Source of the DNA: Candidatus Iainarchaeum sp.
Lineage (GTDB): Archaea > Iainarchaeota > Iainarchaeia > Iainarchaeales > JAGVWC01
Reading direction: 5' to 3'
Assembly (NCBI GenBank): GCA_018304465.1
Contig: JAGVWC010000009.1
Location: 1-64,000, forward strand
DNA: 64,000 bases
Part shown: in pieces, positions 1-64,000 of the stretch
Numbering within the stretch: position 1 is the stretch's first letter
How the letters are laid out: the number at the start of each line of letters is the position of its first letter
Program-made: the position numbers and the translations under genes
Notes under the pieces: model-generated
Seen by the model: the letters and a program-made list of their open reading frames with translations, nothing else
Told to the model about the DNA's origin: nothing
Databases searched by the model: none

Positions 1-1
1 G

Positions 2-902
2 GATGTGAATTTTGCGATCTCGAACGATTCGACTGCGCCGGTGACGACGGTGGATTATAATAATGCGTGGCAGAATGTGGATGCGAATGTGGTGTTGACG
101 TGTGTGGATCCGTCGGGTTGTTTGCTCACGCAGTTTCGTTTGGATTCGGATTCGTCTGATGTGGTTTTGATGGGTGGGTGGCAAACGTTTGATTCCAATA
201 TTTTGGTTTCGAGTGATGGGAATTGGGCGATTGATTTTAATTCGACGGATTTGGTTGGAAACCGTGAAACTACGAATCGGGTTTACGTTTTGATTGACAA
301 GTCGCTTCCGACGCTTAGTTTGACGGTGACGAGTGTGAAAACAGTGGGTTTGTCGGCGACGTTGTCGTTTTTGGGTTCGTCGGAAAGCGGGATTAAGAAG
401 TATTGGATTTCAAGTGATGGCGGTACAACGTATTCGGATAATGGAGAAAACGCGTCTTCGTGTCCTTTGGATTGTCCCAACGTTTGCGGGGATCGTGCGT
501 GCACGCATGTCGAAAACAGTTTTAGTTGTCCGTTCGACTGTGCAGTCGGTTGTGGAAACGGAATTTGTGATGTGAGAGAATCAAAACAAACCTGTCCGAG
601 GGACTGTGATCCACTGGGCGGACAAATTCCAAATGTGACGGTTCCGAGTCCCACGGGAAACCAAACCCCTGTGACCGTGCCGTTGACGCCGCAGAACAAG
701 GCGTGTGAAAGCGATTCCGATTGTGGAGTGTCAACTGCGTGTTCGATTGCAAGATGCATTCGCAATCAATGTTACGGCGGCCAATTGCCGGAAGGTGAAA
801 CAATTAAAACCGGTTTCCGAATCCGATCCCATACTTTGGGTTTCGATCGGCGTGATCATATTGGCGTTAGGCGCCATCGGATACGAATACTTCAAAAAAT
901 AG
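2..902 (+). CDS. C-terminal part of a cysteine-rich, membrane-anchored surface protein (5' partial, frame interrupted)
   Basis: The reading frame is open from base 2, so the gene begins upstream of the window. The first ~140 residues are beta-rich Ig/Big-like sequence. Cysteine-rich repeats follow, including CGDRACTHVENSFSCPFDC and CGNGICDVRESKQTCPRDC, then a Thr/Pro linker and a last cysteine cluster (ACESDSDCGVSTACS). Sequons such as NVT, NQT, NAS and NST would suit the oligosaccharyltransferase encoded in this window. The main frame loses its sense near base 806 and runs to a stop at 919, whereas the frame one base over reads KPVSESDPILWVSIGVIILA then EYFKK and stops at 902, an ideal C-terminal membrane anchor. 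One extra A in the AAAA run at 806-809 explains this. Such CGNGxCD repeats are common in extracellular archaeal proteins; the ligand is unknown. Confidence 0.7.
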
Positions 903-945
903 TTTTCTTGGGTATTTAGACCGAGCGATGCCTAGTTATCTGTAA

Positions 946-983
946 TTTGCCGGGAAGGCAAAATCGAAAGAAAAGAAAAAAAG
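946..983. terminator. Hairpin and T-rich tract between convergent genes
   Basis: TTTGCC-GGGAA-GGCAAA at 946-962 forms a perfect 6-bp stem. On the minus strand, just after the L12 stop, the sequence is a pyrimidine-rich stretch with a run of seven T (about 963-985), the usual archaeal termination signal. The hairpin lies beyond the T tract for the minus strand and directly after the surface-protein gene for the plus strand. Confidence 0.4.
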
Positions 984-992
984 GGGAAAGAT

Positions 993-1301
993 TCACCCAA
1001 ACAGGGCGGACAATCCTTCCGCAGCGGCTTCTTCCGATTTTGCGGTGTCTTCCTCGGATTTTTCTTCCTTGGCTGCATTTCCACCGGCTTGTGCGACGGG
1101 CGCGGCTGCTACGGCAACCGGTGCAACGGACGCTGCTTTGATGGCTTCTTCGATGTTGACTTCTTTCAACGAAGCGACCAAGGCTTTTGCGCGTGCGGCA
1201 TCGGGCGTAACGCCTGCGGCCTTCAAGACTTCTTCGACTGCTTTTTCGCTGATGTCTTTTTTGGCGGAATGCAACAACATTGCTGCGTAGACGTACTCCA
1301 T
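993..1301 (-). CDS. rpl12: Large-subunit ribosomal stalk protein L12 (P1)
   Basis: A 102-residue acidic protein with the archaeal P1 layout: N-terminal helical dimerisation domain ([15 protein letters not shown]), an Ala-rich hinge at about residues 55-75, a charged Glu/Lys stretch and the C-terminal tail GLSALFG, which is the elongation-factor-recruiting signature of the family. It is the last gene of the minus-strand stalk group and follows P0 after 26 bp, so it is probably co-transcribed. It forms dimers that dock on the P0 spine and bind aEF1A and aEF2. Because P0 here lacks its own tail of this kind, the L12 copies may carry all of the factor-binding tails. Confidence 0.95.
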
Positions 1302-1327
1302 TCTTTCACCTCATTTTTGGATTAATC

Positions 1328-2188
1328 TTAAGCGCTCTCTTTTGCCGGTTCTTTGACACGGGCTTTGAGGGCGTTGGCTTGACGCTGGATTTTGGCTAAG
1401 ACGTCTCCGACGACTTCTTTTTCCAGCACATTTCCTTCAATGGCCACCGCTTTGGAATCGCGGACGGCTTTTTGGACGAACAGCGAAACGGTGTCTTTTG
1501 TGAAGTATTCGAGGTTCAAGGCCAAATTGAAGGCATGGAAATGCGCGATCTTGAAGTTTTCAAAGACCTGCACTTCGTCAATATCAAGGACCGATGGCTG
1601 GTAAACCATTTTGTTTTCCAGGACGGCAACTAAGTTCAGTCCGACTTCGATCGGTTTGATGTTGAGCTTGGACAAGGTCGCGGCTACCGGAGCGCTGATG
1701 GCGTCCCCTTTTTTGGCGACAATCGTGTCTTTTGAAACGTGAATGCTGGCACCCATCATTTTGACGGGCAGTCCCGCGGCTTTTAAGTCGCTTAGTGCGG
1801 GGCCTGGCGGCAAACCGGTGTCTCCGGCGGGGATCATGATGTCGACCGGCGCGATTTGTCCGGCGGAAGCCGTGGTTTTTCCCTTGTTTTTCTTCAAAAA
1901 CCCGTATAATTCAAACGGGTTCATGTCGGTAAAGATAATCGCGGTCATGTTGGCGACTTGGTTTTTGATTGCCGCGTCTTTTTTGCTTGAGTGCTCAAAT
2001 GCTTTTTTGATGACCTGGGTTTTGGAGACCTTGACCACGGCTTTTCCTTGGAGTTTTTTGCGGAGTTTTTGAAACAAGTCCGCGGGAAAATTTTGAATGT
2101 CCGCAAGCGCGATAATCGGGTATTTTTCAATGAGCGCGGTGATTTCTTTGGCTTGGGATTGCTTCCAGGGTAACGTGTGGTTGGTCAT
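1328..2188 (-). CDS. rplP0: Ribosomal stalk base protein P0 (L10), lacking the C-terminal tail
   Basis: A 286-residue protein matching archaeal P0 from the rRNA-binding N-terminus (LPWKQSQAKEITALIEKYP) through the archaeal insertion (GDTGLPPGPALSDLKAAGLP) to the helical spine that binds P1 dimers. It ends with ARVKEPAKESA. Archaeal P0 proteins are usually somewhat longer and finish with an Ala-rich hinge and a GLGALFG-like tail, and that segment is missing here. The stop codon sits directly before the L12 gene and the L1 gene ends 1 bp upstream of the P0 start, so this is a tight operon. The identification is secure; whether the missing tail is natural for the lineage is an inference. Confidence 0.93.
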   Translation of the reverse strand: MTNHTLPWKQSQAKEITALIEKYPIIALADIQNFPADLFQKLRKKLQGKAVVKVSKTQVIKKAFEHSSKKDAAIKNQVANMTAIIFTDMNPFELYGFLKKNKGKTTASAGQIAPVDIMIPAGDTGLPPGPALSDLKAAGLPVKMMGASIHVSKDTIVAKKGDAISAPVAATLSKLNIKPIEVGLNLVAVLENKMVYQPSVLDIDEVQVFENFKIAHFHAFNLALNLEYFTKDTVSLFVQKAVRDSKAVAIEGNVLEKEVVGDVLAKIQRQANALKARVKEPAKESA

Positions 2189-2189
2189 T

Positions 2190-2855
2190 TTATTGTTTCA
2201 CCTCGTCGGTGATTTTCACGGGCGGGCCCATGGTTAATTTGATGATTAAGGATTTGATGTTTTGCTGTTTTCCGGGCAACGCATTCAAAAGGGTTTGATA
2301 AATCGCCCAGACATTGTCGGCCAAATCTTCGTTTTTGAATTCTTCGTTGCCGATCAAGGTGTGCACCATGGGCATGTTTTTTCCTTTTTTGTTGGAAATG
2401 CGAATGCTTCCTTTGACGGATTTCAACGCGTTTTCAATCGCTTCGACCGAAGGCGGAATCAATTTTGGCATTTTTCCTTTCGGAGCAAGCGAGGGACCCA
2501 ATACGCGTCCGACCGTCAGCATTGCGGGACCTTCCGCAAGAATTACGTCGTATTCGTCGCCGATTTTTCCGGCTTCTTTTTTGTCAAGCTTTGAAATTTC
2601 GGATTCCAATACCACGCGATGCGCTTTGGTTTTGGCTTTCGCGGCAAAATCCGTGTCTTTGGTAAAAACAATGACCTTGGTTTCGCTTTTTCCCGTGGAA
2701 TGCGGCAAGGCGACGTTGACGTCGATTTTGTTTTCGTTTTTCGAAAAATCCAAGCCCTGGAAATTCACGTATAATTCGACGGATTGCTTGAATTTGCGCG
2801 TCTTTGAACCCGATCGCATTTGCGCTAAAGCGTTGACAATCTGTTGCTTATCCAA
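2190..2855 (-). CDS. rpl1: Ribosomal protein L1
   Basis: A 221-residue L1 protein (MDKQQIVNALAQMRSGS at the N-terminus) with the family segments LGPSLAPKGKMPKLIPPS and a Lys-rich RNA-binding face. A longer open frame extends to 3161, but the added sequence is Cys/Phe-rich and unlike L1. The start chosen is a TTG codon at 2855 because a strong GGAGG lies 8 nt upstream and the resulting length matches archaeal L1 proteins. L1 forms the mobile L1 stalk of the large subunit, and in several archaea represses its own operon by binding the mRNA leader. It is the first gene of an L1-P0-L12 unit, cut off from L11 by two plus-strand genes. Confidence 0.93.
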   Translation of the reverse strand: MDKQQIVNALAQMRSGSKTRKFKQSVELYVNFQGLDFSKNENKIDVNVALPHSTGKSETKVIVFTKDTDFAAKAKTKAHRVVLESEISKLDKKEAGKIGDEYDVILAEGPAMLTVGRVLGPSLAPKGKMPKLIPPSVEAIENALKSVKGSIRISNKKGKNMPMVHTLIGNEEFKNEDLADNVWAIYQTLLNALPGKQQNIKSLIIKLTMGPPVKITDEVKQ

Positions 2856-2863
2856 CGAAATTA

Positions 2864-2868
2864 CCTCC
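2864..2868 (-). promoter_or_regulatory. Shine-Dalgarno site that sets the TTG start of L1
   Basis: On the minus strand the sequence GGAGG is followed by 8 nt and then TTG-GAT-AAG. No ATG or GTG in frame gives an L1-like N-terminus, so this site decides the start. Confidence 0.7.
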
Positions 2869-3037
2869 CAGATGAACTGGTAGAACGGCGAAAAAACAGA
2901 CGAAAAACCCGTTTTTTTCGCAATATACCATTTTTCATTAAATAAAGTTTTTAAAGGAGTATCCTGGTTAATCCTCTCTACCGGACAAAATAATGGAAAT
3001 GCACCAATACGACACGGTGCGGAGAGCGAAATAAAGA
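2869..3037. promoter_or_regulatory. Divergent promoter region between L1 and an unknown gene
   Basis: The spacer holds AT-rich TATA-like sequence around 2937-2957 (TTAAATAAAGTTTTTAAAG) that can serve either strand. Any L1 autoregulatory leader motif would lie here; I could not identify one with confidence. Confidence 0.3.
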
Positions 3038-3697
3038 ATGCCACAAAAAGAAATTTGGGGATTGCGGATCGAACCGGACCCGGTGATTCACAAACAAATG
3101 GTGGACCGGTCATTGGTGGCAGAAGAAGTGAAAGCAAGGACAAAAACAATTCCGCAGACAAAAACTATTTATTATAGGGCTACAGTTTCTCGATTCAAAA
3201 AAGGAGATAATAAAGAAGGAGTATTTTTTGTAACCAATCCCGCGTTGAGGCAGTTTCTGGAAAAAAACCCGTTGCCGGAAGAAACCGTTTTGGGGAATAT
3301 TGATGTGAACATCGAGTCACAGTCAAAAAAAATCCTGATTGACTACTATTACCCCTACCTGTATGTGCATCACATCGGGCAAATCTTTGGCAAACAGTCC
3401 AATGCATTAGAAGAATTTGGACTGGCAAGCGCTATTGACTATCAACTGCTTTCTTATTGTGCAAAAAAATTTCCTGGTTTTTTGATAAAAACTGACAATC
3501 CCACGCAACACCGAAGACAGCAGCTCAGTCATCAAAAATTACCCGAAAACGATTGGGTTCCAGTAGAAACTGCATTTAGAAAAGTGCGGGATTACGTGGC
3601 AAACGGCATGCGTAAAATCCGTGGCAAAAAACCAGTCGGAAGAATCCGACAAACCATGCAAAGGAGCATTCGAAAAATCCGTTCCGCCGCAAAGTGA
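3038..3697 (+). CDS. Protein of unknown function inserted in the ribosomal cluster (possible GNAT-like fold)
   Basis: A 219-residue basic soluble protein with no family I can name. The segment at about residues 125-160 (EFGLASAIDYQLLSYCAKKF, then a TDNP step) is arranged like the acetyl-CoA-binding helix of GNAT acetyltransferases followed by a strand and an Asn, but the usual glycine loop is weak, so this is only a hint. The C-terminus (about 185-219) is very Arg/Lys-rich (MRKIRGKKPVGRIRQTMQRS), which suggests nucleic-acid or ribosome binding. It lies on the strand opposite to the ribosomal genes on both sides and overlaps the next gene by 4 bp, so the two are probably one transcript. Confidence 0.6.
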   Translation: MPQKEIWGLRIEPDPVIHKQMVDRSLVAEEVKARTKTIPQTKTIYYRATVSRFKKGDNKEGVFFVTNPALRQFLEKNPLPEETVLGNIDVNIESQSKKILIDYYYPYLYVHHIGQIFGKQSNALEEFGLASAIDYQLLSYCAKKFPGFLIKTDNPTQHRRQQLSHQKLPENDWVPVETAFRKVRDYVANGMRKIRGKKPVGRIRQTMQRSIRKIRSAAK

Positions 3698-4056
3698 AGG
3701 TAAACGGAACAAGCAATAAAAAAAAATCTTGCATGGAGAAAAAAAACGTTTTTCCCGTCACGGGATGGTCAAACCGCTTGCCGGTCAAGAAAGCGTCGCA
3801 GGATTTGGTGATAATCGAGAATTTTCCGGTCATGGGATTTGACGAGTACCCGCAAATGGGTTCTGAAATAAAACGGGTATTAAAACCGTCACCGGAATCA
3901 AAAGTGATTTTTATCGCGGGTTTTCAAAACGCGATGCAGGAAGGAATCACGCGGAATTTTTGGGAACACGCGGGGTTCGTGGTGTCGAACCAGCAAAAAA
4001 TCCCGTTACCCGGAATGGTCACCGTGTTTTGGACGCTTCGGTTTGGTCAAAATTGA
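3694..4056 (+). CDS. Small protein of unknown function, methyltransferase-tail-like
   Basis: Up to 120 residues, starting at a GTG that overlaps the stop of the previous gene (GTGA). An internal ATG at 3733 is another possible start. The middle reads GSEIKRVLKPSPESKVIFIA followed by NFWEHAGFVV, which resembles the second half of class I SAM-dependent methyltransferases (the xRVLKPGG strand and the helix after it). The glycine-rich motif I expected upstream is absent, so this is either a shortened relative or a chance likeness. It stands 20 bp from the 3' end of the convergent L11 gene. The function is not known. Confidence 0.5.
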   Translation: MKVNGTSNKKKSCMEKKNVFPVTGWSNRLPVKKASQDLVIIENFPVMGFDEYPQMGSEIKRVLKPSPESKVIFIAGFQNAMQEGITRNFWEHAGFVVSNQQKIPLPGMVTVFWTLRFGQN

Positions 4057-4076
4057 AAAATAAAAAGAAACAGGAA

Positions 4077-4553
4077 TTATTTTTTCGGAAAAAACGCGGG
4101 AAATTTTCCGGCTTCCACGTCTTTGAGGGTGTCTTTGGCGCGTTTGCCTTCGACGTAAACGCCCATGGAGTCGCAGGTTCCCATGACTTCTTTCATCGCT
4201 TTGGGAAGCAGGTACGAATTCATTTTGTCGATTTTCATTTCCGCGATTTTTTTGACTTGCTCCATTTTTAGGTCGCCTTTGTTTTCCGTTTTTGGGTTCG
4301 CGGCCGCGGTTTCTATCCCGAGTTCTTTTTTGATGATCGCGCTGGTGGGCGGTGAACCGACTTCGATTTCCACGTTTTTCTTGGAATCGACGATGATTTT
4401 AACGGGCACTTTCATGCCGGCGAAGCTTTTGGTTTGCGCGTTGATTTTTTCAACGACGGAAACGATGTTGACGCCAAGGGGTCCCAATGCGGGTCCAAGC
4501 GGTGCGGCGGGAGTTGCTTTTCCGGCATCAACCATTACTTTTATTTCGGCCAT
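4077..4553 (-). CDS. rpl11: Ribosomal protein L11
   Basis: A 158-residue L11 with the N-terminal domain signature GKATPAAPLGPALGPLGVN and the C-terminal 23S rRNA-binding domain near residues 70-150 (SAIIKKELGI, MNSYLLPKAMKEVMGTCDSM). It sits at the GTPase-associated centre beside the P0 stalk. A 22-bp gap separates it from spt5 upstream, so it is probably read through from that gene. The C-terminal tail EAGKFPAFFPKK is a little longer than bacterial L11, as in other archaea. Confidence 0.95.
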   Translation of the reverse strand: MAEIKVMVDAGKATPAAPLGPALGPLGVNIVSVVEKINAQTKSFAGMKVPVKIIVDSKKNVEIEVGSPPTSAIIKKELGIETAAANPKTENKGDLKMEQVKKIAEMKIDKMNSYLLPKAMKEVMGTCDSMGVYVEGKRAKDTLKDVEAGKFPAFFPKK

Positions 4554-4575
4554 GTGAATTTCTCCTTTTCAAAAA

Positions 4576-5016
4576 TTATTCTTTTAGTACGCGGATGTTT
4601 TCCGCTTTGAGCGTGAGCGGGATTTTGACGGCGGCTTCAAGCAGTTCGACCGTGACTTCTTCTTTGGTCGGGTTTACGCGAAGCACTCTTGCGCGTTCGC
4701 CTTTGAATGCGCCGGAGACGATTTCGACTTTGTCGCCTTCGTTAAAGCTTTTCATGAGTGATTTTGCTTCAAGGACGGTCGTGAGTTCGTCTAATTTGAC
4801 TTCTCCGCCGACGATTCCTTTTCCTTTGACCTGCGAAATGTTCGAAATGGCGCGGCGAACCGTGAGTTCGTTGTCGGCTTCAATGAGCACGTATCCTTTC
4901 CAGGTTGGAACGACGGCTAAAGAATAGACGCCGAGTTGTTCGCGTTCGACTTTTCTCGCCAAAATATCCACGACAAGGGCTTCTTGTCCTACCGTGGTTC
5001 GAAGCATGTAAATCAA
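4576..5016 (-). CDS. spt5: Transcription elongation factor Spt5 (NusG homologue)
   Basis: About 146 residues: an N-terminal NGN domain (TVGQEALVVDILARKVE, then WKGYVLIEA) that clamps RNA polymerase together with Spt4, and a C-terminal KOW domain (EGDKVEIVSGAFKGERARVL) that binds the ribosome or RNA. Three starts are possible: GTG at 5025, TTG at 5016 and ATG at 5007. I chose TTG because an AGGTG lies 6 nt upstream of it and overlaps the GTG. Position in the secE-spt5-L11 order is standard for archaea. Confidence 0.92.
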   Translation of the reverse strand: MIYMLRTTVGQEALVVDILARKVEREQLGVYSLAVVPTWKGYVLIEADNELTVRRAISNISQVKGKGIVGGEVKLDELTTVLEAKSLMKSFNEGDKVEIVSGAFKGERARVLRVNPTKEEVTVELLEAAVKIPLTLKAENIRVLKE

Positions 5017-5034
5017 TGGGTTCACCTACGTATC

Positions 5035-5078
5035 AATATTCTCTGATTAGGAATGCGTGTACTAAAAAAGAGAATATT
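5035..5078. promoter_or_regulatory. 10-bp inverted repeat in the spt5 upstream region
   Basis: AATATTCTCT at 5035-5044 is mirrored exactly by AGAGAATATT at 5069-5078, with 24 nt between them. On the minus strand this lies just before the spt5 start and next to an AT-rich TATA-like stretch (AATAAATAATATT). It could be an operator, a leader hairpin or a promoter pair. Confidence 0.4.
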
Positions 5079-5161
5079 ATTTATTGGCTGAAAAAAACTT
5101 TAAAAAACCACTGTTAGGCCCGTTTTTCGGATTTTGGGGTTAAAACCGGTTCTTTTGGGGT

Positions 5162-5347
5162 TTATGCACCGATTTTAAGCAATGCAAAAACCATTAAGAC
5201 AATGAACCCGATGACTCCGATCAATACGATGCCGACGCCGGTGACCTTCGCCATTTCGTTGTATTCGGTGGCCGTGGGTTTTTTGCTGACCGTGAGTATT
5301 CTTTTGGTGGACTCGATGAAATCTTGAATGGATTCGCCAATATTCAT
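5162..5347 (-). CDS. secE: Preprotein translocase subunit SecE (Sec61 gamma)
   Basis: A 61-residue protein with an amphipathic helix at about 8-32 (DFIESTKRILTVSKKPTATE) followed by one transmembrane segment at about 37-58, the exact plan of archaeal SecE/Sec61 gamma. It clamps SecY in the membrane channel through which the surface proteins of this cell would pass. A good AGGAG lies before the start. It is 13 bp downstream of ftsZ, and a 145-bp spacer with a likely second promoter separates it from spt5. Confidence 0.93.
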   Translation of the reverse strand: MNIGESIQDFIESTKRILTVSKKPTATEYNEMAKVTGVGIVLIGVIGFIVLMVFALLKIGA

Positions 5348-5360
5348 TTGTGATTCTCCT

Positions 5361-6488
5361 TTAACCTGAAAAGTCGATTCCTAAATCGACTTCGCTTTCG
5401 CCGCGGTTTGACAATAATTCTTTGTTTCCGTCCAAGTACGGGAATCGTCCGCCGGCGATTACGACCATGGCCTGGATTTTTTTCTTGTCCAATTTGTCGT
5501 CGATCATGGCTCCCCAGATAATGTGGGCGTTTGGATGAATTTTGGATGAAACGGTTTCAACGATCATTTCGGCTTCGCGTAACGTCATGTCGGTTCCGCC
5601 GACCACGTTGATGAGCGAGCGGCTGGCTTCGGAAATATCGATGTCAAGCAAAGGCGAGGTTAACGCGTTTTCGACGGCTTCCAACGCGCGCGCTTCGGAG
5701 GCTTGTTCGTTATGGCTTTCGCCTAGTCCGATCATGGCGGCTCCGCCTTTTTCAAGAATCGTTCGCAAGTCGGCAAAGTCCAGGTTGATCAATCCGGGTT
5801 TGGTAACCATTTCGGTGATTCCTTTGACAGCGTTCGTAAGCACTTCGTCCGCGACTTTAAACGCCGCGTTTAACGGCAAGTCCGGCGCGATTTCAAGTAC
5901 TTTGTCGTTTGGGATCACGATGATGGTATCGGCCCATTTACGCATTTTTTCGAGTCCGTCCATCGCGTTTTCCATTCTTTTTTTTCCTTCGACGGTAAAC
6001 GGGATTGTGACGACGGCAACGGTCAAAGCGTTGAGTTCTTCTTTGGCCATTTGCGCGATGTATGGCGCGGCTCCGGTTCCGGTTCCTCCGCCCATTCCGC
6101 ACGTGATAAAAACCAGATCGCAGTTTTCCAGTTCGTCAAGCAATTCGATTTCGGATTCTTGCGCCGCGCGTTCTCCGACCGCCGGATTGGATCCGGATCC
6201 GAGTCCACGGGTGAGTTGTTGACCAATCAGCATTTTTTTGTCCGCAGTACAGGAAAGAAGGTCTTGGGCATCGGTGTTAACCGCAATGGTTTGCGCGCCG
6301 TGGATTCCGACTTCGCTCATGCGTTCAACCGTGTTGCATCCGCCGCCGCCAACGCCAACGACTTTGATCCGAGCCTGGCTTGCTTCCAGCAGTTTGACCA
6401 GTTCTTCGTCGTTTAACTGGGCTTTTTTCGGACCCGTTGCTGGCAGGGTTTTGGCGCGTTTAACGGCGTTAAGTACAACATCTCTCAC
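5361..6488 (-). CDS. ftsZ: Cell division protein FtsZ
   Basis: A 375-residue tubulin-like GTPase. The nucleotide-binding loops are VGVGGGGCNTVERM (about residues 44-57) and GGGTGTG (133-139). The T7 synergy loop NLDFAD (235-240) keeps both aspartates, so GTP hydrolysis on polymerisation should be intact. It starts with GTG at 6488 behind a GAGGTG site. The N-terminal extension of about 35 residues before the core is typical of archaeal FtsZ. It heads the group ftsZ-secE-spt5-L11. The C-terminus (SEVDLGIDFSG) is short and may be the site for adaptor proteins. Confidence 0.97.
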   Translation of the reverse strand: MRDVVLNAVKRAKTLPATGPKKAQLNDEELVKLLEASQARIKVVGVGGGGCNTVERMSEVGIHGAQTIAVNTDAQDLLSCTADKKMLIGQQLTRGLGSGSNPAVGERAAQESEIELLDELENCDLVFITCGMGGGTGTGAAPYIAQMAKEELNALTVAVVTIPFTVEGKKRMENAMDGLEKMRKWADTIIVIPNDKVLEIAPDLPLNAAFKVADEVLTNAVKGITEMVTKPGLINLDFADLRTILEKGGAAMIGLGESHNEQASEARALEAVENALTSPLLDIDISEASRSLINVVGGTDMTLREAEMIVETVSSKIHPNAHIIWGAMIDDKLDKKKIQAMVVIAGGRFPYLDGNKELLSNRGESEVDLGIDFSG

Positions 6489-6538
6489 AAAGACACCTCA
6501 AATGGTTTCAATAGTTTTATTAATTTCAAACTCTTTCT

Positions 6539-6547
6539 TATTTAAAT
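6539..6547 (-). promoter_or_regulatory. TATA box for ftsZ
   Basis: On the minus strand ATTTAAATA lies about 52 nt upstream of the GTG start, leaving a leader of about 27 nt that contains the GAGGTG ribosome site. Confidence 0.5.
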
Positions 6548-6591
6548 TAGCAATTAATCCCAACATACTAGCATATACTGCGGCAAATTCA

Positions 6592-6600
6592 ATTTAAAAA
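6592..6600 (+). promoter_or_regulatory. TATA box for the AMP-salvage operon
   Basis: ATTTAAAAA stands about 60 nt before the ribose-1,5-bisphosphate isomerase start and diverges from the ftsZ promoter in the same spacer. No clear ribosome-binding site precedes the ATG. Confidence 0.4.
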
Positions 6601-6654
6601 ACTTGTCCGCAAAACCCCAAAGACCCCTAAAAAACCCAAGAAAAGGCCGTTTAC

Positions 6655-7623
6655 ATGAACCCAAAGACCGCCGGAATTATTCGCGATATTCGCGCCGTCC
6701 GAATTCAGGGCGCAAGCCAAGTGCGGCACGCCGCAGTGAATGCGTTGTTATCCACGAGCCGGCAATCGAAAGCCAAAACCATGACCGCGTTTCGCGAAGA
6801 AATCGAAAAAACCGCGTTTGAACTGGTGAAAAGCCGTCCGACAGAACCGGGGTTGCGAACCGTGGTTCGCGTGTTGCTCGACGGCGCTTTCGGGTTTTCG
6901 AATGTTTCCGAAGCAAAAGAACAGCTGGTCAAAAAATGCCGCGAGTACGAAAAAAAACGCGAGGAAAACCTCAAGGCGATCCGGGAAATCGGAGCGCGCT
7001 TGTTTCCGAAAAACAGCACGGTGTTGACGCATTGCCATTCGCATACCGTGGAAGCGATTTTGATCAAAGCCAAAAAAAACATTGATACGGTGTATTGCAC
7101 CGAGACGCGGCCTTTGTTTCAGGGACGCATTACCGCGACGAATCTTTCGAAAGCGGGTTTGAACGTGGTTCAGATCGTGGACAGCGGCAGTTTTTCGGTG
7201 TTAAAAGAAAGCGATTTTTTCCTAACGGGCGCGGACGCGGTGCTGGCCAACGGAAACGTGGTCAACAAAGTGGGAACCGCATTGATTTCGCTTGCGGCAA
7301 AACGCTTCGGAACTCCCCACTATGTCGCGACTTCGACGTATTCGTTTGATCCGCTGAATTTTTTCGGCTGGCCCGAACCGATCGAAGAGCGAAGCACGTC
7401 CGAAGTGTGGCCGAAAAAACCGGCGCGAGTAAAAATCAAAAACCCGGCGTTCGACGTCACCGAAGCCGAATTGATCGCGGGAATCATTTGCGAAAAAGGC
7501 TTGCTGGCGCCTTCGGGATTTGCCGAAAAAATGATCGCGGAAATGGATTTGATCAATCATAAAAAAGAGTTTTTGGAAGGAATGAATCAAGCGGCTTTGC
7601 CGAAAAAAGCCGGAAAAAAATGA
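6655..7623 (+). CDS. Ribose-1,5-bisphosphate isomerase (aIF2B-like family)
   Basis: A 322-residue member of the aIF2B / R15P isomerase family. It converts ribose 1,5-bisphosphate to ribulose 1,5-bisphosphate in archaeal AMP degradation. The residues expected for the isomerase are present: Cys127 in THCHSHT and Asp194 in TGADAVLANG, plus the ligand-binding TETRP (149-153). The partner enzyme, AMP phosphorylase, is 14 bp downstream, and this pairing favours R15P isomerase over a true translation factor eIF2B subunit. In the known pathway the product goes to form III RuBisCO, which is not in this window. Confidence 0.88.
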   Translation: MNPKTAGIIRDIRAVRIQGASQVRHAAVNALLSTSRQSKAKTMTAFREEIEKTAFELVKSRPTEPGLRTVVRVLLDGAFGFSNVSEAKEQLVKKCREYEKKREENLKAIREIGARLFPKNSTVLTHCHSHTVEAILIKAKKNIDTVYCTETRPLFQGRITATNLSKAGLNVVQIVDSGSFSVLKESDFFLTGADAVLANGNVVNKVGTALISLAAKRFGTPHYVATSTYSFDPLNFFGWPEPIEERSTSEVWPKKPARVKIKNPAFDVTEAELIAGIICEKGLLAPSGFAEKMIAEMDLINHKKEFLEGMNQAALPKKAGKK

Positions 7624-7637
7624 AACGGGTGTTTTGA

Positions 7638-9191
7638 ATGGAAGAACCGAATGATGACATGAACAAGACCGCGACGGAATATTCGCAGAAAATGGGCGTC
7701 AAGATTTTTGATATTGAATCCAAAGCATTGATTTCGATTCTTCACGAAAAAGACGCGCGCGAACTGGGTGTTTTTCCGCTCGAGCGGATCGAATTGGTGT
7801 GTCCGCGAACGAAAAAACGCGTCGTGACCGTGATTGACACGACCAAGTCCATGGTGAAAATCGATCAGATCGGAATTTTCAAGGACGTGCAAAAAATCCT
7901 GGGATTAAAAGAAGACGACGAACTCATGGTTTCGCCGTCGCTTCAGCCGGAAAGCGTTCGCTTCATCAAGAAAAAATTGCGCGGGCTCGAATTGACTCCC
8001 GTTGAGATTACCGCGATCGTGAACGACATCGCGCAAAACCGCGTGAGCGAAATCGAAGCCAGCGCGTTCATGGCGGCAGTGTATATTCACGGAAACACTT
8101 TGCCCGAAATCGTGGCCATGACCAAAGCATTGGCGAATGGCGGGGAACGATTGCAATTGAGCAAAACCCCTGTGGTTGACAAGCATTCGATCGGAGGAAT
8201 CAATGGCCGTGTCACCCTGGTGCTGGTGCCGATCATGGCTTCGGCGGGCGTGTACATCCCTAAAACCGCGTCGCGAAGCATTACGAGCGCTGCCGGAACC
8301 GCGGACGCCATGGAAGTACTTGCCGACGTGGAATTGTCGGTCGCACAAATCAAACAGATCACCGAAAAAATCGGTGGTGTTATTTGCTGGGGCGGCGGCG
8401 TGGAACTGGCTCCAGGCGACGACAAAATCATCAAAATCGAGCATCCGTTGTCGCTGGATCCGGAAGGACAAGTCATTGCGTCCGTGATGGCCAAGAAATT
8501 CGCGGTAGGCGCGAAATATTTGATCATTGATATTCCGGTAGGGCCCGACATGAAAGTGGATAACCGCGAAAAAGCCGAAGCCATGGCCAAACGATTCGTT
8601 GAAGTCGGAAAAAGACTCGGAATGAAAGTCGAAGTCGCGTTAACCGACGGAACGGAACCGTTGGGCCGCGCGTTTGGCCCGGCGCTCGAAGCCAAATATG
8701 CATTGGAAACACTTGAAGGAAAACGGTTTGACAACTTGGGGGAAAAAGCGTGCGAACTCGCGGGATTGTTGTTAGAGTTGTGCGGCAAGGCCCCGAAGAA
8801 AAAAGGAAAAATCATGGCCAAAAACATTTTGCAGAGCCGAAAAGCCCATAAAAAAATGCTTGAGATTCTGAAAGCCCAAAACGGAAAAGTGTTTTCGTCG
8901 GAAAAAGTTCCGATGGCAAAACTCAAAGCAACCGTGATCGCGCAAGGCGACGGCGTCATCGCGAACATGAACGTGAAGCGGTTGGTGGAAGTCGCACGCA
9001 TCGCCGGAGCCCCGGGAGACGCCCAAGCCGGCGTCTTGCTGTTAGTTGAAAAAGGAAACACGGTTGTCAAAGGCCAGGGATTGATGGAAATTTATTCGAA
9101 CAACAAGCAAAAACTGGATTTGGCCAAAAAATACGCGTTGGAGTCAAGCGGTTTGGAACCGCAGCAATTGATTCTGCAGGAAATCATGTAA
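7638..9191 (+). CDS. deoA: AMP phosphorylase
   Basis: A 517-residue protein of the thymidine/AMP phosphorylase family. It cleaves AMP or other NMPs with phosphate to give base plus ribose 1,5-bisphosphate. The N-terminal ~85 residues form the extra domain of the archaeal AMPpase type, which separates it from bacterial thymidine phosphorylases of about 440 residues. Core motifs: VDKHSIGG at about 178-186, ITSAAGTADAME at about 214-225 (phosphate binding), and the glycine-rich CWGGGVELAPGDD. The C-terminal barrel-sandwich domain is complete. It follows R15P isomerase in one operon and its stop is 6 bp from the convergent ksgA stop. Confidence 0.93.
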   Translation: MEEPNDDMNKTATEYSQKMGVKIFDIESKALISILHEKDARELGVFPLERIELVCPRTKKRVVTVIDTTKSMVKIDQIGIFKDVQKILGLKEDDELMVSPSLQPESVRFIKKKLRGLELTPVEITAIVNDIAQNRVSEIEASAFMAAVYIHGNTLPEIVAMTKALANGGERLQLSKTPVVDKHSIGGINGRVTLVLVPIMASAGVYIPKTASRSITSAAGTADAMEVLADVELSVAQIKQITEKIGGVICWGGGVELAPGDDKIIKIEHPLSLDPEGQVIASVMAKKFAVGAKYLIIDIPVGPDMKVDNREKAEAMAKRFVEVGKRLGMKVEVALTDGTEPLGRAFGPALEAKYALETLEGKRFDNLGEKACELAGLLLELCGKAPKKKGKIMAKNILQSRKAHKKMLEILKAQNGKVFSSEKVPMAKLKATVIAQGDGVIANMNVKRLVEVARIAGAPGDAQAGVLLLVEKGNTVVKGQGLMEIYSNNKQKLDLAKKYALESSGLEPQQLILQEIM

Positions 9192-9197
9192 AAAGAT

Positions 9198-10028
9198 TCA
9201 GGATTTGCTTAAATGCAAGAACAGTTCCACGAATTCTTCGACTTCGAGCAAGTATACTTTTTGGTCTTTGAATTTCAGTCCTGAAATTTTTTTCTTCAGG
9301 GTTTCTTTGTCGATCCCCAGTTCTTTTTGGAGTAGCGGCACGCATAATTGAAGCGCGTTGGAAAGCGTTTTGTTTTTGTAGCGAAAAACATCCTTGATGA
9401 AACGGATGAATTTTTTTTCGTCGGATACGTCCCCGAATCTTTTTTTGGATTTGAGTTTTACGCACGCCGAAAAACCCTGGGGTTGCGGGAAAAACGCGTT
9501 GGATTCCACCATGAAAAGAATCTCGGGTTCGCAAAAATACTGGGTAATCACGGAAATCGTGGTGTAGTCTTCAAAACCGGGTTCGGCGAGTAATTTTTCG
9601 GCGAATTCTTTTTGGAACACCAAATAGGCTTCCGAAAAACCGATTTCAAGGATTTTGTAGATGACTTCGGACGAGATAGAGTATGGTGGAAGCGAAACGA
9701 TTTTGCTGAATTCGCCGGGTTTGAATTGACTGTCCAAAAAATCTTCGTGGCGAAGCGCGAGGTTTTTGGGTGCGAGTTCGGTTCGAAGCAAATCGAATAA
9801 TCGGTCGTCTTTTTCGATCGCGATCACACGGGTTTTTTCCTGTAGTTTTTTGGTCAAAAAACCGGTTCCGCAGCCGATTTCAAGAACGGTTTCGGTGGAT
9901 TTGAGTTTGGCCGCCGAAACAAGTTTCTCGAGCAGTTCGTCGCTGATGCAAAAGTTTTGGGATAACCGTTTGTCGGGTTTGAAATGGTATTTGACCATTA
10001 ATCCTTGGAGTTCGCCTAAAAGATTCAT
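9198..10028 (-). CDS. ksgA: rRNA adenine dimethyltransferase (KsgA/Dim1 family) with an altered catalytic motif
   Basis: The product is 276 residues from an ATG at 10028; the frame extends to 10121 but the family starts at this Met. SAM motif I is VLEIGCGTGFLTKKL (48-62), followed by the acidic motif II (AIEKDD). The rest, KEFAEKLLAEPGFEDYTTIS and FFPQP, matches archaeal Dim1, which dimethylates two adjacent adenines near the 3' end of 16S rRNA. The catalytic tetrapeptide, NLPY in nearly all family members, reads LPPY at 113-116 in an ungapped alignment, so the usual Asn is replaced by Leu. It sits in the conserved L21e-rpoF-DUF655-ksgA neighbourhood. Confidence 0.88.
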   Translation of the reverse strand: MNLLGELQGLMVKYHFKPDKRLSQNFCISDELLEKLVSAAKLKSTETVLEIGCGTGFLTKKLQEKTRVIAIEKDDRLFDLLRTELAPKNLALRHEDFLDSQFKPGEFSKIVSLPPYSISSEVIYKILEIGFSEAYLVFQKEFAEKLLAEPGFEDYTTISVITQYFCEPEILFMVESNAFFPQPQGFSACVKLKSKKRFGDVSDEKKFIRFIKDVFRYKNKTLSNALQLCVPLLQKELGIDKETLKKKISGLKFKDQKVYLLEVEEFVELFLHLSKS

Positions 10029-10086
10029 GGAGCTCGGAAAGAATAAGATTCGGAGGTTTAAAAAAGAAATGGAACAACCAAACAGG

Positions 10087-10971
10087 TTACATTTTTTGCA
10101 GCGCGGCAATGCGGCTCTCAATGGGCGGGTGCGTGGCGAACAAGCCTTTGAACCACATTTTTTGTCCTTTCAAAGGATTGGAAATGTACAAGTGTGCGGT
10201 GGCTTTGTTGGCGGCTTCGAGGGGTTCGGTGTCCTTGTCGAGTTTTCGAAGCGCACTAATCAATCCGTCGGGATACCGCGTGAGTTCGACCGAACTTGCG
10301 TCGGCGAGGTATTCGCGCTGGCGCGAAACCGCAAGTTGGATCAGCGTCGCGATCAGTGGGGAAAGAATCGCGAAGATGATTCCGACAACAAGCAAAACGA
10401 TGTCCATTTTTCCGCGTTCGCGGTTACCACTGCCCCAAAAAAACGAGCGAAGCAAAAAATCGGATAACAGCGCAGTGATGCCAACCATGACCGTGACCAG
10501 CGTCATGAACCGGATGTCGTAATTCTTGATGTGGCTCATTTCGTGGGCGACGACGCCTTCGAGTTCGCTTCGGTTCATCGCGGACAATAGTCCGGTGGTC
10601 GCGCAGATGACGGCGTGCTTCGGATCGCGTCCCGTGGCAAACGCGTTTAGGGCGGTGTCATTGATCACGTAGAGTTTGGGCATCGGAATGCCGGCGGCGA
10701 TCGCGAGTCCTTCGGACACGTTGTAAAAATGCGGAAATTCTTTTTGGGTTGCGGGTCGCGCACTGGATATTTTCAATACGATGGAATCGCTCCAGTAATA
10801 GGATCCGACGGAAAGGAGGATGACGATAAAAGCGGCGATTACGAGTCCGAAGATGCCCCACCCGGTGATTTCGGCAAAGAGCCAGGAAAGAATCAACAAG
10901 AAAATAACGAATCCGAAGACGATGAGGATGGATCGGAGTTTGTTCGATGAAATTTGTTCATACATTCCCAT
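10087..10971 (-). CDS. htpX: Membrane zinc metalloprotease HtpX
   Basis: A 294-residue M48-family protease. Two N-terminal membrane helices (about residues 14-32 and 36-55) precede the zinc site HEMSH in VVAHEMSHIKN, and a second pair of helices (about 165-215) is followed by the third zinc ligand in REYLADASSVELT. HtpX degrades misfolded membrane proteins. It lies downstream of lemA, a common bacterial pairing, and this pair interrupts a conserved archaeal translation neighbourhood, which suggests acquisition by transfer. A terminator-like hairpin separates it from lemA. Confidence 0.93.
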   Translation of the reverse strand: MGMYEQISSNKLRSILIVFGFVIFLLILSWLFAEITGWGIFGLVIAAFIVILLSVGSYYWSDSIVLKISSARPATQKEFPHFYNVSEGLAIAAGIPMPKLYVINDTALNAFATGRDPKHAVICATTGLLSAMNRSELEGVVAHEMSHIKNYDIRFMTLVTVMVGITALLSDFLLRSFFWGSGNRERGKMDIVLLVVGIIFAILSPLIATLIQLAVSRQREYLADASSVELTRYPDGLISALRKLDKDTEPLEAANKATAHLYISNPLKGQKMWFKGLFATHPPIESRIAALQKM

Positions 10972-10995
10972 GGTAATCCCCGTAATTAATTAATG

Positions 10996-11026
10996 AAAAT
11001 AAAAATAAAAAAGGCCCTTGCGGGCC
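10996..11026 (-). terminator. Hairpin-plus-U-tract terminator after lemA
   Basis: On the minus strand GGCCCGCAAGGGCC (11013-11026) folds into a 5-bp G/C stem and is followed by TTTTTTATTTTTATTTTC. This is the layout of a bacterial intrinsic terminator, placed directly after the lemA stop and before htpX. Confidence 0.6.
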
Positions 11027-11035
11027 GAATTGGGT

Positions 11036-11593
11036 TTAGAAAGAAACCTTGACGGCTTCCCTGCTTTTTTCTTCGATCTCGAAGTAGGGTTTTTCCTTGA
11101 ATCCGAAGATGCCGGCAACGATGCTTCCTGGAAACTGTTGGATGGCCGTGTCGTACGTCAGAACCGAGTCGTTGTAGAACTGGCGGGAGAACGCGATTTT
11201 TCCTTCAATTCCGGATAGCTCTTCTTGGAGCATCATGAAATTTTGGCTGGATTGGAGTTGCGGATATGCTTCGGCAACGGCAAACAGCGATTTCAAGGCT
11301 CCGGTGAGCATGTTGTTGGCTTCGGCGGTTTCCTGGACGTTGTTGGCTTTCATGATGGCGGCACGCGCCTTGGTCACTTCTTCGAAAACGGTTTTTTCCT
11401 GTTTGGCGTAACCTTTGACGGTTTCAACCAAATTCGGCACCAAATCGTATCGTTTTTTGAGTTGGACGTCGATTTGAGCCCAGGCATTGTCCACGCGGTT
11501 TCGAAGCAAGACCAGGCCGTTAAACATTAAGATTGCGGCCAGGATGAGGACAACCACTACGATGAGAATGATCCATAGAATAATGTCAAGCAT
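11036..11593 (-). CDS. lemA: LemA family membrane protein
   Basis: A 185-residue protein with one N-terminal membrane helix (residues 3-27) and a coiled helical domain carrying the family signature [20 protein letters not shown] and [15 protein letters not shown]. An ideal GGAGG precedes the ATG. LemA proteins are widespread in bacteria and patchy in archaea, and often accompany HtpX; their exact role is not settled. The domain should lie outside the membrane. Confidence 0.92.
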
Positions 11594-11673
11594 GGATTTT
11601 TTCCTCCGAGTTTATTACACAATTAGGAGTTTTTGGTATTAAAATAGGTTTTGTTTCGGAAAAAAAGGATTGA

Positions 11674-11817
11674 TTATTCTTTGATGAGCAAAATAAGGCC
11701 AACGACGAAAAAAACCAGCCAAAAATACGGTTGCAACAAATCGATTGGCGCGGGTAGTTTTGGAATCAATGTTCCGATGGCGACTCCGAGCATGAGCATT
11801 CCGATTTCGCGTGGCAT
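11674..11817 (-). CDS. Small two-helix membrane protein (47 residues)
   Basis: A short frame starting with ATG at 11817 encodes MPREIGMLMLGVAIGTLIP, a short PAPID turn and a second hydrophobic stretch (YFWLVFFVVGLILLIKE). Two membrane helices joined by a tight loop leave almost no soluble part. The open frame, the hydrophobic pattern and a promoter-like TATA 25-35 nt upstream support a real gene. No clear ribosome site is seen, consistent with a leaderless or short-leader mRNA. The family is not recognised; its neighbour lemA is also a membrane protein. Confidence 0.55.
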   Translation of the reverse strand: MPREIGMLMLGVAIGTLIPKLPAPIDLLQPYFWLVFFVVGLILLIKE

Positions 11818-11830
11818 TTGAATCCAATTA

Positions 11831-11854
11831 CACAACGCTGTTGTGCTTTAAATT
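11831..11854 (-). promoter_or_regulatory. Palindrome and TATA box before the small membrane protein
   Basis: CACAAC-GCT-GTTGTG (11831-11845) is a perfect 6-bp inverted repeat with a 3-nt centre. On the minus strand TTTAAAG sits directly upstream of it (about 11845-11853). A repressor bound to the palindrome would cover the transcription start. Confidence 0.45.
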
Positions 11855-12042
11855 CGTTTCGGGAGCGGTTTTGTCCCCAAAAACGTATTCTTGTATCCGA
11901 TTCTTTCGCAGGGCAAGTTTATTGAACAAAATCCAGGAAGTGTTCGATGTTGAATCGTTTTTTTCCCGCGTTGTTGCATTTGTCTTTGATGCAACCGTTG
12001 GTGGCGGTCTTTGTGGGCGTTAAAAAAAACGCAAGAAAAAAA
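11855..12042. other. Spacer downstream of the DUF655 gene
   Basis: About 190 bp with a poly-A stretch at 12022-12040 (T-rich on the minus strand, a likely terminator for the DUF655 gene). I see no convincing coding or RNA signal. Confidence 0.35.
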
Positions 12043-12642
12043 TTATTGCCGCTCGCGGCCGGGTCCGCGTTCGAACGAGCGTTCAAAACGGGGTTTTTCT
12101 TTGGGTGGCGGGCGGCAGAACACGTAGTGTTTTTCGTCGTCGAATTCGAGTTCTTGCATGACGCGTTTGACGATCGCGCGGCTCGGGTTGGGTAACGCTG
12201 GCACGCGGTCGGATAATTCCTTGAATGATTCGAAGGGTTTTCGCTGCCGCTCGTCGAGCAATGTCTTGACGTGTTTGGGTCCAACGCCGGGCAATAATTC
12301 CAGTTGGTGCCGGCGAATCGTGATCGGAATCGAGTGGTTGTAAAAGTCAACGAATTTTTTTTCGTTTTCCATCACGATTTTTTCGACGTTTTGCCCCAGT
12401 TCTCCGGCGGCCGTCGGCGTGAGTTCCTTGTAGGGAATGCGGCGTTTGATGAGCGCGATTTCGTCGCGGACTTCGGGTCCGATGTAGACTTTGCTTCCGA
12501 TTTTGAGTTCTTTTTTCGGAACGACTTCCAAAAGAGAAAAAAATTCGGTTCCCAACAGCTGCGCTAGTTGTTCAGTCTTAAAGCTAGAGGATTTGCCGCG
12601 TGGCAAGTAGTCGAGTACGATTGCGTATTCTTCGTTTGGCAT
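12043..12642 (-). CDS. DUF655 protein with helix-hairpin-helix motif
   Basis: A 199-residue archaeal DUF655 protein. The N-terminus (EEYAIVLDYLPRGKSS) is a small beta domain, and LELLPGVGPKHVKTLLDERQ at about residues 115-134 is a helix-hairpin-helix nucleic-acid-binding motif. The last ~25 residues are Arg/Glu/Phe-rich and disordered (RFERSFERGPGRERQ). The family is nearly always next to rpoF and ksgA in archaea, as here, suggesting a role in RNA processing or ribosome biogenesis, but its activity is not established. The gene is 49 bp downstream of rpoF. Confidence 0.9.
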   Translation of the reverse strand: MPNEEYAIVLDYLPRGKSSSFKTEQLAQLLGTEFFSLLEVVPKKELKIGSKVYIGPEVRDEIALIKRRIPYKELTPTAAGELGQNVEKIVMENEKKFVDFYNHSIPITIRRHQLELLPGVGPKHVKTLLDERQRKPFESFKELSDRVPALPNPSRAIVKRVMQELEFDDEKHYVFCRPPPKEKPRFERSFERGPGRERQ

Positions 12643-12691
12643 TTTTCATTCCTTCTAGCGTGTTTTTGGGTGTTTTGCAATTGGAAAACCT

Positions 12692-13033
12692 TTATTCTAC
12701 GTGTTGTTTGCATAAATCCAGGATTTGTGTTTTTTGCGCGTCGGTAAGCGGGTATTTTTTCTGGATCAATACTTCAAGTGTTTGGGTTTTGACGGGCAGG
12801 ATATCGATGATTTTGACCGCCAATGTGTCGTCCATGCCTTCGATCCCCATCAGTTCTTTGTGGAGTTTGTCGGCTTTGGAGCGCGTGATGCGCGCGTATT
12901 GGTTCACGTACTTGATGGTCATGTCTTGTTCGTACGTGGGTTCGGCGTCTTTGTCTTTGAGCCGTTCTTTGATGATTTCCTTGACTTCTGCCAAAGGAAT
13001 CGGTTTTTTTGAAACGATTTTTTCAACAAGCAT
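12692..13033 (-). CDS. rpoF: DNA-directed RNA polymerase subunit F (Rpb4/RpoF)
   Basis: A 113-residue helical protein of the Rpo4/Rpb4 family: the N-terminal segment binds Rpo7 and the C-terminal HRDC-like helices include YEQDMTIKYVNQYARITRSK. With Rpo7 it forms the RNA polymerase stalk that guides nascent RNA and helps open the promoter. It starts at the base after the L21e stop (13034), so translation of the two is coupled. The length agrees with archaeal Rpo4. Confidence 0.93.
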   Translation of the reverse strand: MLVEKIVSKKPIPLAEVKEIIKERLKDKDAEPTYEQDMTIKYVNQYARITRSKADKLHKELMGIEGMDDTLAVKIIDILPVKTQTLEVLIQKKYPLTDAQKTQILDLCKQHVE

Positions 13034-13345
13034 TTAGGCCGCCTTCTTTGGTTCTTTTTTTTCTTTCAAGTGAGCCGAGTTAACCGTTAATTGGCGCGAA
13101 GCGTTTCCGAGGTTAACGGAAACCACCATGGCTTTTCCGCGTTTTCCGATGACTTTTCCGGTGAGTCCTTGGTATCGCTGGTGCGGCAAGGACGCGTGAA
13201 CCGAAGAATCGATCGAAATGTGGACCGTGGTGCCGACGGGGATTTCGCGTAACTGGTCACGAACCGTAAGCCGGGGCGTATTGGCGCCGCGTTTAAACTT
13301 GTTTCGGGTTTTTTTTCGAATTCCCTTTGCTTTTTTGTTTGTCAA
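13034..13345 (-). CDS. rpl21e: Ribosomal protein L21e
   Basis: A 103-residue protein with the L21e pattern: a basic N-terminus (KAKGIRKKTRNKFKRGANT), a central SH3-like barrel (VHISIDSSVHASLPHQRYQG) and the LTGKVIGKRGKAMVV strand pair. It has no bacterial counterpart (bacterial L21 is unrelated). It begins the operon L21e-rpoF-DUF655. The Ala-rich end KEKKEPKKAA is a short extension. Confidence 0.93.
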   Translation of the reverse strand: MTNKKAKGIRKKTRNKFKRGANTPRLTVRDQLREIPVGTTVHISIDSSVHASLPHQRYQGLTGKVIGKRGKAMVVSVNLGNASRQLTVNSAHLKEKKEPKKAA

Positions 13346-13652
13346 ATATCATCACCTAAAGCTTTCGCTAACGAATTTGTTCGACAATAATAGTATACTG
13401 ATGCAAAGTTTTAAAAGGCAGGAGGCGCGGTTAAACCGACTCCAGAACGAAAAGAACCGATTCGAAAACGCGTCGAACAATAACCTAAACGCGGTTAAGC
13501 GGTTGCAAAACAACAAAAAATTTTCCCGTTTTTTTGTTTAAAAGAAAAAAAACCGACATAAATGGATAATGGAAGGTTTTGGGCTATTTAAATACCTTTT
13601 TAAAGGTTTTTAAAGCATTTATAAACAGACCCAATGGTCAGGAGAGGTTTTC
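13346..13652. promoter_or_regulatory. Divergent L21e / TBP promoter region with tandem TATA-like boxes
   Basis: For TBP, four TATA-like elements lie within 45 bp: ATTTAAATA (13586-13594), TTTTAAAG (13597-13604), TTTTTAAAG (13607-13614) and ATTTATAAA (about 13617-13625). A GGAGAG at about 13641-13646 precedes the GTG start. For L21e, TTTAAAAC on the minus strand (about 13409-13416) is the likely box. CGCGGTTAA occurs twice (13426-13434, 13490-13498), the first inside the palindrome CGGTTAAACCG, and T-runs follow at about 13530-13540, so a short untranslated transcript could lie between. Confidence 0.45.
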
Positions 13653-14273
13653 GTGAAGTATACCATTGTGAATATGGTGGCCAGTGCGACACTCAACGCT
13701 ACATTGGATTTGTATGGATTGGCTGTTTCGGTTCCGGACATTGAGTATGAACCCGAACAGTTTCCAGGCGCCATTTTGAAATTGAAAGAACCAAAAGTAT
13801 CCTTGCTGTTGTTCAAGAACGGAAAGCTCATTATTTCAGGAGCCTCAAGCGAAGAACAGATCGTGCAGGCGATCAAGAAAGCTTCCAAGATTATTCACGA
13901 GATTCAGCCGTCGGTTCGCGTTCCACGAAACGTGGATTATGAAGTCGTTAATCTCGTGGCCACCGCCAATTTGAACCGGTCATTGGATTTGTTCAAAACC
14001 GCGTTGGGTCTGGATAACGTTGAATACGAACCGGAACAGTTTCCGGGCGCGATTTTGCGCTTGGCGGATCCAAAGCTCACGTTGCTGTTGTTTAAAAACG
14101 GCAAAGTGATTTGTGCCGGAGCAAAACGCGAAGACTTGCTTCGAAAAGGATTAAAGAAAGCAAACGAACTCGTCAGCGAAGTCAACAAAAACGTCAAACC
14201 CGACGAATATGAGGAAGAAGACCTCAAGGAAGAAGAATCTGAGGAAAAACCGGCTAAAAAAGGCAAGAAGTAA
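13653..14273 (+). CDS. tbp: TATA-box-binding protein (TBP)
   Basis: A 206-residue protein made of the two direct TBP repeats (about residues 4-90 and 95-180). Each carries VATANLN/VASATLN-type DNA-contact strands and YEPEQFPGAIL, and each ends with LLFKNGK plus a cysteine- or serine-containing GA strand. A highly charged tail of about 25 residues follows (EYEEEDLKEEESEEKPAKKG), longer than in many archaeal TBPs. TBP binds TATA boxes and recruits TFB and RNA polymerase. It starts with GTG behind GGAGAG, and its own promoter region is unusually rich in TATA-like sites. Confidence 0.97.
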   Translation: MKYTIVNMVASATLNATLDLYGLAVSVPDIEYEPEQFPGAILKLKEPKVSLLLFKNGKLIISGASSEEQIVQAIKKASKIIHEIQPSVRVPRNVDYEVVNLVATANLNRSLDLFKTALGLDNVEYEPEQFPGAILRLADPKLTLLLFKNGKVICAGAKREDLLRKGLKKANELVSEVNKNVKPDEYEEEDLKEEESEEKPAKKGKK

Positions 14274-14276
14274 GCC

Positions 14277-14284
14277 TTTTAAAG
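14277..14284 (+). promoter_or_regulatory. TATA box of the 5S rRNA gene
   Basis: TTTTAAAG just after the TBP stop is centred about 26 nt before the 5S 5' end, the expected archaeal spacing. The 5S gene therefore has its own promoter. Confidence 0.65.
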
Positions 14285-14305
14285 AGTTGGCTGGGAAAGA
14301 TTGAT

Positions 14306-14423
14306 TGTTAGCGGCCATACCCAAGGGGAAACACCCGATCCCTTTTCGAACTCGGAAGTTAAGACCTTGTGGGAATGGTTTCGTAGTGCGTTTCTACGTG
14401 CAACGGGCCGAACGCTGCTAACA
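14306..14423 (+). rRNA. rrf: 5S ribosomal RNA
   Basis: About 118 nt. The 5' end TGTTAGC pairs with GCTAACA at 14417-14423 as helix I. The conserved core GGGGAAACACCCGATCCC and the loop CGAACTCGGAAGTTAAG follow, then the GGTTTCGTAGTGCG region of loop E and helix IV. No 16S, 23S or tRNA gene is near it, so it is an unlinked 5S gene between TBP and the peroxiredoxin operon. The ends are set by the terminal helix. Confidence 0.93.
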
Positions 14424-14430
14424 TTTTTTT
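14423..14430 (+). terminator. Oligo-T terminator of 5S rRNA
   Basis: Seven consecutive T follow the closing helix, the usual archaeal termination signal. Confidence 0.65.
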
Positions 14431-14541
14431 GCTTTCAAGACATCCGTTTCTATTTTTGTTTGGGCAACGCGATTTCGACTCCGAGTTTTTTGCGGTAAGA
14501 CCATTCGATGGGCCAGATAAGCCTGAAGGCCGTATAATCTG

Positions 14542-14565
14542 TTTATTAAAGAGTTTTGCTCTTTA
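14542..14565 (+). promoter_or_regulatory. TATA box overlapped by a perfect inverted repeat before the peroxiredoxin operon
   Basis: TTTATTAAAG (14542-14551) is TATA-like. TAAAGAG-TTTTG-CTCTTTA (14547-14565) is an exact 7-bp inverted repeat overlapping it. The arrangement suggests a repressor site, plausibly redox-responsive given the genes downstream. Confidence 0.45.
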
Positions 14566-14601
14566 TCGTTATTCTGTTAGATGCAAATCGGAGGAATGAG
14601 C

Positions 14602-15144
14602 GTGGAAATGGTTCAATCGTTATCGGCGCGGGTCGGCGAAAAAGCCCCGGAGTTTTTCGGCAAGGCGTATGTGAAAGGAGAGTTCAAACAAATCAAAGCG
14701 TCGGATTATCGTGGAAAGTGGATTGTGTTGTTTTTTTGGCCTGAGGATTTTACGTTCGTGTGCCCGACGGAAATCAAAGCGTTCCGGGAAAAAAATATCG
14801 AGTTTGAGAAGAAAAACGCCCAAGTGATCGGTTGTTCCGTGGACTCGGTTCATTCGCACAAGGCCTGGGTGGAACGCGATCTTGGAGTGATTGATTTTCC
14901 CTTGATCGGAGACATGACCAAAGCGGTCGCAAGCATGTTTGGAATCGTGAACAAAGACGGGCTTGCGTTGCGCGCGACTTTTATTATTGATCCGGATGGC
15001 GTGCTTCAGTCGGCAACGGTCAACAACCTTTCGGTTGGACGCAATGTGGACGAAACATTACGGGTATTGGACGCGTTTCAGACCGGCGAACTGTGTCCCG
15101 TGAACTGGAACAAAGGACAAAAGACGTTGGGTAAAGACAAGTAG
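14602..15144 (+). CDS. Peroxiredoxin (AhpC/2-Cys type)
   Basis: A 180-residue thioredoxin-fold peroxidase that reduces peroxides. The peroxidatic cysteine is Cys54 in FTFVCPTEI and the resolving cysteine Cys165 lies in GELCPVNW, so it is a typical 2-Cys enzyme of the AhpC class. I chose the GTG at 14602 because GGAGG (14590-14594) is 7 nt away; the frame extends to 14581 but the extra ATGs sit on or against the ribosome site. A flavin reductase follows after 8 bp and may supply electrons in place of AhpF. Confidence 0.93.
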   Translation: MEMVQSLSARVGEKAPEFFGKAYVKGEFKQIKASDYRGKWIVLFFWPEDFTFVCPTEIKAFREKNIEFEKKNAQVIGCSVDSVHSHKAWVERDLGVIDFPLIGDMTKAVASMFGIVNKDGLALRATFIIDPDGVLQSATVNNLSVGRNVDETLRVLDAFQTGELCPVNWNKGQKTLGKDK

Positions 15145-15152
15145 GTGAAAGC

Positions 15153-15878
15153 ATGGAGTTTGAATCAAAAATTCTCAAAGCAGTGGATTATCGTGAAGAA
15201 AGTGTCTTGTCGGATCGGATCGTAACTTTGGAGACCCCGAAAGAGTTCGAATTCAAAGCGGGCCAGTTCGTGATGATCGGTCACGATGCCGTGAAAAACA
15301 AGAATAATCCAACCCAATTGAAATGGGGCAGCATGAGTATCGCGTCCTCGCCTCAGAAAAAAGGTTTTCTGGAGCTCGTACTTTCCATCGGTTCGCCGGA
15401 CGGGATTACGTATTTTGTCGGGAACAAGCGCCAAGTGGGTGACACGATCAAGGTGCGCGGACCATTCGGGGTTTTTGGCGTGCGCGAAAATTTCGACGAA
15501 GCCGTTTTCATCGCGACCGGGACCGGCATCGCGCCATTGATGGCCATGATTTCGGGTTTGTTGGAATCCGGCGAAAAAAGAAAACTCAAGTTGTTTTTTG
15601 GTTTCAAGAACAACGCGAAATTCCTCTACGAAAAAGAGCTTTTCGAGTTCGCAAAAAAAAATCCGAATTTTTCGTTTGAAATCATTTGTTCGCGGGAACC
15701 CGCAAAGCTCAATCAAAAACAAGGGTATGTGCAGGATTTGTTGCGGCAGCAAAAATGGGATCCGAAACAAAACATTCATTTTTACATTTGCGGCACGCCT
15801 GCGGCGGTTACGGATATCGTGAATCTGTTGAAGGAAACCGGTTTTCCTTCCGATCACATTCATTTCGAGCAGTGGTAG
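15153..15878 (+). CDS. FAD/NAD(P)-binding reductase, ferredoxin-NADP reductase fold
   Basis: A 241-residue two-domain reductase. The N-terminal barrel has the flavin motif WGSMSIASSP (in the RxYSxAS position, though Arg and Tyr are replaced by Gly and Met nearby). The C-terminal NAD(P) domain has TGTGIAPLMAM and CGTPAAVTDI, and ends in HFEQW, an aromatic C-terminus as in bacterial Fpr. There is no 2Fe-2S cluster domain. It lies between peroxiredoxin and Mrp in one transcript, which makes electron delivery to the peroxiredoxin a reasonable guess; the real partner is not shown by sequence. Confidence 0.85.
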   Translation: MEFESKILKAVDYREESVLSDRIVTLETPKEFEFKAGQFVMIGHDAVKNKNNPTQLKWGSMSIASSPQKKGFLELVLSIGSPDGITYFVGNKRQVGDTIKVRGPFGVFGVRENFDEAVFIATGTGIAPLMAMISGLLESGEKRKLKLFFGFKNNAKFLYEKELFEFAKKNPNFSFEIICSREPAKLNQKQGYVQDLLRQQKWDPKQNIHFYICGTPAAVTDIVNLLKETGFPSDHIHFEQW

Positions 15879-15887
15879 GATTTTTTC

Positions 15888-16721
15888 ATGACCGACACAG
15901 TACCCGCGGCGAATCCGTTTGCGTCTCGCCTGGACGAACAGAAAAAAAGAATTTCGGATAATCTTTCCATGGTCAAAAAAGTGATCGCGGTGGGAAGCGG
16001 AAAAGGCGGCGTTGGAAAAACGTTTGTCGCGATTAATCTTGCCTGGACCTTGGCGCGCAAAGGAAAAAAAGTCGGTTTGCTTGATGCCGATATTGATTGT
16101 CCGAACGTGTTCGTGGCGCTGGGGATTTCGGATCAATTGGAGGCGTCCGACGAAGGAAAAATTTTACCGGTTCCAATCGATGGAATCCAGGTGGTTTCCA
16201 TGGCGGGTCTTTCGGAAGACCCGGAACAGCCTCGGATTTGGCGCGGACCCATGATCGGAAAAGCGGTTTCGGATTTTTTGTCCAAAGTCGAATGGAGTGA
16301 ACTGGATGTCCTTATCATTGATTTGCCGCCTGGCACTTCGGATGCGGCGTTGACCTTGATGCAGTCGGTGGACTTGGCGGGATTTGTGATTGTTTCCACG
16401 AACGCGCCAAGCGCGGTGTTGGACGCGAAAAAAGCTTTTTTGATGGCCAAAGAAATGAACAAGCCCGTGACGGGTTTTGTCGAAAACATGCGCTCGGACA
16501 TGTTTGGACGCGAAAAAGTAGAGGATTTGGCCGCCGAAGTCGGTGCTCCGTTTTTGGGTGCGATCGAACTGGAAAAAGCGGTTCAGCAGGCCTTGGAAGA
16601 AAATCGTCCCGTGACCGCGATTGATCCGAAACTCAGAATCGCTTTTGAATCGATCGCGGAAAAAGTGTGGTCGGAGCTAACAGTGGAAGACAAACGCGAC
16701 GAAAATCCGCATGAAGAATAA
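15888..16721 (+). CDS. mrp: Mrp/NBP35-type P-loop ATPase without the CPxC cluster motif
   Basis: A 277-residue Mrp-family ATPase. The deviant Walker A is KGGVGKT (39-45), switch I lies in DADIDCPN (67-73) and Walker B is DVLIIDLPPGTSD (140-152). These proteins bind and pass on Fe-S clusters as dimers through a C-terminal CPxC. At the expected site (after VEN, about 199-208) the sequence is MRSDMFGREK, with no cysteine pair. Cys71 is the only cysteine I see near the nucleotide site. It either carries clusters differently or has another ATPase role. Third gene of the redox operon. Confidence 0.87.
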   Translation: MTDTVPAANPFASRLDEQKKRISDNLSMVKKVIAVGSGKGGVGKTFVAINLAWTLARKGKKVGLLDADIDCPNVFVALGISDQLEASDEGKILPVPIDGIQVVSMAGLSEDPEQPRIWRGPMIGKAVSDFLSKVEWSELDVLIIDLPPGTSDAALTLMQSVDLAGFVIVSTNAPSAVLDAKKAFLMAKEMNKPVTGFVENMRSDMFGREKVEDLAAEVGAPFLGAIELEKAVQQALEENRPVTAIDPKLRIAFESIAEKVWSELTVEDKRDENPHEE

Positions 16722-16779
16722 AAAAATTCAAATGATATAAAGGGTTGTTTTTGGCCGCGGGCCTTCACCGTACCAATGG

Positions 16780-16790
16780 CTTAAAAAATG
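16780..16790 (+). promoter_or_regulatory. TATA-like element before aglB
   Basis: CTTAAAAAATG is placed about 48 nt before the oligosaccharyltransferase start, leaving a leader of roughly 20 nt. Confidence 0.35.
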
Positions 16791-16832
16791 CTCTAATTTG
16801 TAGTATATGTAGATTCCACCGCGGTTGATCCC

Positions 16833-18980
16833 ATGGATATTCAGGATTTCTTGAAAAAAATTGATTGGCGTCACGTCGCGATTTTGGGTTTTATTTTTTT
16901 GCTGGCGTTTGGAATTCGGGCGTATTTGTTCAAGTACGATTTGATGTTCGAATTCGACACGTATTGGCATACGCGAATGACGGCGGAAATTATTCAAAAC
17001 GGTGTCCCGCCGACAGTTGATCCGTTGGCATACACCCATTTGCCGAATGGTTCCCCGATTCCGATGGTGACCATACTGTTCTGGTATGTCGGAGCCGCGT
17101 TTTATTCGGTCGCGGCCTTGCTGTTCACGGGTTCTTTGGCGTATAACAAAGAGTTTTTGATTCAGGTGGTCAAGTTTTTGCCCGCGTTTTACGGGGCGTT
17201 GACGTGTTTGGTATTGTATTTTATCGGTAAAGAAGCGTATGACCGCAAAACCGGTTATGTCATGGCGTTTTTCGGGGCGGTGTCCGCGTCTTTTATTTAC
17301 CGGACCATGGCGGGGTTTTACGAAGCGGGTACGTTGGGACATGTCGTATTGGTGCTGGGAATATTGTTTTTGGTTCGCGCGGCCAAGCGTCTGGATGACA
17401 CGCGTGGTTTTGCTTTGAACATAGCGGCGGCGGGCGTCGTGTTCGGAATTTTGAGTTATACCTATGGAATTTTCCAGATCGTTCCGCTTTTGCTGGGGTT
17501 CTTTTTGATTTTTTTCGGTTTGGAAGTCGCGGCCAAGAAAGGGTTTCGTTCAGCAGGCGTGTTTGTGGGCGGAGTCATCGGTGCATTCGTTATTTTTTAT
17601 CTTGCGACGCTCGTGGGCCAGAACGCGGACTGGTTGAACGATGTGAATTATCTCGTGTCGCATTCCGTTGGGAAGGTTTTGGGCGGATCTTTTGGCAATC
17701 TGATTGTTCCGTTGATTATTCTCGTGCTTTTGATCGGTGTGGCGATCCTGTTGTTTTTTTCGATCCGGAAAAAAGGAAAAGAAAAAGCGACGGAAACCGA
17801 CGAATCGTTTTCCCGCGTGCTGCAGATCGGAAAAGTCGTTTTGTTGGTTTTGATTCTGGTCGGAACCGTGATTTTGACCCAGTTACCGAAGACCCAAGGC
17901 GGAGTGGCTGCGTCAAGTGTCGGGGAAGAAAGCCCGGGGTATTTGTATTTTGCCCACAAGTTTAACGCGTTGATTATTCTTCCGATTTTGATGTTGATTT
18001 TGATTCCGTTGGTGGAATTCAAACGCAAATCCATTGATCCTGGCGCCATGATTTTATTCGCGTACGTATTGCTGAGTTTTTACATGGCGTGGGACCGGTT
18101 GCATTATAGTTTTAATTTCGGGGTTCCGATCGCGATCGCGGCGGGATACGTGTTTTATCATACGTTATTGTTTTTCAATCGTCGGGATAAGACCGAACGG
18201 CAGGTGATCGGCGTTGCCTTGCTGTTTTTGGTGTTGGTTGGAGTATCATCCGCGACGTTGTTTACCCAGCAAAACACGCCTAACATCGAGGAAAACACGG
18301 GTTGGAAAGAAGGATTGCTGTGGTTAAGCAAGAACACGCCGAAAGACGCCAAGATGTTTAATTGGTGGGATGAAGGACACTGGATTTCGTTCGTAGGAGA
18401 ACGGAAAGTGATCACGGATAACCGTAACTTCGATCAAAAAGCCAATTCGGCCGTCGGAGTCTTTTCGACCACGAGTGATTTGAACGAAGCCCTTGGTTTG
18501 CTTAAAAAATACGATTCGGATTATTTGTTGCTCGGATCGGATTTGTTTGCCAAACGCAATTCCATGATTCTTTACGCGTATTACCTGGAAAATCCGGTTC
18601 CTCCGCAAGGAGACGCCCGGTTCGATAATGTTCAGAGTTTCACCGCTCCGTGTGGGACAACGACGGAAAGCGGGGTCGAATGGGTGAACTGTGCCGGAAA
18701 CCGGATTCCGAAAAACACGTTTCAGACAATTCCAACCGCTTGGACGGACAAGCCCACTACGATTGAAGACCAGCGCAACCCGATTTTCCTGTATCGATCG
18801 GCGGATAGCGGGCGCTTGATCAAGTTGTCCGCGAAGGTGAATTCCACGGTGTTTGCCAAGGTTTGGTTGCATGCGCCTGAAATGGCGAATCTTTTCGAGG
18901 AAGTGTATCCAAACAATGTTTCTGGTGCGACCGAAAAAGAATTCAAAGTCTTTAAGATCAAAAAGGAAAATTTTTCCTGA
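16833..18980 (+). CDS. aglB: Oligosaccharyltransferase AglB (STT3 family)
   Basis: A 715-residue GT-C membrane enzyme that transfers a lipid-linked glycan to Asn in N-x-S/T sequons on the outside of the cell. About 11-13 membrane helices occupy residues 16-480. The first outer loop has the metal-binding FDTYWHTRM (Asp42), and the soluble C-terminal domain opens with WWDEGHW (511-517), the WWDxG acceptor-site signature. It starts the glycan island and is followed after 31 bp by the GlcNAc-1-P transferase, so lipid loading and protein transfer are encoded together. The C-terminal domain is short, as in other minimal archaeal AglB proteins. Confidence 0.95.
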   Translation: MDIQDFLKKIDWRHVAILGFIFLLAFGIRAYLFKYDLMFEFDTYWHTRMTAEIIQNGVPPTVDPLAYTHLPNGSPIPMVTILFWYVGAAFYSVAALLFTGSLAYNKEFLIQVVKFLPAFYGALTCLVLYFIGKEAYDRKTGYVMAFFGAVSASFIYRTMAGFYEAGTLGHVVLVLGILFLVRAAKRLDDTRGFALNIAAAGVVFGILSYTYGIFQIVPLLLGFFLIFFGLEVAAKKGFRSAGVFVGGVIGAFVIFYLATLVGQNADWLNDVNYLVSHSVGKVLGGSFGNLIVPLIILVLLIGVAILLFFSIRKKGKEKATETDESFSRVLQIGKVVLLVLILVGTVILTQLPKTQGGVAASSVGEESPGYLYFAHKFNALIILPILMLILIPLVEFKRKSIDPGAMILFAYVLLSFYMAWDRLHYSFNFGVPIAIAAGYVFYHTLLFFNRRDKTERQVIGVALLFLVLVGVSSATLFTQQNTPNIEENTGWKEGLLWLSKNTPKDAKMFNWWDEGHWISFVGERKVITDNRNFDQKANSAVGVFSTTSDLNEALGLLKKYDSDYLLLGSDLFAKRNSMILYAYYLENPVPPQGDARFDNVQSFTAPCGTTTESGVEWVNCAGNRIPKNTFQTIPTAWTDKPTTIEDQRNPIFLYRSADSGRLIKLSAKVNSTVFAKVWLHAPEMANLFEEVYPNNVSGATEKEFKVFKIKKENFS

Positions 18981-19011
18981 ATAATTCTGTGGCGAACCGA
19001 GTGAAAGACCA

Positions 19012-20052
19012 ATGATCGAATGGATCGGAATTCTGAGTGTCGCGCGTTACTTGGTTATCGCTTTTTTCGCTTTTCTCATTACGTATCTTGCGACTCCGAA
19101 AATAATTGATCGCATGAAATCCCAGGGTTTTATTGCTCCGGACATGAACAAGCTTTCAAAACCCGGTGTTGCGGAGTTGGGCGGAACCGCGATTTTTTTT
19201 GGGTTTGCGGCTGCCACGATGCTTGCGATTTTTTGGCATTCATTCGTGTCTGAATTTCAGGTTGATTTGACATTACTTTTGGCCGGTTTTTCAACGATTG
19301 TTTTGATCGGTTTCATCGGAATTTTTGACGATATTATCGGGTGGAAAAAAGGAATTCGCCAGTATCAACACGCGTTGTTTCCGATTTTTGCGGCGTTGCC
19401 GTTGATGGCAGTCAAAGCAGGGGTAACTGTGATTTCGGTTCCGTTTATCGGGCCCGTTGATTTTGGAATCGCATACGCGTTGGTTTTGATCCCGCTGGGC
19501 GTAACGGGGGCTGCCAATGCAAGCAACATGTTAGCGGGTTTGAATGGCCTTGAAGCCGGTCTTGGAACGGTTTTGACGGCCACGATGTTGATATTAAGTG
19601 TTTTAACCAATCAAGTGGAAGCCGCAATTATTAGTGCCGCCATTCTAGGCGCATTGCTTGGATTTTTGCGTTTTAATTGGTTTCCGGCCAAAGTGTTTCC
19701 GGGAGACGCCACTACATTAATGGTCGGCGCAAGTGTTGCAACAGCTTCCATTCTTGGAAACATGGAGAAACTGGGTTTATTGTTGTTTGCTTTGTATTTT
19801 TTTGAATTGATATTAAAAGCACGAAAAAAATTCCAAGGAGAAAGTTTTGGTCAACCCCAAACAGATGGAACATTGTCGCCACCAAAAGAGACTATTTCAC
19901 TTACGCATCTAATAATGAAACAAGGGCGTTTTTCGGAAAAAAAAGTGGTCTTGATTTTAATCGGTTTGCAAATCGTCGTGGCATTGGCAGTACTGATATA
20001 TTATTATCTGAACTCGATTCATTTTTTCTCGCCTTGGCTAAGTGGAATTTGA
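19012..20052 (+). CDS. Polyprenyl-phosphate GlcNAc-1-phosphate transferase (Alg7/AglH/WecA family)
   Basis: A 346-residue integral membrane enzyme with about 10 helices. Signature loops: ELGGTAIFFGF, the metal-binding DDIIGWKKG near residue 105, NMLAGLNGLEAG, and FPGDATTLMVGA. This family starts lipid-linked oligosaccharides by moving a HexNAc-1-phosphate from UDP to dolichyl phosphate. The position between aglB and Alg14/Alg13 supports an N-glycosylation role. The C-terminal loop at about 275-305 is longer than in bacterial MraY. Confidence 0.9.
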   Translation: MIEWIGILSVARYLVIAFFAFLITYLATPKIIDRMKSQGFIAPDMNKLSKPGVAELGGTAIFFGFAAATMLAIFWHSFVSEFQVDLTLLLAGFSTIVLIGFIGIFDDIIGWKKGIRQYQHALFPIFAALPLMAVKAGVTVISVPFIGPVDFGIAYALVLIPLGVTGAANASNMLAGLNGLEAGLGTVLTATMLILSVLTNQVEAAIISAAILGALLGFLRFNWFPAKVFPGDATTLMVGASVATASILGNMEKLGLLLFALYFFELILKARKKFQGESFGQPQTDGTLSPPKETISLTHLIMKQGRFSEKKVVLILIGLQIVVALAVLIYYYLNSIHFFSPWLSGI

Positions 20053-20062
20053 GGATAAAATA

Positions 20063-20518
20063 ATGGAACGAAAAAAAATTTGTTTGGCGTGTTCCGCGGG
20101 AGGGCATTTGCAGGAAATGCTGCAACTCGCGCCGTTTTATTCCAAATTCGACCATTTTTTTCTCACGTTTTCGCGAAAAGATTCGGATTCGCTTGCCAAG
20201 ACCGAAAAAGTGGCGTTTGCCACGCGTCCCGCGCGAAACCCAATCTCGACCTTGGCGTGCATCAAGGAATCGTTTGAGATTTTTCACCGCGAAAAACCCG
20301 ATGTCGTTATTGCCACCGGTGCGGACGTGTCGGTTCCGATGTGTTTTATCGCCAAATTATACGGAAAAAAAGTGGTGTTTATCGAAAGCTTTTGCCGCCC
20401 CCTAAAACCGGGCATCAGCGGTCGGCTCGTGTATCCCATCGCGGATTTGTTTATTTATCAGTGGAAAGCCTTGGCGAAGTATTATCCAAAAGGAAAATTC
20501 GGAGGCAGTATTTTCTGA
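20063..20518 (+). CDS. Alg14-like subunit of a polyprenyl-PP-GlcNAc GlcNAc-transferase
   Basis: A 151-residue protein starting MERKKICLACSAGGHLQEML, the Alg14/EpsE N-terminal Rossmann half, with PDVVIATGADVSVP and KVVFIESFCRP. In eukaryotes Alg14 anchors Alg13 and together they add the second GlcNAc to dolichyl-PP-GlcNAc. ATG at 20063 is chosen because GAGG lies 8 nt upstream; the frame extends to a GTG at 20042 inside the previous gene. The predicted partner follows after 1 bp, so the two are coupled. Confidence 0.87.
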   Translation: MERKKICLACSAGGHLQEMLQLAPFYSKFDHFFLTFSRKDSDSLAKTEKVAFATRPARNPISTLACIKESFEIFHREKPDVVIATGADVSVPMCFIAKLYGKKVVFIESFCRPLKPGISGRLVYPIADLFIYQWKALAKYYPKGKFGGSIF

Positions 20519-20519
20519 A

Positions 20520-21023
20520 ATGATGCAAATGACCGCCAAACAATCGATTTTTGTTTCAGTTGGAACGCATCCGCAACAGTTCAATCGCTTGCTTGAAAAA
20601 ATCGACGATTTGATCGCCGACAAAACGCTTGCAGGCGACGTGTTCGCCCAAACCGGCGCCAGCACGTATCGACCAAAGCATTTTTCACATGTGGCATACA
20701 TGGAATTAGCCGAATTCGAACAGCGAATCGCGAACGCGGATCTTGTCATCTCGCATGGCGGAGAAGGCAATATCGGACTTGCATTAAAACACCGGAAAAA
20801 ATGTATCGCAATTCCGAGGTTGGCGCGGTTTGGCGAGCATACCAACGATCACCAGACGGAGTTAGTGAAAGCCGCGGCGGATGCGGATAAAATCGTGGCG
20901 GTGTGGGCTGAAAAAGACTTGGCCAAAGCGATTAAAAGCGTAAAATCATTTAAACCGGATTTTTCGACGGGAAACGAACGGATCATCGGGTTGCTTGAAT
21001 CGTTTGTCAAAATGCTTAAATAA
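20520..21023 (+). CDS. Alg13-like catalytic subunit
   Basis: A 167-residue GT28 C-terminal-domain protein. FVSVGTHPQQFNRLL at about residues 11-25 and ADLVISHGGEGNIGLALKH at about 73-91 are the UDP-GlcNAc-binding loops. With the Alg14-like protein encoded one base upstream it would make a split glycosyltransferase. Several ATGs lie at the start (20520, 20523, 20529); the first is used. Confidence 0.87.
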   Translation: MMQMTAKQSIFVSVGTHPQQFNRLLEKIDDLIADKTLAGDVFAQTGASTYRPKHFSHVAYMELAEFEQRIANADLVISHGGEGNIGLALKHRKKCIAIPRLARFGEHTNDHQTELVKAAADADKIVAVWAEKDLAKAIKSVKSFKPDFSTGNERIIGLLESFVKMLK

Positions 21024-21055
21024 TTTAAAATACATAAAACGTTTTGGGTGGTTGA

Positions 21056-21694
21056 ATGGCAACTCGGTTGATCAAAAGATTACGACAAACATTGGCCATT
21101 CGACGCGATCTGTTAATGCCTGAAAAAACAAAGACTCAGAACTTGCGGTTTCATCAGAACCAAGTCGCTCGTGTGGCCTATTCGCTTGCGCGGGCGTTGG
21201 AGAAAAAGGGGGTTCCGCTTAAACCCCGAGAATTTTTGGTCAGCGGAATGCTTCATGATTCCCTCGTCCTAAAGGGAAAAGCGTTGGCATGGGAAAAAGC
21301 ACAGGAACGAAAAGAATTAGCGGTTGTTTTAAAACAAGCCCGGGTGACGGCGCCTAAAAAAGTTGTGCTTGGAACAAACGCGTTTGACTTGTTTGCTGGA
21401 AAAAACCCGGAGGATCCTCGAAAACTTTCGTGGAAAACAAAGATATTACTGTTGGCCGACAATCATGTGGCAAATGATACGATTGTTCCGCTTTCAGACC
21501 GCCGCGATTATCATTTCGAGAAATTTCCAAGCGTCAAAGGGCGCACGGTCAAAGACGTCGATCAGGTATTCGATGCATTGGAAGGAATCGAACGAGAATT
21601 GATTCATCAGGGAATCGACGTTTATGGGCTGTTAAAGAAATTGGCTGCGCGGTATCCGTCTCGGACCAAGACCGCTGGTTTTGTCAAGCACTGA
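21056..21694 (+). CDS. HD-domain phosphohydrolase-like protein
   Basis: A 212-residue protein with the HD pattern: RFHQNQVARVAYSLARALE at about 31-49 (first His), SGMLHDS with the HD pair at about 66-67, and LADNHV with a later Asp. This matches the predicted HD hydrolases found in archaea. The substrate is unknown. It starts 32 bp after Alg13 and may belong to the same transcript, yet nothing ties it to glycan synthesis. Confidence 0.7.
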   Translation: MATRLIKRLRQTLAIRRDLLMPEKTKTQNLRFHQNQVARVAYSLARALEKKGVPLKPREFLVSGMLHDSLVLKGKALAWEKAQERKELAVVLKQARVTAPKKVVLGTNAFDLFAGKNPEDPRKLSWKTKILLLADNHVANDTIVPLSDRRDYHFEKFPSVKGRTVKDVDQVFDALEGIERELIHQGIDVYGLLKKLAARYPSRTKTAGFVKH

Positions 21695-21772
21695 TTTTGC
21701 AAATCCGTGTACCAAACGCCTTTTTAAAGTCCGAATCGGCTATTCTGTATAATATATTGGTGGCGAGTTTGA

Positions 21773-22342
21773 ATGGATCGTGTTTCCTTTATCTTGCAGA
21801 ATGCGAAGGGGAAAATTCTCGACGTCGGGTTTGTCGCGTGTAGTTTGCACGAGCGAATCAAGGAGAATTTTCCAAAAACACAAATTTTCGGTGTGGATAT
21901 TGAAGAGGTTCCAAAAAATCCGAATTACAAGCAAGGGAGCGCGGAAAAAATTCCGTTCGAGTCCGAACAATTTGATACGATTGTTGCTGGAGAATTAATT
22001 GAACATTTGAAACATCCGAATCGATTTGTGAAAGAAACGCGTCGACTCCTCAAAAAAGGCGGGATCATGATTTTGACTACGCCGAATCGAAACAGTTGGA
22101 TTAATCGGTTGACCAAAAATTATCATACCAAAATTCATTTGAGTTTGTTTTCGTATCCAGAATTAAAAGAATTGCTGGAAAAAAACGGGTTGAAAGTGGA
22201 GAAGTTTTTTTGTTTGCCGTTCACGGAGGAAAGCAGCCCGGGAACAGAAAAAAAGTGGTTTTATCCGATTCGAAAAGTAGTGCATTGGTTTTTACCCCGT
22301 TCTCTTCAAGAAGAAATGGTTATTTTGGCGCGAAAAGAATAA
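21773..22342 (+). CDS. Class I SAM-dependent methyltransferase (UbiE/type 11-like)
   Basis: A 189-residue methyltransferase. KILDVGFVACSLHERI is in the position of motif I but keeps only the first glycine of the usual DxGxGxG. VDIEEVP supplies the acidic residue, and LIEHLKHPNRFVKETRRLLK plus KGGIMILTTPN are the later motifs. TATAATATA at 21748-21756 is its likely promoter. It is followed by a GT2 enzyme after 9 bp, so a sugar or polyprenyl-glycan substrate is plausible. SAM affinity could be altered by the degenerate motif I. Confidence 0.8.
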   Translation: MDRVSFILQNAKGKILDVGFVACSLHERIKENFPKTQIFGVDIEEVPKNPNYKQGSAEKIPFESEQFDTIVAGELIEHLKHPNRFVKETRRLLKKGGIMILTTPNRNSWINRLTKNYHTKIHLSLFSYPELKELLEKNGLKVEKFFCLPFTEESSPGTEKKWFYPIRKVVHWFLPRSLQEEMVILARKE

Positions 22343-22351
22343 GGTGGAAAA

Positions 22352-23341
22352 GTGAAGGCAAGCGTTGTTATTCCCGTGTACAATGGAGCTAAAACAATTT
22401 CAAACACGCTCCATGCGCTGCTGGAGCAGGATTTTCCAAAAAGCGATTTTGAAGTTATTGTGGTTAATGATGGCTCCACGGATTCTACCGCCGCAGTGGT
22501 CACTCATTTTTCGTCGGTAAAACTTATTTCCCAACCTAATGCAGGCCCCGCCGTGGCTCGAAATACGGGTGTACAAGTGGCCTTAGGCGACATCGTCGTT
22601 TTTTTGGATGCGGATTGTGTTCCGAAAAAAAACTGGCTGTCCGAAATGCTAAAACCTTTTTCCGATCCGAAAATCGTGGGTGTCCAAGGGCGATATGAAA
22701 ACCCAATCAAGAATTTGATGGCGGAATTTGTTCAACTCGAGATTGAAGAGCGGTATGAAGGCATGAAGCAGTTAGCCTCGATTGATTTTATTGGAAGTTA
22801 TTCCGCCGCGTATCGGAGAGAAACATTTTTACGTGAAGGCGGGTTTGATGAAAAGTTTCGCGCGGCTTCAGGCGAAGATCCGGACTTGAGTTTTCGGTTG
22901 TTTGACAAAGGACACCGGATGGTGTTTTGTGAAAACGCGGTCGTTGCCCATTTTCATCCCACGAGTTTGTTAAAATATTGGAAAACCAAGTTTTTTCGGG
23001 CTTTTTGGAGGGTTCGCATGTATTCGAAGAATCCGACGAAAATGAAAGGAGATTCATATACGAACCCTTGGCTTAAGTTTCAAATCGCATTTATATTAGC
23101 CGCATTGGTGAGCGGATTAATTCTTCCCGTGGCGTTGTTAGCAGGGGGAGATGCCCGACTCGTTGCCACAGTAGCGTTGGTGCTCTTAGGATTAGCAATT
23201 GTCTGTTCCTGGCCAACAAGCTTTTTTATGCTTCGGAAAAATATCAAAGTGGGTTTGATATCTTTTGGGATTCTTCCGGTAAATGCTTTTTTGTTTGCAA
23301 TAGGTATTATTGCGGGTTTGATCCAAAAACAGGGTGTTTGA
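22352..23341 (+). CDS. GT2 family glycosyltransferase with C-terminal membrane helices
   Basis: 329 residues from a GTG start. The catalytic domain begins ASVVIPVYNGAKTISNTLHA, has the DxD-like VVFLDADCVPKKNW at about residues 84-97 and the GEDPDLSFR acceptor-site motif at about 170-178. Two to three membrane helices fill residues 240-325. It adds a sugar from a nucleotide donor at the inner face of the membrane. The next gene overlaps its stop region, so expression is coupled. Confidence 0.88.
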   Translation: MKASVVIPVYNGAKTISNTLHALLEQDFPKSDFEVIVVNDGSTDSTAAVVTHFSSVKLISQPNAGPAVARNTGVQVALGDIVVFLDADCVPKKNWLSEMLKPFSDPKIVGVQGRYENPIKNLMAEFVQLEIEERYEGMKQLASIDFIGSYSAAYRRETFLREGGFDEKFRAASGEDPDLSFRLFDKGHRMVFCENAVVAHFHPTSLLKYWKTKFFRAFWRVRMYSKNPTKMKGDSYTNPWLKFQIAFILAALVSGLILPVALLAGGDARLVATVALVLLGLAIVCSWPTSFFMLRKNIKVGLISFGILPVNAFLFAIGIIAGLIQKQGV

Positions 23342-23342
23342 A

Positions 23343-24443
23343 ATGAAAATACTTCATATTACGAATCATTTTTGGCCTAGTACGGGAGGGATTGAAAAAT
23401 TTGTATGGGATTTGTGCATGGAATCTCGTGGTTTAGGATTTGAGTGTGAAGTATTGTGTTTGAATCATCCGCATCATTCGTCGATTGTATTGCCTGCGCA
23501 TGAAACCGTGGAAGGGATTCGAATTACGCGGGTTCCGTTTTGGAATTGGGTATATTACAAACCCGCATTGCTTCCGTTGCAAAAACTTCGGGAAGCCGAT
23601 GTGTTGCACGTGCATGGCGTTGGGGCGTTACTTGATTTTATCATTGCGACCAAACCGTTGCATCGAAAACCAATTATTGTATCTACTCATGGCGGCATAT
23701 TTCATACCAAGGCGATTGGATTAATCAAAAAAGCATATTTTAGTGGCTGGCAACGAATTGCATTGCGGGGAGTGGACAGGGTCGTTGCTTGCAGCAAAAA
23801 CGATTTTGAGTTGTTTAAACCCGTAGCGAAACGGCTAATATTGATTGAAAACGGGGTTGAATTGAAGCGGTTTGAACAATGCACCAAAAAATCGCAAAAA
23901 AATATTTTTTTGTTTGTGGGTAGATTATCCAAGAATAAACGAATTGATCAATTGATCCAAACCGCCGGAATACTACATAATAACGGAGTGGATTTTGAGC
24001 TTCGCCTCGTTGGAGAGGATTGGGAAGGAATTCGATCAAAGCTGGAAGCGGAAGCCAAACACCTTGGAATTTCAAAACAAGTTGTTTTTGTCGGAAAGGC
24101 GTCGGAGAAAGAATTGGTGGAAGAATATTGTAACGCCAAGGTGTTTGTTTCGGCGTCTTCGTATGAAGGCTTTGGAATTTCTGCGATCGAAGCCATGGCT
24201 GCCGGGTGCGTGGTGATATTGAATTCGATTGATTCTTTCAAAGTATTTGTCGAGCCGGAAAAAAATGGGTATCTGGTTGATTACTCAAATCCCAAGGCGT
24301 GTGCACGGGTGTGGAAAGACGTAGTAACAAAGGACCAGACAATGATTTTTCAACAAGCGGCAAAAACTGCTGAACAATTTGCGTGGAAGAAAAAAATAGT
24401 CGAATGGAAATCGTTGTATGAGTGTTTTTCCAAAAAAAAGTGA
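23343..24443 (+). CDS. GT4 family glycosyltransferase
   Basis: A 366-residue GT-B retaining glycosyltransferase starting MKILHITNHFWPSTGGIEKF, with the donor-site motifs RLSKNKRIDQLI and SSYEGFGISAIEAMAAG (the E-x7-E pair). ATG at 23343 is used because the frame's earlier GTG lies inside the previous gene. It extends the glycan begun upstream; donor and linkage cannot be told. Confidence 0.88.
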   Translation: MKILHITNHFWPSTGGIEKFVWDLCMESRGLGFECEVLCLNHPHHSSIVLPAHETVEGIRITRVPFWNWVYYKPALLPLQKLREADVLHVHGVGALLDFIIATKPLHRKPIIVSTHGGIFHTKAIGLIKKAYFSGWQRIALRGVDRVVACSKNDFELFKPVAKRLILIENGVELKRFEQCTKKSQKNIFLFVGRLSKNKRIDQLIQTAGILHNNGVDFELRLVGEDWEGIRSKLEAEAKHLGISKQVVFVGKASEKELVEEYCNAKVFVSASSYEGFGISAIEAMAAGCVVILNSIDSFKVFVEPEKNGYLVDYSNPKACARVWKDVVTKDQTMIFQQAAKTAEQFAWKKKIVEWKSLYECFSKKK

Positions 24444-24456
24444 GTTCGAATTGAAT

Positions 24457-26013
24457 TTATTTTTGGAGCATCACTTTTGAAACCAGGGGTTTCTTCTTTT
24501 TTTGGTACGGCGAAAGATTTTTGGCCAAAATTCGCGGAATCACATGAGTCAGTGCAAAGACACCGAAATCTTTTAATGCTAAAAGGTATTGGAGTTTTCG
24601 TTTGCTTGAAAGCCATTTTTTACTCCAAGCATGCATGACAACAGGAGAAGCAAATTGAAGCGGGGAATTGAATTTGACATTGGCTTCGGTAACGACGTTT
24701 CGTAAATCCAAGTTGTGTTTGGCCATTCGAAAACGAGGGTCTTGTTCGGAATAAATCGCGTCCTTGAATAGGTCGTAATCTTTGGGTTCGAGTTTGAGGT
24801 TTAGTTCGTGGAAAATATCGGTTCCCGGAAACGGGGTCATGATCGCAAAACTGTATTCAGTAGCTTTGATGCGTTTGGCCAAATCGAGTGTTAGCTGGAC
24901 ATCTTCTTCTGTTTCATCAGGGAAGTTTGTCAGGAAATTGGCAAAGGTGCGCATATCGTATTTTCGGCAAATCGCGAAGGCATTTTCAATTTGTTCAATT
25001 GTAATGTTTTTTTGGACGCGCGCAAGGCATTTGGGGGAACCGGATTCGACTCCGAAATCGATTTGAATGCAGCCGGCGTCTTTCATAGTTTTGACAATTT
25101 CGTCGGTGATTTTGTCCACGCGTACTTCGCAGCCCCACACCAGATTGAGTTTCCGGTTTTTTAATTCGACGCAGAAATCTTTAACGCGTTGGCTGTTGAT
25201 AACAAAGCTGTCGTCGTAAACGTAAATCGCATCAATGTGGTAGTTTTTCACGAGGTATTCGATTTCATCTACGACATTTTGGATGCTTCGAAAGCGAACA
25301 ATTTTTTGGTTTCCGGTGGATTTCCAGAGATTTTTATTCACACAAAAACGGCATAAGGCAGGACATCCTCGGCTGGTAAAGATGTAAAAGCAAGAAAACA
25401 GTAGCCATCGAATCCCGTAAATGGATGGTTTGAGGTAATATTCCATGTCGACTTTATCATAAGCGGGGAAAGGATTGGTGTCCAGATCCTTAATGAGTTG
25501 ACGGGGTTGGTTCACCACGATTTTCCCTTCGTGAAAATACGCGGTTCCGGTGATGTCGTCAATGTTTTGCTTATTTTTGAGTCGCGAAATCAGTTCAAAT
25601 AATGTTTGTTCGCCTTCTCCGATGACTACCACGTCAAAGGGAGAATCCGAATAGAGAAACGTATCCGGGTACAAGGTGGGTTGAACGCCACCGACCACAA
25701 TCGTGGCGTCTTTGAATTTTTTTTTGAACAGCGCAGCCAATTGTGTGACTTCGTTGACTTCGGTGCAAAATGCCGGGAGCCCGATAATTAATGGTTTTTT
25801 TCTTCGAAGCTCTTTAACGATTTCGGAAATAATTTTCTTTTCTTCTTGCTCGGTCACTGGAGTAAATGAATTCGTTTTAATGTCAATGATATCGGCCTGG
25901 ATTCCTTTGGCTTCAAGATATGAGGCCAACATCATGAGCGCCAGCGGTGGACGACGGCTTTGGGCCCGATTGGGAGGAGAGATCAGACAAATATCGGCTC
26001 GAACAGAGGGCAT
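24457..26013 (-). CDS. B12-binding-domain radical SAM protein
   Basis: 518 residues from ATG at 26013 (GTG at 26028 possible). An N-terminal cobalamin-binding Rossmann domain (ICLISPPNRAQSRRPPLALM and VVGGVQPTLYPDTF) precedes the radical SAM barrel with the 4Fe-4S motif CPALCRFC at about residue 225. A C-terminal domain of about 130 residues is unassigned. The class includes methyltransferases acting on unreactive carbons and other anaerobic chemistry. Convergent with the GT4 gene, it may modify a lipid or sugar of this pathway; the substrate is unknown. Its presence implies an anaerobic or micro-oxic life. Confidence 0.87.
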   Translation of the reverse strand: MPSVRADICLISPPNRAQSRRPPLALMMLASYLEAKGIQADIIDIKTNSFTPVTEQEEKKIISEIVKELRRKKPLIIGLPAFCTEVNEVTQLAALFKKKFKDATIVVGGVQPTLYPDTFLYSDSPFDVVVIGEGEQTLFELISRLKNKQNIDDITGTAYFHEGKIVVNQPRQLIKDLDTNPFPAYDKVDMEYYLKPSIYGIRWLLFSCFYIFTSRGCPALCRFCVNKNLWKSTGNQKIVRFRSIQNVVDEIEYLVKNYHIDAIYVYDDSFVINSQRVKDFCVELKNRKLNLVWGCEVRVDKITDEIVKTMKDAGCIQIDFGVESGSPKCLARVQKNITIEQIENAFAICRKYDMRTFANFLTNFPDETEEDVQLTLDLAKRIKATEYSFAIMTPFPGTDIFHELNLKLEPKDYDLFKDAIYSEQDPRFRMAKHNLDLRNVVTEANVKFNSPLQFASPVVMHAWSKKWLSSKRKLQYLLALKDFGVFALTHVIPRILAKNLSPYQKKKKPLVSKVMLQK

Positions 26014-26245
26014 TATCAGACACCACACCAGTTGAATAAACGTGTGTGTGAAAAAATCAGTGGCAATCGGTTTAAAAAACGCTCCTCTGTTTAACAGATG
26101 AGAACAGGTTATAACTCAGTGAAAGTCGAGGTCTCCAAAAACCCTAAGCGAGTAATTAGAGATTGTACCAATAATCCTTTTTTAAGCCAAAAGACACTAT
26201 TTTTCATTGAATTCCTTTTCGAAATCAGGGGAACAGGGTTTTTGA
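26014..26245. promoter_or_regulatory. Divergent promoter spacer
   Basis: About 230 bp between the radical SAM and carbamoyltransferase genes. GGTTTAAAAAACG at about 26070-26082 is TATA-like for either direction, and CTTTTTTAAGCC at about 26178-26189 is another. No gene or RNA was recognised. Confidence 0.3.
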
Positions 26246-28015
26246 ATGAAGATTTTAGGATTGTATGACGGTCATAATGCGACGGCTGTTCTTTTGGAGG
26301 ATGGAAAAATTCTGGCGGCTGTCGAAGAAGAGCGGCTTTCGCGAATTAAATTTCACGATGGACGGTATGATGGTCCTCCGCATGCTTGTATCAACGAAGT
26401 ATTTCGTCTAACCAACACGCATCCAAGCGAAATTGATATGATCGCGATCCCGTTACTAGACCCGATTTCGCTTACGGCTCGCGTGTGGGGAAATATCGCA
26501 AAATCAAAAAATCTTCACTGGGCATTTTTCTTTGCGAATAATTTTGGAAACTGGGGACCGTTATATTATTTTTCACCATTTGATTATCAGAATCGGCGCA
26601 AAAAAAACATTCTTCAACTGCTTAAAGATCATGGATTGCAAGACAAACCGATTTTTTGGAGCGAACATCACATGGCGCACTGTGCATCGGCGTATTACAC
26701 CTCGAATTTGTCGAGCGACGTGTTGGCAGTTTGTTTTGATGGAAAAGGAGATGGGTTATCGGGACAAGCGTGCCTTGGAAGCGAAGGACGGTTGAAAGTG
26801 TTGGATCAAACGATCGAGTATCATTCTATCGGTTTGCTGTATTCGGCGATTACCGAATATTTGGGTTTTCGGCCCTTGCGACACGAAGGAAAAATAACGG
26901 GTCTTGCTGCGTTTGCCGATTGGAATAACCCGGCCTACGATATTTTGAAACAATACGCGTCGTTTAATTCGGGCGCAGTCCGTTTGAATGCCATTGAGAA
27001 ATTACCGGTCAAGCCATACCCGTGGCTTTCCACGCGCGATTTATTACCGAAAATTCGTCGGGATTTTGACGGAAAAAATATTCCGCGCGAACAGATTGCG
27101 TCCGCGGTTCAAAAAGTATGCGAAGACTTGATCGTGAAATATATTTCATATTGGATTAACAAAACCGGCGTCACAGACCTTGCCTTGTCAGGAGGGGTTT
27201 TTTCCAATGTAAAGATTAACCAGCGTATCATGGAGATCCCCAAAGTCAGCAGTATTTTTATTCATCCTGCGATGGGGGACGCGGGGCTTGCGGCCGGAGC
27301 TGCGTTTTTATGCCAAGCGTCTTCCGAAGGTCTTAAACCATTTGAATTAACCGATGTGTATTTCGGAATGGGGTATTCTAAAGCCGAGATTGAACACGAG
27401 ATTTCAAAATATAAAGGAATCGAGTATTATGAACCGGCAAACATTGCCAAAGAAACAGGTCAGATGATTGCGGATGGAAAAGTAGTTGCTCGTTTTGATG
27501 GACGAATGGAATATGGTCCAAGGGCGCTCGGAAACCGCACAATCATGTATGACCCGCAGGATCCGCAAGTCAATAAGTGGCTAAATGATCGATTAAACCG
27601 AACAGAGTTCATGCCGTTTGCACCTGTTGCATTGGAAGAGCATGCCGAAGAGCTCTATTTCGGGTTGGAAAAAGCCCGATATCCGGCGCGATTCATGACG
27701 ATTTCATTGGATACCACGCCGTTTGCCAAACAAAAAGCGGCGGCAGTCACCCATGTGGACGGAACCGCACGACCGCAGTTGATTAAGGAATCGTATAATC
27801 CGACGTATTATCGTATTCTGAAAGCGTTTTACTCCAATACCGGCATTCCATGTTGTGTGAACACAAGTTTTAATATGCATGAAGAACCGATTGTGGGGTC
27901 TCCTTATGATGCGGTGCGATCGTTTTTAATGGGTCGGCTCGATGTATTGTCCATTGGCGACTTTATGGTTACCATGAACAGTAACGAAAAAAGGGCGAAA
28001 AGAGTTTCCGAATGA
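26246..28015 (+). CDS. Carbamoyltransferase (NodU/CmcH/TobZ family)
   Basis: 589 residues. The N-terminal YrdC-like/ASKHA half starts MKILGLYDGHNATAVLLEDG, with VEEERLSRIKFHDG, the metal-binding HHMAHCASAYYTS at about 142-154 and FDGKGDG. The C-terminal half has MEYGPRALGNRTIMYDP and CVNTSFNMHEEP, typical of the family. These enzymes use carbamoyl phosphate and ATP to put a carbamoyl group on a hydroxyl. Overlap of 4 bp with the flippase gene suggests that the carbamoylated substrate is a lipid-linked glycan repeat before export. Confidence 0.92.
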   Translation: MKILGLYDGHNATAVLLEDGKILAAVEEERLSRIKFHDGRYDGPPHACINEVFRLTNTHPSEIDMIAIPLLDPISLTARVWGNIAKSKNLHWAFFFANNFGNWGPLYYFSPFDYQNRRKKNILQLLKDHGLQDKPIFWSEHHMAHCASAYYTSNLSSDVLAVCFDGKGDGLSGQACLGSEGRLKVLDQTIEYHSIGLLYSAITEYLGFRPLRHEGKITGLAAFADWNNPAYDILKQYASFNSGAVRLNAIEKLPVKPYPWLSTRDLLPKIRRDFDGKNIPREQIASAVQKVCEDLIVKYISYWINKTGVTDLALSGGVFSNVKINQRIMEIPKVSSIFIHPAMGDAGLAAGAAFLCQASSEGLKPFELTDVYFGMGYSKAEIEHEISKYKGIEYYEPANIAKETGQMIADGKVVARFDGRMEYGPRALGNRTIMYDPQDPQVNKWLNDRLNRTEFMPFAPVALEEHAEELYFGLEKARYPARFMTISLDTTPFAKQKAAAVTHVDGTARPQLIKESYNPTYYRILKAFYSNTGIPCCVNTSFNMHEEPIVGSPYDAVRSFLMGRLDVLSIGDFMVTMNSNEKRAKRVSE

Positions 28016-29316
28016 ATTCTTTTTCAATCCACACGTACTTTAAGCGAACTTTGTTGGTGTACGGGGACCGTTTGTTAACCGTAGCGATTGGTTTTTTGTC
28101 GGTTTGGTTGCTAGCGAATTTTTTGGGTCCTGCTGAGTATGGAGTGTATGCTTTTTTGCTTGATTTTTTGGCCACCGGCACTTTGTTGTTGGGAATCAAC
28201 GCATTTGCTGAAAGTTTGATTGTTTTCATTGCCAAGGAACGAAATCTTTCCCTTGCGCACGTTTTATTGACCACGGGTCTTGTGCTGGGATTGTTTTTTT
28301 CGGGTGTAATTTTTTTCTTTCCCTCGTTTGTTCTTTCCCTGGTTAACCAAGGAAGCCCTGAGCTTATCAAAGCACTTTCATTGGTTGTTTTTTTTAACAT
28401 CACGGAGTTTTTGTTGATTAATGCCTTGACAGGAAGTCAACACTTTGGAAAAATCCTCAAAATGAGTTTTTTGGAAAACACGTTTAATATCGTGTTCTTG
28501 GGAATTTTTTTGTTTCATTTTCAATTAGGGGTTATGGGAGCCGTGTATGCCAAAACAATTTCGTTACTTGTATCCAGCGTTGTTGGGTATTGGTTTTTTC
28601 GTCATGTGGGATTACTCAAAAAAAACATTGTTTGGAAACCAGTGCTTAAGTTCACAGGTTATTCGCTTTTGCTTGGTTTCATGAAGCGTTTTTCAGCACA
28701 AACGCTTCTTTTTTTTATGGGGTTATTGATTTCTCCGGTAAAACTCGGTTTTTATTATTTGATTCAAAAGATCAGTACCTATTTGATTGATATGCCCGTG
28801 AATGCGTTTAATACCGTGCTGTTGCCCACCGCAGCCGAGCAGAATCAGGATATAGAACAAGTGGAAAAATTCGTTTCCATGAGTACGAAGTTTTATGTGA
28901 TTCTTTCGTTTGCATTTGCCGCTGCTTTTTTGGTTTTTGGACCTTTGTTTGTCACAATTTTTTTTCCTGAATTTTTACCCGCAATTGAACTCGTACCGTT
29001 GTTTGCCATTTACTTTGCATTAACGTTTGATATTCCATTGGGAACTTTTTACCGCGCGATTATGCGAAACGAGGTATTGGTTCAGGCGAACCTTATCGGA
29101 TTAGTGATCATGGTGGTAGCGGGTTATTGGGCGATTCAATCCTTTGGTTTGGAGGGGGTTGTAGGATTAATGGTTATCACGCGCACCGTGCAACTAATTT
29201 ATTTGTATTGGGATGTGAGGCGTCATCAATACAAAATTGAGTTTTGGCCGCGGTTACACGACATTATTTTTTTCTGGAATTCAGCCAAACGAGTGATTTG
29301 GAACAAAAAAAAATAA
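28012..29316 (+). CDS. Polysaccharide/oligosaccharide flippase (Wzx-like, MOP superfamily)
   Basis: 434 residues with about 12-14 membrane helices. The N-terminal NSFSIHTYFKRTLLVYGDR and FLGPAEYGVYAFLLDFLATG follow the Wzx pattern. It would flip polyprenyl-PP-linked glycans to the outer face, giving substrate to AglB or to surface polysaccharide assembly. Its start overlaps the carbamoyltransferase stop (ATGA). It ends 1 bp before the convergent GT4 gene. Confidence 0.9.
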   Translation: MNSFSIHTYFKRTLLVYGDRLLTVAIGFLSVWLLANFLGPAEYGVYAFLLDFLATGTLLLGINAFAESLIVFIAKERNLSLAHVLLTTGLVLGLFFSGVIFFFPSFVLSLVNQGSPELIKALSLVVFFNITEFLLINALTGSQHFGKILKMSFLENTFNIVFLGIFLFHFQLGVMGAVYAKTISLLVSSVVGYWFFRHVGLLKKNIVWKPVLKFTGYSLLLGFMKRFSAQTLLFFMGLLISPVKLGFYYLIQKISTYLIDMPVNAFNTVLLPTAAEQNQDIEQVEKFVSMSTKFYVILSFAFAAAFLVFGPLFVTIFFPEFLPAIELVPLFAIYFALTFDIPLGTFYRAIMRNEVLVQANLIGLVIMVVAGYWAIQSFGLEGVVGLMVITRTVQLIYLYWDVRRHQYKIEFWPRLHDIIFFWNSAKRVIWNKKK

Positions 29317-29317
29317 T

Positions 29318-30463
29318 TCATTTCTTCTTTTGAACGAGTTTCAAAAAGATTTGTTCGGCTCGGGCATTAAACAAGTCACGCTCGAATCTCCGAATCGCTA
29401 GCTGTCGAAAAAAATCGCGTTTTTTCGAATCAAACGCGTGTCTTCGAGCGGTTTTTACTTGGGCTGCGAAATCCTCCCATGTGGTGGTGTAAAAAGGGAG
29501 ATTGTTTTCGGAAAAAAGGGTGGCCAGGGCTCCCAAAGAAGGGCCTTTGGCTACGGGAGTCAAACCGCAGGCGGTATAATCATAGGTTTTGACGGGAATG
29601 CAGTAATCCAGTTGGTGTGGAACCGTAACAAATCCAAGGTCGGCGGCCGAAAAGTATCCGGAAAGGCCTTCGAAAGGAATTTTGCTGGCGTTCACAAACA
29701 AAACATGGGGGGATATTTTTTTTTCAGCGCAGATTTTTCGTAATTTTTCGACTTCGAGTTCTTGTTTTTGGGTAAACGGGATTAAAAATAAGAGAAAAAA
29801 ATCCGGGTCGGCGAGTTGGAAAGAAACGGATTCAATGAGTTGATCCACGTCCCAATCGACAAAGGATCCGGAATAAATCGCAAGAACTGCTTTTTTTGGA
29901 ATTTTGAGATTTTCTCGGATTTTTTCTCGAAGTGTGGGATCGAATTGAAAGAGTTGAACCGAAGTACCGTTTTCAATTAAGGCAATTTTTTCGGGAGAAA
30001 CATTCGCATCCGACAATACATGCGATTGAATGACCGGGGTGACGACAAAGATTCGATCGGATAGGTGATACGAAACTTTTTCGATGAATTGATACAAAAG
30101 AAATTTGGGGTCGTAGGGTTTGTAGACTTTTAATTGTTGGGCCGCATAGGTCCAAGGGTCGCGTAAATCCAATACAAAGGGTTTTGCAGATAATTTAGCC
30201 GCAAGTAATGCCACAAAGGAATGCACCATGGGGGGCGAGGTTCCCAATATCAAATCGAATTTTTCACGTCGGATAATCGAAAACAGTTCAGAAATATGGG
30301 AATAGCGTCTGGTTTTTTCGTTGGATTCAATGCCGGGACGTTTTGGAGCGAGTACCGTAACGGTGTGGCCATGAGAAGTTAAGAATCGTTGGTAGGCATT
30401 CATTCGAAGGACACAGGCGCCGAGTTCGGGGTCTGCAAACGGGGCAACCAAACAAATGTGCAT
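29318..30463 (-). CDS. GT4 family glycosyltransferase
   Basis: 381 residues from ATG at 30463, where GGAG lies 7 nt upstream; the frame runs on to 30559 but would overlap the next gene. The GT-B signs are HICLVAPFADPELGACVLRM, LDLRDPWTYAAQQ, LAIYSGSFVDWD and a donor-site CIPVKTYDYTACGLTPVAKG. It belongs to the minus-strand group with the dehydrogenase, FkbM methyltransferase and another GT4. Confidence 0.87.
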   Translation of the reverse strand: MHICLVAPFADPELGACVLRMNAYQRFLTSHGHTVTVLAPKRPGIESNEKTRRYSHISELFSIIRREKFDLILGTSPPMVHSFVALLAAKLSAKPFVLDLRDPWTYAAQQLKVYKPYDPKFLLYQFIEKVSYHLSDRIFVVTPVIQSHVLSDANVSPEKIALIENGTSVQLFQFDPTLREKIRENLKIPKKAVLAIYSGSFVDWDVDQLIESVSFQLADPDFFLLFLIPFTQKQELEVEKLRKICAEKKISPHVLFVNASKIPFEGLSGYFSAADLGFVTVPHQLDYCIPVKTYDYTACGLTPVAKGPSLGALATLFSENNLPFYTTTWEDFAAQVKTARRHAFDSKKRDFFRQLAIRRFERDLFNARAEQIFLKLVQKKK

Positions 30464-30479
30464 TCGCATTCTCCAAAAA

Positions 30480-31805
30480 TCACAATCCGACCGATTGGTA
30501 TTTTTTTTCACTATTGCCAAATACGGGATTGTTTTTGTCAAAGAGCCGCCAGGTATCAAAAAATATGCCGCGGGGGGTCATTAATGGAATCAAATCTTGC
30601 AAAGGAATTTGTTGGTAACGTTTGGTGCTGGTGCAAAAGCAAACCGCGGATGCGTTTTTGAATCCTTCCGAAAGCGCTGTGGGAGTAACACCGAGGGATT
30701 TTATTTTTTCGAAAGGAACCAAGAAATCGTGTCCATATAGGTTATGATACCCCATTGTTTGGAATGCTTGCACAAGTTCGATAGTGGGGGAGTCTCGTAT
30801 ATCATCGGTTTCAGGTTCTCCTTTGAATGCAAATCCAAGCAAAAATATTTTTTTGGATGGATCGTTGAGTTCACTTGCGATTCGTTTTGCAACATGTCGA
30901 GGAAGATTTTCGTTAATTTGTCGAGCGGTTTTAATTAATCCAAGTTCAATCCCGTTTTTTTTTCCAACGTCAATCAAGATGTGAGGATCTTTTCGAAGAC
31001 AAAATCCACCAACGAATCCTCCACGGGGAACTTTTGAGGCACTAAATCCCGGAGACGGGATTGCTGAGCGAGAGTATTTGTAATTGGCCGCATGAATAAT
31101 TTCATTCGCATCCAGGGACTGTTTTTCACAGATATGCGATATTTCATTGGCAAATGCAAATGTCGTGTCGCGCCAGGAATTGTTGAGTAGTTTGACCATT
31201 TCAGCGGATTCTAATGACGAGAGCACGACGGTTTCCGTGGTGATTTTTGAAAAAAGTTCGACGGCTTTTTGAGCGCTTTCTGAGTCATACCCGCCGATGA
31301 TTTGGGGCAGTTCCTGGGATTCTTGCAGCGCTTTTCCTTCAATGGTGCGTTCAGGACAAAACGCCAAAAAAAACTTTTTTCCGGTTTTTTTCAAAATAGG
31401 ATACACAATGTTTCGCGTGGTCCCAACCGAAACCGTGCTTCGAAGGACCACAAGGCAGTTGTTTTCGATTTTTTGGGCTACTTGCTGGGTTGCGGTTTTA
31501 ATCTGGTCCAAAACGGGTAAATTGGTGGTTTTATCGATCGGAGTCCCCACGGTAATGACATACGCGTCCATAACTTGAGTGGGAACGGAGTTTGAAAAAG
31601 TTAAGGATCTGCCTTGATGTTTTTGAAGCGCTTCGGGAAGTCCAGCTTCAAAAAAGTGGGGTTTTCCGCTTTTTAATTGCTTTAATGTTTCGGGGTTGGT
31701 TTCCACCCCCACAATGCGAGGAATGTCTTTTTCGGCCATGACGACCGAGAGCGTTAGACCCACAAATCCCATTCCAATGACACAAACGGACTTCAATTCG
31801 ATCAC
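30480..31805 (-). CDS. UDP-N-acetyl-D-mannosaminuronate-type dehydrogenase (nucleotide-sugar 6-dehydrogenase)
   Basis: About 441 residues from GTG 31805 (TTG 31811 possible). The Rossmann motif is VCVIGMGFVGLTLSVVMAEK, with CPERTIEGKALQE, the catalytic Cys in GGFCLRKDPHIL and a C-terminal UDP-binding domain. The ER(T/V)xxGKAL arrangement fits WecC/WbpA-type enzymes that oxidise UDP-HexNAc to uronates better than UDP-glucose dehydrogenases; a separate UGD is encoded at 56 kb. It would supply a charged sugar donor. Substrate is inferred from motif style only. Confidence 0.85.
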   Translation of the reverse strand: MIELKSVCVIGMGFVGLTLSVVMAEKDIPRIVGVETNPETLKQLKSGKPHFFEAGLPEALQKHQGRSLTFSNSVPTQVMDAYVITVGTPIDKTTNLPVLDQIKTATQQVAQKIENNCLVVLRSTVSVGTTRNIVYPILKKTGKKFFLAFCPERTIEGKALQESQELPQIIGGYDSESAQKAVELFSKITTETVVLSSLESAEMVKLLNNSWRDTTFAFANEISHICEKQSLDANEIIHAANYKYSRSAIPSPGFSASKVPRGGFVGGFCLRKDPHILIDVGKKNGIELGLIKTARQINENLPRHVAKRIASELNDPSKKIFLLGFAFKGEPETDDIRDSPTIELVQAFQTMGYHNLYGHDFLVPFEKIKSLGVTPTALSEGFKNASAVCFCTSTKRYQQIPLQDLIPLMTPRGIFFDTWRLFDKNNPVFGNSEKKYQSVGL

Positions 31806-31855
31806 AGACAATAAATCTTGGTTTTAGCGATTTTAAATGGTTTTGGTATAACCCT

Positions 31856-32653
31856 TCACAAAGGGGTTGGCCGGGCTAAATAATTGTTCGAATTACAGGG
31901 GGTAATTGAATAACCTTGTTTTTCCAAAAACGAGGCAACGGATTGATAGTGAGATTCTTCATTGGATTCAAAAAAAATCGTGGGCCGGTGCTGGGATATG
32001 GTTTTTTGAGCGCCTTTTAGCACCGCGAGTTCCATTCCTTCGACATCAATTTTAATCAAAGAAATGGGGCTTGATAATCGCAAGTGGAAAAGGATGTCAT
32101 CTAAGGGTCGTACGGGTACTTCTTTGGATTGGGATAATTGTATTTTTTTTTCGTGTTCCATTAATTCTTTGCTTGAAGGGTCCGCCGTAGCCAGCGGAGA
32201 AAAGGCGTGTTCAAAAAAAATTGTTTTTTTTTCTTCTTTGTCCGAAAGTCCCATTTTAATAATCAATAATTGGTCCGAAACAGGCGAGTCAGAAAACGCG
32301 GTCTCTACAAGGTCTGCAACTGTCGGATTGATTTCAAACGCAATAGCGGGTTGATGCGTGGTGTTGACGTAAAAAGCAGAAAAAAAAGCGAGATTGGATC
32401 CGATATCAAGAAAAGTTCCTTGGGGAAGTGAAAAAAAATCAAATTCCGTAAACCACGAAGGACTGAAATCAGTCGCATGATCATGAAGAAAACCTAAAAA
32501 AGTGCGATGATGATTGACTGGGATCCAAAAGTGGGATTGGTACAGCTTTTGTTTTCGAAGGGATCCATTGGCGAGCAAGGCTGGAAGTTGAAACATCAAC
32601 AGGGCTTTGTCGGTAGCGGTGCGGGCATACGAAAGGTATTGAGAAATGGTCAT
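31856..32653 (-). CDS. FkbM family methyltransferase
   Basis: 265 residues. SAM motif FLDIGSNLAFFSAFYV at about residues 78-93, then AFEINPTVADLVETAF, and the family signature LIKIDVEGMELAVLKGA at about 200-216. FkbM-type enzymes O-methylate hydroxyls of sugars and polyketides. It lies between two GT4 genes and the dehydrogenase, so capping of a glycan hydroxyl is likely. Confidence 0.87.
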   Translation of the reverse strand: MTISQYLSYARTATDKALLMFQLPALLANGSLRKQKLYQSHFWIPVNHHRTFLGFLHDHATDFSPSWFTEFDFFSLPQGTFLDIGSNLAFFSAFYVNTTHQPAIAFEINPTVADLVETAFSDSPVSDQLLIIKMGLSDKEEKKTIFFEHAFSPLATADPSSKELMEHEKKIQLSQSKEVPVRPLDDILFHLRLSSPISLIKIDVEGMELAVLKGAQKTISQHRPTIFFESNEESHYQSVASFLEKQGYSITPCNSNNYLARPTPL

Positions 32654-32675
32654 AACAGTTTTATCACCAGAGCAC

Positions 32676-33734
32676 CTAAAAAACCTTTTTTGAAAACCCG
32701 TTTTGACTCAAGTGGGTTTCAAGAAGCGTTTGGAGTTTTTCCTGAAAAGGTGTAAAGGAAAAAATTTTTTCGATTTCTAAAAACGAAGCCTGCGGGGGAG
32801 TCAGTGCATCGGTTACTGCTTTTTTGAAATTGGATAATTGAGGGTTTGTCACGACTTTACAGTAGGGGTGCGAAATTTCTTTTGCGATCCCAAACGGGGT
32901 GGTGACAACAGGCGTGTGAGTGGCTAATGACTCAATCGTAACAAACCCAAAACTTTCAAATCGGCTTGGAAACAAAACCACGTCAGCGGCCGCGTAGTAT
33001 TCTCCCAGCACAGCAGGAGATACTGGTTCGCGAGCATCAATCCATTTGGAAGTAGCTTTAGGGAAAGTAATTGAAATAAAGTGCCAGTCGGTTTCTTTGG
33101 CCAGTGCTTCGACACGATCAAATCCTTTGTAGTATTCCGGTCGCCCCACAAACAATACGATTCGTTCGTCTTCTTTTACCCCGATTTTCTTTCGGGCTTT
33201 TCGTTTGTCACGAGGATGAAAAAAATTGGAATCGGCAGGCGGATGAATTACTTGCGAATCCAATCTATAATCAGTTTTCAATAATTCTCGGCAAAAATTT
33301 GAATTGGAAACCAGAAGGTCAGCGTTTGAAAAACTTTTCTTTTCAAACCACGCATAGGCGTATTCACATCGAAGACGATTAAATCCCCACGGCATCGCGT
33401 TTTTGGCCAGCGATTTCCAGGTTCCATGCACGAGTCCGATTTTTAAAAAAGGTGTTTTTTTGGGAAGTGCCCATCCGTAAAGACCGTTGTAGAAAACGAC
33501 TTCAGGGTCAAGTTCGGCTAAACGCTCGTTCAGTTGATTAGCCACTATTTTGGCTTTGTAGGGTTCGGATAGAAAAGGCCATGAAATGGAATCCGAGAAC
33601 GGAGTAAAATAAATGGTTTGAAGGCCATCCAAGGCATTCGATAGCAACTGAGAATAGCGTTCGACACCCGCCGGCACGGATTCAAAGGGTTGACCGGTGA
33701 GTAGCACCGCAGAAAAGCGCTTTTTTGAAGACAT
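32676..33734 (-). CDS. GT4 family glycosyltransferase
   Basis: 352 residues, GT-B fold. LLTGQPFESVPAGVERYSQL is the N-terminal acceptor loop; IVLFVGRPEYYKGFDRVEAL and FPSRFESFGFVTIESLATHT are donor-binding motifs with the E-x7-E pair. First gene of the minus-strand group GT4-FkbM-dehydrogenase-GT4. The acceptor is unknown. Confidence 0.88.
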   Translation of the reverse strand: MSSKKRFSAVLLTGQPFESVPAGVERYSQLLSNALDGLQTIYFTPFSDSISWPFLSEPYKAKIVANQLNERLAELDPEVVFYNGLYGWALPKKTPFLKIGLVHGTWKSLAKNAMPWGFNRLRCEYAYAWFEKKSFSNADLLVSNSNFCRELLKTDYRLDSQVIHPPADSNFFHPRDKRKARKKIGVKEDERIVLFVGRPEYYKGFDRVEALAKETDWHFISITFPKATSKWIDAREPVSPAVLGEYYAAADVVLFPSRFESFGFVTIESLATHTPVVTTPFGIAKEISHPYCKVVTNPQLSNFKKAVTDALTPPQASFLEIEKIFSFTPFQEKLQTLLETHLSQNGFSKKVF

Positions 33735-33962
33735 GGGGATATTCCTTTAGTTTGACCACAGCAAATCCAATAACTTCCACATAATTTAAGATGCTATAAA
33801 AGATCATTTCGTTTGAATAATAAAAGGCTTTTGGGTCAGCAAAAATCAGAATAAGAATAAAAGTATGATGGTTGTGTTTTTTATTGAAACTAAATAAGGA
33901 ATACTTCCGAAAAATAAATTTTAATTTGCATTTCTTCATGAATTGTTTCCAAAGTGTTGACA
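33735..33962. promoter_or_regulatory. AT-rich divergent spacer
   Basis: About 225 bp, more A/T-rich than its surroundings, with several TATA-like runs (for example AATTTTAATTT at about 33914-33924, plus strand). A 93-codon minus-strand frame crosses it but extends into the GT4 gene out of frame and has no protein-like composition. Confidence 0.3.
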
Positions 33963-34745
33963 ATGGAATTCCATCATTTTAAACGAACGTTTCGAAAAAT
34001 AAAAAAGACCCCGTCTTCAATCATCGGGATGTTTTCGCCGCGAAAAATTTCAATGGCCGTTTCATATATGTTTGAAATGAGCGAATACGAATTTGTTCAT
34101 CGTTTGACCGGTTGTTCGGAAAAAAAATTTTTTCGTCTTTTGGAAGAACTGAATTCTCAGAAAAAATTTTTCAATGCATTGGATAAAAAGCATAAAAAAT
34201 ATCTCAAAGATTCGATTTGGGAGCGTTTTCAGCCGTGGTTTCGCATCCTGTACATATTGATTCGGATCCAAAAACCCGAAAAAATGGTGGAAACGGGAAC
34301 TTTTTCAGGTTTGTCCACTTCAATTATTTTGCTTGCGATGAAAAAAAATCGCGGGGGACATTTGTACTCAATCGACCTTCCGATTCGGAATCCCAAAAAG
34401 GCCAAAAAAGACTGGATTTTAGAACCGCTTCCACCGGGAACTCATCCGGGATTTGCTATTCCGAATGTGTTGCGTAGTCGATGGGAATTAATCGAAGGAG
34501 ACAGTGGAAAAAATTTGCCTAAGTTGCTGGAAAAACTGGGGGAAATCGAAATTTTTTTCCACGATTCGGATCATTCATATGACCATATGATGATGGAATT
34601 TGGAACGGCCTGGCCATACATTAAATCCCGCGGACTATTACTGGCGGACAATGTGGATTGGAACCAGTCATTTAAAGATTTTGGTAAAAAGGTCGGGCAC
34701 AAACAAAATCAAAAATTTGGTTTTGGCGGAATTCTGAAACACTAA
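33963..34745 (+). CDS. Class I SAM-dependent methyltransferase (Methyltransf_24 / cephalosporin hydroxylase-like)
   Basis: About 260 residues (ATG 33963; a GTG at 33954 is in frame). Basic N-terminus, then motif I VETGTFSGLSTSIILLAM at about 107-124, acidic SIDLPIR and the metal-type FFHDSDHSYDHMMMEFG at about 205-221. The last motif resembles the cation-dependent O-methyltransferases that act on sugars or small acids. Stands alone on the plus strand beside the AcpS/ACP cassette. Confidence 0.82.
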   Translation: MEFHHFKRTFRKIKKTPSSIIGMFSPRKISMAVSYMFEMSEYEFVHRLTGCSEKKFFRLLEELNSQKKFFNALDKKHKKYLKDSIWERFQPWFRILYILIRIQKPEKMVETGTFSGLSTSIILLAMKKNRGGHLYSIDLPIRNPKKAKKDWILEPLPPGTHPGFAIPNVLRSRWELIEGDSGKNLPKLLEKLGEIEIFFHDSDHSYDHMMMEFGTAWPYIKSRGLLLADNVDWNQSFKDFGKKVGHKQNQKFGFGGILKH

Positions 34746-34755
34746 TTTTTCATGA

Positions 34756-35103
34756 TTACAATATCAACACCATGGCCATTGCATACTGGACGTCATGGGA
34801 AAGCGAACAAAAGATTGTTCTTTTTTTGAGTCCTGTTTTGTGAATTCGGATGGATGGAGACCCGTTTCGTAGAACAACTTCAATTTGGTTCCATGGAATT
34901 TGGGCTTGAACGCATTTTCGGACCGCTTCTTTGGCGCAGAATCGAGCGGCAAAATGTTGTCCGGGAACCGATTGGGCATTGCAATACCGGATCTCGGCCG
35001 CTGTAAAGACGCGCTGATAAAATCGTTTGTTTTTTGAAAATGGCCGCTGTTTGAATCGTCGCACTTGCTCAAAATCGATTCCGATTCCCTTCGGCTTTTT
35101 CAT
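34756..35103 (-). CDS. acpS: Holo-[acyl-carrier-protein] synthase (4'-phosphopantetheinyl transferase)
   Basis: 115 residues starting MKKPKGIGIDFEQVRRF. The two AcpS signatures are present: the metal-binding GIGIDFEQ at residues 7-14 and FAARFCAKEAVRKC at about 57-70. The enzyme moves 4'-phosphopantetheine from CoA to the serine of a carrier protein. The start at 35103 is supported by the TATA box centred about 26 nt upstream, giving a leaderless mRNA. Its obvious target, an ACP gene, diverges from the same box. AcpS is rare in archaea and suggests gene transfer from bacteria. Confidence 0.9.
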   Translation of the reverse strand: MKKPKGIGIDFEQVRRFKQRPFSKNKRFYQRVFTAAEIRYCNAQSVPGQHFAARFCAKEAVRKCVQAQIPWNQIEVVLRNGSPSIRIHKTGLKKRTIFCSLSHDVQYAMAMVLIL

Positions 35104-35125
35104 GCACAACACTTTGGACAAATTC

Positions 35126-35132
35126 TTTAAAA
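35126..35132. promoter_or_regulatory. Shared bidirectional TATA box for acpS and the ACP gene
   Basis: TTTAAAA contains the palindrome TTTAAA centred at 35128.5. The acpS start (35103) is 25.5 nt and the ACP start (35155) 26.5 nt away, both at the spacing expected for an archaeal transcription start on the first base of the gene. No ribosome-binding site precedes either ATG. Confidence 0.6.
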
Positions 35133-35154
35133 CACTACGTTACAGCAATCTTTC

Positions 35155-35379
35155 ATGCTCGAAAAGATCGAGAGTATTATCGCAAAGATTTTCGGAGCCA
35201 AAAATCCGCTTTCGAGATCCACTGTTCTTTCTTCGATTCCGTCTTGGGATTCATTGAATGCATTATTGTTGATCAGTGAGATTGAACAGGCGTTTGGGGT
35301 TACTTTTTCGGACCAAGAAATTTTATCGATTAAAACGATTGGCGATATTGAAGATTGCATTCGAAAAAAGAAAAGCTAA
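35155..35379 (+). CDS. Acyl carrier protein
   Basis: A 74-residue helical protein with the carrier motif WDSLNALLLISEIEQAFG. Ser33 in DSL is the phosphopantetheine site. The surrounding helix II and the acidic second half (FSDQEILSIKTIGDIEDCI) fit ACPs of the FkbJ/short modular type rather than the fatty-acid ACP. Likely leaderless. It is the only carrier protein in the window; AcpS diverges from it and the FkbH-like loader converges on it, their stop codons overlapping by 4 bp. No ketosynthase is nearby, so chain extension is not expected. Confidence 0.92.
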   Translation: MLEKIESIIAKIFGAKNPLSRSTVLSSIPSWDSLNALLLISEIEQAFGVTFSDQEILSIKTIGDIEDCIRKKKS

Positions 35380-37208
35380 GAAACGATTTTTATTTTTCCC
35401 GGAATTGCTTGTTTAAACTCGTTTTTTCCAAGTGAAAAAAACCAGTGCGAGTCTCCTTTAGAAGTTGTTTTTTCGTTTGAAAACCCCGCGTTTAAAAACA
35501 AGTCTTTGGAAACTTGGTTTTTTTCGGTTCGAAGATAACGTCCCCTCACCATTGCGGCTTTTTGGCGTTTCGCGTTTTCGAGGACATATTGTAAAAGCGC
35601 GTACTCTACTTTGCGGCCTAGTACCCGGCAACTGAGCAAAAAGGAATCAATATTCCATTCGTTTGGATTCGTTTTGTCCAAAATCAGGACGCCGACAATT
35701 CCGTTGTCTCCAAAGCGGTCTTTGACACGGATTGCCAGTATGTTCCACTTGGAGTTTTTTTGCATGTTTTCAATTTCAGCCACCGTATATCGTTTGGTCG
35801 TGAGATTAAACTGGTTGGTTTTGTGCACGAGTTGGGTGATGCGATCCAGGTTTTCGGGTTTTGCCGAAAACACCGTGATTTCTTGTTTTAATCCTTTTAA
35901 ATAAGCTTCGAGCGAACCGGCTTGTTCTTTGAATTCAGTTCTTTGGCGTTGTTTTTGGTACATTTCTTTTTTTTCCAGGTCTTCTTTGGTGATTGCGATT
36001 TTTTCAAAAAACGGTTGTTTGGATAAAAACAACCGGTATTCTTTGGGATCTTCGGGCATTTCTGGCACTGTGACCTGCGGCAGCATTGTGGCTACGAGGC
36101 CTCGTTCAATTGGGTTGTCATCGACAAACACCATGCTGTCGAGCCCGATGTTTAGTTCGTCGGCAATGGATTGGAGGTTTTGGGCTTTGTCCGTCCAGTT
36201 GATTCGAATCGAGGCAAAATCGCTTTTTTGGAGTACCATGTCAGAGTGTTTTTGAAACACTTCTTCGACGTCTTCCGGATTGTTTTTGCTATTGATCGCA
36301 AGCAAAATTCCGCGTTCGGTTAGTTGTTTTAGAAATTGTTGAAATTCAAAAAATTCTTTTCCGGCACTGGTTTTGCTGAGTTTAATATGTTCTAAACCAT
36401 CTTCTCCGATAACGCCTCCCCAGAGCACATTGTCCAAATCCAAGACTACGCATTTTTTGGTTGTGCCCTTGAAGGCGCGCACGTATCGGTTTAATTGATT
36501 GGCAATAAACACCATGAAATCATAGGACCATCGGATGTCCCCGCGGTAATATAATCTTGGATCAAAGGCGCGTTCGCGTCCAAACACACTGGCCGCATAC
36601 TCAGTATCCAATACAAATACGTTTTTTACGTTGGAAAACGTTTTGGCCAGTTGTTGATTGGTTTTTTGAATGAGTTCTACTTGTCCCGAACTTTTGTTAT
36701 CCAAAATTCCAAGGGATAAGGGAAACGGAAGGCGAAAATTACTCACCAAAATTAAGGACCTGGTTTTTTGAACAAGCACTTCGACTAGTTGGCCTACGTC
36801 TTTAACGGCTTCTTGGCATTCTTTTTCTTTTTCCAAAACGGTTGTTTTCAAACTCCATTCAAAGCTTTTGGGAAGAATGGTTTGTCCATCCAGAGCCAAA
36901 AAAACGATTTCGGGGGAAAACGCGTATAGTTCGGAAGATGGATCCAAGATTTCTTTATGCACTTGGTTGTAAGGTCCAAAGTAAATCGTGGGGTTAAACC
37001 CTGCCAATCGACAAGCCAGGGAAAGCGGAATCTCCATGGGTCGAATCGTAAAATTGGACAATACTGCAATTTTGAGGGGTGGGAGAGAATTGGTTTCTTT
37101 TTGGAATTCGTGAAAAAGATCAGTGGTTTCAAGATACGTCAATGCATCGCGGTTCTTCAACAGGAGAAGATATTCCTCGAACAAGGTTTTGCGAAGGGTT
37201 TGGGTCAT
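35376..37208 (-). CDS. FkbH-like protein: HAD-IIIC domain plus GNAT-like domain
   Basis: 610 residues. Residues 1-240 form an SGNH/Rossmann-like N-terminal domain seen in long FkbH proteins. The HAD core has CVVLDLDNVLWGGVIGEDG with the nucleophile pair Asp257/Asp259, INSKNNPEDV and MVFVDDNPIERG. The C-terminal ~150 residues are GNAT-like (DNGIVGVLILD, SCRVLGRKVEYALL). In polyketide systems FkbH takes 1,3-bisphosphoglycerate, dephosphorylates it and loads glyceryl on an ACP. In bacterial O-antigen loci relatives work with an ACP to acylate amino sugars. It begins the overlapping chain FkbH, SDR, MaoC, hexapeptide transferase read in the reverse genomic order. Confidence 0.92.
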   Translation of the reverse strand: MTQTLRKTLFEEYLLLLKNRDALTYLETTDLFHEFQKETNSLPPLKIAVLSNFTIRPMEIPLSLACRLAGFNPTIYFGPYNQVHKEILDPSSELYAFSPEIVFLALDGQTILPKSFEWSLKTTVLEKEKECQEAVKDVGQLVEVLVQKTRSLILVSNFRLPFPLSLGILDNKSSGQVELIQKTNQQLAKTFSNVKNVFVLDTEYAASVFGRERAFDPRLYYRGDIRWSYDFMVFIANQLNRYVRAFKGTTKKCVVLDLDNVLWGGVIGEDGLEHIKLSKTSAGKEFFEFQQFLKQLTERGILLAINSKNNPEDVEEVFQKHSDMVLQKSDFASIRINWTDKAQNLQSIADELNIGLDSMVFVDDNPIERGLVATMLPQVTVPEMPEDPKEYRLFLSKQPFFEKIAITKEDLEKKEMYQKQRQRTEFKEQAGSLEAYLKGLKQEITVFSAKPENLDRITQLVHKTNQFNLTTKRYTVAEIENMQKNSKWNILAIRVKDRFGDNGIVGVLILDKTNPNEWNIDSFLLSCRVLGRKVEYALLQYVLENAKRQKAAMVRGRYLRTEKNQVSKDLFLNAGFSNEKTTSKGDSHWFFSLGKNEFKQAIPGKIKIVS

Positions 37209-37951
37209 GGCATGATGCTCCCGCCGCTCACAACAATATTGGATCCGGTCAAATATTGGCTTTCATCACTTGCCAAAAAAACAATGGTTTGAGCAATTTC
37301 TTTTGGCGTAGCAATGCGTTTGAGCGGAATCTCTTGGGTTTTTTGGCGGAGGGTTTCTTCGGATAAATGAGCAATAGCATCGGTTTGGGTGATCCCAGGA
37401 GAAACCATGTTGACGCGGATTTGATAGGCGGCCAGTTCGCTCGCAAGTGATTTGGAGAGGCCCATTAAGGCGGATTTCGCCGAAACGTACGAACTCAACA
37501 TGACCGGGGGTTTTCCAAGGGCATAAGTGGAAAGAATATTAATAATACTCCCTTTTTTTTGTTGGATCATAGAGGGCAGCACGCTTTGGATACAGTAAAA
37601 GGATCCACCCAAATGTACCGTAATATCTTTTTGGACATCGCTCCATTCAAGTGTTTGAAAACGTTTGGGAAGAATGGGACCGCTGGCATTATTCACGAGC
37701 ACGTCAATGGATTTGAACCGATTCAAGGCTTGTTGAACCATAGAGTGTACTGCGTTGGGGTCCGTTACATCGGCTTGGATGGCAATGGCGTGGGAACCAA
37801 GTTCTTTGGCGAGTTTTAATGCATTGGCGGAATCCGAGTTATAATTAATGATGACTTTGGCGCCTTCAGATACACATAAACGACAAATTTCGCTTCCGAT
37901 GCCGCCGCTTCCGCCGGTTACCAGCACTACTTTGTTTTTGAGTCGCTCCAT
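37205..37951 (-). CDS. FabG-like short-chain dehydrogenase/reductase
   Basis: A 248-residue classical SDR. Cofactor site VTGGSGGIGSE (11-21), NNAS at 87-90, and the catalytic residues Ser141, Tyr155 and Lys159 (YVSAK) are all in place. The pattern is that of 3-oxoacyl-ACP reductases. Stop overlaps the FkbH start by 4 bp and its start is 4 bp from the MaoC stop. With ACP and MaoC as neighbours, NADPH reduction of a 3-oxoacyl or 2-oxoacyl thioester is the best guess; reduction of a sugar keto group is possible too. Confidence 0.87.
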   Translation of the reverse strand: MERLKNKVVLVTGGSGGIGSEICRLCVSEGAKVIINYNSDSANALKLAKELGSHAIAIQADVTDPNAVHSMVQQALNRFKSIDVLVNNASGPILPKRFQTLEWSDVQKDITVHLGGSFYCIQSVLPSMIQQKKGSIINILSTYALGKPPVMLSSYVSAKSALMGLSKSLASELAAYQIRVNMVSPGITQTDAIAHLSEETLRQKTQEIPLKRIATPKEIAQTIVFLASDESQYLTGSNIVVSGGSIMP

Positions 37952-37955
37952 GGAT

Positions 37956-38387
37956 TCACCTCAATACCTTGACTTTGGCAACCCCGTCCACCAGAATTTC
38001 TTCTTTTGCATTTCGGGCTTGGGTTTGGATGGTTAAAATGCGCGTTGAATCGGATTTTGCAATGACGGTTCCTTGAATCGTGAGTCGAGAAGGAAGAAAG
38101 ACGGGTTTTCGAAAAACGCTTTCCTGAGAAAGATACAGGCAATATTTTCCTGGAAGATGCATCCCAACCAATTGCGAAAAGAAAGCGTTGATAAGTGCTC
38201 CGTGACAAATAGGTTGCGAAAACTCGGTTTCTTTGGCATACGTTGGATCCATGTGAAGCGGGTTGTAATCCCCTGAAAGGCCTGCAAATTCTTTTACTGT
38301 TTGATGGTTAACCGTTACAGGAAAGGAAACATGGCTGCCGATTTGAATTTCGTCAAATACTTTTTCTTCGACCGAAGCCGCCTTCAT
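37956..38387 (-). CDS. MaoC-like (R)-specific enoyl hydratase
   Basis: A 143-residue single hot-dog protein. GDYNPLHMDPTYAKETEF holds the hydratase pair Asp40 and His45, and CHGALINAFFSQLVG continues the motif. These enzymes hydrate enoyl-CoA or enoyl-ACP to (R)-3-hydroxyacyl thioesters. Together with the FabG-like enzyme it suggests a 3-hydroxyacyl group, such as 3-hydroxybutyryl. Overlaps the next gene upstream by 4 bp. Confidence 0.88.
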   Translation of the reverse strand: MKAASVEEKVFDEIQIGSHVSFPVTVNHQTVKEFAGLSGDYNPLHMDPTYAKETEFSQPICHGALINAFFSQLVGMHLPGKYCLYLSQESVFRKPVFLPSRLTIQGTVIAKSDSTRILTIQTQARNAKEEILVDGVAKVKVLR

Positions 38388-38929
38388 AAGGTTGACACCA
38401 CCCGTGCTGGATTTCCAAGTGCAACGGAATGAGGGGGAATACTCGAAGCCACAACGCTTCCTGCGCCGATGAGCGCGTATGGTCCAATGTGCACACCAGG
38501 TAAGATAATAGACCCGCTTCCGATGTATACATGGTCGTGAATTTGAATCGGGTCGCTGGTAATGGAGCGACCGGGAATAGCACAGGGTCGAAATGATGCG
38601 GATGGTTTGGCTGAGACTTTTGACATGGATTCGATTCCATGAGTTAAGAAGGTTACGTGGGGGGCAATATCCACATTGTTTCCGAGAATAATTTTTTCTT
38701 CAAGATCAAACATCGTGAGGTTTCCGATCACTACGTCATTTCCAATCTCTAGATTTTTGTAGGAATAGATTTGAAAAAAGCGTAATTCTCCCATCACAAC
38801 GTTGGATCCGATTCGGCATCCAATTAATCGAAATAAAAAAGTTCGAATGGGGGGAAGCAAAATGATCCTCTGAATTCGGTCAAAAATGAGGAAAAAAAAG
38901 AGGACTATGCGACTTGGCTTTTGAGTCAT
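38384..38929 (-). CDS. Left-handed beta-helix (hexapeptide) acyltransferase
   Basis: 181 residues from ATG 38929 (GTG 38935 possible). A hydrophobic N-terminal helix (VLFFFLIFDRIQRIIL) precedes hexapeptide repeats, including IGNDVVIGNLTMF, ILGNNVDIAPHVTFLTHG with the catalytic-type His, and VYIGSGSIILPGVHIGPYAL. The family transfers acyl groups to sugar hydroxyl or amino groups. Position at the head of the ACP cassette makes it a candidate for the final transfer step from acyl-ACP to a sugar. The membrane-binding helix suggests a lipid-linked acceptor. Confidence 0.85.
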   Translation of the reverse strand: MTQKPSRIVLFFFLIFDRIQRIILLPPIRTFLFRLIGCRIGSNVVMGELRFFQIYSYKNLEIGNDVVIGNLTMFDLEEKIILGNNVDIAPHVTFLTHGIESMSKVSAKPSASFRPCAIPGRSITSDPIQIHDHVYIGSGSIILPGVHIGPYALIGAGSVVASSIPPHSVALGNPARVVSTL

Positions 38930-38970
38930 GAACACCTAAACAACTATGTAAAGATATGGTATATATTTTT

Positions 38971-39927
38971 TTAGTTACGGTGTCCGGGTGGGGAAAAGAT
39001 CCCTTTTAATGAAAATGAACGTAGGTATTGAGAAATAGTTGGGTAATATAGGACGAAAAACAACCCGCTCGTCGCCTGGTTGATAATCAAGACAATGGTT
39101 AAAGCCAGCAAGGAAATTTCAACAGGGATCGAAATCAAGGTATACAAATATACCAGACTCCCTTCCTTTAGTCCGATGCCACTGGGAGTAATGGGAATAT
39201 ACCCAATCAAAAGCGATGCGATACTTAGAATGACAAACGGAATAATGGGCGGAGAGAGCCCAAACCCCAAGAAGACAATGTAAAGCGTCATACTTGCGAT
39301 AACAAGTCGAAGAATGCTTAGAACCAGATTCAAAAGAATTCTTTTTTTTTCGAATAGATACAATTGAATGGTTTTTCCGAATCCTTCCAACAGCGGTTTT
39401 TCAGTGGGAAAAAAACGCTGAATAACTTTTCGCACCAATACGCGTCCCGTAGGGGTGAGACTAAAAAAAGATAAAATCATTAATCCCGCGATTCCAAGCA
39501 AAAGCATAACGAGGGTATTTTCTAAGAAAAACGCTACGGATAACGCCACAAAAATCAAAACTGCCACCAGTGAAATCAGTTTGTCCAAAAATACCATCGC
39601 GCTGGTGCTTCCTAGGCGTGCGCCTTTTTTTTCCAAAAAAGTCGCTACAAATAGTTCACCTAAATGACCAGGCAGGAAAGCATTGATTGCAAAAAGGAGA
39701 TTGGACAGCGTTACGGATTCTTTGAAAGAAATTTTCAATACGGGTTGTGCAAAAAAATATAGATTCAATCCCGAAACAAGGAAAGTGAACGCGATAGGAA
39801 TAAGAGTCAATAAGAGAAAAACGAAATTAAAACGAGAAAACGCGGCAATAATTTTTTCAGGTCCGACGGTCAAATAAAGAATACTCAGAATCAGGAGTCC
39901 GATTCCAATTCCGATTCTTTTGTCCAT
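38971..39927 (-). CDS. UPF0104 / LPG-synthase-type membrane protein (flippase-like)
   Basis: 318 residues with 8 or so membrane helices and the family features NLLFAINAFLPGHLGELFVA at about 86-105 and IPITPSGIGLKEGSLVYLYT at about 240-260. Related proteins flip or synthesise aminoacyl-lipids; archaeal members in glycan islands are often called flippase-like. A paralogue is encoded at 49 kb. A specific substrate cannot be read from sequence. Confidence 0.85.
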   Translation of the reverse strand: MDKRIGIGIGLLILSILYLTVGPEKIIAAFSRFNFVFLLLTLIPIAFTFLVSGLNLYFFAQPVLKISFKESVTLSNLLFAINAFLPGHLGELFVATFLEKKGARLGSTSAMVFLDKLISLVAVLIFVALSVAFFLENTLVMLLLGIAGLMILSFFSLTPTGRVLVRKVIQRFFPTEKPLLEGFGKTIQLYLFEKKRILLNLVLSILRLVIASMTLYIVFLGFGLSPPIIPFVILSIASLLIGYIPITPSGIGLKEGSLVYLYTLISIPVEISLLALTIVLIINQATSGLFFVLYYPTISQYLRSFSLKGIFSPPGHRN

Positions 39928-39959
39928 ACAGATCCATTAAACATTTGAAAGAAAAAGGG

Positions 39960-41069
39960 TTAGTTTTGTGAAAAAAAGTTTCGAACGACTTGAATGACAT
40001 AGTCAATTTGTGCGCGTGTAATTCCCGCACCACTAGGCAATGACACTCCACTCGAGCTAATTTCTTCGGAAACAGGAAACGATTCGGAAGAGTGGTACGG
40101 TGGAAGTTGACTCAAGGGATAAAATACACGACGCGAATCAATTCCGTGTCTTTTTAGGACATTCATAAACGAATCACGATGAGGTACCTTGATCGTGGTC
40201 ATCCACCATACGCTTTCTGAGTTTTTTGGGGATTGTTGAAATTCAATTGAAGAAATATCCGAAAGACCGTTCAGATAGGCTTTGTACACTTCTTTTTTTT
40301 GTTGAATAATTTTTTGGATTCCTTCCAATTGTCCCAATCCAAATCCGGCTTGTAAAGCGGTCATTCGATAGTTGAACGCAATTTCGGGATGCCAGTATTG
40401 TTGCTCGGGAATCATTCCGTGGTTTTTCAAAAAATTAACCCGGTCGATTAATTGAGAATTGTTCGATACGACCATTCCGCCTTCGCCCGTCGTAATGATT
40501 TTGTTTCCAAAAAAGCTGAATGCGCTCAAGTCTCCGAATCCGCCCACGGTTTTTCCTTCAAAGCGGGCGCCGTGTGCTTCCGCCGCATCTTCGATGAGAG
40601 GCAGCTGGTGGGTTTTGGCAATTTTGGTTAATGCCGACATGTCACACGGAGCACCATATAGATGAACACACACAATTGCTTTGGTTTTATCCGTTATTTT
40701 TTCTTCGATTTTTTTTGGGTCCAAGTTCCAGGTTTTTGGATCCACATCGACAAACACGGGTTTGGCCCCTAAATATGCCGCGGCATTGGCGGTTGCAATA
40801 AACGACAAATTCGGCATCAAAACTTCGTCGTCTTTTTGGATTCCGACCGCGTGGTACGCCAAATGCAAGGCGGCAGTTCCATTCGAAACCGAAGTTGCGT
40901 ATCGGGTTCCCACAAATTGCGCGAATGCATCTTCAAAGCGTTTGACAAACGGGCCTTTGGAGGAAACCCATTTGGTTCGAATGGCTTCGGTTACGTATTT
41001 TTCTTCGTTACCGCAAAGGATGGTATCGGCAATGGGAATGAATTCGTGGACTTCTTTTTGTAAGGTCAT
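39960..41069 (-). CDS. DegT/DnrJ/EryC1 family sugar aminotransferase
   Basis: 369 residues from ATG 41069, behind a GAGG. PLP lysine Lys190 in SFFGNKIITTGEGG; other motifs are SNGTAALHLAYHAV, IEDAAEAHGARFEG and NYRMTALQAGFGLGQL. It installs an amino group on a 4-keto-6-deoxy (perosamine-type) or 3-keto nucleotide sugar. Eight bp after the epimerase gene, whose product it probably uses. An amino sugar made here would be a natural acceptor for the ACP-carried acyl group. Confidence 0.92.
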   Translation of the reverse strand: MTLQKEVHEFIPIADTILCGNEEKYVTEAIRTKWVSSKGPFVKRFEDAFAQFVGTRYATSVSNGTAALHLAYHAVGIQKDDEVLMPNLSFIATANAAAYLGAKPVFVDVDPKTWNLDPKKIEEKITDKTKAIVCVHLYGAPCDMSALTKIAKTHQLPLIEDAAEAHGARFEGKTVGGFGDLSAFSFFGNKIITTGEGGMVVSNNSQLIDRVNFLKNHGMIPEQQYWHPEIAFNYRMTALQAGFGLGQLEGIQKIIQQKKEVYKAYLNGLSDISSIEFQQSPKNSESVWWMTTIKVPHRDSFMNVLKRHGIDSRRVFYPLSQLPPYHSSESFPVSEEISSSGVSLPSGAGITRAQIDYVIQVVRNFFSQN

Positions 41070-41076
41070 TTTTTCC

Positions 41077-42066
41077 TCATTGGACGAGCGATTTTTGTTT
41101 GGCTGCTTCCCATGGCCATTTTTGATCATTCTCGTTGAAATAGTCCACGGTTTTTTGCAGTCCTTCTTCAAAGGATACTTTGGGTTCCCAGCCGGTTAGT
41201 TTATGGAGTTTGAAATAACTGGCTTGGAGTTGTTCAACATCGAGGGGTCGTAAGCGTCGTTGTTCAATGGAAATATCAATGGAATCATGACCCATGATGG
41301 CCGATATTTTTTCGGCGATTTCTTTGATGCTAAAATCGGTTCCATAGCCGCCGTTAAAGACTTGGCCCACGGCTTTGGGTTCTTTCATCAATGCGATCCC
41401 GGCTTTGGCGGCGTCAGTTACGTAAGTAAAGTCGCGGCGGGCATTGATATTTCCGAGTTTGAGCTTGTTCGATTTCGATAATTGTGAAATGAGTTCCGGG
41501 ATAATGTAAGGATGGGTTTCGCGGGGTCCAAAGCAATTGAATTGGCGCAAAATAATAACGGGCAGTTCTTGTTCGTAATGTAAGGTGTAACAGAGTCGAT
41601 CCGCAGCGGCTTTGGCCACTGCGTAGGTCGAATGCGGATTGATGGGATGGTGTTCGTCCATGGGAACTTGACGCGCGGTTCCATAGACTTCGCTCGTGGA
41701 CCATTGAATGATGCGTTCAACCCCGGTTTTTTTGGCTGCCAGCATGACATTTAATGCACCGGTGGCGTTGATGTCAAAAAAATCAAAGGGTTTGTCGTAA
41801 CAATCGGGAATATACGGCATGGCCGCGAGATTGAACACGTATTGGATATGATGATCCTTTAAAATCTGGGAAAACAGGGGACTTCGGATGTCTTCTTCAA
41901 TGATCGTGATTTCGTTTTTGATTTCTTCAAGGTTTTCGTGTAATCCGCTCATGAAATTGTCCAGTATCGTGACATTGGCGTTTACAGCCCGTAACTCTCG
42001 AACGAGGGTAGAACCGATAAATCCGGCGCCCCCCGTGACCATAACGTTTTTTCCAGATAAACTCAT
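41077..42066 (-). CDS. NAD-dependent nucleotide-sugar epimerase/dehydratase
   Basis: 329 residues from ATG 42066. Extended SDR with VTGGAGFIGSTLVREL, STSEVYGTARQVPMDE and the catalytic YAVAK. The C-terminus GWEPKVSFEEGLQKTVDYF is standard. Pairing with the DegT aminotransferase favours a 4,6-dehydratase or 4-epimerase supplying a keto sugar. GGGGA lies before the start, and a TATA box at 42115-42122 gives a 26-nt leader. The gene diverges from the RHH-nucleotidyltransferase fusion. Confidence 0.9.
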   Translation of the reverse strand: MSLSGKNVMVTGGAGFIGSTLVRELRAVNANVTILDNFMSGLHENLEEIKNEITIIEEDIRSPLFSQILKDHHIQYVFNLAAMPYIPDCYDKPFDFFDINATGALNVMLAAKKTGVERIIQWSTSEVYGTARQVPMDEHHPINPHSTYAVAKAAADRLCYTLHYEQELPVIILRQFNCFGPRETHPYIIPELISQLSKSNKLKLGNINARRDFTYVTDAAKAGIALMKEPKAVGQVFNGGYGTDFSIKEIAEKISAIMGHDSIDISIEQRRLRPLDVEQLQASYFKLHKLTGWEPKVSFEEGLQKTVDYFNENDQKWPWEAAKQKSLVQ

Positions 42067-42196
42067 AACAATCCCCAAGTATTACTTCTTACTACTTTAT
42101 CCTACCTTTATGTTTTTATAAAGATTTTGGTGCGATCAAACCCCTTTTTCCGGTTTCGAATGCAAATTTAAATACTTTGACGGTTTTTTTGGATAG
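42067..42196. promoter_or_regulatory. Divergent promoters of the epimerase-aminotransferase pair and the RHH fusion gene
   Basis: Minus-strand TATA TTTATAAA at 42115-42122 precedes the epimerase. Plus-strand TATA TTTAAATA at 42167-42174 is about 26 nt before the ATG of the RHH gene, indicating a leaderless mRNA. AGTATTACTT and TTACTACTTT at about 42079-42099 are imperfect direct repeats that could be RHH operator half-sites. Confidence 0.5.
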
Positions 42197-42931
42197 ATGA
42201 AGGAAAAAATATCCATTTCACTTGATTCCGGCACGATTGCGTCCCTGGATCAAAGTATTGATAATAAATTGATTCGAAATCGAAGCCAAGCCGTCGAATT
42301 CGTTTTGGCCCAATATTTTGATTCCAAAGCCCCGCTCAAAGCCGTGTTGCTGGGCGGCAAACTGGAAGAATCCGCCAAACTGTTGAATTTGAACAAGATT
42401 CTGGATGAATTGGCCCAAGCCGGCGTCACGGAACTCATTGTCGCGGGCGGAAAAGCAACGGAGCGGATTTTTTCGGAAATCCAAAAACATCCGTTTTATT
42501 CGAAAAAATGCATGTACTTGCGTGAAGACGCTCCGCTTGGAACCGCGGGCGCGGTAAAACTGGCGGCCAATTATTTGCAGCACGCGTTTATCGTCACGTA
42601 TTTGGACGTCGAATTTTCCATGGACTTGGCCAAGATGGTTGCGTTTCATAAAAAATCCCGCGGACCGGCCACCATGGCGGTCACGTATGTGGAAGGAAAC
42701 AACCTGACGGATTACATTCGGATTTCAGGGGAAAACATCAGCGAATTCGAATACAAATCCGGTCGCACCACCAAATTGCAGAACGCGGCCGTGTATGTAT
42801 TCGAGCCCTCGATTTTGGAAGAGTTGCCTTCAAAAGGCGGCTTGGAAAAAGAATTGTTTCCGCAATTGGCCAAAGAAGGAAAGCTTCGCGGATTCATGTT
42901 CGACACCAAATGGAAGCATCTTGAAAAATAA
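42197..42931 (+). CDS. Ribbon-helix-helix DNA-binding domain fused to a degenerate sugar nucleotidyltransferase
   Basis: 244 residues. Residues 1-42 are a CopG/MetJ-type RHH domain: the strand KISISLDSGTIASLDQSI, then IRNRSQAVEFVLAQYF. Residues 47-244 follow the NTP-transferase fold: AVLLGGK, APLGTAGAVKLA, TYLDVEF, QNAAVYVFEP and a final WKHLEK. The signature GGxGTRLxPLTxxxPKPL is replaced by GGKLEESAKLLNLNKIL, without the Arg and Lys of active enzymes, while the sugar-binding strands remain. The simplest reading is a transcription regulator that senses a nucleotide sugar or sugar phosphate. It diverges from an epimerase-aminotransferase operon, its likely target. Confidence 0.8.
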   Translation: MKEKISISLDSGTIASLDQSIDNKLIRNRSQAVEFVLAQYFDSKAPLKAVLLGGKLEESAKLLNLNKILDELAQAGVTELIVAGGKATERIFSEIQKHPFYSKKCMYLREDAPLGTAGAVKLAANYLQHAFIVTYLDVEFSMDLAKMVAFHKKSRGPATMAVTYVEGNNLTDYIRISGENISEFEYKSGRTTKLQNAAVYVFEPSILEELPSKGGLEKELFPQLAKEGKLRGFMFDTKWKHLEK

Positions 42932-42937
42932 CATCGA

Positions 42938-44029
42938 TTATTTTTTCTTGTGGCCGCGCGCCAATTCCGCTAAAACGGCTTCAAGCGTGATGCGAAGAAC
43001 CGGGGTCAAACGACCGCTGTTTTTTTGAATGAAATCCATAATTCCTTTTTTTGAGAATTTGATAATGGCAAAATAAGCCGCTTCGTCATCTTTTGGTTTG
43101 TTTCGAAGCTGATATTCGCCAGGTTTGGTTTCGATGAATGCCTCGCGGACAAAATCGTATGGGTCACTGGCCCGATATTCAATGGCGTAAACGAATTCCG
43201 CACTCGGATCCACTTTTTCCAGGCTTCGCGCAAAAGCGATTGGTTCGCCTTTTTTAATTGTGCGACGCGTGGTTTTCAATGTTCGAAGTCCGCGTCCAAG
43301 AAAGGAAAGATTCTTAGGCGAAAACCCGGTTTCTTCCGCGATTTCGTTCAAGGCGTGCCGCGCGGGAACGACGGGTTTTTTTCGGAATTTTTTCGAATCG
43401 CTTTCAACGGTTCCGCCGATGACGTGAAAAAAATGATCGTACAGACGCGTGTTTCCCCGATTCGGAATTACCAAAAACGTTTTTCCAATCGAAAGCAATC
43501 CAGACGCGCCAAGCAATTGGGAAAACGTTTTGGCATACCCGATTTTTCCGCGAGAGCGGTTTTCTTCTCGAAATAATTTTCGGACTTGGGTTTGCATCAT
43601 TCCCCGAAGCACATCTCGTGCGCGCAAGTTGTCGCCGTATGTTCCCGGGGCAAGGGTTACTCGCAAGGTTCCTTTTTTGGTAACGTCCATGCGATCAATG
43701 GTGTGTTTGGTCGTTGGATGCCGATCCGCGTAAGACCACGGGGCTTTTCCGCCGTTTTCACGTGTTTTTCGGGCAAGTAAATCATTTGCTTGTGTAATGA
43801 CTGCTTTTGCAGAGGGAGTTTTTTTTGTTTTTTGTTTATATGCGACTTTGGGCGAGTGAAAACCAATGCGGCCCACGGCGGATAGTTCACCGGGGTGTTC
43901 TGGCTTTTTTCGTTGTCGCACGATCAGGAGGTTTTGTTTGAGTTTTCGAACACGATAACCTGCAGCAGGCATAACAATAAGAGCATGCGCGGCATATTTA
44001 TCTTTTTCTGTTTTTTCGTACCGAATCAT
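42938..44029 (-). CDS. Nudix-like protein with an unassigned N-terminal half
   Basis: 363 residues. Residues ~185-330 resemble a Nudix domain: HVIGGTVESD, then after an insertion HALNEIAEETGF, which matches the RExxEExG box with Asn in place of Arg. The first ~180 residues are basic (YADRHPTTKHTIDRMDVTKK, then RVTLAPGTYGDN) and match nothing I know. It may hydrolyse a nucleotide sugar or bind RNA. Convergent with the RHH fusion gene (6 bp apart) and divergent from a GT4 gene with only 31 bp between starts. Confidence 0.6.
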   Translation of the reverse strand: MIRYEKTEKDKYAAHALIVMPAAGYRVRKLKQNLLIVRQRKKPEHPGELSAVGRIGFHSPKVAYKQKTKKTPSAKAVITQANDLLARKTRENGGKAPWSYADRHPTTKHTIDRMDVTKKGTLRVTLAPGTYGDNLRARDVLRGMMQTQVRKLFREENRSRGKIGYAKTFSQLLGASGLLSIGKTFLVIPNRGNTRLYDHFFHVIGGTVESDSKKFRKKPVVPARHALNEIAEETGFSPKNLSFLGRGLRTLKTTRRTIKKGEPIAFARSLEKVDPSAEFVYAIEYRASDPYDFVREAFIETKPGEYQLRNKPKDDEAAYFAIIKFSKKGIMDFIQKNSGRLTPVLRITLEAVLAELARGHKKK

Positions 44030-44060
44030 TAAAATAGTGTTTTTGAAGTAGTTTTCATGT

Positions 44061-45200
44061 ATGAAAGTCTTTGTCGTAGGTCCGATTTACCCTTTTCGCG
44101 GAGGAATTGCGCACTCGAACAGGATTCTTTGCGAAAACCTCCAGAAAAAGCATGACGTGACGGCGATTTCTTTTTCGCGCATGTATCCAAAAATCTTGTA
44201 CCCTGGGAAAGAGCAAAAAGAAGTCACGGAAGACGCTTCGTTTGCGGTGAAAACGGAGTACTTTCTGGATTCCATGAATCCACTGACGTGGTTTAAGGTC
44301 GCGGACCGGATCAAAAAAGAACAGCCGGACTGGGTGGTGTTTCAATGGTGGCACACGTTTTTTGCTCCCCTGTACTGGACGATTGCGAAATTTGGGAAAA
44401 ACCAAAAAACACGGTTTTCCGTGGTTTGTCAAAACGTGTTGCCGCACGAAGAAAGCAAAGTGCACGAGTCCTTGACGAAATTTTTTTTCGGAAAAGTGAA
44501 TTATTTTATCACATTATCCAGTTCGGATCTGCAAATTTTGAAAAAATTGTTGCCGTCGGCGAACGCGAACTGGATTACGGAATCAACGTACGAAACCCAG
44601 TTTGGCCAAAAGTCATCCAAAGCGGAGGCCAGGAAAAAGCTGGGTGTGAAAGGAAACGCGATTTTGTTTTTCGGGTTCGTGAGGCCGTATAAGGGATTGG
44701 AATTTTTGTTGCGGGCGATGCCTGAGCTTTTGAAGAAAAAACACGATTTGACCTTGATGATTGTAGGCGAGTTTTGGAATGATAAAAAAGAATATTTTAA
44801 TTTGATGGACGAATTAAAAATTAAGGATCATTTATTGATCGTTGACCGATATGTGGCCAACGATGAGGTTCCGACGTATTTTTCGGCCGCGGATGCCGTG
44901 GTATTACCTTATGTTTCTTCTACCGAATCAGGAATCATTCAATTGGCTTATGGACTAAACACGCCAGTGATCACAACGGCAGTCGGCGGAAATGTGGATC
45001 TGATTGAACATGAAAAAACCGGGCTGCTTTGCAGACCCAAAGACCCAGCCGATTTGGCCCAAACGGTTCTTTCGTTTTATCAAAAAGACCTTGAAGGCCC
45101 TATCAAAAAAGGAATGCGACAAAACGCTGACTTGTTTAGATGGACCTCGGAAAAAGAAAGCGTTTTTTTTAACCAAAAACAATCCAAAGGAAAGGAGTGA
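44061..45200 (+). CDS. GT4 family glycosyltransferase
   Basis: 379 residues. GT-B signature MKVFVVGPIYPFRGGIAHSN at the start, ILFFGFVRPYKGLEFLLRAM and STESGIIQLAYGLNTPVI near the donor site (only one Glu of the usual pair is obvious). A TATA-like ATTAAAATA lies about 30 nt upstream, so the leader is very short. It begins a plus-strand run with a small protein and another GT4. Confidence 0.88.
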   Translation: MKVFVVGPIYPFRGGIAHSNRILCENLQKKHDVTAISFSRMYPKILYPGKEQKEVTEDASFAVKTEYFLDSMNPLTWFKVADRIKKEQPDWVVFQWWHTFFAPLYWTIAKFGKNQKTRFSVVCQNVLPHEESKVHESLTKFFFGKVNYFITLSSSDLQILKKLLPSANANWITESTYETQFGQKSSKAEARKKLGVKGNAILFFGFVRPYKGLEFLLRAMPELLKKKHDLTLMIVGEFWNDKKEYFNLMDELKIKDHLLIVDRYVANDEVPTYFSAADAVVLPYVSSTESGIIQLAYGLNTPVITTAVGGNVDLIEHEKTGLLCRPKDPADLAQTVLSFYQKDLEGPIKKGMRQNADLFRWTSEKESVFFNQKQSKGKE

Positions 45201-45204
45201 AACC

Positions 45205-45441
45205 GTGTCACAAGAGTTGGAGATTGTAAAAGGGTTTAAATCCAAGTTTCTAGACTTTGTTCCGCCCGAAAAAAAAGAGCGGATAGAAAAAGAATTCGGA
45301 AAAGTTGTGGCGGGCATTCCACCCACAGAACTAGAAAAAATTTCAAAGTATATTTTGTTGTATAAAAACAGGGTAACAGATTCTGAACAGATTTATTTTT
45401 CAAAAAAATCTGCTGATTTGTTGAAACCATTTTTTCTTTGA
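45205..45441 (+). CDS. Small protein of unknown function between two GT4 genes
   Basis: 78 residues from a GTG at 45205 preceded by AAAGGAG; the frame is open far upstream but only within the GT4 gene. Helical and charged (FVPPEKKERIEKEFGKVVAG, then ELEKISKYILLYKNR). No membrane segment or known domain. The strong ribosome site and 4-bp distance from the GT4 stop support a real gene. It could be a small accessory subunit of a neighbouring glycosyltransferase; this is a guess from position. Confidence 0.55.
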   Translation: MSQELEIVKGFKSKFLDFVPPEKKERIEKEFGKVVAGIPPTELEKISKYILLYKNRVTDSEQIYFSKKSADLLKPFFL

Positions 45442-45477
45442 AAAACATGCAAAAGAGTGAAATTGAGTTTGAAAAAA

Positions 45478-46563
45478 ATGAAAATTGCTTTGGTTTGTCC
45501 GCGAACGCCTCGAGAGAGTTTTGCCGGAATCGAAAACTTGGTGATTCAGGTTGGAAAAGGGTTAAATGCCCGTGGCGTCGACGTTTCCATTGTTACGACA
45601 GCGGAACATCCCAAACCATCCGTTTTTGAAGAAATTTCCGTCCAAGAGTTTCCGCGTTGGGCGCCCAGCGAAAATTATTTTCTTTCGCCGGAACTCGTAA
45701 AAGGTCTTGAAAAGGGAAAATGGGATATTATTCACTGTTTTGGATATAACAATCTTATTACGTTTATGGTGATGGCCAAAAAAAAGAAGGACCAGTGCTT
45801 GGTGGTGTCTCCGGCCAGTGCAGGTACCTCTTCTTTGTTTCGAAAAATGCTTTTATTTCCGTATCGACATTTGTTCAACTGGTACAGCAAAAACATTGAT
45901 GCGGTCGTTTTTTTGTCGGAATTTGAAAAAAATCTCTTTTTGAAAGATCTTCGAGTAAACCCAACGAATACATGGATAATCCCAATTGGAGTGGACCAAC
46001 GATTCATTGATTCGATTAAAGTCCAAAAAAAACATGAAATTGTTTCTGTTGGACGGCTTGTGAAAAACAAAGGGTTCGATCGATTATTACAGATTTTTGC
46101 GATTATTTCAAAAAAAGATCCAGGTCTTCGGCTTCGAATTATTGGAAAAGGAGTGGAACGAGTTACTTTGGAACACTTGGCTAAAGAACTTGGGATCCAA
46201 GACAAAGTGGATTTCATGGGCGAAATTCCGTTTTCGCGGCGAACAGAATTATTTACTTTTCTAAAACAAGCCAAAGCATTTGTTTTTCTGAGTAAGTATG
46301 AAAGCCAAGGAGTTGTTATTTCCGAAGCCATTGCATCTAAAACTCCGGCAATTATTTTTCCGAATTCGGCACAAAAAGAATTCATAGACCAGGGTTGGGC
46401 GGTTGGTGTTTCGGAAAATGATACAAACGAGAACATTGCAGAGAAAATTTTTGAAGTTGTTTCGAATCCCGATGAATTTGTTTCGAAAGAAAACCCTCCA
46501 AGTATCGAAGAGATTATTCAAAGGCATCAAGAGCTTTATGAAAAATTGAAGGAAAAAAAATAG
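45478..46563 (+). CDS. GT4 family glycosyltransferase
   Basis: 361 residues from ATG 45478 (a GTG at 45457 is in frame, but MKIALVCPRTP is the normal family start). SFAGIENLVIQVGKGLNARG forms the N-terminal loop; EIVSVGRLVKNKGFDRLLQI and SKYESQGVVISEAIASKTPA the donor site with E-x7-E. Follows the small gene at 45.2 kb in the same transcript. Confidence 0.88.
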   Translation: MKIALVCPRTPRESFAGIENLVIQVGKGLNARGVDVSIVTTAEHPKPSVFEEISVQEFPRWAPSENYFLSPELVKGLEKGKWDIIHCFGYNNLITFMVMAKKKKDQCLVVSPASAGTSSLFRKMLLFPYRHLFNWYSKNIDAVVFLSEFEKNLFLKDLRVNPTNTWIIPIGVDQRFIDSIKVQKKHEIVSVGRLVKNKGFDRLLQIFAIISKKDPGLRLRIIGKGVERVTLEHLAKELGIQDKVDFMGEIPFSRRTELFTFLKQAKAFVFLSKYESQGVVISEAIASKTPAIIFPNSAQKEFIDQGWAVGVSENDTNENIAEKIFEVVSNPDEFVSKENPPSIEEIIQRHQELYEKLKEKK

Positions 46564-46574
46564 TTGTCAATCGA

Positions 46575-48050
46575 TTAATTTTGAATCCATCGATAAATCG
46601 TAAGTGAATGCGGTGAAGTGGATTCAAATACTTTTTCTAGGTGCGGGGAATTTGCTTTGACAAAGTCAATGACTTGTTTGCGTTCTCGATCAATGGCATC
46701 TTGTCGTTCGGGAGCACCTGAAACAGTAGAATAACGTAGCACCATCACGTAGACAGGCCCCGAAAATTTATTGATTTCGTTTTGCGCATTCAAAAAAGGC
46801 GTGTCAATTCGAATGTATTTTCGATCCCCAAAAAAAGCTTTGGAAAAATAAATGCAATCATCACTCGAACCAACGGTCAGGGATCCTTCGGGAATCGTTT
46901 GTTTAATCGTATCCAAAACTGTTTGTCGTCCAAGAAGGGATTGTTGATGAACAATCGTTCCAATGACACTGCCCGCAAATAACCCAATGGTTAAGACCGC
47001 AAGTATTGCCGGAACAGATACATGAATTTTTTTACCCAGCCATTTGAGGGTTTCTTCGACGTGGTGGGCATATGGAATCATCAATAACCCAGCAACGGGA
47101 ATCAGATATCGCATTCGCCCCGTAATGGTTACTGGTGAAAAAAAATCGTAGGCATAGATATCCGTAGTGCGTGAAAACAGCCATAACACGACAAAAGTGG
47201 AAATCAATGCTTCCATCGCCAATGGTTTTTTTCGAAAAACAATTGGAAGCAAAACCATAAACGGATAGACAATTAATAAAATGGCGGTGAAAACCAAAAA
47301 GTTTGAAACAACGTGTGTATTTTCTTTGGCTAAGAAGTTTCCCGCCGAATACCCATACGGGGTTTGAAGTGGTCCTCCGTACATTAGCGTATTGAAACCC
47401 ATTACGAGTAGTCCAACAAGGAAAAAGCCAGCGATCATGGAAAGCAGCTTTTTTCGATCGGATAAAAGAGCGACCAATCCAAAACCTGAAAACAATAAAG
47501 CGGCATCGTTTCTAACAAACACAGCCAGACCGAAAACAAGCCCGGATAAAAACCAGTCTTTTGCGTTATTTCTTAGATACAATAAGGTTCCACCTAATGC
47601 AAAGGTGAGAACCAATAATTCTGGGAATAGTGTGCGACTCGCCCATAAAAATGCAGGAAAGAAAAGATAAAGTACAACTAATCGTTCATCGATTTTGAGT
47701 TTTCGTAAAATTAGCAAAAACAAAATTCCGTTCAACAAATGAATAACAAGCCCGCTGAGCATCAGCCCCATGATTCCGAATGGAACAAAGGGAATCAAGA
47801 CGACCGATTTTCCTAAAAAATAGGTGGAGAAATAATGTCCATTAACCATGGCCCCACCGCAAAAATCTACTGGATCAGAATCGAATAGTGATCCATTTAG
47901 CAGTAAATAGGCATTACGCGCGTATTCATGTTCGTCAATCGAAATCGGAAGCGGTGGAAAAAAAAAGGCAAACACCAAAGAGAAAAGCACAAATACGACT
48001 GGTACGAATATGCGCGGAGAACATAAGGACTCAAGAAAGTTGGTTTCCAT
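46575..48050 (-). CDS. GT-C-type membrane glycosyltransferase (ArnT/PMT-like)
   Basis: 491 residues with about 11 membrane helices. The first outer loop carries PISIDEHEYARNAYLLLNG at about 34-52, the acidic Asp-Glu catalytic pair of GT-C enzymes that use polyprenyl-phosphate sugars. A soluble C-terminal part follows (about 380-491). It acts on the outside with a lipid-P-sugar donor, which the GT2 enzyme encoded directly upstream in the operon may make. The acceptor could be the lipid-linked or protein-bound glycan. Confidence 0.8.
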   Translation of the reverse strand: METNFLESLCSPRIFVPVVFVLFSLVFAFFFPPLPISIDEHEYARNAYLLLNGSLFDSDPVDFCGGAMVNGHYFSTYFLGKSVVLIPFVPFGIMGLMLSGLVIHLLNGILFLLILRKLKIDERLVVLYLFFPAFLWASRTLFPELLVLTFALGGTLLYLRNNAKDWFLSGLVFGLAVFVRNDAALLFSGFGLVALLSDRKKLLSMIAGFFLVGLLVMGFNTLMYGGPLQTPYGYSAGNFLAKENTHVVSNFLVFTAILLIVYPFMVLLPIVFRKKPLAMEALISTFVVLWLFSRTTDIYAYDFFSPVTITGRMRYLIPVAGLLMIPYAHHVEETLKWLGKKIHVSVPAILAVLTIGLFAGSVIGTIVHQQSLLGRQTVLDTIKQTIPEGSLTVGSSDDCIYFSKAFFGDRKYIRIDTPFLNAQNEINKFSGPVYVMVLRYSTVSGAPERQDAIDRERKQVIDFVKANSPHLEKVFESTSPHSLTIYRWIQN

Positions 48051-48058
48051 GAAAAAAC

Positions 48059-49024
48059 CTATCGTTTTGATTTGGAATTGTTCTTTTCTAGTTGCATCTT
48101 TTTTTGACGGTACAATAAATCTTCAGTAATTTTGCGGTTATTTTTGATCATTTCCGCCACTAATCCCAAGGCCATAATTTGAGAACCGAACAGCAAAAAG
48201 GCAACAGACACTAATGCCAATGGAAAATGAGGCGTCACTTGTCCGGACTGCAGGAAATGAGAAAGAATGAATAGTCCTCCCGCAAGTCCGACAAGAAAAA
48301 TACTGCCTCCAATCGCTAAGAAGACGCGCAAAGGCTTGTAGTTTAAGTATCCCATAAGTAAAACCAGTGCCGATTGTTTGGCGTACCCAAAAAGGCTTGA
48401 AATCAAACGAGATTTTCCCGAACGCTTTCGAAAATCAATCGGGACTTCGACGACCTTGAAGCGATGATATGCTGCTTGAAGAATGGTTTCTTGAGTATAG
48501 GTGTAACGCGATAAAACCATGAGTCGTAACGCTGCTTCGCGCGAAAATGCCCGAAACCCCGTTTGACCATCGGTGATGGGTAAACCGGATACAATGGAAA
48601 CCGCTTTGGTGGCCAGAATGTTCCCGACGCGATTTGCCCACGGCATGTATTCGATGTGGCCTGCAAACCGCGACCCTAATACCAGATCAGCATTGTGTTC
48701 AAGAATCGGATTGACCAAAAGCGGAATTTGGGTTTGATTATATTGATTATCTGCATCCGTATTCACGATGATATCCGCGTTAAGATCAAATAACGCGGAT
48801 TCCAACCCGTCTCTAAAAGTTTGTGCCAATCCACGATTGTTCGAGTGGCGTAACAGGCGCGCACCGAAGGCTTTTGCAACCGCACTTGTTTTGTCGGCGG
48901 AACCGTCATCAATGACTAACACTTCGATTTCAGAAATACCCGGGATCGTTTTGGGGATTTCTTTAAGTACAAAAGGAAGCGAAGTTTCTTCATTAAAAGC
49001 GGGAATGATGATAACCAATTTCAT
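48059..49024 (-). CDS. Polyprenyl-phosphate sugar synthase-like GT2 (DPM/ArnC type)
   Basis: 321 residues. KLVIIIPAFNEETSLPFVLK, the DxD motif IIVNTDADNQYNQTQIP at about 90-106 and TDGQTGFRAFSREAALRL are characteristic of dolichyl-phosphate mannose/glucose synthases. Two C-terminal membrane helices (about 228-250 and 265-290) place it in the group with a membrane anchor. It should make a lipid-P-sugar for GT-C enzymes, and one such gene lies 8 bp downstream. Confidence 0.88.
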   Translation of the reverse strand: MKLVIIIPAFNEETSLPFVLKEIPKTIPGISEIEVLVIDDGSADKTSAVAKAFGARLLRHSNNRGLAQTFRDGLESALFDLNADIIVNTDADNQYNQTQIPLLVNPILEHNADLVLGSRFAGHIEYMPWANRVGNILATKAVSIVSGLPITDGQTGFRAFSREAALRLMVLSRYTYTQETILQAAYHRFKVVEVPIDFRKRSGKSRLISSLFGYAKQSALVLLMGYLNYKPLRVFLAIGGSIFLVGLAGGLFILSHFLQSGQVTPHFPLALVSVAFLLFGSQIMALGLVAEMIKNNRKITEDLLYRQKKMQLEKNNSKSKR

Positions 49025-49094
49025 ACGGATCGCTATAATGGGATGGTTCTTTTGGGTTTTATTTGTTTTGGTATCCTTACAGGTTTACCCTAGT

Positions 49095-50081
49095 TTAAAA
49101 AGAGGCAAAAACCTCCTTGAGTAAATACGAAAGGTTGGTGGCTCTCCGGACGAAAAAAAGGAAACCCACAAAAGCGGGTAAGATGGACGCGAGTGTCAAA
49201 TATAATAGTGAAAACGCGATGGCCTGATCGGCCGCTACGCTAAAAAAAGAAAATAAGACCAGAAAAAAAGTTTCCCGAGTCCCTAATCCTGAAATGGAAA
49301 TAGGCAATGCTTCAATAAGCGTCGCAAACGGAATGGCAATTACAAAAAACCAAAACGGAACATTGATTCCGATTGCCAAAGCAATAAAACCAGCCGAGAT
49401 AATGGCAAGTATCCAATTGAGACTTCCAAGAAGCATTGCAACAAATATTTTATTCTTTTTTTTTCGAAACACGTCCACATGGGAATAAAAAAAATCAAAC
49501 GCGCTTTTGGCTTTGGGTTTGATGACTTTTGGAACTAGTAGTTCAAAAAAAGGACGAAAAGTGGCAGCGGTTCGGTGCTTGTTTTTGAGAAAGAAAAAAG
49601 CGGCAACGATGCTCCAGCACAAAAGGACAATGAAAAAAGAAGCGGTCGGATCAAACCCGAAAAGAAATAATCCTCCAACTATTGCAAGACTTCCTGTGGC
49701 CACCAATAACAGGATATCCAATACGCGGTCGGCAAAAATGGAAAAAATCGTATGTCGGTAATCATGTTTTCCCAAAAAGAAAGCACGACCAAAATCCCCT
49801 ACCTTCGCCGGCGTTATCGCTCCGAGATAAAATCCGATGATAATAGCGCGGGCAAGATTCCAAAACCCAAATTTTTCTTCGAGTATCTCAAGAAGAATCT
49901 GCCATTTGATGGTTCGGATGACAATAGAGCAAACCAACAAGCCCAAAGAACCCATAATCCAGAAGTAATTGAGATTGGTTAAAACCACTGCGAGTTGTTT
50001 TAAATCCACGCGTAAAAGTACCGCAACAAACAGCACCAAACCGATTAAAGGAAGAAGTTGTTCAAACCAATTGATTTTCAT
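49095..50081 (-). CDS. UPF0104 / LPG-synthase-type membrane protein (flippase-like), second copy
   Basis: 328 residues with about 8 membrane helices and the features YLGAITPAKVGDFGRAFFLG and LPISISGLGTRETFFLVLFS of the family. Overlaps the following membrane protein's stop by 4 bp, so the two are made together. Distant from the 38.9-kb copy in sequence; both probably handle lipid-linked intermediates. Confidence 0.85.
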   Translation of the reverse strand: MKINWFEQLLPLIGLVLFVAVLLRVDLKQLAVVLTNLNYFWIMGSLGLLVCSIVIRTIKWQILLEILEEKFGFWNLARAIIIGFYLGAITPAKVGDFGRAFFLGKHDYRHTIFSIFADRVLDILLLVATGSLAIVGGLFLFGFDPTASFFIVLLCWSIVAAFFFLKNKHRTAATFRPFFELLVPKVIKPKAKSAFDFFYSHVDVFRKKKNKIFVAMLLGSLNWILAIISAGFIALAIGINVPFWFFVIAIPFATLIEALPISISGLGTRETFFLVLFSFFSVAADQAIAFSLLYLTLASILPAFVGFLFFVRRATNLSYLLKEVFASF

Positions 50082-51712
50082 GACGCATTCTCCGTTTTTT
50101 TGTATACTTCAAATCCATTGGATTCGAATACCTTGGGAAAAGGAAGGGAAGTTGGATAAAATCCCTTGGGAGCTACAATAAACTGGACATCCAAGTTTTG
50201 CAAGCAATCAATGCAATGGGTCTCGAGAATTCTTTTTTTCTCAAGACTTTTTTTGATTTCGAGTTCAAATAAAGGGTCTGTGGATCGCGATACCATCGAG
50301 ATGAAAAAACCATTCAGTACATCAAAAGGAATTTTATCCGAAAAAACCGCTAAAAGCGACGAATTAGGGGTTAGAAAAAGCGTTTTGGCACGTTCGGGAA
50401 ACTGTTCTTTGAATGAAAACGCAAAGGCCGCTTGTTCCCGGCTAATTTTGCTTCCTTCTCGCAACCGTGAAAGTTCATTAGAGTAAAAAAAGCTTCCAAG
50501 GATCAGCAGTAACAATAACATTGTAAGAGCCGGCTTAAACCACCGCCTCAGATCTAATCGATTCAAGAATAATCCCCCCAATACCACCGCGGCAAGGGAT
50601 GCAAGTTCGGCCAACTTGCTAATAACAGGAATGCCCGTGAATAAGACCAATAGCAATGAGAGAACCACGACGGCAAGTAAGAACCATTCAATGACCTGTA
50701 TTGGTTCTCTTTTTTTGAGGTAAAAAAAAATCGTGAATAACAGGATTACCAACGGAACCCACCCCAGTAACAAAACAGTGGATGAAATCGCTTCGAGCAA
50801 AGAATACTGTGTGATGGATGTTTCAATAGGAAGGATTTGTTCGTGATACACGACTTGGTTCCATCCCTGCTGGCCCATGGCCAAAAAAGTTCCAAATACA
50901 GGGATCGCTAAGAAAATCGCAAGCCCGATTTTTAACCAAGGGAGATTTGAAAACAGTTCTTTGCGAATAGATTGCCTAAAAAAGACGACCCCAAGTACTC
51001 CCAGGAATCCTAAAAAAAGGAGAGGAGAAAAGTGCAAGAGCAATGCCGTTGGAAAAAAAAGAAAAACCGCGTCACTTTTACTTAACCAGGCCCATACCAC
51101 GGCCAGAAAAAAAACAGTTCCGAAGATACCGGGAAATAGACCCAACAAAAACGATTGAAAAACAATTTTAGATCCACAAAAAAGAAGTGCCGCCCAAAAA
51201 CCGGTGTTTTCTGATTTGAAAAATTTTGAAACAACCAAAAAAACAAGAATGACTTCCAATGCTGCAAAAACCGCGCCTAAAAAATATAAGATGAACAAAT
51301 CAGGTACCATTGAAAAGAAATCCACAAAGGGTTTGGCAAACAAGGTGAACCCAAAAAAATAATACGCCTTGACAGGAGAATACGGAGCATACGTGGTTGG
51401 AATTTTTTCTTGGGTAATTCGTTGGTGAACAAAGTGCATTCCGTCCGTTGACCCTAAGTAACCAGGACCCGCAAACACCGAAAACAACACCAAAATGAAA
51501 ACCAACCCAGCGAATGCCCAAATGGGAATCGGAATGGATTGATTAAAGTCGGGTTCGATTTTCTTAAGTACAATGAATCCGAGAACGATTCCGATCAAAA
51601 CCGTGAGAATTGAGTTGAGAAAGAATTGTCCGCTCCAATAAGAGAAAACGACCATGATCGCCGTAAACACCAGAAAAAAAAGGAATATACGGGCCGGTAA
51701 GCCATTCGTCAT
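50078..51712 (-). CDS. Polytopic membrane protein, probable GT-C glycosyltransferase
   Basis: About 544 residues from ATG 51712; the frame runs to a TTG at 51784 that lies in the promoter. Around 12 helices; the first outer loop is GPGYLGSTDGMHFVHQRITQ with an acidic residue in the GT-C position, and a soluble domain follows the last helix (about 460-544). No exact family. Coupled to the UPF0104 gene downstream. Could transfer a sugar from a lipid-P-donor. Confidence 0.65.
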   Translation of the reverse strand: MTNGLPARIFLFFLVFTAIMVVFSYWSGQFFLNSILTVLIGIVLGFIVLKKIEPDFNQSIPIPIWAFAGLVFILVLFSVFAGPGYLGSTDGMHFVHQRITQEKIPTTYAPYSPVKAYYFFGFTLFAKPFVDFFSMVPDLFILYFLGAVFAALEVILVFLVVSKFFKSENTGFWAALLFCGSKIVFQSFLLGLFPGIFGTVFFLAVVWAWLSKSDAVFLFFPTALLLHFSPLLFLGFLGVLGVVFFRQSIRKELFSNLPWLKIGLAIFLAIPVFGTFLAMGQQGWNQVVYHEQILPIETSITQYSLLEAISSTVLLLGWVPLVILLFTIFFYLKKREPIQVIEWFLLAVVVLSLLLVLFTGIPVISKLAELASLAAVVLGGLFLNRLDLRRWFKPALTMLLLLLILGSFFYSNELSRLREGSKISREQAAFAFSFKEQFPERAKTLFLTPNSSLLAVFSDKIPFDVLNGFFISMVSRSTDPLFELEIKKSLEKKRILETHCIDCLQNLDVQFIVAPKGFYPTSLPFPKVFESNGFEVYKKTENAS

Positions 51713-51769
51713 ATCGATAAGTGTCTCTTCATCCTTTATAGTTTTTTTGGAACGAGACCGTACCACAGG

Positions 51770-51777
51770 ATTTAAAT
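51770..51777. promoter_or_regulatory. Palindromic TATA element between divergent genes
   Basis: ATTTAAAT reads the same on both strands. It is about 25 nt from the ATG of the GT4 gene at 51798 and about 61 nt from the ATG of the membrane protein at 51712. Confidence 0.45.
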
Positions 51778-51797
51778 TGGCCAAAAAACCATTTTAA

Positions 51798-52931
51798 ATG
51801 TCAAAGAAAGGTTTTTTGATGCGAATCCTGATTTTAAATTGGCGAGATATTCGACACCCGGAAAAAGGAGGCGCGGAAATTCTTACGTTTGAAATTGCCA
51901 AGCGGTTGGTAACCAAAGGCCATTCCGTGACATGGTTTTCACCGCGATTTAAGAATTCAAAGCCGGAGGAAGAAATCGAAGGAGTCCAGTTTGTTCGAGC
52001 CGGTGGAAAATACACCGTTTATTTCGTTGCGGCTTGGAAATATTGGCACAACCAACTTGGTTCCTTTGACATCGTTATTGATGAGATGAACGGGATTCCT
52101 TTTTTTTCGCCATTATACATTCGGGAGAAAAAGATCTTGATGCTGCATCACGTGGTTGGAAAGATTTGGCATGTCGAATTTCCATTTCCATTCAGTTCAT
52201 TTGGAGCGCTTTTTGAAAAAGCGGCATTGAAGTTGTACGCTCAAATCCCGGTAATCACCGAAGGAAAATCTACGTGCCGAGATTTAATCCGAATGGGCTT
52301 TCAAGACACTTCCACTATGACGGTTGGAACAGGAATTACTCGACCAAAGAAACCACTTCCAAAAAAAAATAATCAATTGGTGTTTGTGGGCCGAATGAAA
52401 AAAGCCAAGCAACCGGATCATGCCATTAGAGCCATTGGATTACTAAAAAATCGTTTTCCGGATCTTCAATTAAAGTTAATTGGAGGCGGAGACGAGAAGT
52501 ATATTGAAGAGATGAAACAACAAGTCAAAGATCTCGGGCTTGAAAAACAAATTTCATTTTTAGGTCATTTGGGTTTTGAGGAACGAAACCGAATCGTTTC
52601 CGAATCCATGGCAATTTTGGTTCCCTCCATAAAAGAGGGATGGGGTTTGATTGTAACAGAAGCTAATTGTGTTGGGACAATTGCGATTGGATACAATGTG
52701 AATGGATTGTGCGATGCAATTTCGGATGGCGAAAACGGTTTTTTGACTGAAAATAATCCAACGGCATTGGCTGAAAAGATTCGTTTTTTTTTAAGTCTTT
52801 CCACTGAAAAGAAATTGAAATATTCCCAAAAAGCCCTTTTTCATAGCCGTCGATTCGAGTGGAATACGGGCGCTGACGAAGTGGAAGCACTTTTGAAAAA
52901 AACATTAAAAAACACACTCTCGTTTAAATGA
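51798..52931 (+). CDS. GT4 family glycosyltransferase
   Basis: 377 residues from ATG 51798, placed about 25 nt from a TATA box and so probably leaderless; MRILILNWRDIRHPEKGGAE from 51819 is the alternative start. Donor-site motifs are LVFVGRMKKAKQPDHAIRAI and PSIKEGWGLIVTEANCVGT. First gene of a plus-strand chain with a methyltransferase, a GT2 and an epimerase that all overlap. Confidence 0.88.
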   Translation: MSKKGFLMRILILNWRDIRHPEKGGAEILTFEIAKRLVTKGHSVTWFSPRFKNSKPEEEIEGVQFVRAGGKYTVYFVAAWKYWHNQLGSFDIVIDEMNGIPFFSPLYIREKKILMLHHVVGKIWHVEFPFPFSSFGALFEKAALKLYAQIPVITEGKSTCRDLIRMGFQDTSTMTVGTGITRPKKPLPKKNNQLVFVGRMKKAKQPDHAIRAIGLLKNRFPDLQLKLIGGGDEKYIEEMKQQVKDLGLEKQISFLGHLGFEERNRIVSESMAILVPSIKEGWGLIVTEANCVGTIAIGYNVNGLCDAISDGENGFLTENNPTALAEKIRFFLSLSTEKKLKYSQKALFHSRRFEWNTGADEVEALLKKTLKNTLSFK

Positions 52932-53719
52932 CTTTTGATGACGGTAAAGTAATGAAACAATCCAAAGGACTTGCGACCAAAGACCATTACACAATAGATG
53001 TAACCAATCAGTATAGTGGAAAGATCTTGGAGCGAGAGCGCATTTCTCTTGAATTAATGGCCAATGCACATCCCACTTCAAAAACGCGTTTGGTAGACGC
53101 CGGTTGTGCCAAAGGAAAATTGCTAATTGAAATTTGGAACCGTTTTGGTATCAAAGGTATTGGATTAGAGTATAGTAAAACATTTTTGGCCGAAGCACGT
53201 ACTGCCGGAGTTGATGCTCGTTTTTGCGATTTGCACGCGGGGATTCCGCTTGAAGACGCAACAGTGGATATTTTGAATGCGTCCGAAGTCATTGAGCATT
53301 TATATGATCCGGATTTTTTTTTACGAGAAGCAAACAGGGTATTAGCCAAAGGCGGGTCACTCGTGATATCGACTCCGAATCTGTGTGCATGGTTTAATCG
53401 GATATTGCTTCTTTTTGGAATCCAGCCCTTGTTCTTGGAATCAAGTACTGAAGACCGGAGCATTGGCGCCGGACCGCTTCGAAAAATGAAAAAATCAACT
53501 CAAGTGGTTGGGCATGTGCGCATCTTGCATGTGACAGCCTTAAAGGATTTATTGGAAAGACATGGGTTCGAAGTAAAAGAGATTCATGGAACAGTTTTTG
53601 AAAACGAACTACCGGCACCTGCGAGTTGGATTGATCGATTAATGACGATTCGAACCGGCTTAAGCGCGTTGTTGGTTGTGCGAGCCGTTAAAAAAAGAGA
53701 GTTAGTGAAGCAAAAATGA
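52928..53719 (+). CDS. Class I SAM-dependent methyltransferase
   Basis: 263 residues. Motif I LVDAGCAKGKLLIEIW at about 55-70, then LEYSKTFLAEA, ILNASEVIEHLYDPDFFLRE and KGGSLVISTPNLCAWFNRI, a type-11/12 methyltransferase. The start overlaps the GT4 stop (ATGA) and its stop overlaps the GT2 start. Likely methylates a sugar of the growing glycan. Confidence 0.86.
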   Translation: MTFDDGKVMKQSKGLATKDHYTIDVTNQYSGKILERERISLELMANAHPTSKTRLVDAGCAKGKLLIEIWNRFGIKGIGLEYSKTFLAEARTAGVDARFCDLHAGIPLEDATVDILNASEVIEHLYDPDFFLREANRVLAKGGSLVISTPNLCAWFNRILLLFGIQPLFLESSTEDRSIGAGPLRKMKKSTQVVGHVRILHVTALKDLLERHGFEVKEIHGTVFENELPAPASWIDRLMTIRTGLSALLVVRAVKKRELVKQK

Positions 53720-54435
53720 TTTCCATTATCATTCCCGCCTACAATGAAGAACTGCGCATCGAAGCAACGGTTATGGATTACCATGATTTCTTTTTTTCCA
53801 AATCAGACCCGTTCGAAATTATTGTAGTTTCAAATAATTGTTCAGATAAGACGCCTTTGATTGTTGCGGCGCTTTCCGAGAAATATCCAGAAATTCGATT
53901 GATAAACATCCCTGAAAAAATCGGAAAAGGGGGGGCCGTAAAAGAGGGGATTTTGAAAGCCAGGGGCGATTGGGTGGGGTTCACCGATGCTGACAACGCC
54001 ACAAAACCAAAAGAGTTTTACAAAATTTTTTCCGCTGCCACAAAGAGCCAGTGTATTGCGATGGGTTCCAGAGCTGTTAAAGGAGCCAAAGTATTGCGTC
54101 AACCAACATACCGAAAATATTTAGGACGCGGATTTAATGCTATTGTACGATTTTTGTTTAAGTTACCGTTTCGCGATACCCAATGCGGAGCCAAAATTTT
54201 TCCGAAAGAAGCCGCTGCACAGGTTTTTAAAAACGTAAAATCCAACGGATGGGAGTTTGACGTTGAGCTGTTGTATGAAGCAAAGAAAGCAGGGTATAAA
54301 ATTGTCGAAGTGGCAGTATTGTGGGTGGATTCTGGAGAAACAAAAATAAAACCAATGACTATTCCACACATGTTTTTTGGATTAATCAAAATGCGTTTGG
54401 AAAAAAATAAATCCGGGAAAAAAAATGACGACTAA
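53716..54435 (+). CDS. GT2, dolichyl-phosphate glucose/mannose synthase-like (Alg5/AglJ type)
   Basis: 239 residues. ISIIIPAYNEELRIEATVMD, the DxD WVGFTDADNATKPKEFYKI and FRDTQCGAKIFPKEAAAQVF match the Alg5 branch. There is no membrane helix. It makes polyprenyl-P-hexose. The gene is coupled on both sides (4-bp overlap before, 11-bp after). Confidence 0.87.
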   Translation: MISIIIPAYNEELRIEATVMDYHDFFFSKSDPFEIIVVSNNCSDKTPLIVAALSEKYPEIRLINIPEKIGKGGAVKEGILKARGDWVGFTDADNATKPKEFYKIFSAATKSQCIAMGSRAVKGAKVLRQPTYRKYLGRGFNAIVRFLFKLPFRDTQCGAKIFPKEAAAQVFKNVKSNGWEFDVELLYEAKKAGYKIVEVAVLWVDSGETKIKPMTIPHMFFGLIKMRLEKNKSGKKNDD

Positions 54436-55360
54436 AAAAGTGTTGATCACGGGGATTTCGGGCTTTTTAGGAGCCTGGAGTGCCAAAGTATTACTTGAAA
54501 ACAAATTTGACGTTTACGGGTTGGTTCGAAAAAAAGGGGGACTATCCTCGCTTTCCTTGCTAGACCTTGATACCAAAATTCCGTTGATTGTGGCAAATCT
54601 TAGAAATCTGAAGGATTTAGAGGCGATTTTTCAAGAAAACGAGTTTGATTATTGTTTGCATTTTGCAGGGCTGACAAACCCAGCATATTGTAAAGACCAT
54701 GTACATGAAACCTTTGAAGCCAATGTTGCGGGAGTTTGGAATTTATTAGAAGCGATTCAGAAAAAAAGCCCTCAAACGAAAACAGTTGTTTCTTCGAGTT
54801 ATCTCACGGAGCAACACAATATGGAGTCTTCTCCGTATGCAGTATCTAAACTCTTGGGAGAATGGATCGCAAAAACTTATTCAAAACGATTTGGACTAAC
54901 CGTTGTAAATGTGCGTAATTCCAATTGTTTTGGACCCGCGGATGTTCATCTGGAACGGATTATTCCGTCCACCATTCTTTTGGCCCTAAATCGGAAAAAA
55001 ATTAGTGTTTTTAACGAAACCAATGCGCGAAATTTTGTATATGTTAAAGACGTGGCCAAGGGATACTTACATTTGTTGAATGCTATGAATAGAAACACTG
55101 CGGATTTGGATGGATTGATATTTGCTAATGATAAAAAAACACGGATATTGGATTTAACTCAACGCATTGTGAAATTAACCGAAACAAACGCGCCCATTGA
55201 GTTATTGGGAAAAAGTCACGAAGAAACACCAGAGGTTTCAATTACGCCAACCCAAGAGAAGATCGGTTGGAGTCCGTCGTATTCATTGAATGACGCATTA
55301 ACCGAAACCGTTGAGTGGTATCGGGGCCATCGAAATCAACTTTCAATCAAAAAAGATTAG
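54425..55360 (+). CDS. NAD-dependent epimerase/dehydratase
   Basis: 311 residues, extended SDR: ITGISGFLGAWSAKVLLENK, HFAGLTNPAYC, VSSSYLTEQHN and the catalytic YAVSK. Resembles GDP-mannose or CDP-glucose 4,6-dehydratase relatives but a precise class is not safe. Its start lies 11 bp inside the GT2 gene. Last gene of the chain. Confidence 0.86.
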   Translation: MTTKKVLITGISGFLGAWSAKVLLENKFDVYGLVRKKGGLSSLSLLDLDTKIPLIVANLRNLKDLEAIFQENEFDYCLHFAGLTNPAYCKDHVHETFEANVAGVWNLLEAIQKKSPQTKTVVSSSYLTEQHNMESSPYAVSKLLGEWIAKTYSKRFGLTVVNVRNSNCFGPADVHLERIIPSTILLALNRKKISVFNETNARNFVYVKDVAKGYLHLLNAMNRNTADLDGLIFANDKKTRILDLTQRIVKLTETNAPIELLGKSHEETPEVSITPTQEKIGWSPSYSLNDALTETVEWYRGHRNQLSIKKD

Positions 55361-55455
55361 AATTTTCCACGAAGCTTATGCCGTGCTTAAACGGTCCCAA
55401 TATCAAAGACCAAATAATTTTATCACTCTTCACGGAAAGCTGGTTTTGTGCTTGA
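55361..55455. other. Convergent spacer
   Basis: 95 bp between the convergent epimerase and nucleotidyltransferase genes. It holds no strong T-run for either strand and no coding signal. Confidence 0.3.
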
Positions 55456-56202
55456 TTATTTAAAGCGTCGTCGGACAGCTTCTAGAGTTTCGATGCTTCC
55501 AATATCAAACCACTCATCAGTGGCAGAACCGTACACGAATCCATAGACCGACTTTTCTTTGAATAACCATTGGACGAATTCCCCTGGTTTGTCAGGGGAC
55601 AGTCCAAGTGAAAGGTATTTTCGAAAAAGTTTGACTGTTTCTTTCGAATAAAAATAAATTCCGATGGATGCCAAAGTTGAGGTTGGTTTGACTGGTTTTT
55701 CAATAAACTGAGTTACTTTTCCATTAGAATCAAGATTTACGATTCCAAATAGTTTGGCTTGATCTGATGTTTTAACATCGTAACACGCAATCACATCGGA
55801 TTTTTTTTTCGTGAAAAAATCCTGAAACGGTTTGATGGAAAACGAAAACAAATTGTCTCCTGAAACCCAAGCAATGTCTTCGTTTATGTTTTCTGTTTCA
55901 ATGACGAACTGGGCATCTCCAATTGCGCCAAGCCGTGTTTCATTCGAAGTGGTTCCATCATCGAGCACCACGATTGGAATTGAAACCGTTTGTTGACGTT
56001 TTTTTGCCCATTCTCGAAATTGAGAAGCGAATTTGTGATTTGAAACGACCACGATTTTTGTGATGTTATTTAGTTCGATAATTTTGTCCACGACGTAATC
56101 CATCATTGGGCGTCCTCCAATTTCGAGAAGCGCTTTGGGTTTGTCAAGTGTTAGCGGGTAGAGTCGCGTGGCATATCCCGCCACAGGAATAAGTGCAATC
56201 AC
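55456..56202 (-). CDS. Sugar-1-phosphate nucleotidyltransferase
   Basis: 248 residues with an intact active signature, AGYATRLYPLTLDKPKALLE at 8-27, in contrast to the degenerate copy at 42 kb. WVSGDNLFSFSIKPFQDF carries the metal Asp and VTQFIEKPVKPTS the sugar site. It makes an NDP-sugar (UDP- or dTDP-glucose type). The start overlaps the UGD stop by 4 bp, so it is coupled to UDP-glucose dehydrogenase and may supply its UDP-glucose. Confidence 0.9.
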   Translation of the reverse strand: MIALIPVAGYATRLYPLTLDKPKALLEIGGRPMMDYVVDKIIELNNITKIVVVSNHKFASQFREWAKKRQQTVSIPIVVLDDGTTSNETRLGAIGDAQFVIETENINEDIAWVSGDNLFSFSIKPFQDFFTKKKSDVIACYDVKTSDQAKLFGIVNLDSNGKVTQFIEKPVKPTSTLASIGIYFYSKETVKLFRKYLSLGLSPDKPGEFVQWLFKEKSVYGFVYGSATDEWFDIGSIETLEAVRRRFK

Positions 56203-57497
56203 ACGGGTTTCCTCCCAACACTGATGTATTCAAAACCAATTTTTTTCATTTGTTCAAGCGAGAACAGATTGCGTCCGTCAAACAAAATGGGTTTTTTGAG
56301 AATGGTTTTGGCTTGTTTCCAATCAAGTCCTCGAAATTGGGGCCATTCGGTCATAATTGCCACCGCATCGGCGCCTTTCATACAGTCGAATTCATTGACA
56401 GTAAACTCGACATTGGATAGCTTTTGATTGGCATTGTCCATCGCGACAGGATCGAACACTCGAATTTTAGCTCCTGCTTTTTGGAGTCCGGCAATGATAT
56501 CAAGAGCAGGTGCACTGCGCAAGTCATCTGTATCTGGTTTGAAAGCTAATCCAAGTACTGCAATTGTTTTTCCTTCCAAGGACCCGAATTTTTTTTGTAT
56601 TTTTTCCACGAAATTCGTGCGTTGCAACTCATTGATGGATTGGACTTCTTCGAGTAAGCCAAATGAGATTCCTTTGGCTGCCGCGATTCGAACAAACGCA
56701 TCCACATCTTTTGGAAAACAGCTTCCACCATACCCGATTCCCGCCTTAAGGAAATGCGGTCCGATGCGTTTATCTAAACTCATTCCGTATACGACGTCAT
56801 CGATATTGGCTCCAGTTTTTTCGCAAATATTAGCCAAAGCGTTCGCATACGAGATTTTGAGCGCCAAAAAAGAATTGGATGCATGTTTGATGAGTTCTGC
56901 ACTGGAAATATCCGTAAAGATAATCGGAGCCTTTAAAGGATCATACAATCGTTTCATTTTCTCGCGTGAACTTTCGCTTTCTGTTCCAATAACAATGCGA
57001 TCAGGTCGCATGAAGTCGGATACAGCTGTTCCTTCGCGAAGAAATTCAGGATTGCTTACAACATCAAACTTAACTTTGTGTCCGTTTTGGGTGTGAAGAA
57101 TTTCGTAGAGGCGATTTCCGGTTTCAACGGGAACGGTGCTTTTTTCAACCACAATTTTGGGGTCTTTGGCGGCTTTGGCAATTTCGTAAGCCACGTTTTC
57201 CACGTAGGAAAGATCGGCTTCTCCGTTGGGTTTGGAAGGAGTGCCTACCGCAATAAAAATGATTTCGGATTCGTTTATGCTACGGGGGAGATCTATTGAG
57301 AAAAATAATCGGTTTTGTTCCGTGTTTCGTCGGACCAGATCTTCTAATCCTGGTTCGTAGATTGGAATGATTCCTTTGTGGAGTTTGTCGATTTTTTCGG
57401 TGTTGTTATCTACACAAATAACCTGGTGACCAATCTCTGCCAAGCAAGTTCCCGTTACCAATCCAACATAACCAGTTCCAACGACAGTGACTTTCAT
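56199..57497 (-). CDS. ugd: UDP-glucose 6-dehydrogenase
   Basis: 432 residues. VVGTGYVGLVTGTCLAEIGH (Rossmann), EKSTVPVETGNRL, NPEFLREGTAVSDFMRPDR and the catalytic Cys in GYGGSCFPKDVDAF are the UGD/AglM hallmarks. It oxidises UDP-glucose twice to UDP-glucuronate, a common building block of archaeal N-glycans. Coupled to the nucleotidyltransferase downstream. Confidence 0.94.
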   Translation of the reverse strand: MKVTVVGTGYVGLVTGTCLAEIGHQVICVDNNTEKIDKLHKGIIPIYEPGLEDLVRRNTEQNRLFFSIDLPRSINESEIIFIAVGTPSKPNGEADLSYVENVAYEIAKAAKDPKIVVEKSTVPVETGNRLYEILHTQNGHKVKFDVVSNPEFLREGTAVSDFMRPDRIVIGTESESSREKMKRLYDPLKAPIIFTDISSAELIKHASNSFLALKISYANALANICEKTGANIDDVVYGMSLDKRIGPHFLKAGIGYGGSCFPKDVDAFVRIAAAKGISFGLLEEVQSINELQRTNFVEKIQKKFGSLEGKTIAVLGLAFKPDTDDLRSAPALDIIAGLQKAGAKIRVFDPVAMDNANQKLSNVEFTVNEFDCMKGADAVAIMTEWPQFRGLDWKQAKTILKKPILFDGRNLFSLEQMKKIGFEYISVGRKPV

Positions 57498-57560
57498 AAT
57501 GTTCCCTCGTATTACCCGGAGTAATTGCTTAAAAAAGTAAATTGGTTCAATCGACGAAGC

Positions 57561-58490
57561 TCACTTGAGAAAAACGTTGTGGTTATACCAAGCAATGGTT
57601 TTTTCAAGGCCTTCATCAATCGAAAAACGCGGAGAAAAGCCGATTAATCGTTGCGCCTTGACAATGCGGGGTTCAAATTTTTCCACTTCACCGGGTCGAA
57701 TCGAAGAAACCGTGATAGCGCACTCGGAGTGATTTTTTTGGCAAATTTTCTTGGCGACTTCCAAAAGCGAAACCGCTTGTGGAAACGCTAGATTGTAGGC
57801 TTCGTTCTTGGCGGTTTCAAAGTTTTTGATGCCGCCCATGATTCCTTCGATGGCATCGTCAATGTAGGTAAATGCCAAGGACTTTTCTTTGCCAAAAATC
57901 GTAATGGGTTCATTTTGACGAGATTTTCGCAATACAATCGGAATAAAGCGTTCGCTGGTATCAAATTTTCCATACACATTTGAAAAACGGAAAATTTCAT
58001 AATCAATCCCAAAGCATTTTTGATAGGACACAACAAAGGATTCACCCGAAATTTTAGAAGCAGCATATGGAGACTCGGTGTTTTCAAGTGAAACATCGGA
58101 TTCGTCATGAATCATTTGGGGAGTATTTCCATAAACCTCCCGGCTGGATGCAAAAATTAAACGCGAGATCTTGTTTTTTCGACAGAATTCAAGCGTATTC
58201 AAGGTGGAAAGCACGTTGTCAACCGCTAGCTGCGGGTTTTGAACCGAAGGAAAAACGTAGGCATTGGCCGCGAGGTGAACGCATAGGTCGGCTTTGGAAG
58301 AAATTTTTTCAAGTTGAGCGGATTTGGTTAAATCAACGATCACGGTTTTTTTGTCAATCGCTTTGCTCCATTGATTATGAACTTTATCAACACCAATAAA
58401 ATCAATTTTTTCGGAAATGAGGCGTTCGCAGAGCGCGGTTCCAATCATTCCACTGGAACCCGTGACAATGATTTTTCGGATTTTACTCAT
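57561..58490 (-). CDS. NAD-dependent nucleotide-sugar epimerase
   Basis: 309 residues: VTGSSGMIGTALCERLISEK, FASSREVYGNTPQ and the catalytic YAASK in SPYAASKISGESF. UDP-glucose/glucuronate 4-epimerase-like in style. Sits between UGD and a GT2 gene on the same strand; a UDP-glucuronate epimerase role is plausible, giving galacturonate. Confidence 0.86.
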   Translation of the reverse strand: MSKIRKIIVTGSSGMIGTALCERLISEKIDFIGVDKVHNQWSKAIDKKTVIVDLTKSAQLEKISSKADLCVHLAANAYVFPSVQNPQLAVDNVLSTLNTLEFCRKNKISRLIFASSREVYGNTPQMIHDESDVSLENTESPYAASKISGESFVVSYQKCFGIDYEIFRFSNVYGKFDTSERFIPIVLRKSRQNEPITIFGKEKSLAFTYIDDAIEGIMGGIKNFETAKNEAYNLAFPQAVSLLEVAKKICQKNHSECAITVSSIRPGEVEKFEPRIVKAQRLIGFSPRFSIDEGLEKTIAWYNHNVFLK

Positions 58491-58538
58491 GTCTCAAAAC
58501 CTTCAAATTACAAAAAGATTCATTTTTTTAACCTGCGT

Positions 58539-59441
58539 TTAAAGCAATAATTTTCCAAACCGGATGCTTCCCACCAACCGAGAGGATTTCACCGCAATGA
58601 CATATGCAATTCCCCCCAAAATAATTAAAATAGTGTGAAGGGGAGTCGAGTTTTTGAGAAACGTAATTCCTCGAGGACTGGATAGTTCAAATTTTCCCTT
58701 TTTTTGCCAAAGTCCCGTCGCAACAGCAAAATCAAACCACGGATCGATCCAAAAACCCCATTTAATGTTAAGAAATTCCTTGCAAACGGAAGAAGGGTGT
58801 TTTTTGTAAAGCAAAACATCATTCTGGTGGTAGACCAATCGTTGCCACACATGCTTTAGAAAATTAATCAGTCCGTTAGGTTTGACCATTTCGTGATCAT
58901 GAAGATAACCGGCTTTCACGAGTTTGAATTTGTATCCAAGTTCCATGATTTTAAAACTCAAATCAGTGTCTTCACGATAATACCGGTATTCTTCGTCATA
59001 ACCTCCAACTTGATCCAATAGTTCTTTTCGAAAACCCGTCGAAGTTCCTCCATAATAATCGTACGCGCTAACGACGCCGACTTCGGGAGAATCAAATCCC
59101 GCGACCATTTTTGAAAGCCAGTCTTTTTCGGCGATGCAATCATGATCCATATTGATGACCAATGGAAAACGAGCAAAGCGAATCCCCGCATTTCGGGATT
59201 TACACACGCCTTGGTTTTTTTGAAAATCAATAAAACGGATCTTTGTTTGGTTGGCAAATTCGAAGTGCATCATATTCCGAGTTTCATCCGTAGAACCGTC
59301 ATTCACCACAATGATTTCGTAGTCGCCTGAAAAATCTTGATTAAGAAGATTGTAAAGCGTTTTGCGAAGGGTTTTGGCATTGTTTAATGTCGCAATGACA
59401 ATCGAAGCACCAAAATCAGGATTTTTTTTGAGGCGGGGCAT
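58539..59441 (-). CDS. GT2 family glycosyltransferase
   Basis: 300 residues. GASIVIATLNNAKTLRKTLY, the DxD-like VINMDHDCIAEKDWLS at about 95-110 and YREDTDLSFKIMELGY. One C-terminal hydrophobic helix (about 270-288). It precedes the epimerase in the minus-strand group. Donor unknown. Confidence 0.87.
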   Translation of the reverse strand: MPRLKKNPDFGASIVIATLNNAKTLRKTLYNLLNQDFSGDYEIIVVNDGSTDETRNMMHFEFANQTKIRFIDFQKNQGVCKSRNAGIRFARFPLVINMDHDCIAEKDWLSKMVAGFDSPEVGVVSAYDYYGGTSTGFRKELLDQVGGYDEEYRYYREDTDLSFKIMELGYKFKLVKAGYLHDHEMVKPNGLINFLKHVWQRLVYHQNDVLLYKKHPSSVCKEFLNIKWGFWIDPWFDFAVATGLWQKKGKFELSSPRGITFLKNSTPLHTILIILGGIAYVIAVKSSRLVGSIRFGKLLL

Positions 59442-59525
59442 CCTAATGAATTATTCGCAAAACAGGGTTTTTTAATCCTCAGGTACAGGAAAATTAAGGA
59501 CACCTACGAGAGGAGAAATGAAAAA

Positions 59526-60416
59526 ATGAACGTACTGGTTACCGGCGGAACTGGGTTTATTGGAAACGCCTTGGTAAAAGAACTTCTATTGCGAAAAAAC
59601 GAAGTCATCGTAGCTTCGATGCGTTCAAATTCCCCTCAAAACCAGCCGGTTAAAATAAGGACAAGTAATTTGAAAAACTTGGAGGATTGTGTCAAAGCCA
59701 CCAAGGACATGGACGCAATTTTTCATTTGGCAACCGCAGGCGAAAAAGGAAAAACCCAGGAAGAAATCCAATCGGAAAACGAAACCATGATGAAAAATCT
59801 GTTGGAAAGTGCCAAAAAAAATCAGGTGAAATCATTTTTACTTGCAAGTACGTTGCTAGTGAATTCATTTCTTGAAAATCCAAAACAAGAAACGTCTCGT
59901 CGCGGATACATTCAAAGTAAACTGAATCAAGAAAAAATGCTCGTACAAACCGCAACGCAAGCAGGTTTTTCTTTTTGCATTGTTCGGATTGGAAATTGTT
60001 ACGGTCCGGGTTTTTTGAGTTCAGGCCAGCCAAGTGTGATCGGTACGTTCATCACCAAGGCCATAGAAAACCAACCGATACCCGTGTTTGGAGAGGGAAA
60101 TCAGAAGCGCTCGTTTATTCATGTGGACGATGTGGCCAAAGGAATGTGCGCCGTGTTTGAATCAAACAAGGCCAATGAACCATTGGACTTAACGTTTCCA
60201 GAAACGATTACCATTAACGATTTGGCCAAAAAAATCATTTCCTTAACCAACTCCAAAAGCGAGATTAGTCGGATTCCGCAAGATCATGTCGATGTATCTC
60301 GTCCCATTTTTGACATGGAAAAAACCCGGCTTAAAACCGGTTTTGTTCCTCAATTTTCGCTTGAAAAAGGGCTAAAAGACACGATTTCGTGGTACCAGAA
60401 AAACAAAGGCAAGTAA
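59526..60416 (+). CDS. NAD-dependent epimerase/dehydratase
   Basis: 296 residues; GAGGAGA lies before the ATG. VTGGTGFIGNALVKELLLRK, IFHLATAGEKG, LLASTLLVNSF and a YIQSK catalytic motif. Could be an epimerase or a 4-ketoreductase of the dTDP-sugar type given that rfbB and rfbA follow. C-terminal TGFVPQFSLEKGLKDTISWY is standard. Confidence 0.85.
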   Translation: MNVLVTGGTGFIGNALVKELLLRKNEVIVASMRSNSPQNQPVKIRTSNLKNLEDCVKATKDMDAIFHLATAGEKGKTQEEIQSENETMMKNLLESAKKNQVKSFLLASTLLVNSFLENPKQETSRRGYIQSKLNQEKMLVQTATQAGFSFCIVRIGNCYGPGFLSSGQPSVIGTFITKAIENQPIPVFGEGNQKRSFIHVDDVAKGMCAVFESNKANEPLDLTFPETITINDLAKKIISLTNSKSEISRIPQDHVDVSRPIFDMEKTRLKTGFVPQFSLEKGLKDTISWYQKNKGK

Positions 60417-60468
60417 TTGTACCAAACTGCATTTAAAAACCCGGCCAGGAAATATATCAGAATTACGT

Positions 60469-61437
60469 ATGTCTACACGCACGATTTTGGTGACCGGTGG
60501 CGCGGGTTTTATCGGAAGCCATTTTGTCAAACACCATTTGAAAAACTACCCTTCCGACCAAGTGATTAATTTTGATAAACTGACGTATGCGGGTCGGCTT
60601 GAAAATCTCAAAGAAGTCGAAAAAAACCCGAATTATTCGTTTGTGAAAGGCGATATTTGCAATCCATCCGAAGTCGCCAAGGTGATGAAAAACGTGGATA
60701 TGGTGGTTCATTTTGCCGCGGAATCCCACGTGGATCGAAGCATCCAAAGCTCGATCGAATTCCTTGAAACCAACGTGATCGGAACGTATCGATTGCTGGA
60801 AGAAAGTCGAAATCAAAACGTGTCCAAGTTTGTGCAAATTTCAACCGATGAAGTGTACGGACAAATCATGTCCGGCAGTTTTAAAGAAACCGACGTGTTG
60901 AATCCTCGAAATCCATATTCTGCCAGCAAAACAGGGGCGGATCGCTTGGCCTACAGTTTTTTTGAAACCCACAACGTCCCGGTCGTGATCACGCGTTCAA
61001 GCAACAATTACGGGCCCAATCAGTTCCCCGAAAAATTGATTCCGTTGTTTGTCACGAATTTGTTGGTCAAAAAAAAAGTGCCTGTGTACGGAACCGGAAA
61101 AAACATTCGGGATTGGTTGCATGTCGAAGACAATTGTCGCGGAATCGAAGCCGTGTTATCCAAAGGAAAAAACGGGGAAGTATACAACATCGGCGGCGAA
61201 AACGAATACACCAACATTGAAATCACGAAAATGATTCTAAACGAACTTGGAAAAGGCGAAGAAATGATCGAATACGTGGAAGACCGCAAAGGTCACGATT
61301 TCCGATATGCGCTGGATTGTTCCAAAATCAAAAAAGAACTGGATTGGAAACCCGTGATTTCGTTTGAAAAAGGAATCAAAGACACTATTCGTTGGTATCA
61401 AGACAACGAATGGTGGTGGAAACCGCTGGTGAAGTAA
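60469..61437 (+). CDS. rfbB: dTDP-glucose 4,6-dehydratase
   Basis: 322 residues: VTGGAGFIGSHFVKHHLKNY, HFAAESHVDRSIQSSIEFLE, QISTDEVYGQIMSGSFKETD with the Asp-Glu dehydratase residues, and the YSASK catalytic motif. These are diagnostic of RfbB, which makes dTDP-4-keto-6-deoxyglucose. RfbA is encoded one gene downstream. No RfbC or RfbD is in the window, so the keto sugar may go to the aminotransferase or to the epimerase at 59.5 kb instead of to rhamnose. Confidence 0.94.
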   Translation: MSTRTILVTGGAGFIGSHFVKHHLKNYPSDQVINFDKLTYAGRLENLKEVEKNPNYSFVKGDICNPSEVAKVMKNVDMVVHFAAESHVDRSIQSSIEFLETNVIGTYRLLEESRNQNVSKFVQISTDEVYGQIMSGSFKETDVLNPRNPYSASKTGADRLAYSFFETHNVPVVITRSSNNYGPNQFPEKLIPLFVTNLLVKKKVPVYGTGKNIRDWLHVEDNCRGIEAVLSKGKNGEVYNIGGENEYTNIEITKMILNELGKGEEMIEYVEDRKGHDFRYALDCSKIKKELDWKPVISFEKGIKDTIRWYQDNEWWWKPLVK

Positions 61438-61439
61438 AA

Positions 61440-61817
61440 ATGAAAATAAAAAAAGAAATGGAACTTTTTGAGCCAAACAAGGAAAAGAATTTTGACCTGG
61501 CCCAATTAGATGAAGAGGATCAAAAAAGTTGGAGGGATCAGGCGGTCAGAGCAGTTCAAAATTCTTTCTTAAATTACTATTTAGTTGTGGGATCGGCTTT
61601 AGTTCTATTACTTGGAATTTTATTGGACCCCCGAAAATTCCTAGAAACCTATTTGCCTCAACAAGTTCAAAACATTTGGGTTGCAATGATTTTTGTTTTG
61701 GTAGTTGGGATGTTATTAGCATATATACTTCACAGAACTAGAAATGAAGCCAACAAAAGAATTGAGAAAATATGGCAAGAATATTTAGATAATAAAAAAA
61801 AGGAGTCAAAAAAATGA
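61440..61817 (+). CDS. Small two-helix membrane protein between rfbB and rfbA
   Basis: 125 residues. An acidic N-terminal domain (FDLAQLDEEDQKSWRDQAVR) leads to two membrane helices at about 44-62 and 78-98, then a basic helical tail (RTRNEANKRIEKIWQEYL) ending KKKESKK. No family recognised. The gene starts 2 bp after rfbB and overlaps rfbA by 4 bp, so it is translationally coupled to both. Base composition is more A/T-rich than its neighbours, hinting at a later arrival. Confidence 0.7.
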   Translation: MKIKKEMELFEPNKEKNFDLAQLDEEDQKSWRDQAVRAVQNSFLNYYLVVGSALVLLLGILLDPRKFLETYLPQQVQNIWVAMIFVLVVGMLLAYILHRTRNEANKRIEKIWQEYLDNKKKESKK

Positions 61818-62560
61818 AAGGTGTTATTCTTGCAGGCGGAATGGGGTCAAGACTAAAACCTCTTACGTCCGTGACCAACAAACATTTGTTGCCGATTTAT
61901 GACAAGCCCATGATTTTTTATCCGATTCAAATTCTAAAGGACGCGGGCATCACGGAGATCATGGTTGTCACGGGAACGCATCACGCAGGAGCCATCTTTC
62001 AATTGTTGGGAAGCGGCCATGAATATGGTGTAAAGTTTACATACCGGGTTCAGGACCAAGCCGGCGGGATTCCGCAAGCGATTGGTTTGGCGGAAGGATT
62101 TGTCGGGGACGACAAGTTTGTGTCGGTGAACGGGGATAATATTTTGTTTGAAAACATCAAGCCGTTTGTGGACGAATTCGAAAAAGGAAAAGAAGAAGCC
62201 CGGATTTTGTTGTACAACGGTTCAAGAGAAGATGCCCAGAAATCCGGCGTTGCCGTGCTGGAAGGCGACAAGGTGTTAAAGATCGTGGAAAAACCCAAGG
62301 ATCCACCCAGCAATTGGATTTCAATCGGTGTTTTGATGTTCACGCCAGGCGTGTTTGATATCATCAAGACGCTAAAGCCAAGTGCGCGGGGAGAACTCGA
62401 GATTTCGGATGTGCAAAACGAGTATATTCGACGCGGAACATTGAAAGCCAGTAAATTGCGCGACGAATGGCTGGATGCGGGAACGATTGATGAACTGGTG
62501 CGCGTGAACCAGATCATTGCCGAACACGAACAAAAGAAAAAAAGGGATTCTTATACATAA
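61814..62560 (+). CDS. rfbA: Glucose-1-phosphate thymidylyltransferase
   Basis: 248 residues. GVILAGGMGSRLKPLTSVTN and HLLPIYDKPMIFYPIQILK, VVTGTHHAGAIFQLLGSG and WLDAGTIDELVRVNQI are the RfbA pattern, in the short archaeal/long-chain type without the extra C-terminal domain. It makes dTDP-glucose (or UDP-glucose) for RfbB. Intact catalytic Arg and Lys. Confidence 0.93.
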   Translation: MKGVILAGGMGSRLKPLTSVTNKHLLPIYDKPMIFYPIQILKDAGITEIMVVTGTHHAGAIFQLLGSGHEYGVKFTYRVQDQAGGIPQAIGLAEGFVGDDKFVSVNGDNILFENIKPFVDEFEKGKEEARILLYNGSREDAQKSGVAVLEGDKVLKIVEKPKDPPSNWISIGVLMFTPGVFDIIKTLKPSARGELEISDVQNEYIRRGTLKASKLRDEWLDAGTIDELVRVNQIIAEHEQKKKRDSYT

Positions 62561-62566
62561 CGTGGT

Positions 62567-63538
62567 GTGGGTTTGCAGCGATTCATCTCCGTCGTGATTC
62601 CGGTTCACACCCGGCGTTCGGAATTGGAAAAAAACCTGTTAGCTTTAGAGCGGCAAACGTATCCCAAAACAAGGTTTGAAGTCGTTTGCGTTGGGCAAAA
62701 CGAAAACGCGCTTCCTGAGTCGTTTTGCAGACCCGAACGGTTTTCGAAGACGCGGAAGAATTTTTCTTTTTTTTCGATTCCGTCGCGCTGGCCGGATGCC
62801 AAAAGAAACGCGGGAATCAAAAAAAGCCGGGGGGAAATCGTCGCGTTTACGGATGACGATTGTCTCGTGGCCGAGGATTGGCTGGAAAAAATAAACCTGG
62901 CGTTCGAACAGAACCCAAAAATCGCGGGAGTCGAGGGAAAAACCGTCGGACAATCCGAATTGTTGTTTTCACACGCGACAAAAAACGAGTGCGGGGGGCT
63001 GTATCCGACGTGCAACATGGCTTTTCAAAAAAACGCGTTGCAACAAGTGAACGGGTTCGATGAACGATACCATTTTTTCCGCGAAGACATCGACTTGGCG
63101 TTTGCAGTTCAGAAAAACGCCGGACCGATTGTTTTTGACGATCACGTGGTCGTGGTGCATCCCGAGCGAAAAACGAGTGGGTTGTCCGTGTTAAACGAAT
63201 TGAAGATGTTTCGCGGAGACGTGCTGTTGTTCAAAAAATATCCAGCCGAATACAAACGAACGTTTGGTTGGCTTGGAAAAGGCGCGTTGAAACAATCATT
63301 CGCGACGTTTTTTTTGTTGGTCATGTTTTCGGTTTTTTTGGAACTGGGTTTTCCGGTCGCGGCGTTGGGAATGGTGTTCGCGTGGATCGTGTTCAAGTTT
63401 TTCTTATTGATGCGAAAGAAAAAATTTTCGTTAATCGAGGGAGTTTTGTTTTTGATCGCAAGCGGGGCAAAGGATTTGCTCGCCCCGGTTTATTATTTCA
63501 AGTATTGGCTTGAAGTAAATGAAAAAGAAAAGGGATGA
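62567..63538 (+). CDS. GT2 family glycosyltransferase with C-terminal membrane helices
   Basis: 323 residues from GTG 62567 (TTG 62573 possible). SVVIPVHTRRSELEKNLLAL, the DxD-like VAFTDDDCLVAEDWLEKI at about 97-114 and FFREDIDLAFAVQKNAG. Two or three membrane helices at about 243-315. Follows rfbA by 6 bp and may use its product chain. Confidence 0.87.
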   Translation: MGLQRFISVVIPVHTRRSELEKNLLALERQTYPKTRFEVVCVGQNENALPESFCRPERFSKTRKNFSFFSIPSRWPDAKRNAGIKKSRGEIVAFTDDDCLVAEDWLEKINLAFEQNPKIAGVEGKTVGQSELLFSHATKNECGGLYPTCNMAFQKNALQQVNGFDERYHFFREDIDLAFAVQKNAGPIVFDDHVVVVHPERKTSGLSVLNELKMFRGDVLLFKKYPAEYKRTFGWLGKGALKQSFATFFLLVMFSVFLELGFPVAALGMVFAWIVFKFFLLMRKKKFSLIEGVLFLIASGAKDLLAPVYYFKYWLEVNEKEKG

Positions 63539-63540
63539 CC

Positions 63541-63594
63541 GTGGGAAAATCGGTTGTTTTTGAACAGGATTTTTATCTTGCAAAACAGGGTTGA
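63541..63594 (+). pseudogene. Short relic repeating the N-terminus of the next gene
   Basis: GTG at 63541 opens a frame of 17 codons, MGKSVVFEQDFYLAKQG and stop. The next gene has NGVVFEQDIYLAKES at the same point. The residues are nearly identical while many codons differ (GTTGTTTTTGAACAGGAT against GTCGTTTTCGAGCAAGAC), so this is an old duplicate end or a decayed copy, not a simple sequencing repeat. Confidence 0.5.
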
Positions 63595-63634
63595 ATGGAA
63601 AAGTATTTATCACTCAAAAACAAAGGGTTTACGA

Positions 63635-64000
63635 ATGGAAAAAAAGTGGTGGAACGGCGTCGTTTTCGAGCAAGACATTTACCTGGCGAAGGAATCCGAG
63701 GCCCGTGCCCGGATGAAAATCGCCGAAAAAGCAAAGCAAATCGGTTTTTTGCGGTTTGGCGGCGAATTTTTGTTTATGAAATCAAATGATGTTCAAGATT
63801 TGGAAAAACAGGAAGAATTGGCCAGGGAAATTTTCAAGCAGCATGAGAACTTGTTTGACGAAACCTATTTTTCGATTCATTGCCCATGGATTCCAACGGA
63901 TTCGACTTCGATTGAAACCAGCTTGGAAGCGCTGCAGACGCTTGAAAAATTATTGTCATTTGCCCCCGATTTGGTGTCGGTGATTAATCTTCATTTTGGA
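63635..64000 (+). CDS. TIM-barrel-like protein (AP endonuclease 2 / sugar isomerase family), 3' partial
   Basis: The first 122 codons of a gene that continues past the window. The frame begins MEKKWWNGVVFEQDIYLAKE; ETYFSIHCPWIPTDS and DLVSVINLHFG look like strands of the xylose-isomerase-like barrel (the metal-binding HxP and NxHxG positions), where sugar-phosphate isomerases and endonuclease IV belong. Function cannot be told from half the protein. A decayed copy of its start lies upstream. Confidence 0.6.
   Translation, partial: MEKKWWNGVVFEQDIYLAKESEARARMKIAEKAKQIGFLRFGGEFLFMKSNDVQDLEKQEELAREIFKQHENLFDETYFSIHCPWIPTDSTSIETSLEALQTLEKLLSFAPDLVSVINLHFG

Follow-up and report, generated by a model that had tools for sequence, protein, structure and literature searches.

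FkbH enzymes load a glyceryl unit taken from 1,3-bisphosphoglycerate (PMC7489565; PMC8949500), and the glyceryl modules of FK520, of tetronates such as tetromadurin and of vioprolide pair them with a dedicated free-standing acyl carrier protein (ACP) (PMC7489565). The archaeal locus described here, found in a window of 64,000 nucleotides (the whole stretch of DNA analysed), shares with these modules the N-terminal, HAD and GNAT-like parts of FkbH and the dedicated ACP. However, it has no PKS, NRPS or FabH-like partner, it carries an AcpS, its host is an archaeon, and its acyl group would be directed to a sugar. The tetronate glycerate-utilisation operon was rejected as an assignment, no FabH-like enzyme or Agg4/Agg5 homologue being present in the cassette. 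Bacterial sets of FkbH, ACP, MaoC and SDR (L038 in Nitrospinia, L064 in Clostridiaceae and L099 in Planctomycetota) contain the same four families, with MaoC and SDR fused in many of them, and the six-gene-like locus L038 also has an LbH transferase and a PIG-L deacetylase; these sets differ from the archaeal ones in that AcpS was near FkbH in none of 66 bacterial loci.

The flagellin glycosylation islands of Enterobacteriaceae (Acp, LuxE, LuxC, CaiC, FabG) likewise place an ACP and acyl enzymes in a surface-glycan island but, unlike the window, have no FkbH described (PMC4875605). A second archaeal cassette (L016), found in a genome related to that of the window, corresponds to this flagellin-island type. 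In the LpxC-LpxD pair of lipid A and in NodB-NodA/NodF of Nod factors, a sugar amine is freed and then N-acylated from ACP; LpxD is a left-handed beta-helix (LbH) acyl-ACP N-acyltransferase, and NodB belongs to the same family as the deacetylases that accompany other archaeal cassettes. The archaeal module departs from these systems in its loading families, in the small hydroxy acid that would replace the fatty acid, and in the lack of a lipid A or Nod backbone. Archaea have been stated in the literature to be without ACPs, and searches that paired FkbH with archaea or with O-antigen, or ACP with glycosylation in archaea, retrieved no description of the module.

Gene content and layout of the locus

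The cassette begins with the holo-ACP synthase AcpS (34756..35121, minus strand; PF01648, 67.5 bits), which retains its catalytic residues and would more likely start at an internal ATG, 18 bp downstream of the TTG and giving MKKPKG..., than at the TTG itself. It is divergent from the ACP gene (35155..35379, plus strand; PF00550, 34.2 bits), located 33 bp away. Family searches identified these as the only phosphopantetheinyl transferase and the only ACP of the genome. The minus strand then carries FkbH (610 aa, 35376..37208; PF21211 and TIGR01686), a FabG-like SDR reductase with Tyr155 and Lys159 (37205..37951; PF13561/PF00106), a MaoC hydratase/dehydratase with Asp40 and His45 (37956..38387; PF01575, 68.8 bits) and a WbbJ/WcaF-like LbH (hexapeptide) acyltransferase with His99 (38384..38935; PF00132). 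LbH and MaoC overlap by 4 bp, as do SDR and FkbH, and 4 bp separate MaoC from SDR. ACP and FkbH converge stop to stop with a 4-bp overlap; since ACP lies on the strand opposite to AcpS and FkbH, it stands outside the four-gene operon (LbH-MaoC-SDR-FkbH). The six families that an earlier note had read here were all confirmed from open reading frames and family matches, with intact signature residues, and the measured spacing agrees with its description of the last four genes as overlapping or 4 bp apart.

A Methyltransf_24 methyltransferase (33954..34745, plus strand; PF13578, 67.6 bits) adjoins AcpS, and an LPG-synthase-TM/flippase-like membrane protein (38971..39927, minus strand; PF03706, 108 bits) lies between the cassette and the DegT gene, the association of both with the cassette being uncertain. 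A DegT/LegC-like aminotransferase (39960..41171, minus strand; PF01041, 412 bits; TIGR04181, 369 bits, below its cut-off) and a LegB-like nucleotide-sugar 4,6-dehydratase (41077..42078, minus strand; PF16363/PF01370; TIGR04180, 241 bits, below its cut-off) were considered associated. The surroundings encode glycosyltransferases, a UDP-sugar dehydrogenase, a Wzx-like flippase and, elsewhere in the window, the oligosaccharyltransferase AglB/STT3. The same contig encodes the archaeal ribosomal proteins uL10 (with the L10P insert), uL1 and uL11, and is therefore no stray bacterial contig.

The residues on which the module would depend are widely conserved. In the AcpS alignment, D16 was kept in 56 of 57 archaeal homologues and E65 and K69 in all 57. 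Ser33 of ACP, the phosphopantetheine site, sits in SWDSLN and is kept as Ser in 62/63 archaeal homologues, and this dedicated carrier adjoins FkbH, as in a loading module. FkbH scored 322.6 bits against TIGR01686 (cut-off 146.65) and comprises the N-terminal domain (FkbH_N), a HAD phosphatase with its DxD motif and a GNAT-like glyceryl transferase part with the conserved Cys; D257, D259, D363, D364 and C527 were invariant in 66/66 archaeal rows. Position 261 is Val in the window and in 10/66 archaeal rows, where most relatives have Thr, so that substrate and hydrolysis chemistry could differ. In an AlphaFold2 model (mean pLDDT 87.9), the N-terminal and HAD parts matched PDB 3SLR and the C-terminal part matched GNAT folds over about 150-190 columns. 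MaoC, whose closest structure is the R-specific enoyl-CoA hydratase 1IQ6, keeps D40 and H45 in 27/27 archaeal homologues.

Recurrence across archaea

The earlier note knew of no described example, and a singular archaeal case is not supported: much the same kit, including an activating enzyme of its own, occurs in five or more further groups of archaea. FkbH was found in 38 of 228 Asgard and 24 of 300 Nitrososphaerales genomes, and also in Nanoarchaeota, Bathyarchaeia and Micrarchaeota. One cassette (locus L034) belongs to the cultured thaumarchaeon Nitrosotenuis chungbukensis. ACP neighboured archaeal FkbH in 48/54 loci, the LbH acyltransferase in 43/54 and AcpS in 47/54 (55/69 in a second count), whereas AcpS was near none of the bacterial FkbH genes (0/53; 0/66). 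FkbH, ACP and AcpS form the constant core in archaea. PF00550 alone proved a poor tool for surveying ACPs, missing the carrier in 5 of 13 archaeal genomes with a cassette ACP plain by context. The archaeal AcpS-ACP-FkbH-LbH cassette was defined as FkbH with ACP, AcpS and an LbH acyltransferase within 2.5 kb; the window carries this cassette, and not its NodB-deacetylase form typical of Asgard, Bathyarchaeia and Nitrososphaerales. The combination is not due to chance, since it was found again in dozens of archaeal genomes; all six genes are present in four further archaeal loci. Among viral contigs, single-protein scans with FkbH and with AcpS found no relatives, and an alignment scan yielded eight FkbH loci.

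The closest relatives of the window FkbH are archaeal; in the FkbH tree it falls beside two archaeal clades and a few bacteria and was assigned to neither clade. AU tests rejected neither the monophyly of archaeal FkbH including the window (p 0.10; 0.37 with L064), nor its grouping with Asgard and Bathyarchaeia (p 0.26) or with Nitrososphaerales, Nanoarchaeota, Micrarchaeota and L064 (p 0.17), and no direction of transfer is therefore claimed. The MaoC and SDR trees disagree, MaoC tending toward thaumarchaeal proteins (51-53% identity to the MaoC of thaumarchaeal cassettes) and SDR toward Nitrospinia.

Proposed acylation pathway and its alternatives

The reading that we favour, with somewhat more confidence than doubt, is that of a self-contained, ACP-based unit for building a small hydroxy-acyl group and attaching it to an amino sugar in the archaeon's surface glycan. 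We infer the chemistry of its steps from sequence. In the first, which is well supported, AcpS would convert the sole ACP to holo-ACP at Ser33. FkbH, judged by its family, would very probably strip the phosphates from 1,3-bisphosphoglycerate and load D-glyceryl onto the carrier. MaoC might then take off the 3-hydroxyl to give pyruvyl-ACP, which SDR would reduce to lactyl-ACP, a step to which we assign even chances. The LbH acyltransferase would probably pass the acyl group on to the free amine of a sugar; in the window that amine would most likely be supplied by the adjacent LegB-like/DegT pair, whereas in other archaea a NodB-type deacetylase would uncover it. Once acylated, the sugar would join the glycan that the island builds with its glycosyltransferases and AglB/STT3.

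The order given to MaoC and SDR draws on how the two genes are distributed. MaoC was present in 25/69 archaeal FkbH loci and SDR in 5/69, always together with MaoC; an SDR found only alongside an optional MaoC fits dehydration before reduction, not the order of fatty-acid synthesis. Their proposed role in lactyl formation would resemble that in the bryostatin loading module; literature searches retrieved no citable paper for MaoC-SDR lactyl formation there. In most thaumarchaeal loci MaoC has no linked SDR, so a pyruvyl or other product is possible in those. That the module yields glyceroyl only, with MaoC and SDR acting elsewhere, for instance on a sugar-pathway intermediate, is unlikely but would suit the Asgard and Bathyarchaeia loci, which hold only AcpS, FkbH, ACP, LbH and a deacetylase, and D-glyceroyl-QuiNAc4N is known (PMC10609480). 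Against this, MaoC, SDR and FkbH overlap or lie 4 bp apart in the window, the three are also found together in Nanoarchaeota, Nitrososphaerales and bacteria, and all ten large SDR/MaoC-like proteins tested in bacterial FkbH loci were MaoC-SDR fusions.

Of the acyl groups suggested in the earlier note, glyceryl, loaded by FkbH, is favoured by co-occurrence as the starting unit and lactyl as one likely end product, whereas 3-hydroxybutyryl is argued against. That the FabG-like SDR forms the latter on ACP out of acetoacetyl units, for LbH to transfer to an amino sugar, appears distinctly improbable, even though bacterial amino sugars carry it more often than any other hydroxy-acyl amide (PMC10609480) and the genome encodes a thiolase outside the cassette: the genome search gave no enzyme that would put acetoacetyl or malonyl onto ACP (neither PF00698 nor a true ketosynthase), the invariant partner FkbH would be left without a role, and it is SDR, not FkbH, that is missing from most archaeal cassettes.

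An oxidised or methylated C3 unit (methoxymalonyl- or O-methylglyceryl-ACP), formed with the help of the adjacent methyltransferase on the pattern of FK520-type pathways, is more doubtful still. A Methyltransf_24-like protein also lies near 5 of 24 thaumarchaeal cassettes, but glycan islands often contain methyltransferases, a polyketide synthase was not identified, and neither an acyl-CoA dehydrogenase nor a 3-hydroxyacyl-CoA dehydrogenase is present in the cassette as a partner. The methoxymalonyl-ACP pathway was rejected on similar grounds, FkbI-/FkbK-type dehydrogenases being absent and the cassette matching only SDR and MaoC in Pfam and NCBIfam. A bacterial-type fatty-acid or membrane-lipid pathway can be practically dismissed: AcpS, ACP, FabG-like and MaoC proteins are enzymes of that type, but the cassette lies in a glycan island, and family searches of the 92%-complete genome gave a single ACP and a single phosphopantetheinyl transferase, did not find a FabD-type transacylase (PF00698) and returned only a thiolase-like match to ketosynthase (PF00109), so that this ACP does not serve fatty-acid synthesis. 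Type II fatty-acid synthase was thus rejected for want of a ketosynthase and a malonyl-CoA:ACP transacylase; no full synthase relying on this sole ACP was found, and the earlier reading of a small-acyl module in a glycan island without these two enzymes gains support.

In the favoured small hydroxy-acyl module, the LbH protein is a candidate PglD/QdtC-type enzyme that would N-acylate nucleotide amino sugars. Its closest structure by sequence is QdtC (3FS8), but by family models O-acetyltransferases are equally near, being the closest NCBIfam matches, and the LbH family also contains acetyl-CoA-using O-acetyltransferases. The protein belongs to the same family as the cassette-linked archaeal LbH proteins. 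A polysaccharide (NodB-type) deacetylase lies beside LbH in 21/21 Asgard, 6/7 Bathyarchaeia and 20/24 Nitrososphaerales loci. This enzyme would be another way to expose an amine, and its pairing with LbH strengthens the amino-sugar acceptor proposed before. The window, where the aminotransferase is present instead, yielded no relative of the deacetylase, and none was detected in the Nanoarchaeota and Micrarchaeota loci except one PIG-L.

Implications for archaeal glycans

In bacterial glycans, QuiNAc4N can carry D-glyceroyl, while Rha4N, Fuc3N and Pse can carry N-lactyl (PMC10609480; PMC9912281), and the gene for the glyceroyl of the Tannerella S-layer glycan has been called elusive (PMC6120980). 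The module offers candidate genes for sugars bearing N-glyceroyl or N-lactoyl, which even in bacteria still await assigned genes, and specific masses can be predicted from it for the glycans of archaea. In 40-plus archaeal loci, among them those of Asgard, Bathyarchaeia and ammonia-oxidising archaea, a dedicated ACP is accompanied by its own AcpS, and these loci look suited to glycan work rather than to lipids. The chances seem evenly balanced that they represent a general archaeal system of ACP-based amino-sugar acylation, spread over at least six groups, each with its own AcpS, and giving surface glycans glyceroyl, pyruvoyl or lactoyl amides. If so, sugar acylation would be the main use of ACP in archaea, overturning the claim that archaea have none.

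The cassette and its host genome

All six genes that the earlier note had proposed as an ACP-dependent acylation cassette (34756-38935) were recovered among the ORFs of the window at those positions. Family searches of the window proteins assigned the AcpS gene to PF01648, the ACP gene to PF00550 and FkbH to PF21211 and TIGR01686, the latter well above cut-off, and identified the other three as a FabG-like reductase (SDR), a MaoC hydratase and a hexapeptide (LbH) acyltransferase. The LbH, MaoC, SDR and FkbH genes form a tight minus-strand operon joined by a 4-bp overlap, a 4-bp gap and a 4-bp overlap. The ACP gene, between AcpS and FkbH, is read from the plus strand and ends in a stop codon that overlaps the FkbH one. 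The cassette proteins keep their signature residues, which are also conserved among archaeal relatives. In the predicted FkbH model (mean pLDDT 87.9), the N-terminal and HAD parts match PDB 3SLR and the C-terminal part matches GNAT folds.

The same window encodes archaeal-type uL10 with L10P insert, uL1, uL11 and an AglB/STT3 oligosaccharyltransferase. The host genome measures 1.25 Mb at 92% completeness, and genome-wide family searches found one ACP and one PPTase, the cassette AcpS. No FabD-type acyltransferase domain was found across this 92% complete assembly, and the only ketosynthase-family match fell in a protein of 390 aa whose sequence looks like that of an archaeal thiolase. On these grounds, a full fatty-acid synthase elsewhere, the alternative against which the note had set its proposal, was not found within assembly completeness. 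FkbH above cut-off and ACP are both rare in the host phylum (2/87 genomes each).

Distribution and gene neighbourhoods

In an FkbH-alignment scan of GTDB genomes, the top nine among the best 80 of 581 confirmed relatives were all archaeal (Bathyarchaeum, Lokiarchaeota, two Thorarchaeota, an unclassified Asgard, Nitrosopumilales, marine group I, Nitrosotenuis and Heimdallarchaeota), while Nanoarchaeota, Nitrososphaerales and Micrarchaeota rank lower within these 80; closer relatives beyond this set may exist. FkbH exceeded the curated cut-off in 38/228 Asgard, 24/300 Nitrososphaerales (order), 12/371 Nanoarchaeota, 8/257 Bathyarchaeia and 2/245 Micrarchaeota genomes, counts that include some short or divergent forms without ACP.

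Neighbours were counted with HMMs grown from the window proteins at FkbH loci flanked by 2.5 kb or more of sequence on each side. The 54 archaeal loci held ACP in 48, AcpS in 47, LbH in 43, MaoC in 21 and SDR in 5, whereas the 53 bacterial loci held ACP in 43, LbH in 7 and AcpS in none (AcpS contrast, Fisher p ~4e-23, the genomes being related and hence not independent). Since the AcpS model scores Bacillus AcpS at 91 bits, the bacterial zero does not come from blindness to bacterial AcpS; it concerns the AcpS type, as the model is blind to Sfp-type transferases. The simple reading is that bacterial modules rely on housekeeping AcpS and archaea must bring AcpS with the module. Complete six-gene sets occur in two Nanoarchaeota (L234, L235) and two Nitrososphaerales loci (L265, L266), and a Nitrospinia locus (L038) carries five cassette genes, without AcpS.

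Several variants were observed. The L235 cassette contains a stand-alone 2-oxoacid-dehydrogenase E2-type acyltransferase domain (8119-8736), recalling Agg4 of tetronate operons. Full-length FkbH of a second archaeal class (L285-L288, Asgard; L246, Bathyarchaeia) is divergent and forms a deep branch of its own, and neither ACP nor AcpS was found within ~7 kb of these genes. Short FkbH forms (~350 aa, without the N-terminal domain) occur in L015 (G027:C47, 918-8179), L237, L238 and L249; that of L015, in whose host genome ACP was not detected, adjoins MaoC in what reads as a nonulosonic-acid-like island with NeuB, CMP-sugar synthetase and KdsC-like phosphatase. One Asgard genome with a cassette further contains a 3604-aa open frame (G090:C123:26618-27148) that holds two or more carrier-protein domains and may encode an NRPS or PKS.

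In a relative from the same order, a glycan island contains an ACP cassette of different make-up (L016, G022:C50:75000-90000, 5478-11978): polysaccharide deacetylase, AcpS, ACP, AMP-binding ligase, Fe-alcohol dehydrogenase, LuxE and LuxC. This cassette is similar to the Acp/LuxE/LuxC/CaiC genes in the flagellin glycosylation islands of Enterobacteriaceae (PMC4875605). The L016 AcpS is the best match of the window AcpS (47% identity).

The proposed acyl group and acceptor sugar

The constant part of the module is FkbH with ACP, to which MaoC is an optional addition (25/69 archaeal FkbH loci) and SDR a rarer one (5/69, none without MaoC). In fatty-acid synthesis, reduction precedes dehydration, and the nesting of SDR within MaoC-bearing loci is the opposite of that expected from this order. 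In bacterial FkbH loci, MaoC and SDR often form a single polypeptide, MaoC domain first, as they did in 10/10 candidates tested (L013, L040, L044, L047, L049, L051, L058, L072, L084, L101). FkbH proteins load glyceryl from 1,3-bisphosphoglycerate onto a carrier (PMC7489565; PMC8949500); loss of the 3-hydroxyl would turn glyceryl into pyruvyl, which could then be reduced to lactyl, a route that fits the MaoC/SDR pattern. Thaumarchaeal loci with MaoC but without SDR might end at pyruvyl or borrow a reductase. Both products are known from bacterial sugars, where D-glyceroyl occurs on QuiNAc4N (PMC10609480) and Rha4N, Fuc3N and Pse carry lactyl as an amide (PMC9912281); the archaeal product may be of the same type.

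A polysaccharide deacetylase (PF01522) is present in 21/21 Asgard, 6/7 Bathyarchaeia and 20/24 Nitrososphaerales loci, usually directly adjoining LbH; thaumarchaeal ones carry DUF3473, and the L038 set includes a PIG-L de-N-acetylase. The natural reading is that the deacetylase would expose a sugar amine for acylation by LbH, by analogy with LpxC/LpxD and NodB/NodA, in which an amine is exposed and then acylated. No deacetylase relative was found in the window; upstream of the cassette there are instead genes for a LegB-like 4,6-dehydratase and a DegT aminotransferase, the pair by which 4-amino-4,6-dideoxy sugars are usually made. Because the LegB and LegC model scores fell below cut-off, the window sugar is only putatively of this class.

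The same glycan island encodes another sugar-decorating enzyme, a NodU/TobZ-type carbamoyltransferase (26246-28015). Judged by eye, the window nucleotidyltransferase at 42197-42931 and the NeuB-like proteins L015:5931-6968 and L017:955-1998 of relatives each open with a segment resembling a CopG-type ribbon-helix-helix, fused to the sugar enzyme.

Novelty and evolution

One DPANN study mentions ACP-type fatty-acid genes (PMC10936187). The literature covered, which takes in few subscription papers, yielded no account of an FkbH-ACP module in archaea. The chemistry of the FkbH family is already known; the archaeal, AcpS-bearing, glycan-linked module looks undescribed so far.

The FkbH tree contains an Asgard and Bathyarchaeia clade (support 100/99) and a clade of Nitrososphaerales, Nanoarchaeota and Micrarchaeota that includes one Clostridiaceae (99/98). 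The window FkbH branches beside both, its placement not settled, and AU tests rejected none of the archaeal placements tried. Within the compared set, the window AcpS, ACP, FkbH, MaoC and LbH are all closest to archaeal cassettes, and the best matches of SDR are divided between a nanoarchaeal fusion and Nitrospinia. The cassette is probably a mosaic moving among lineages.
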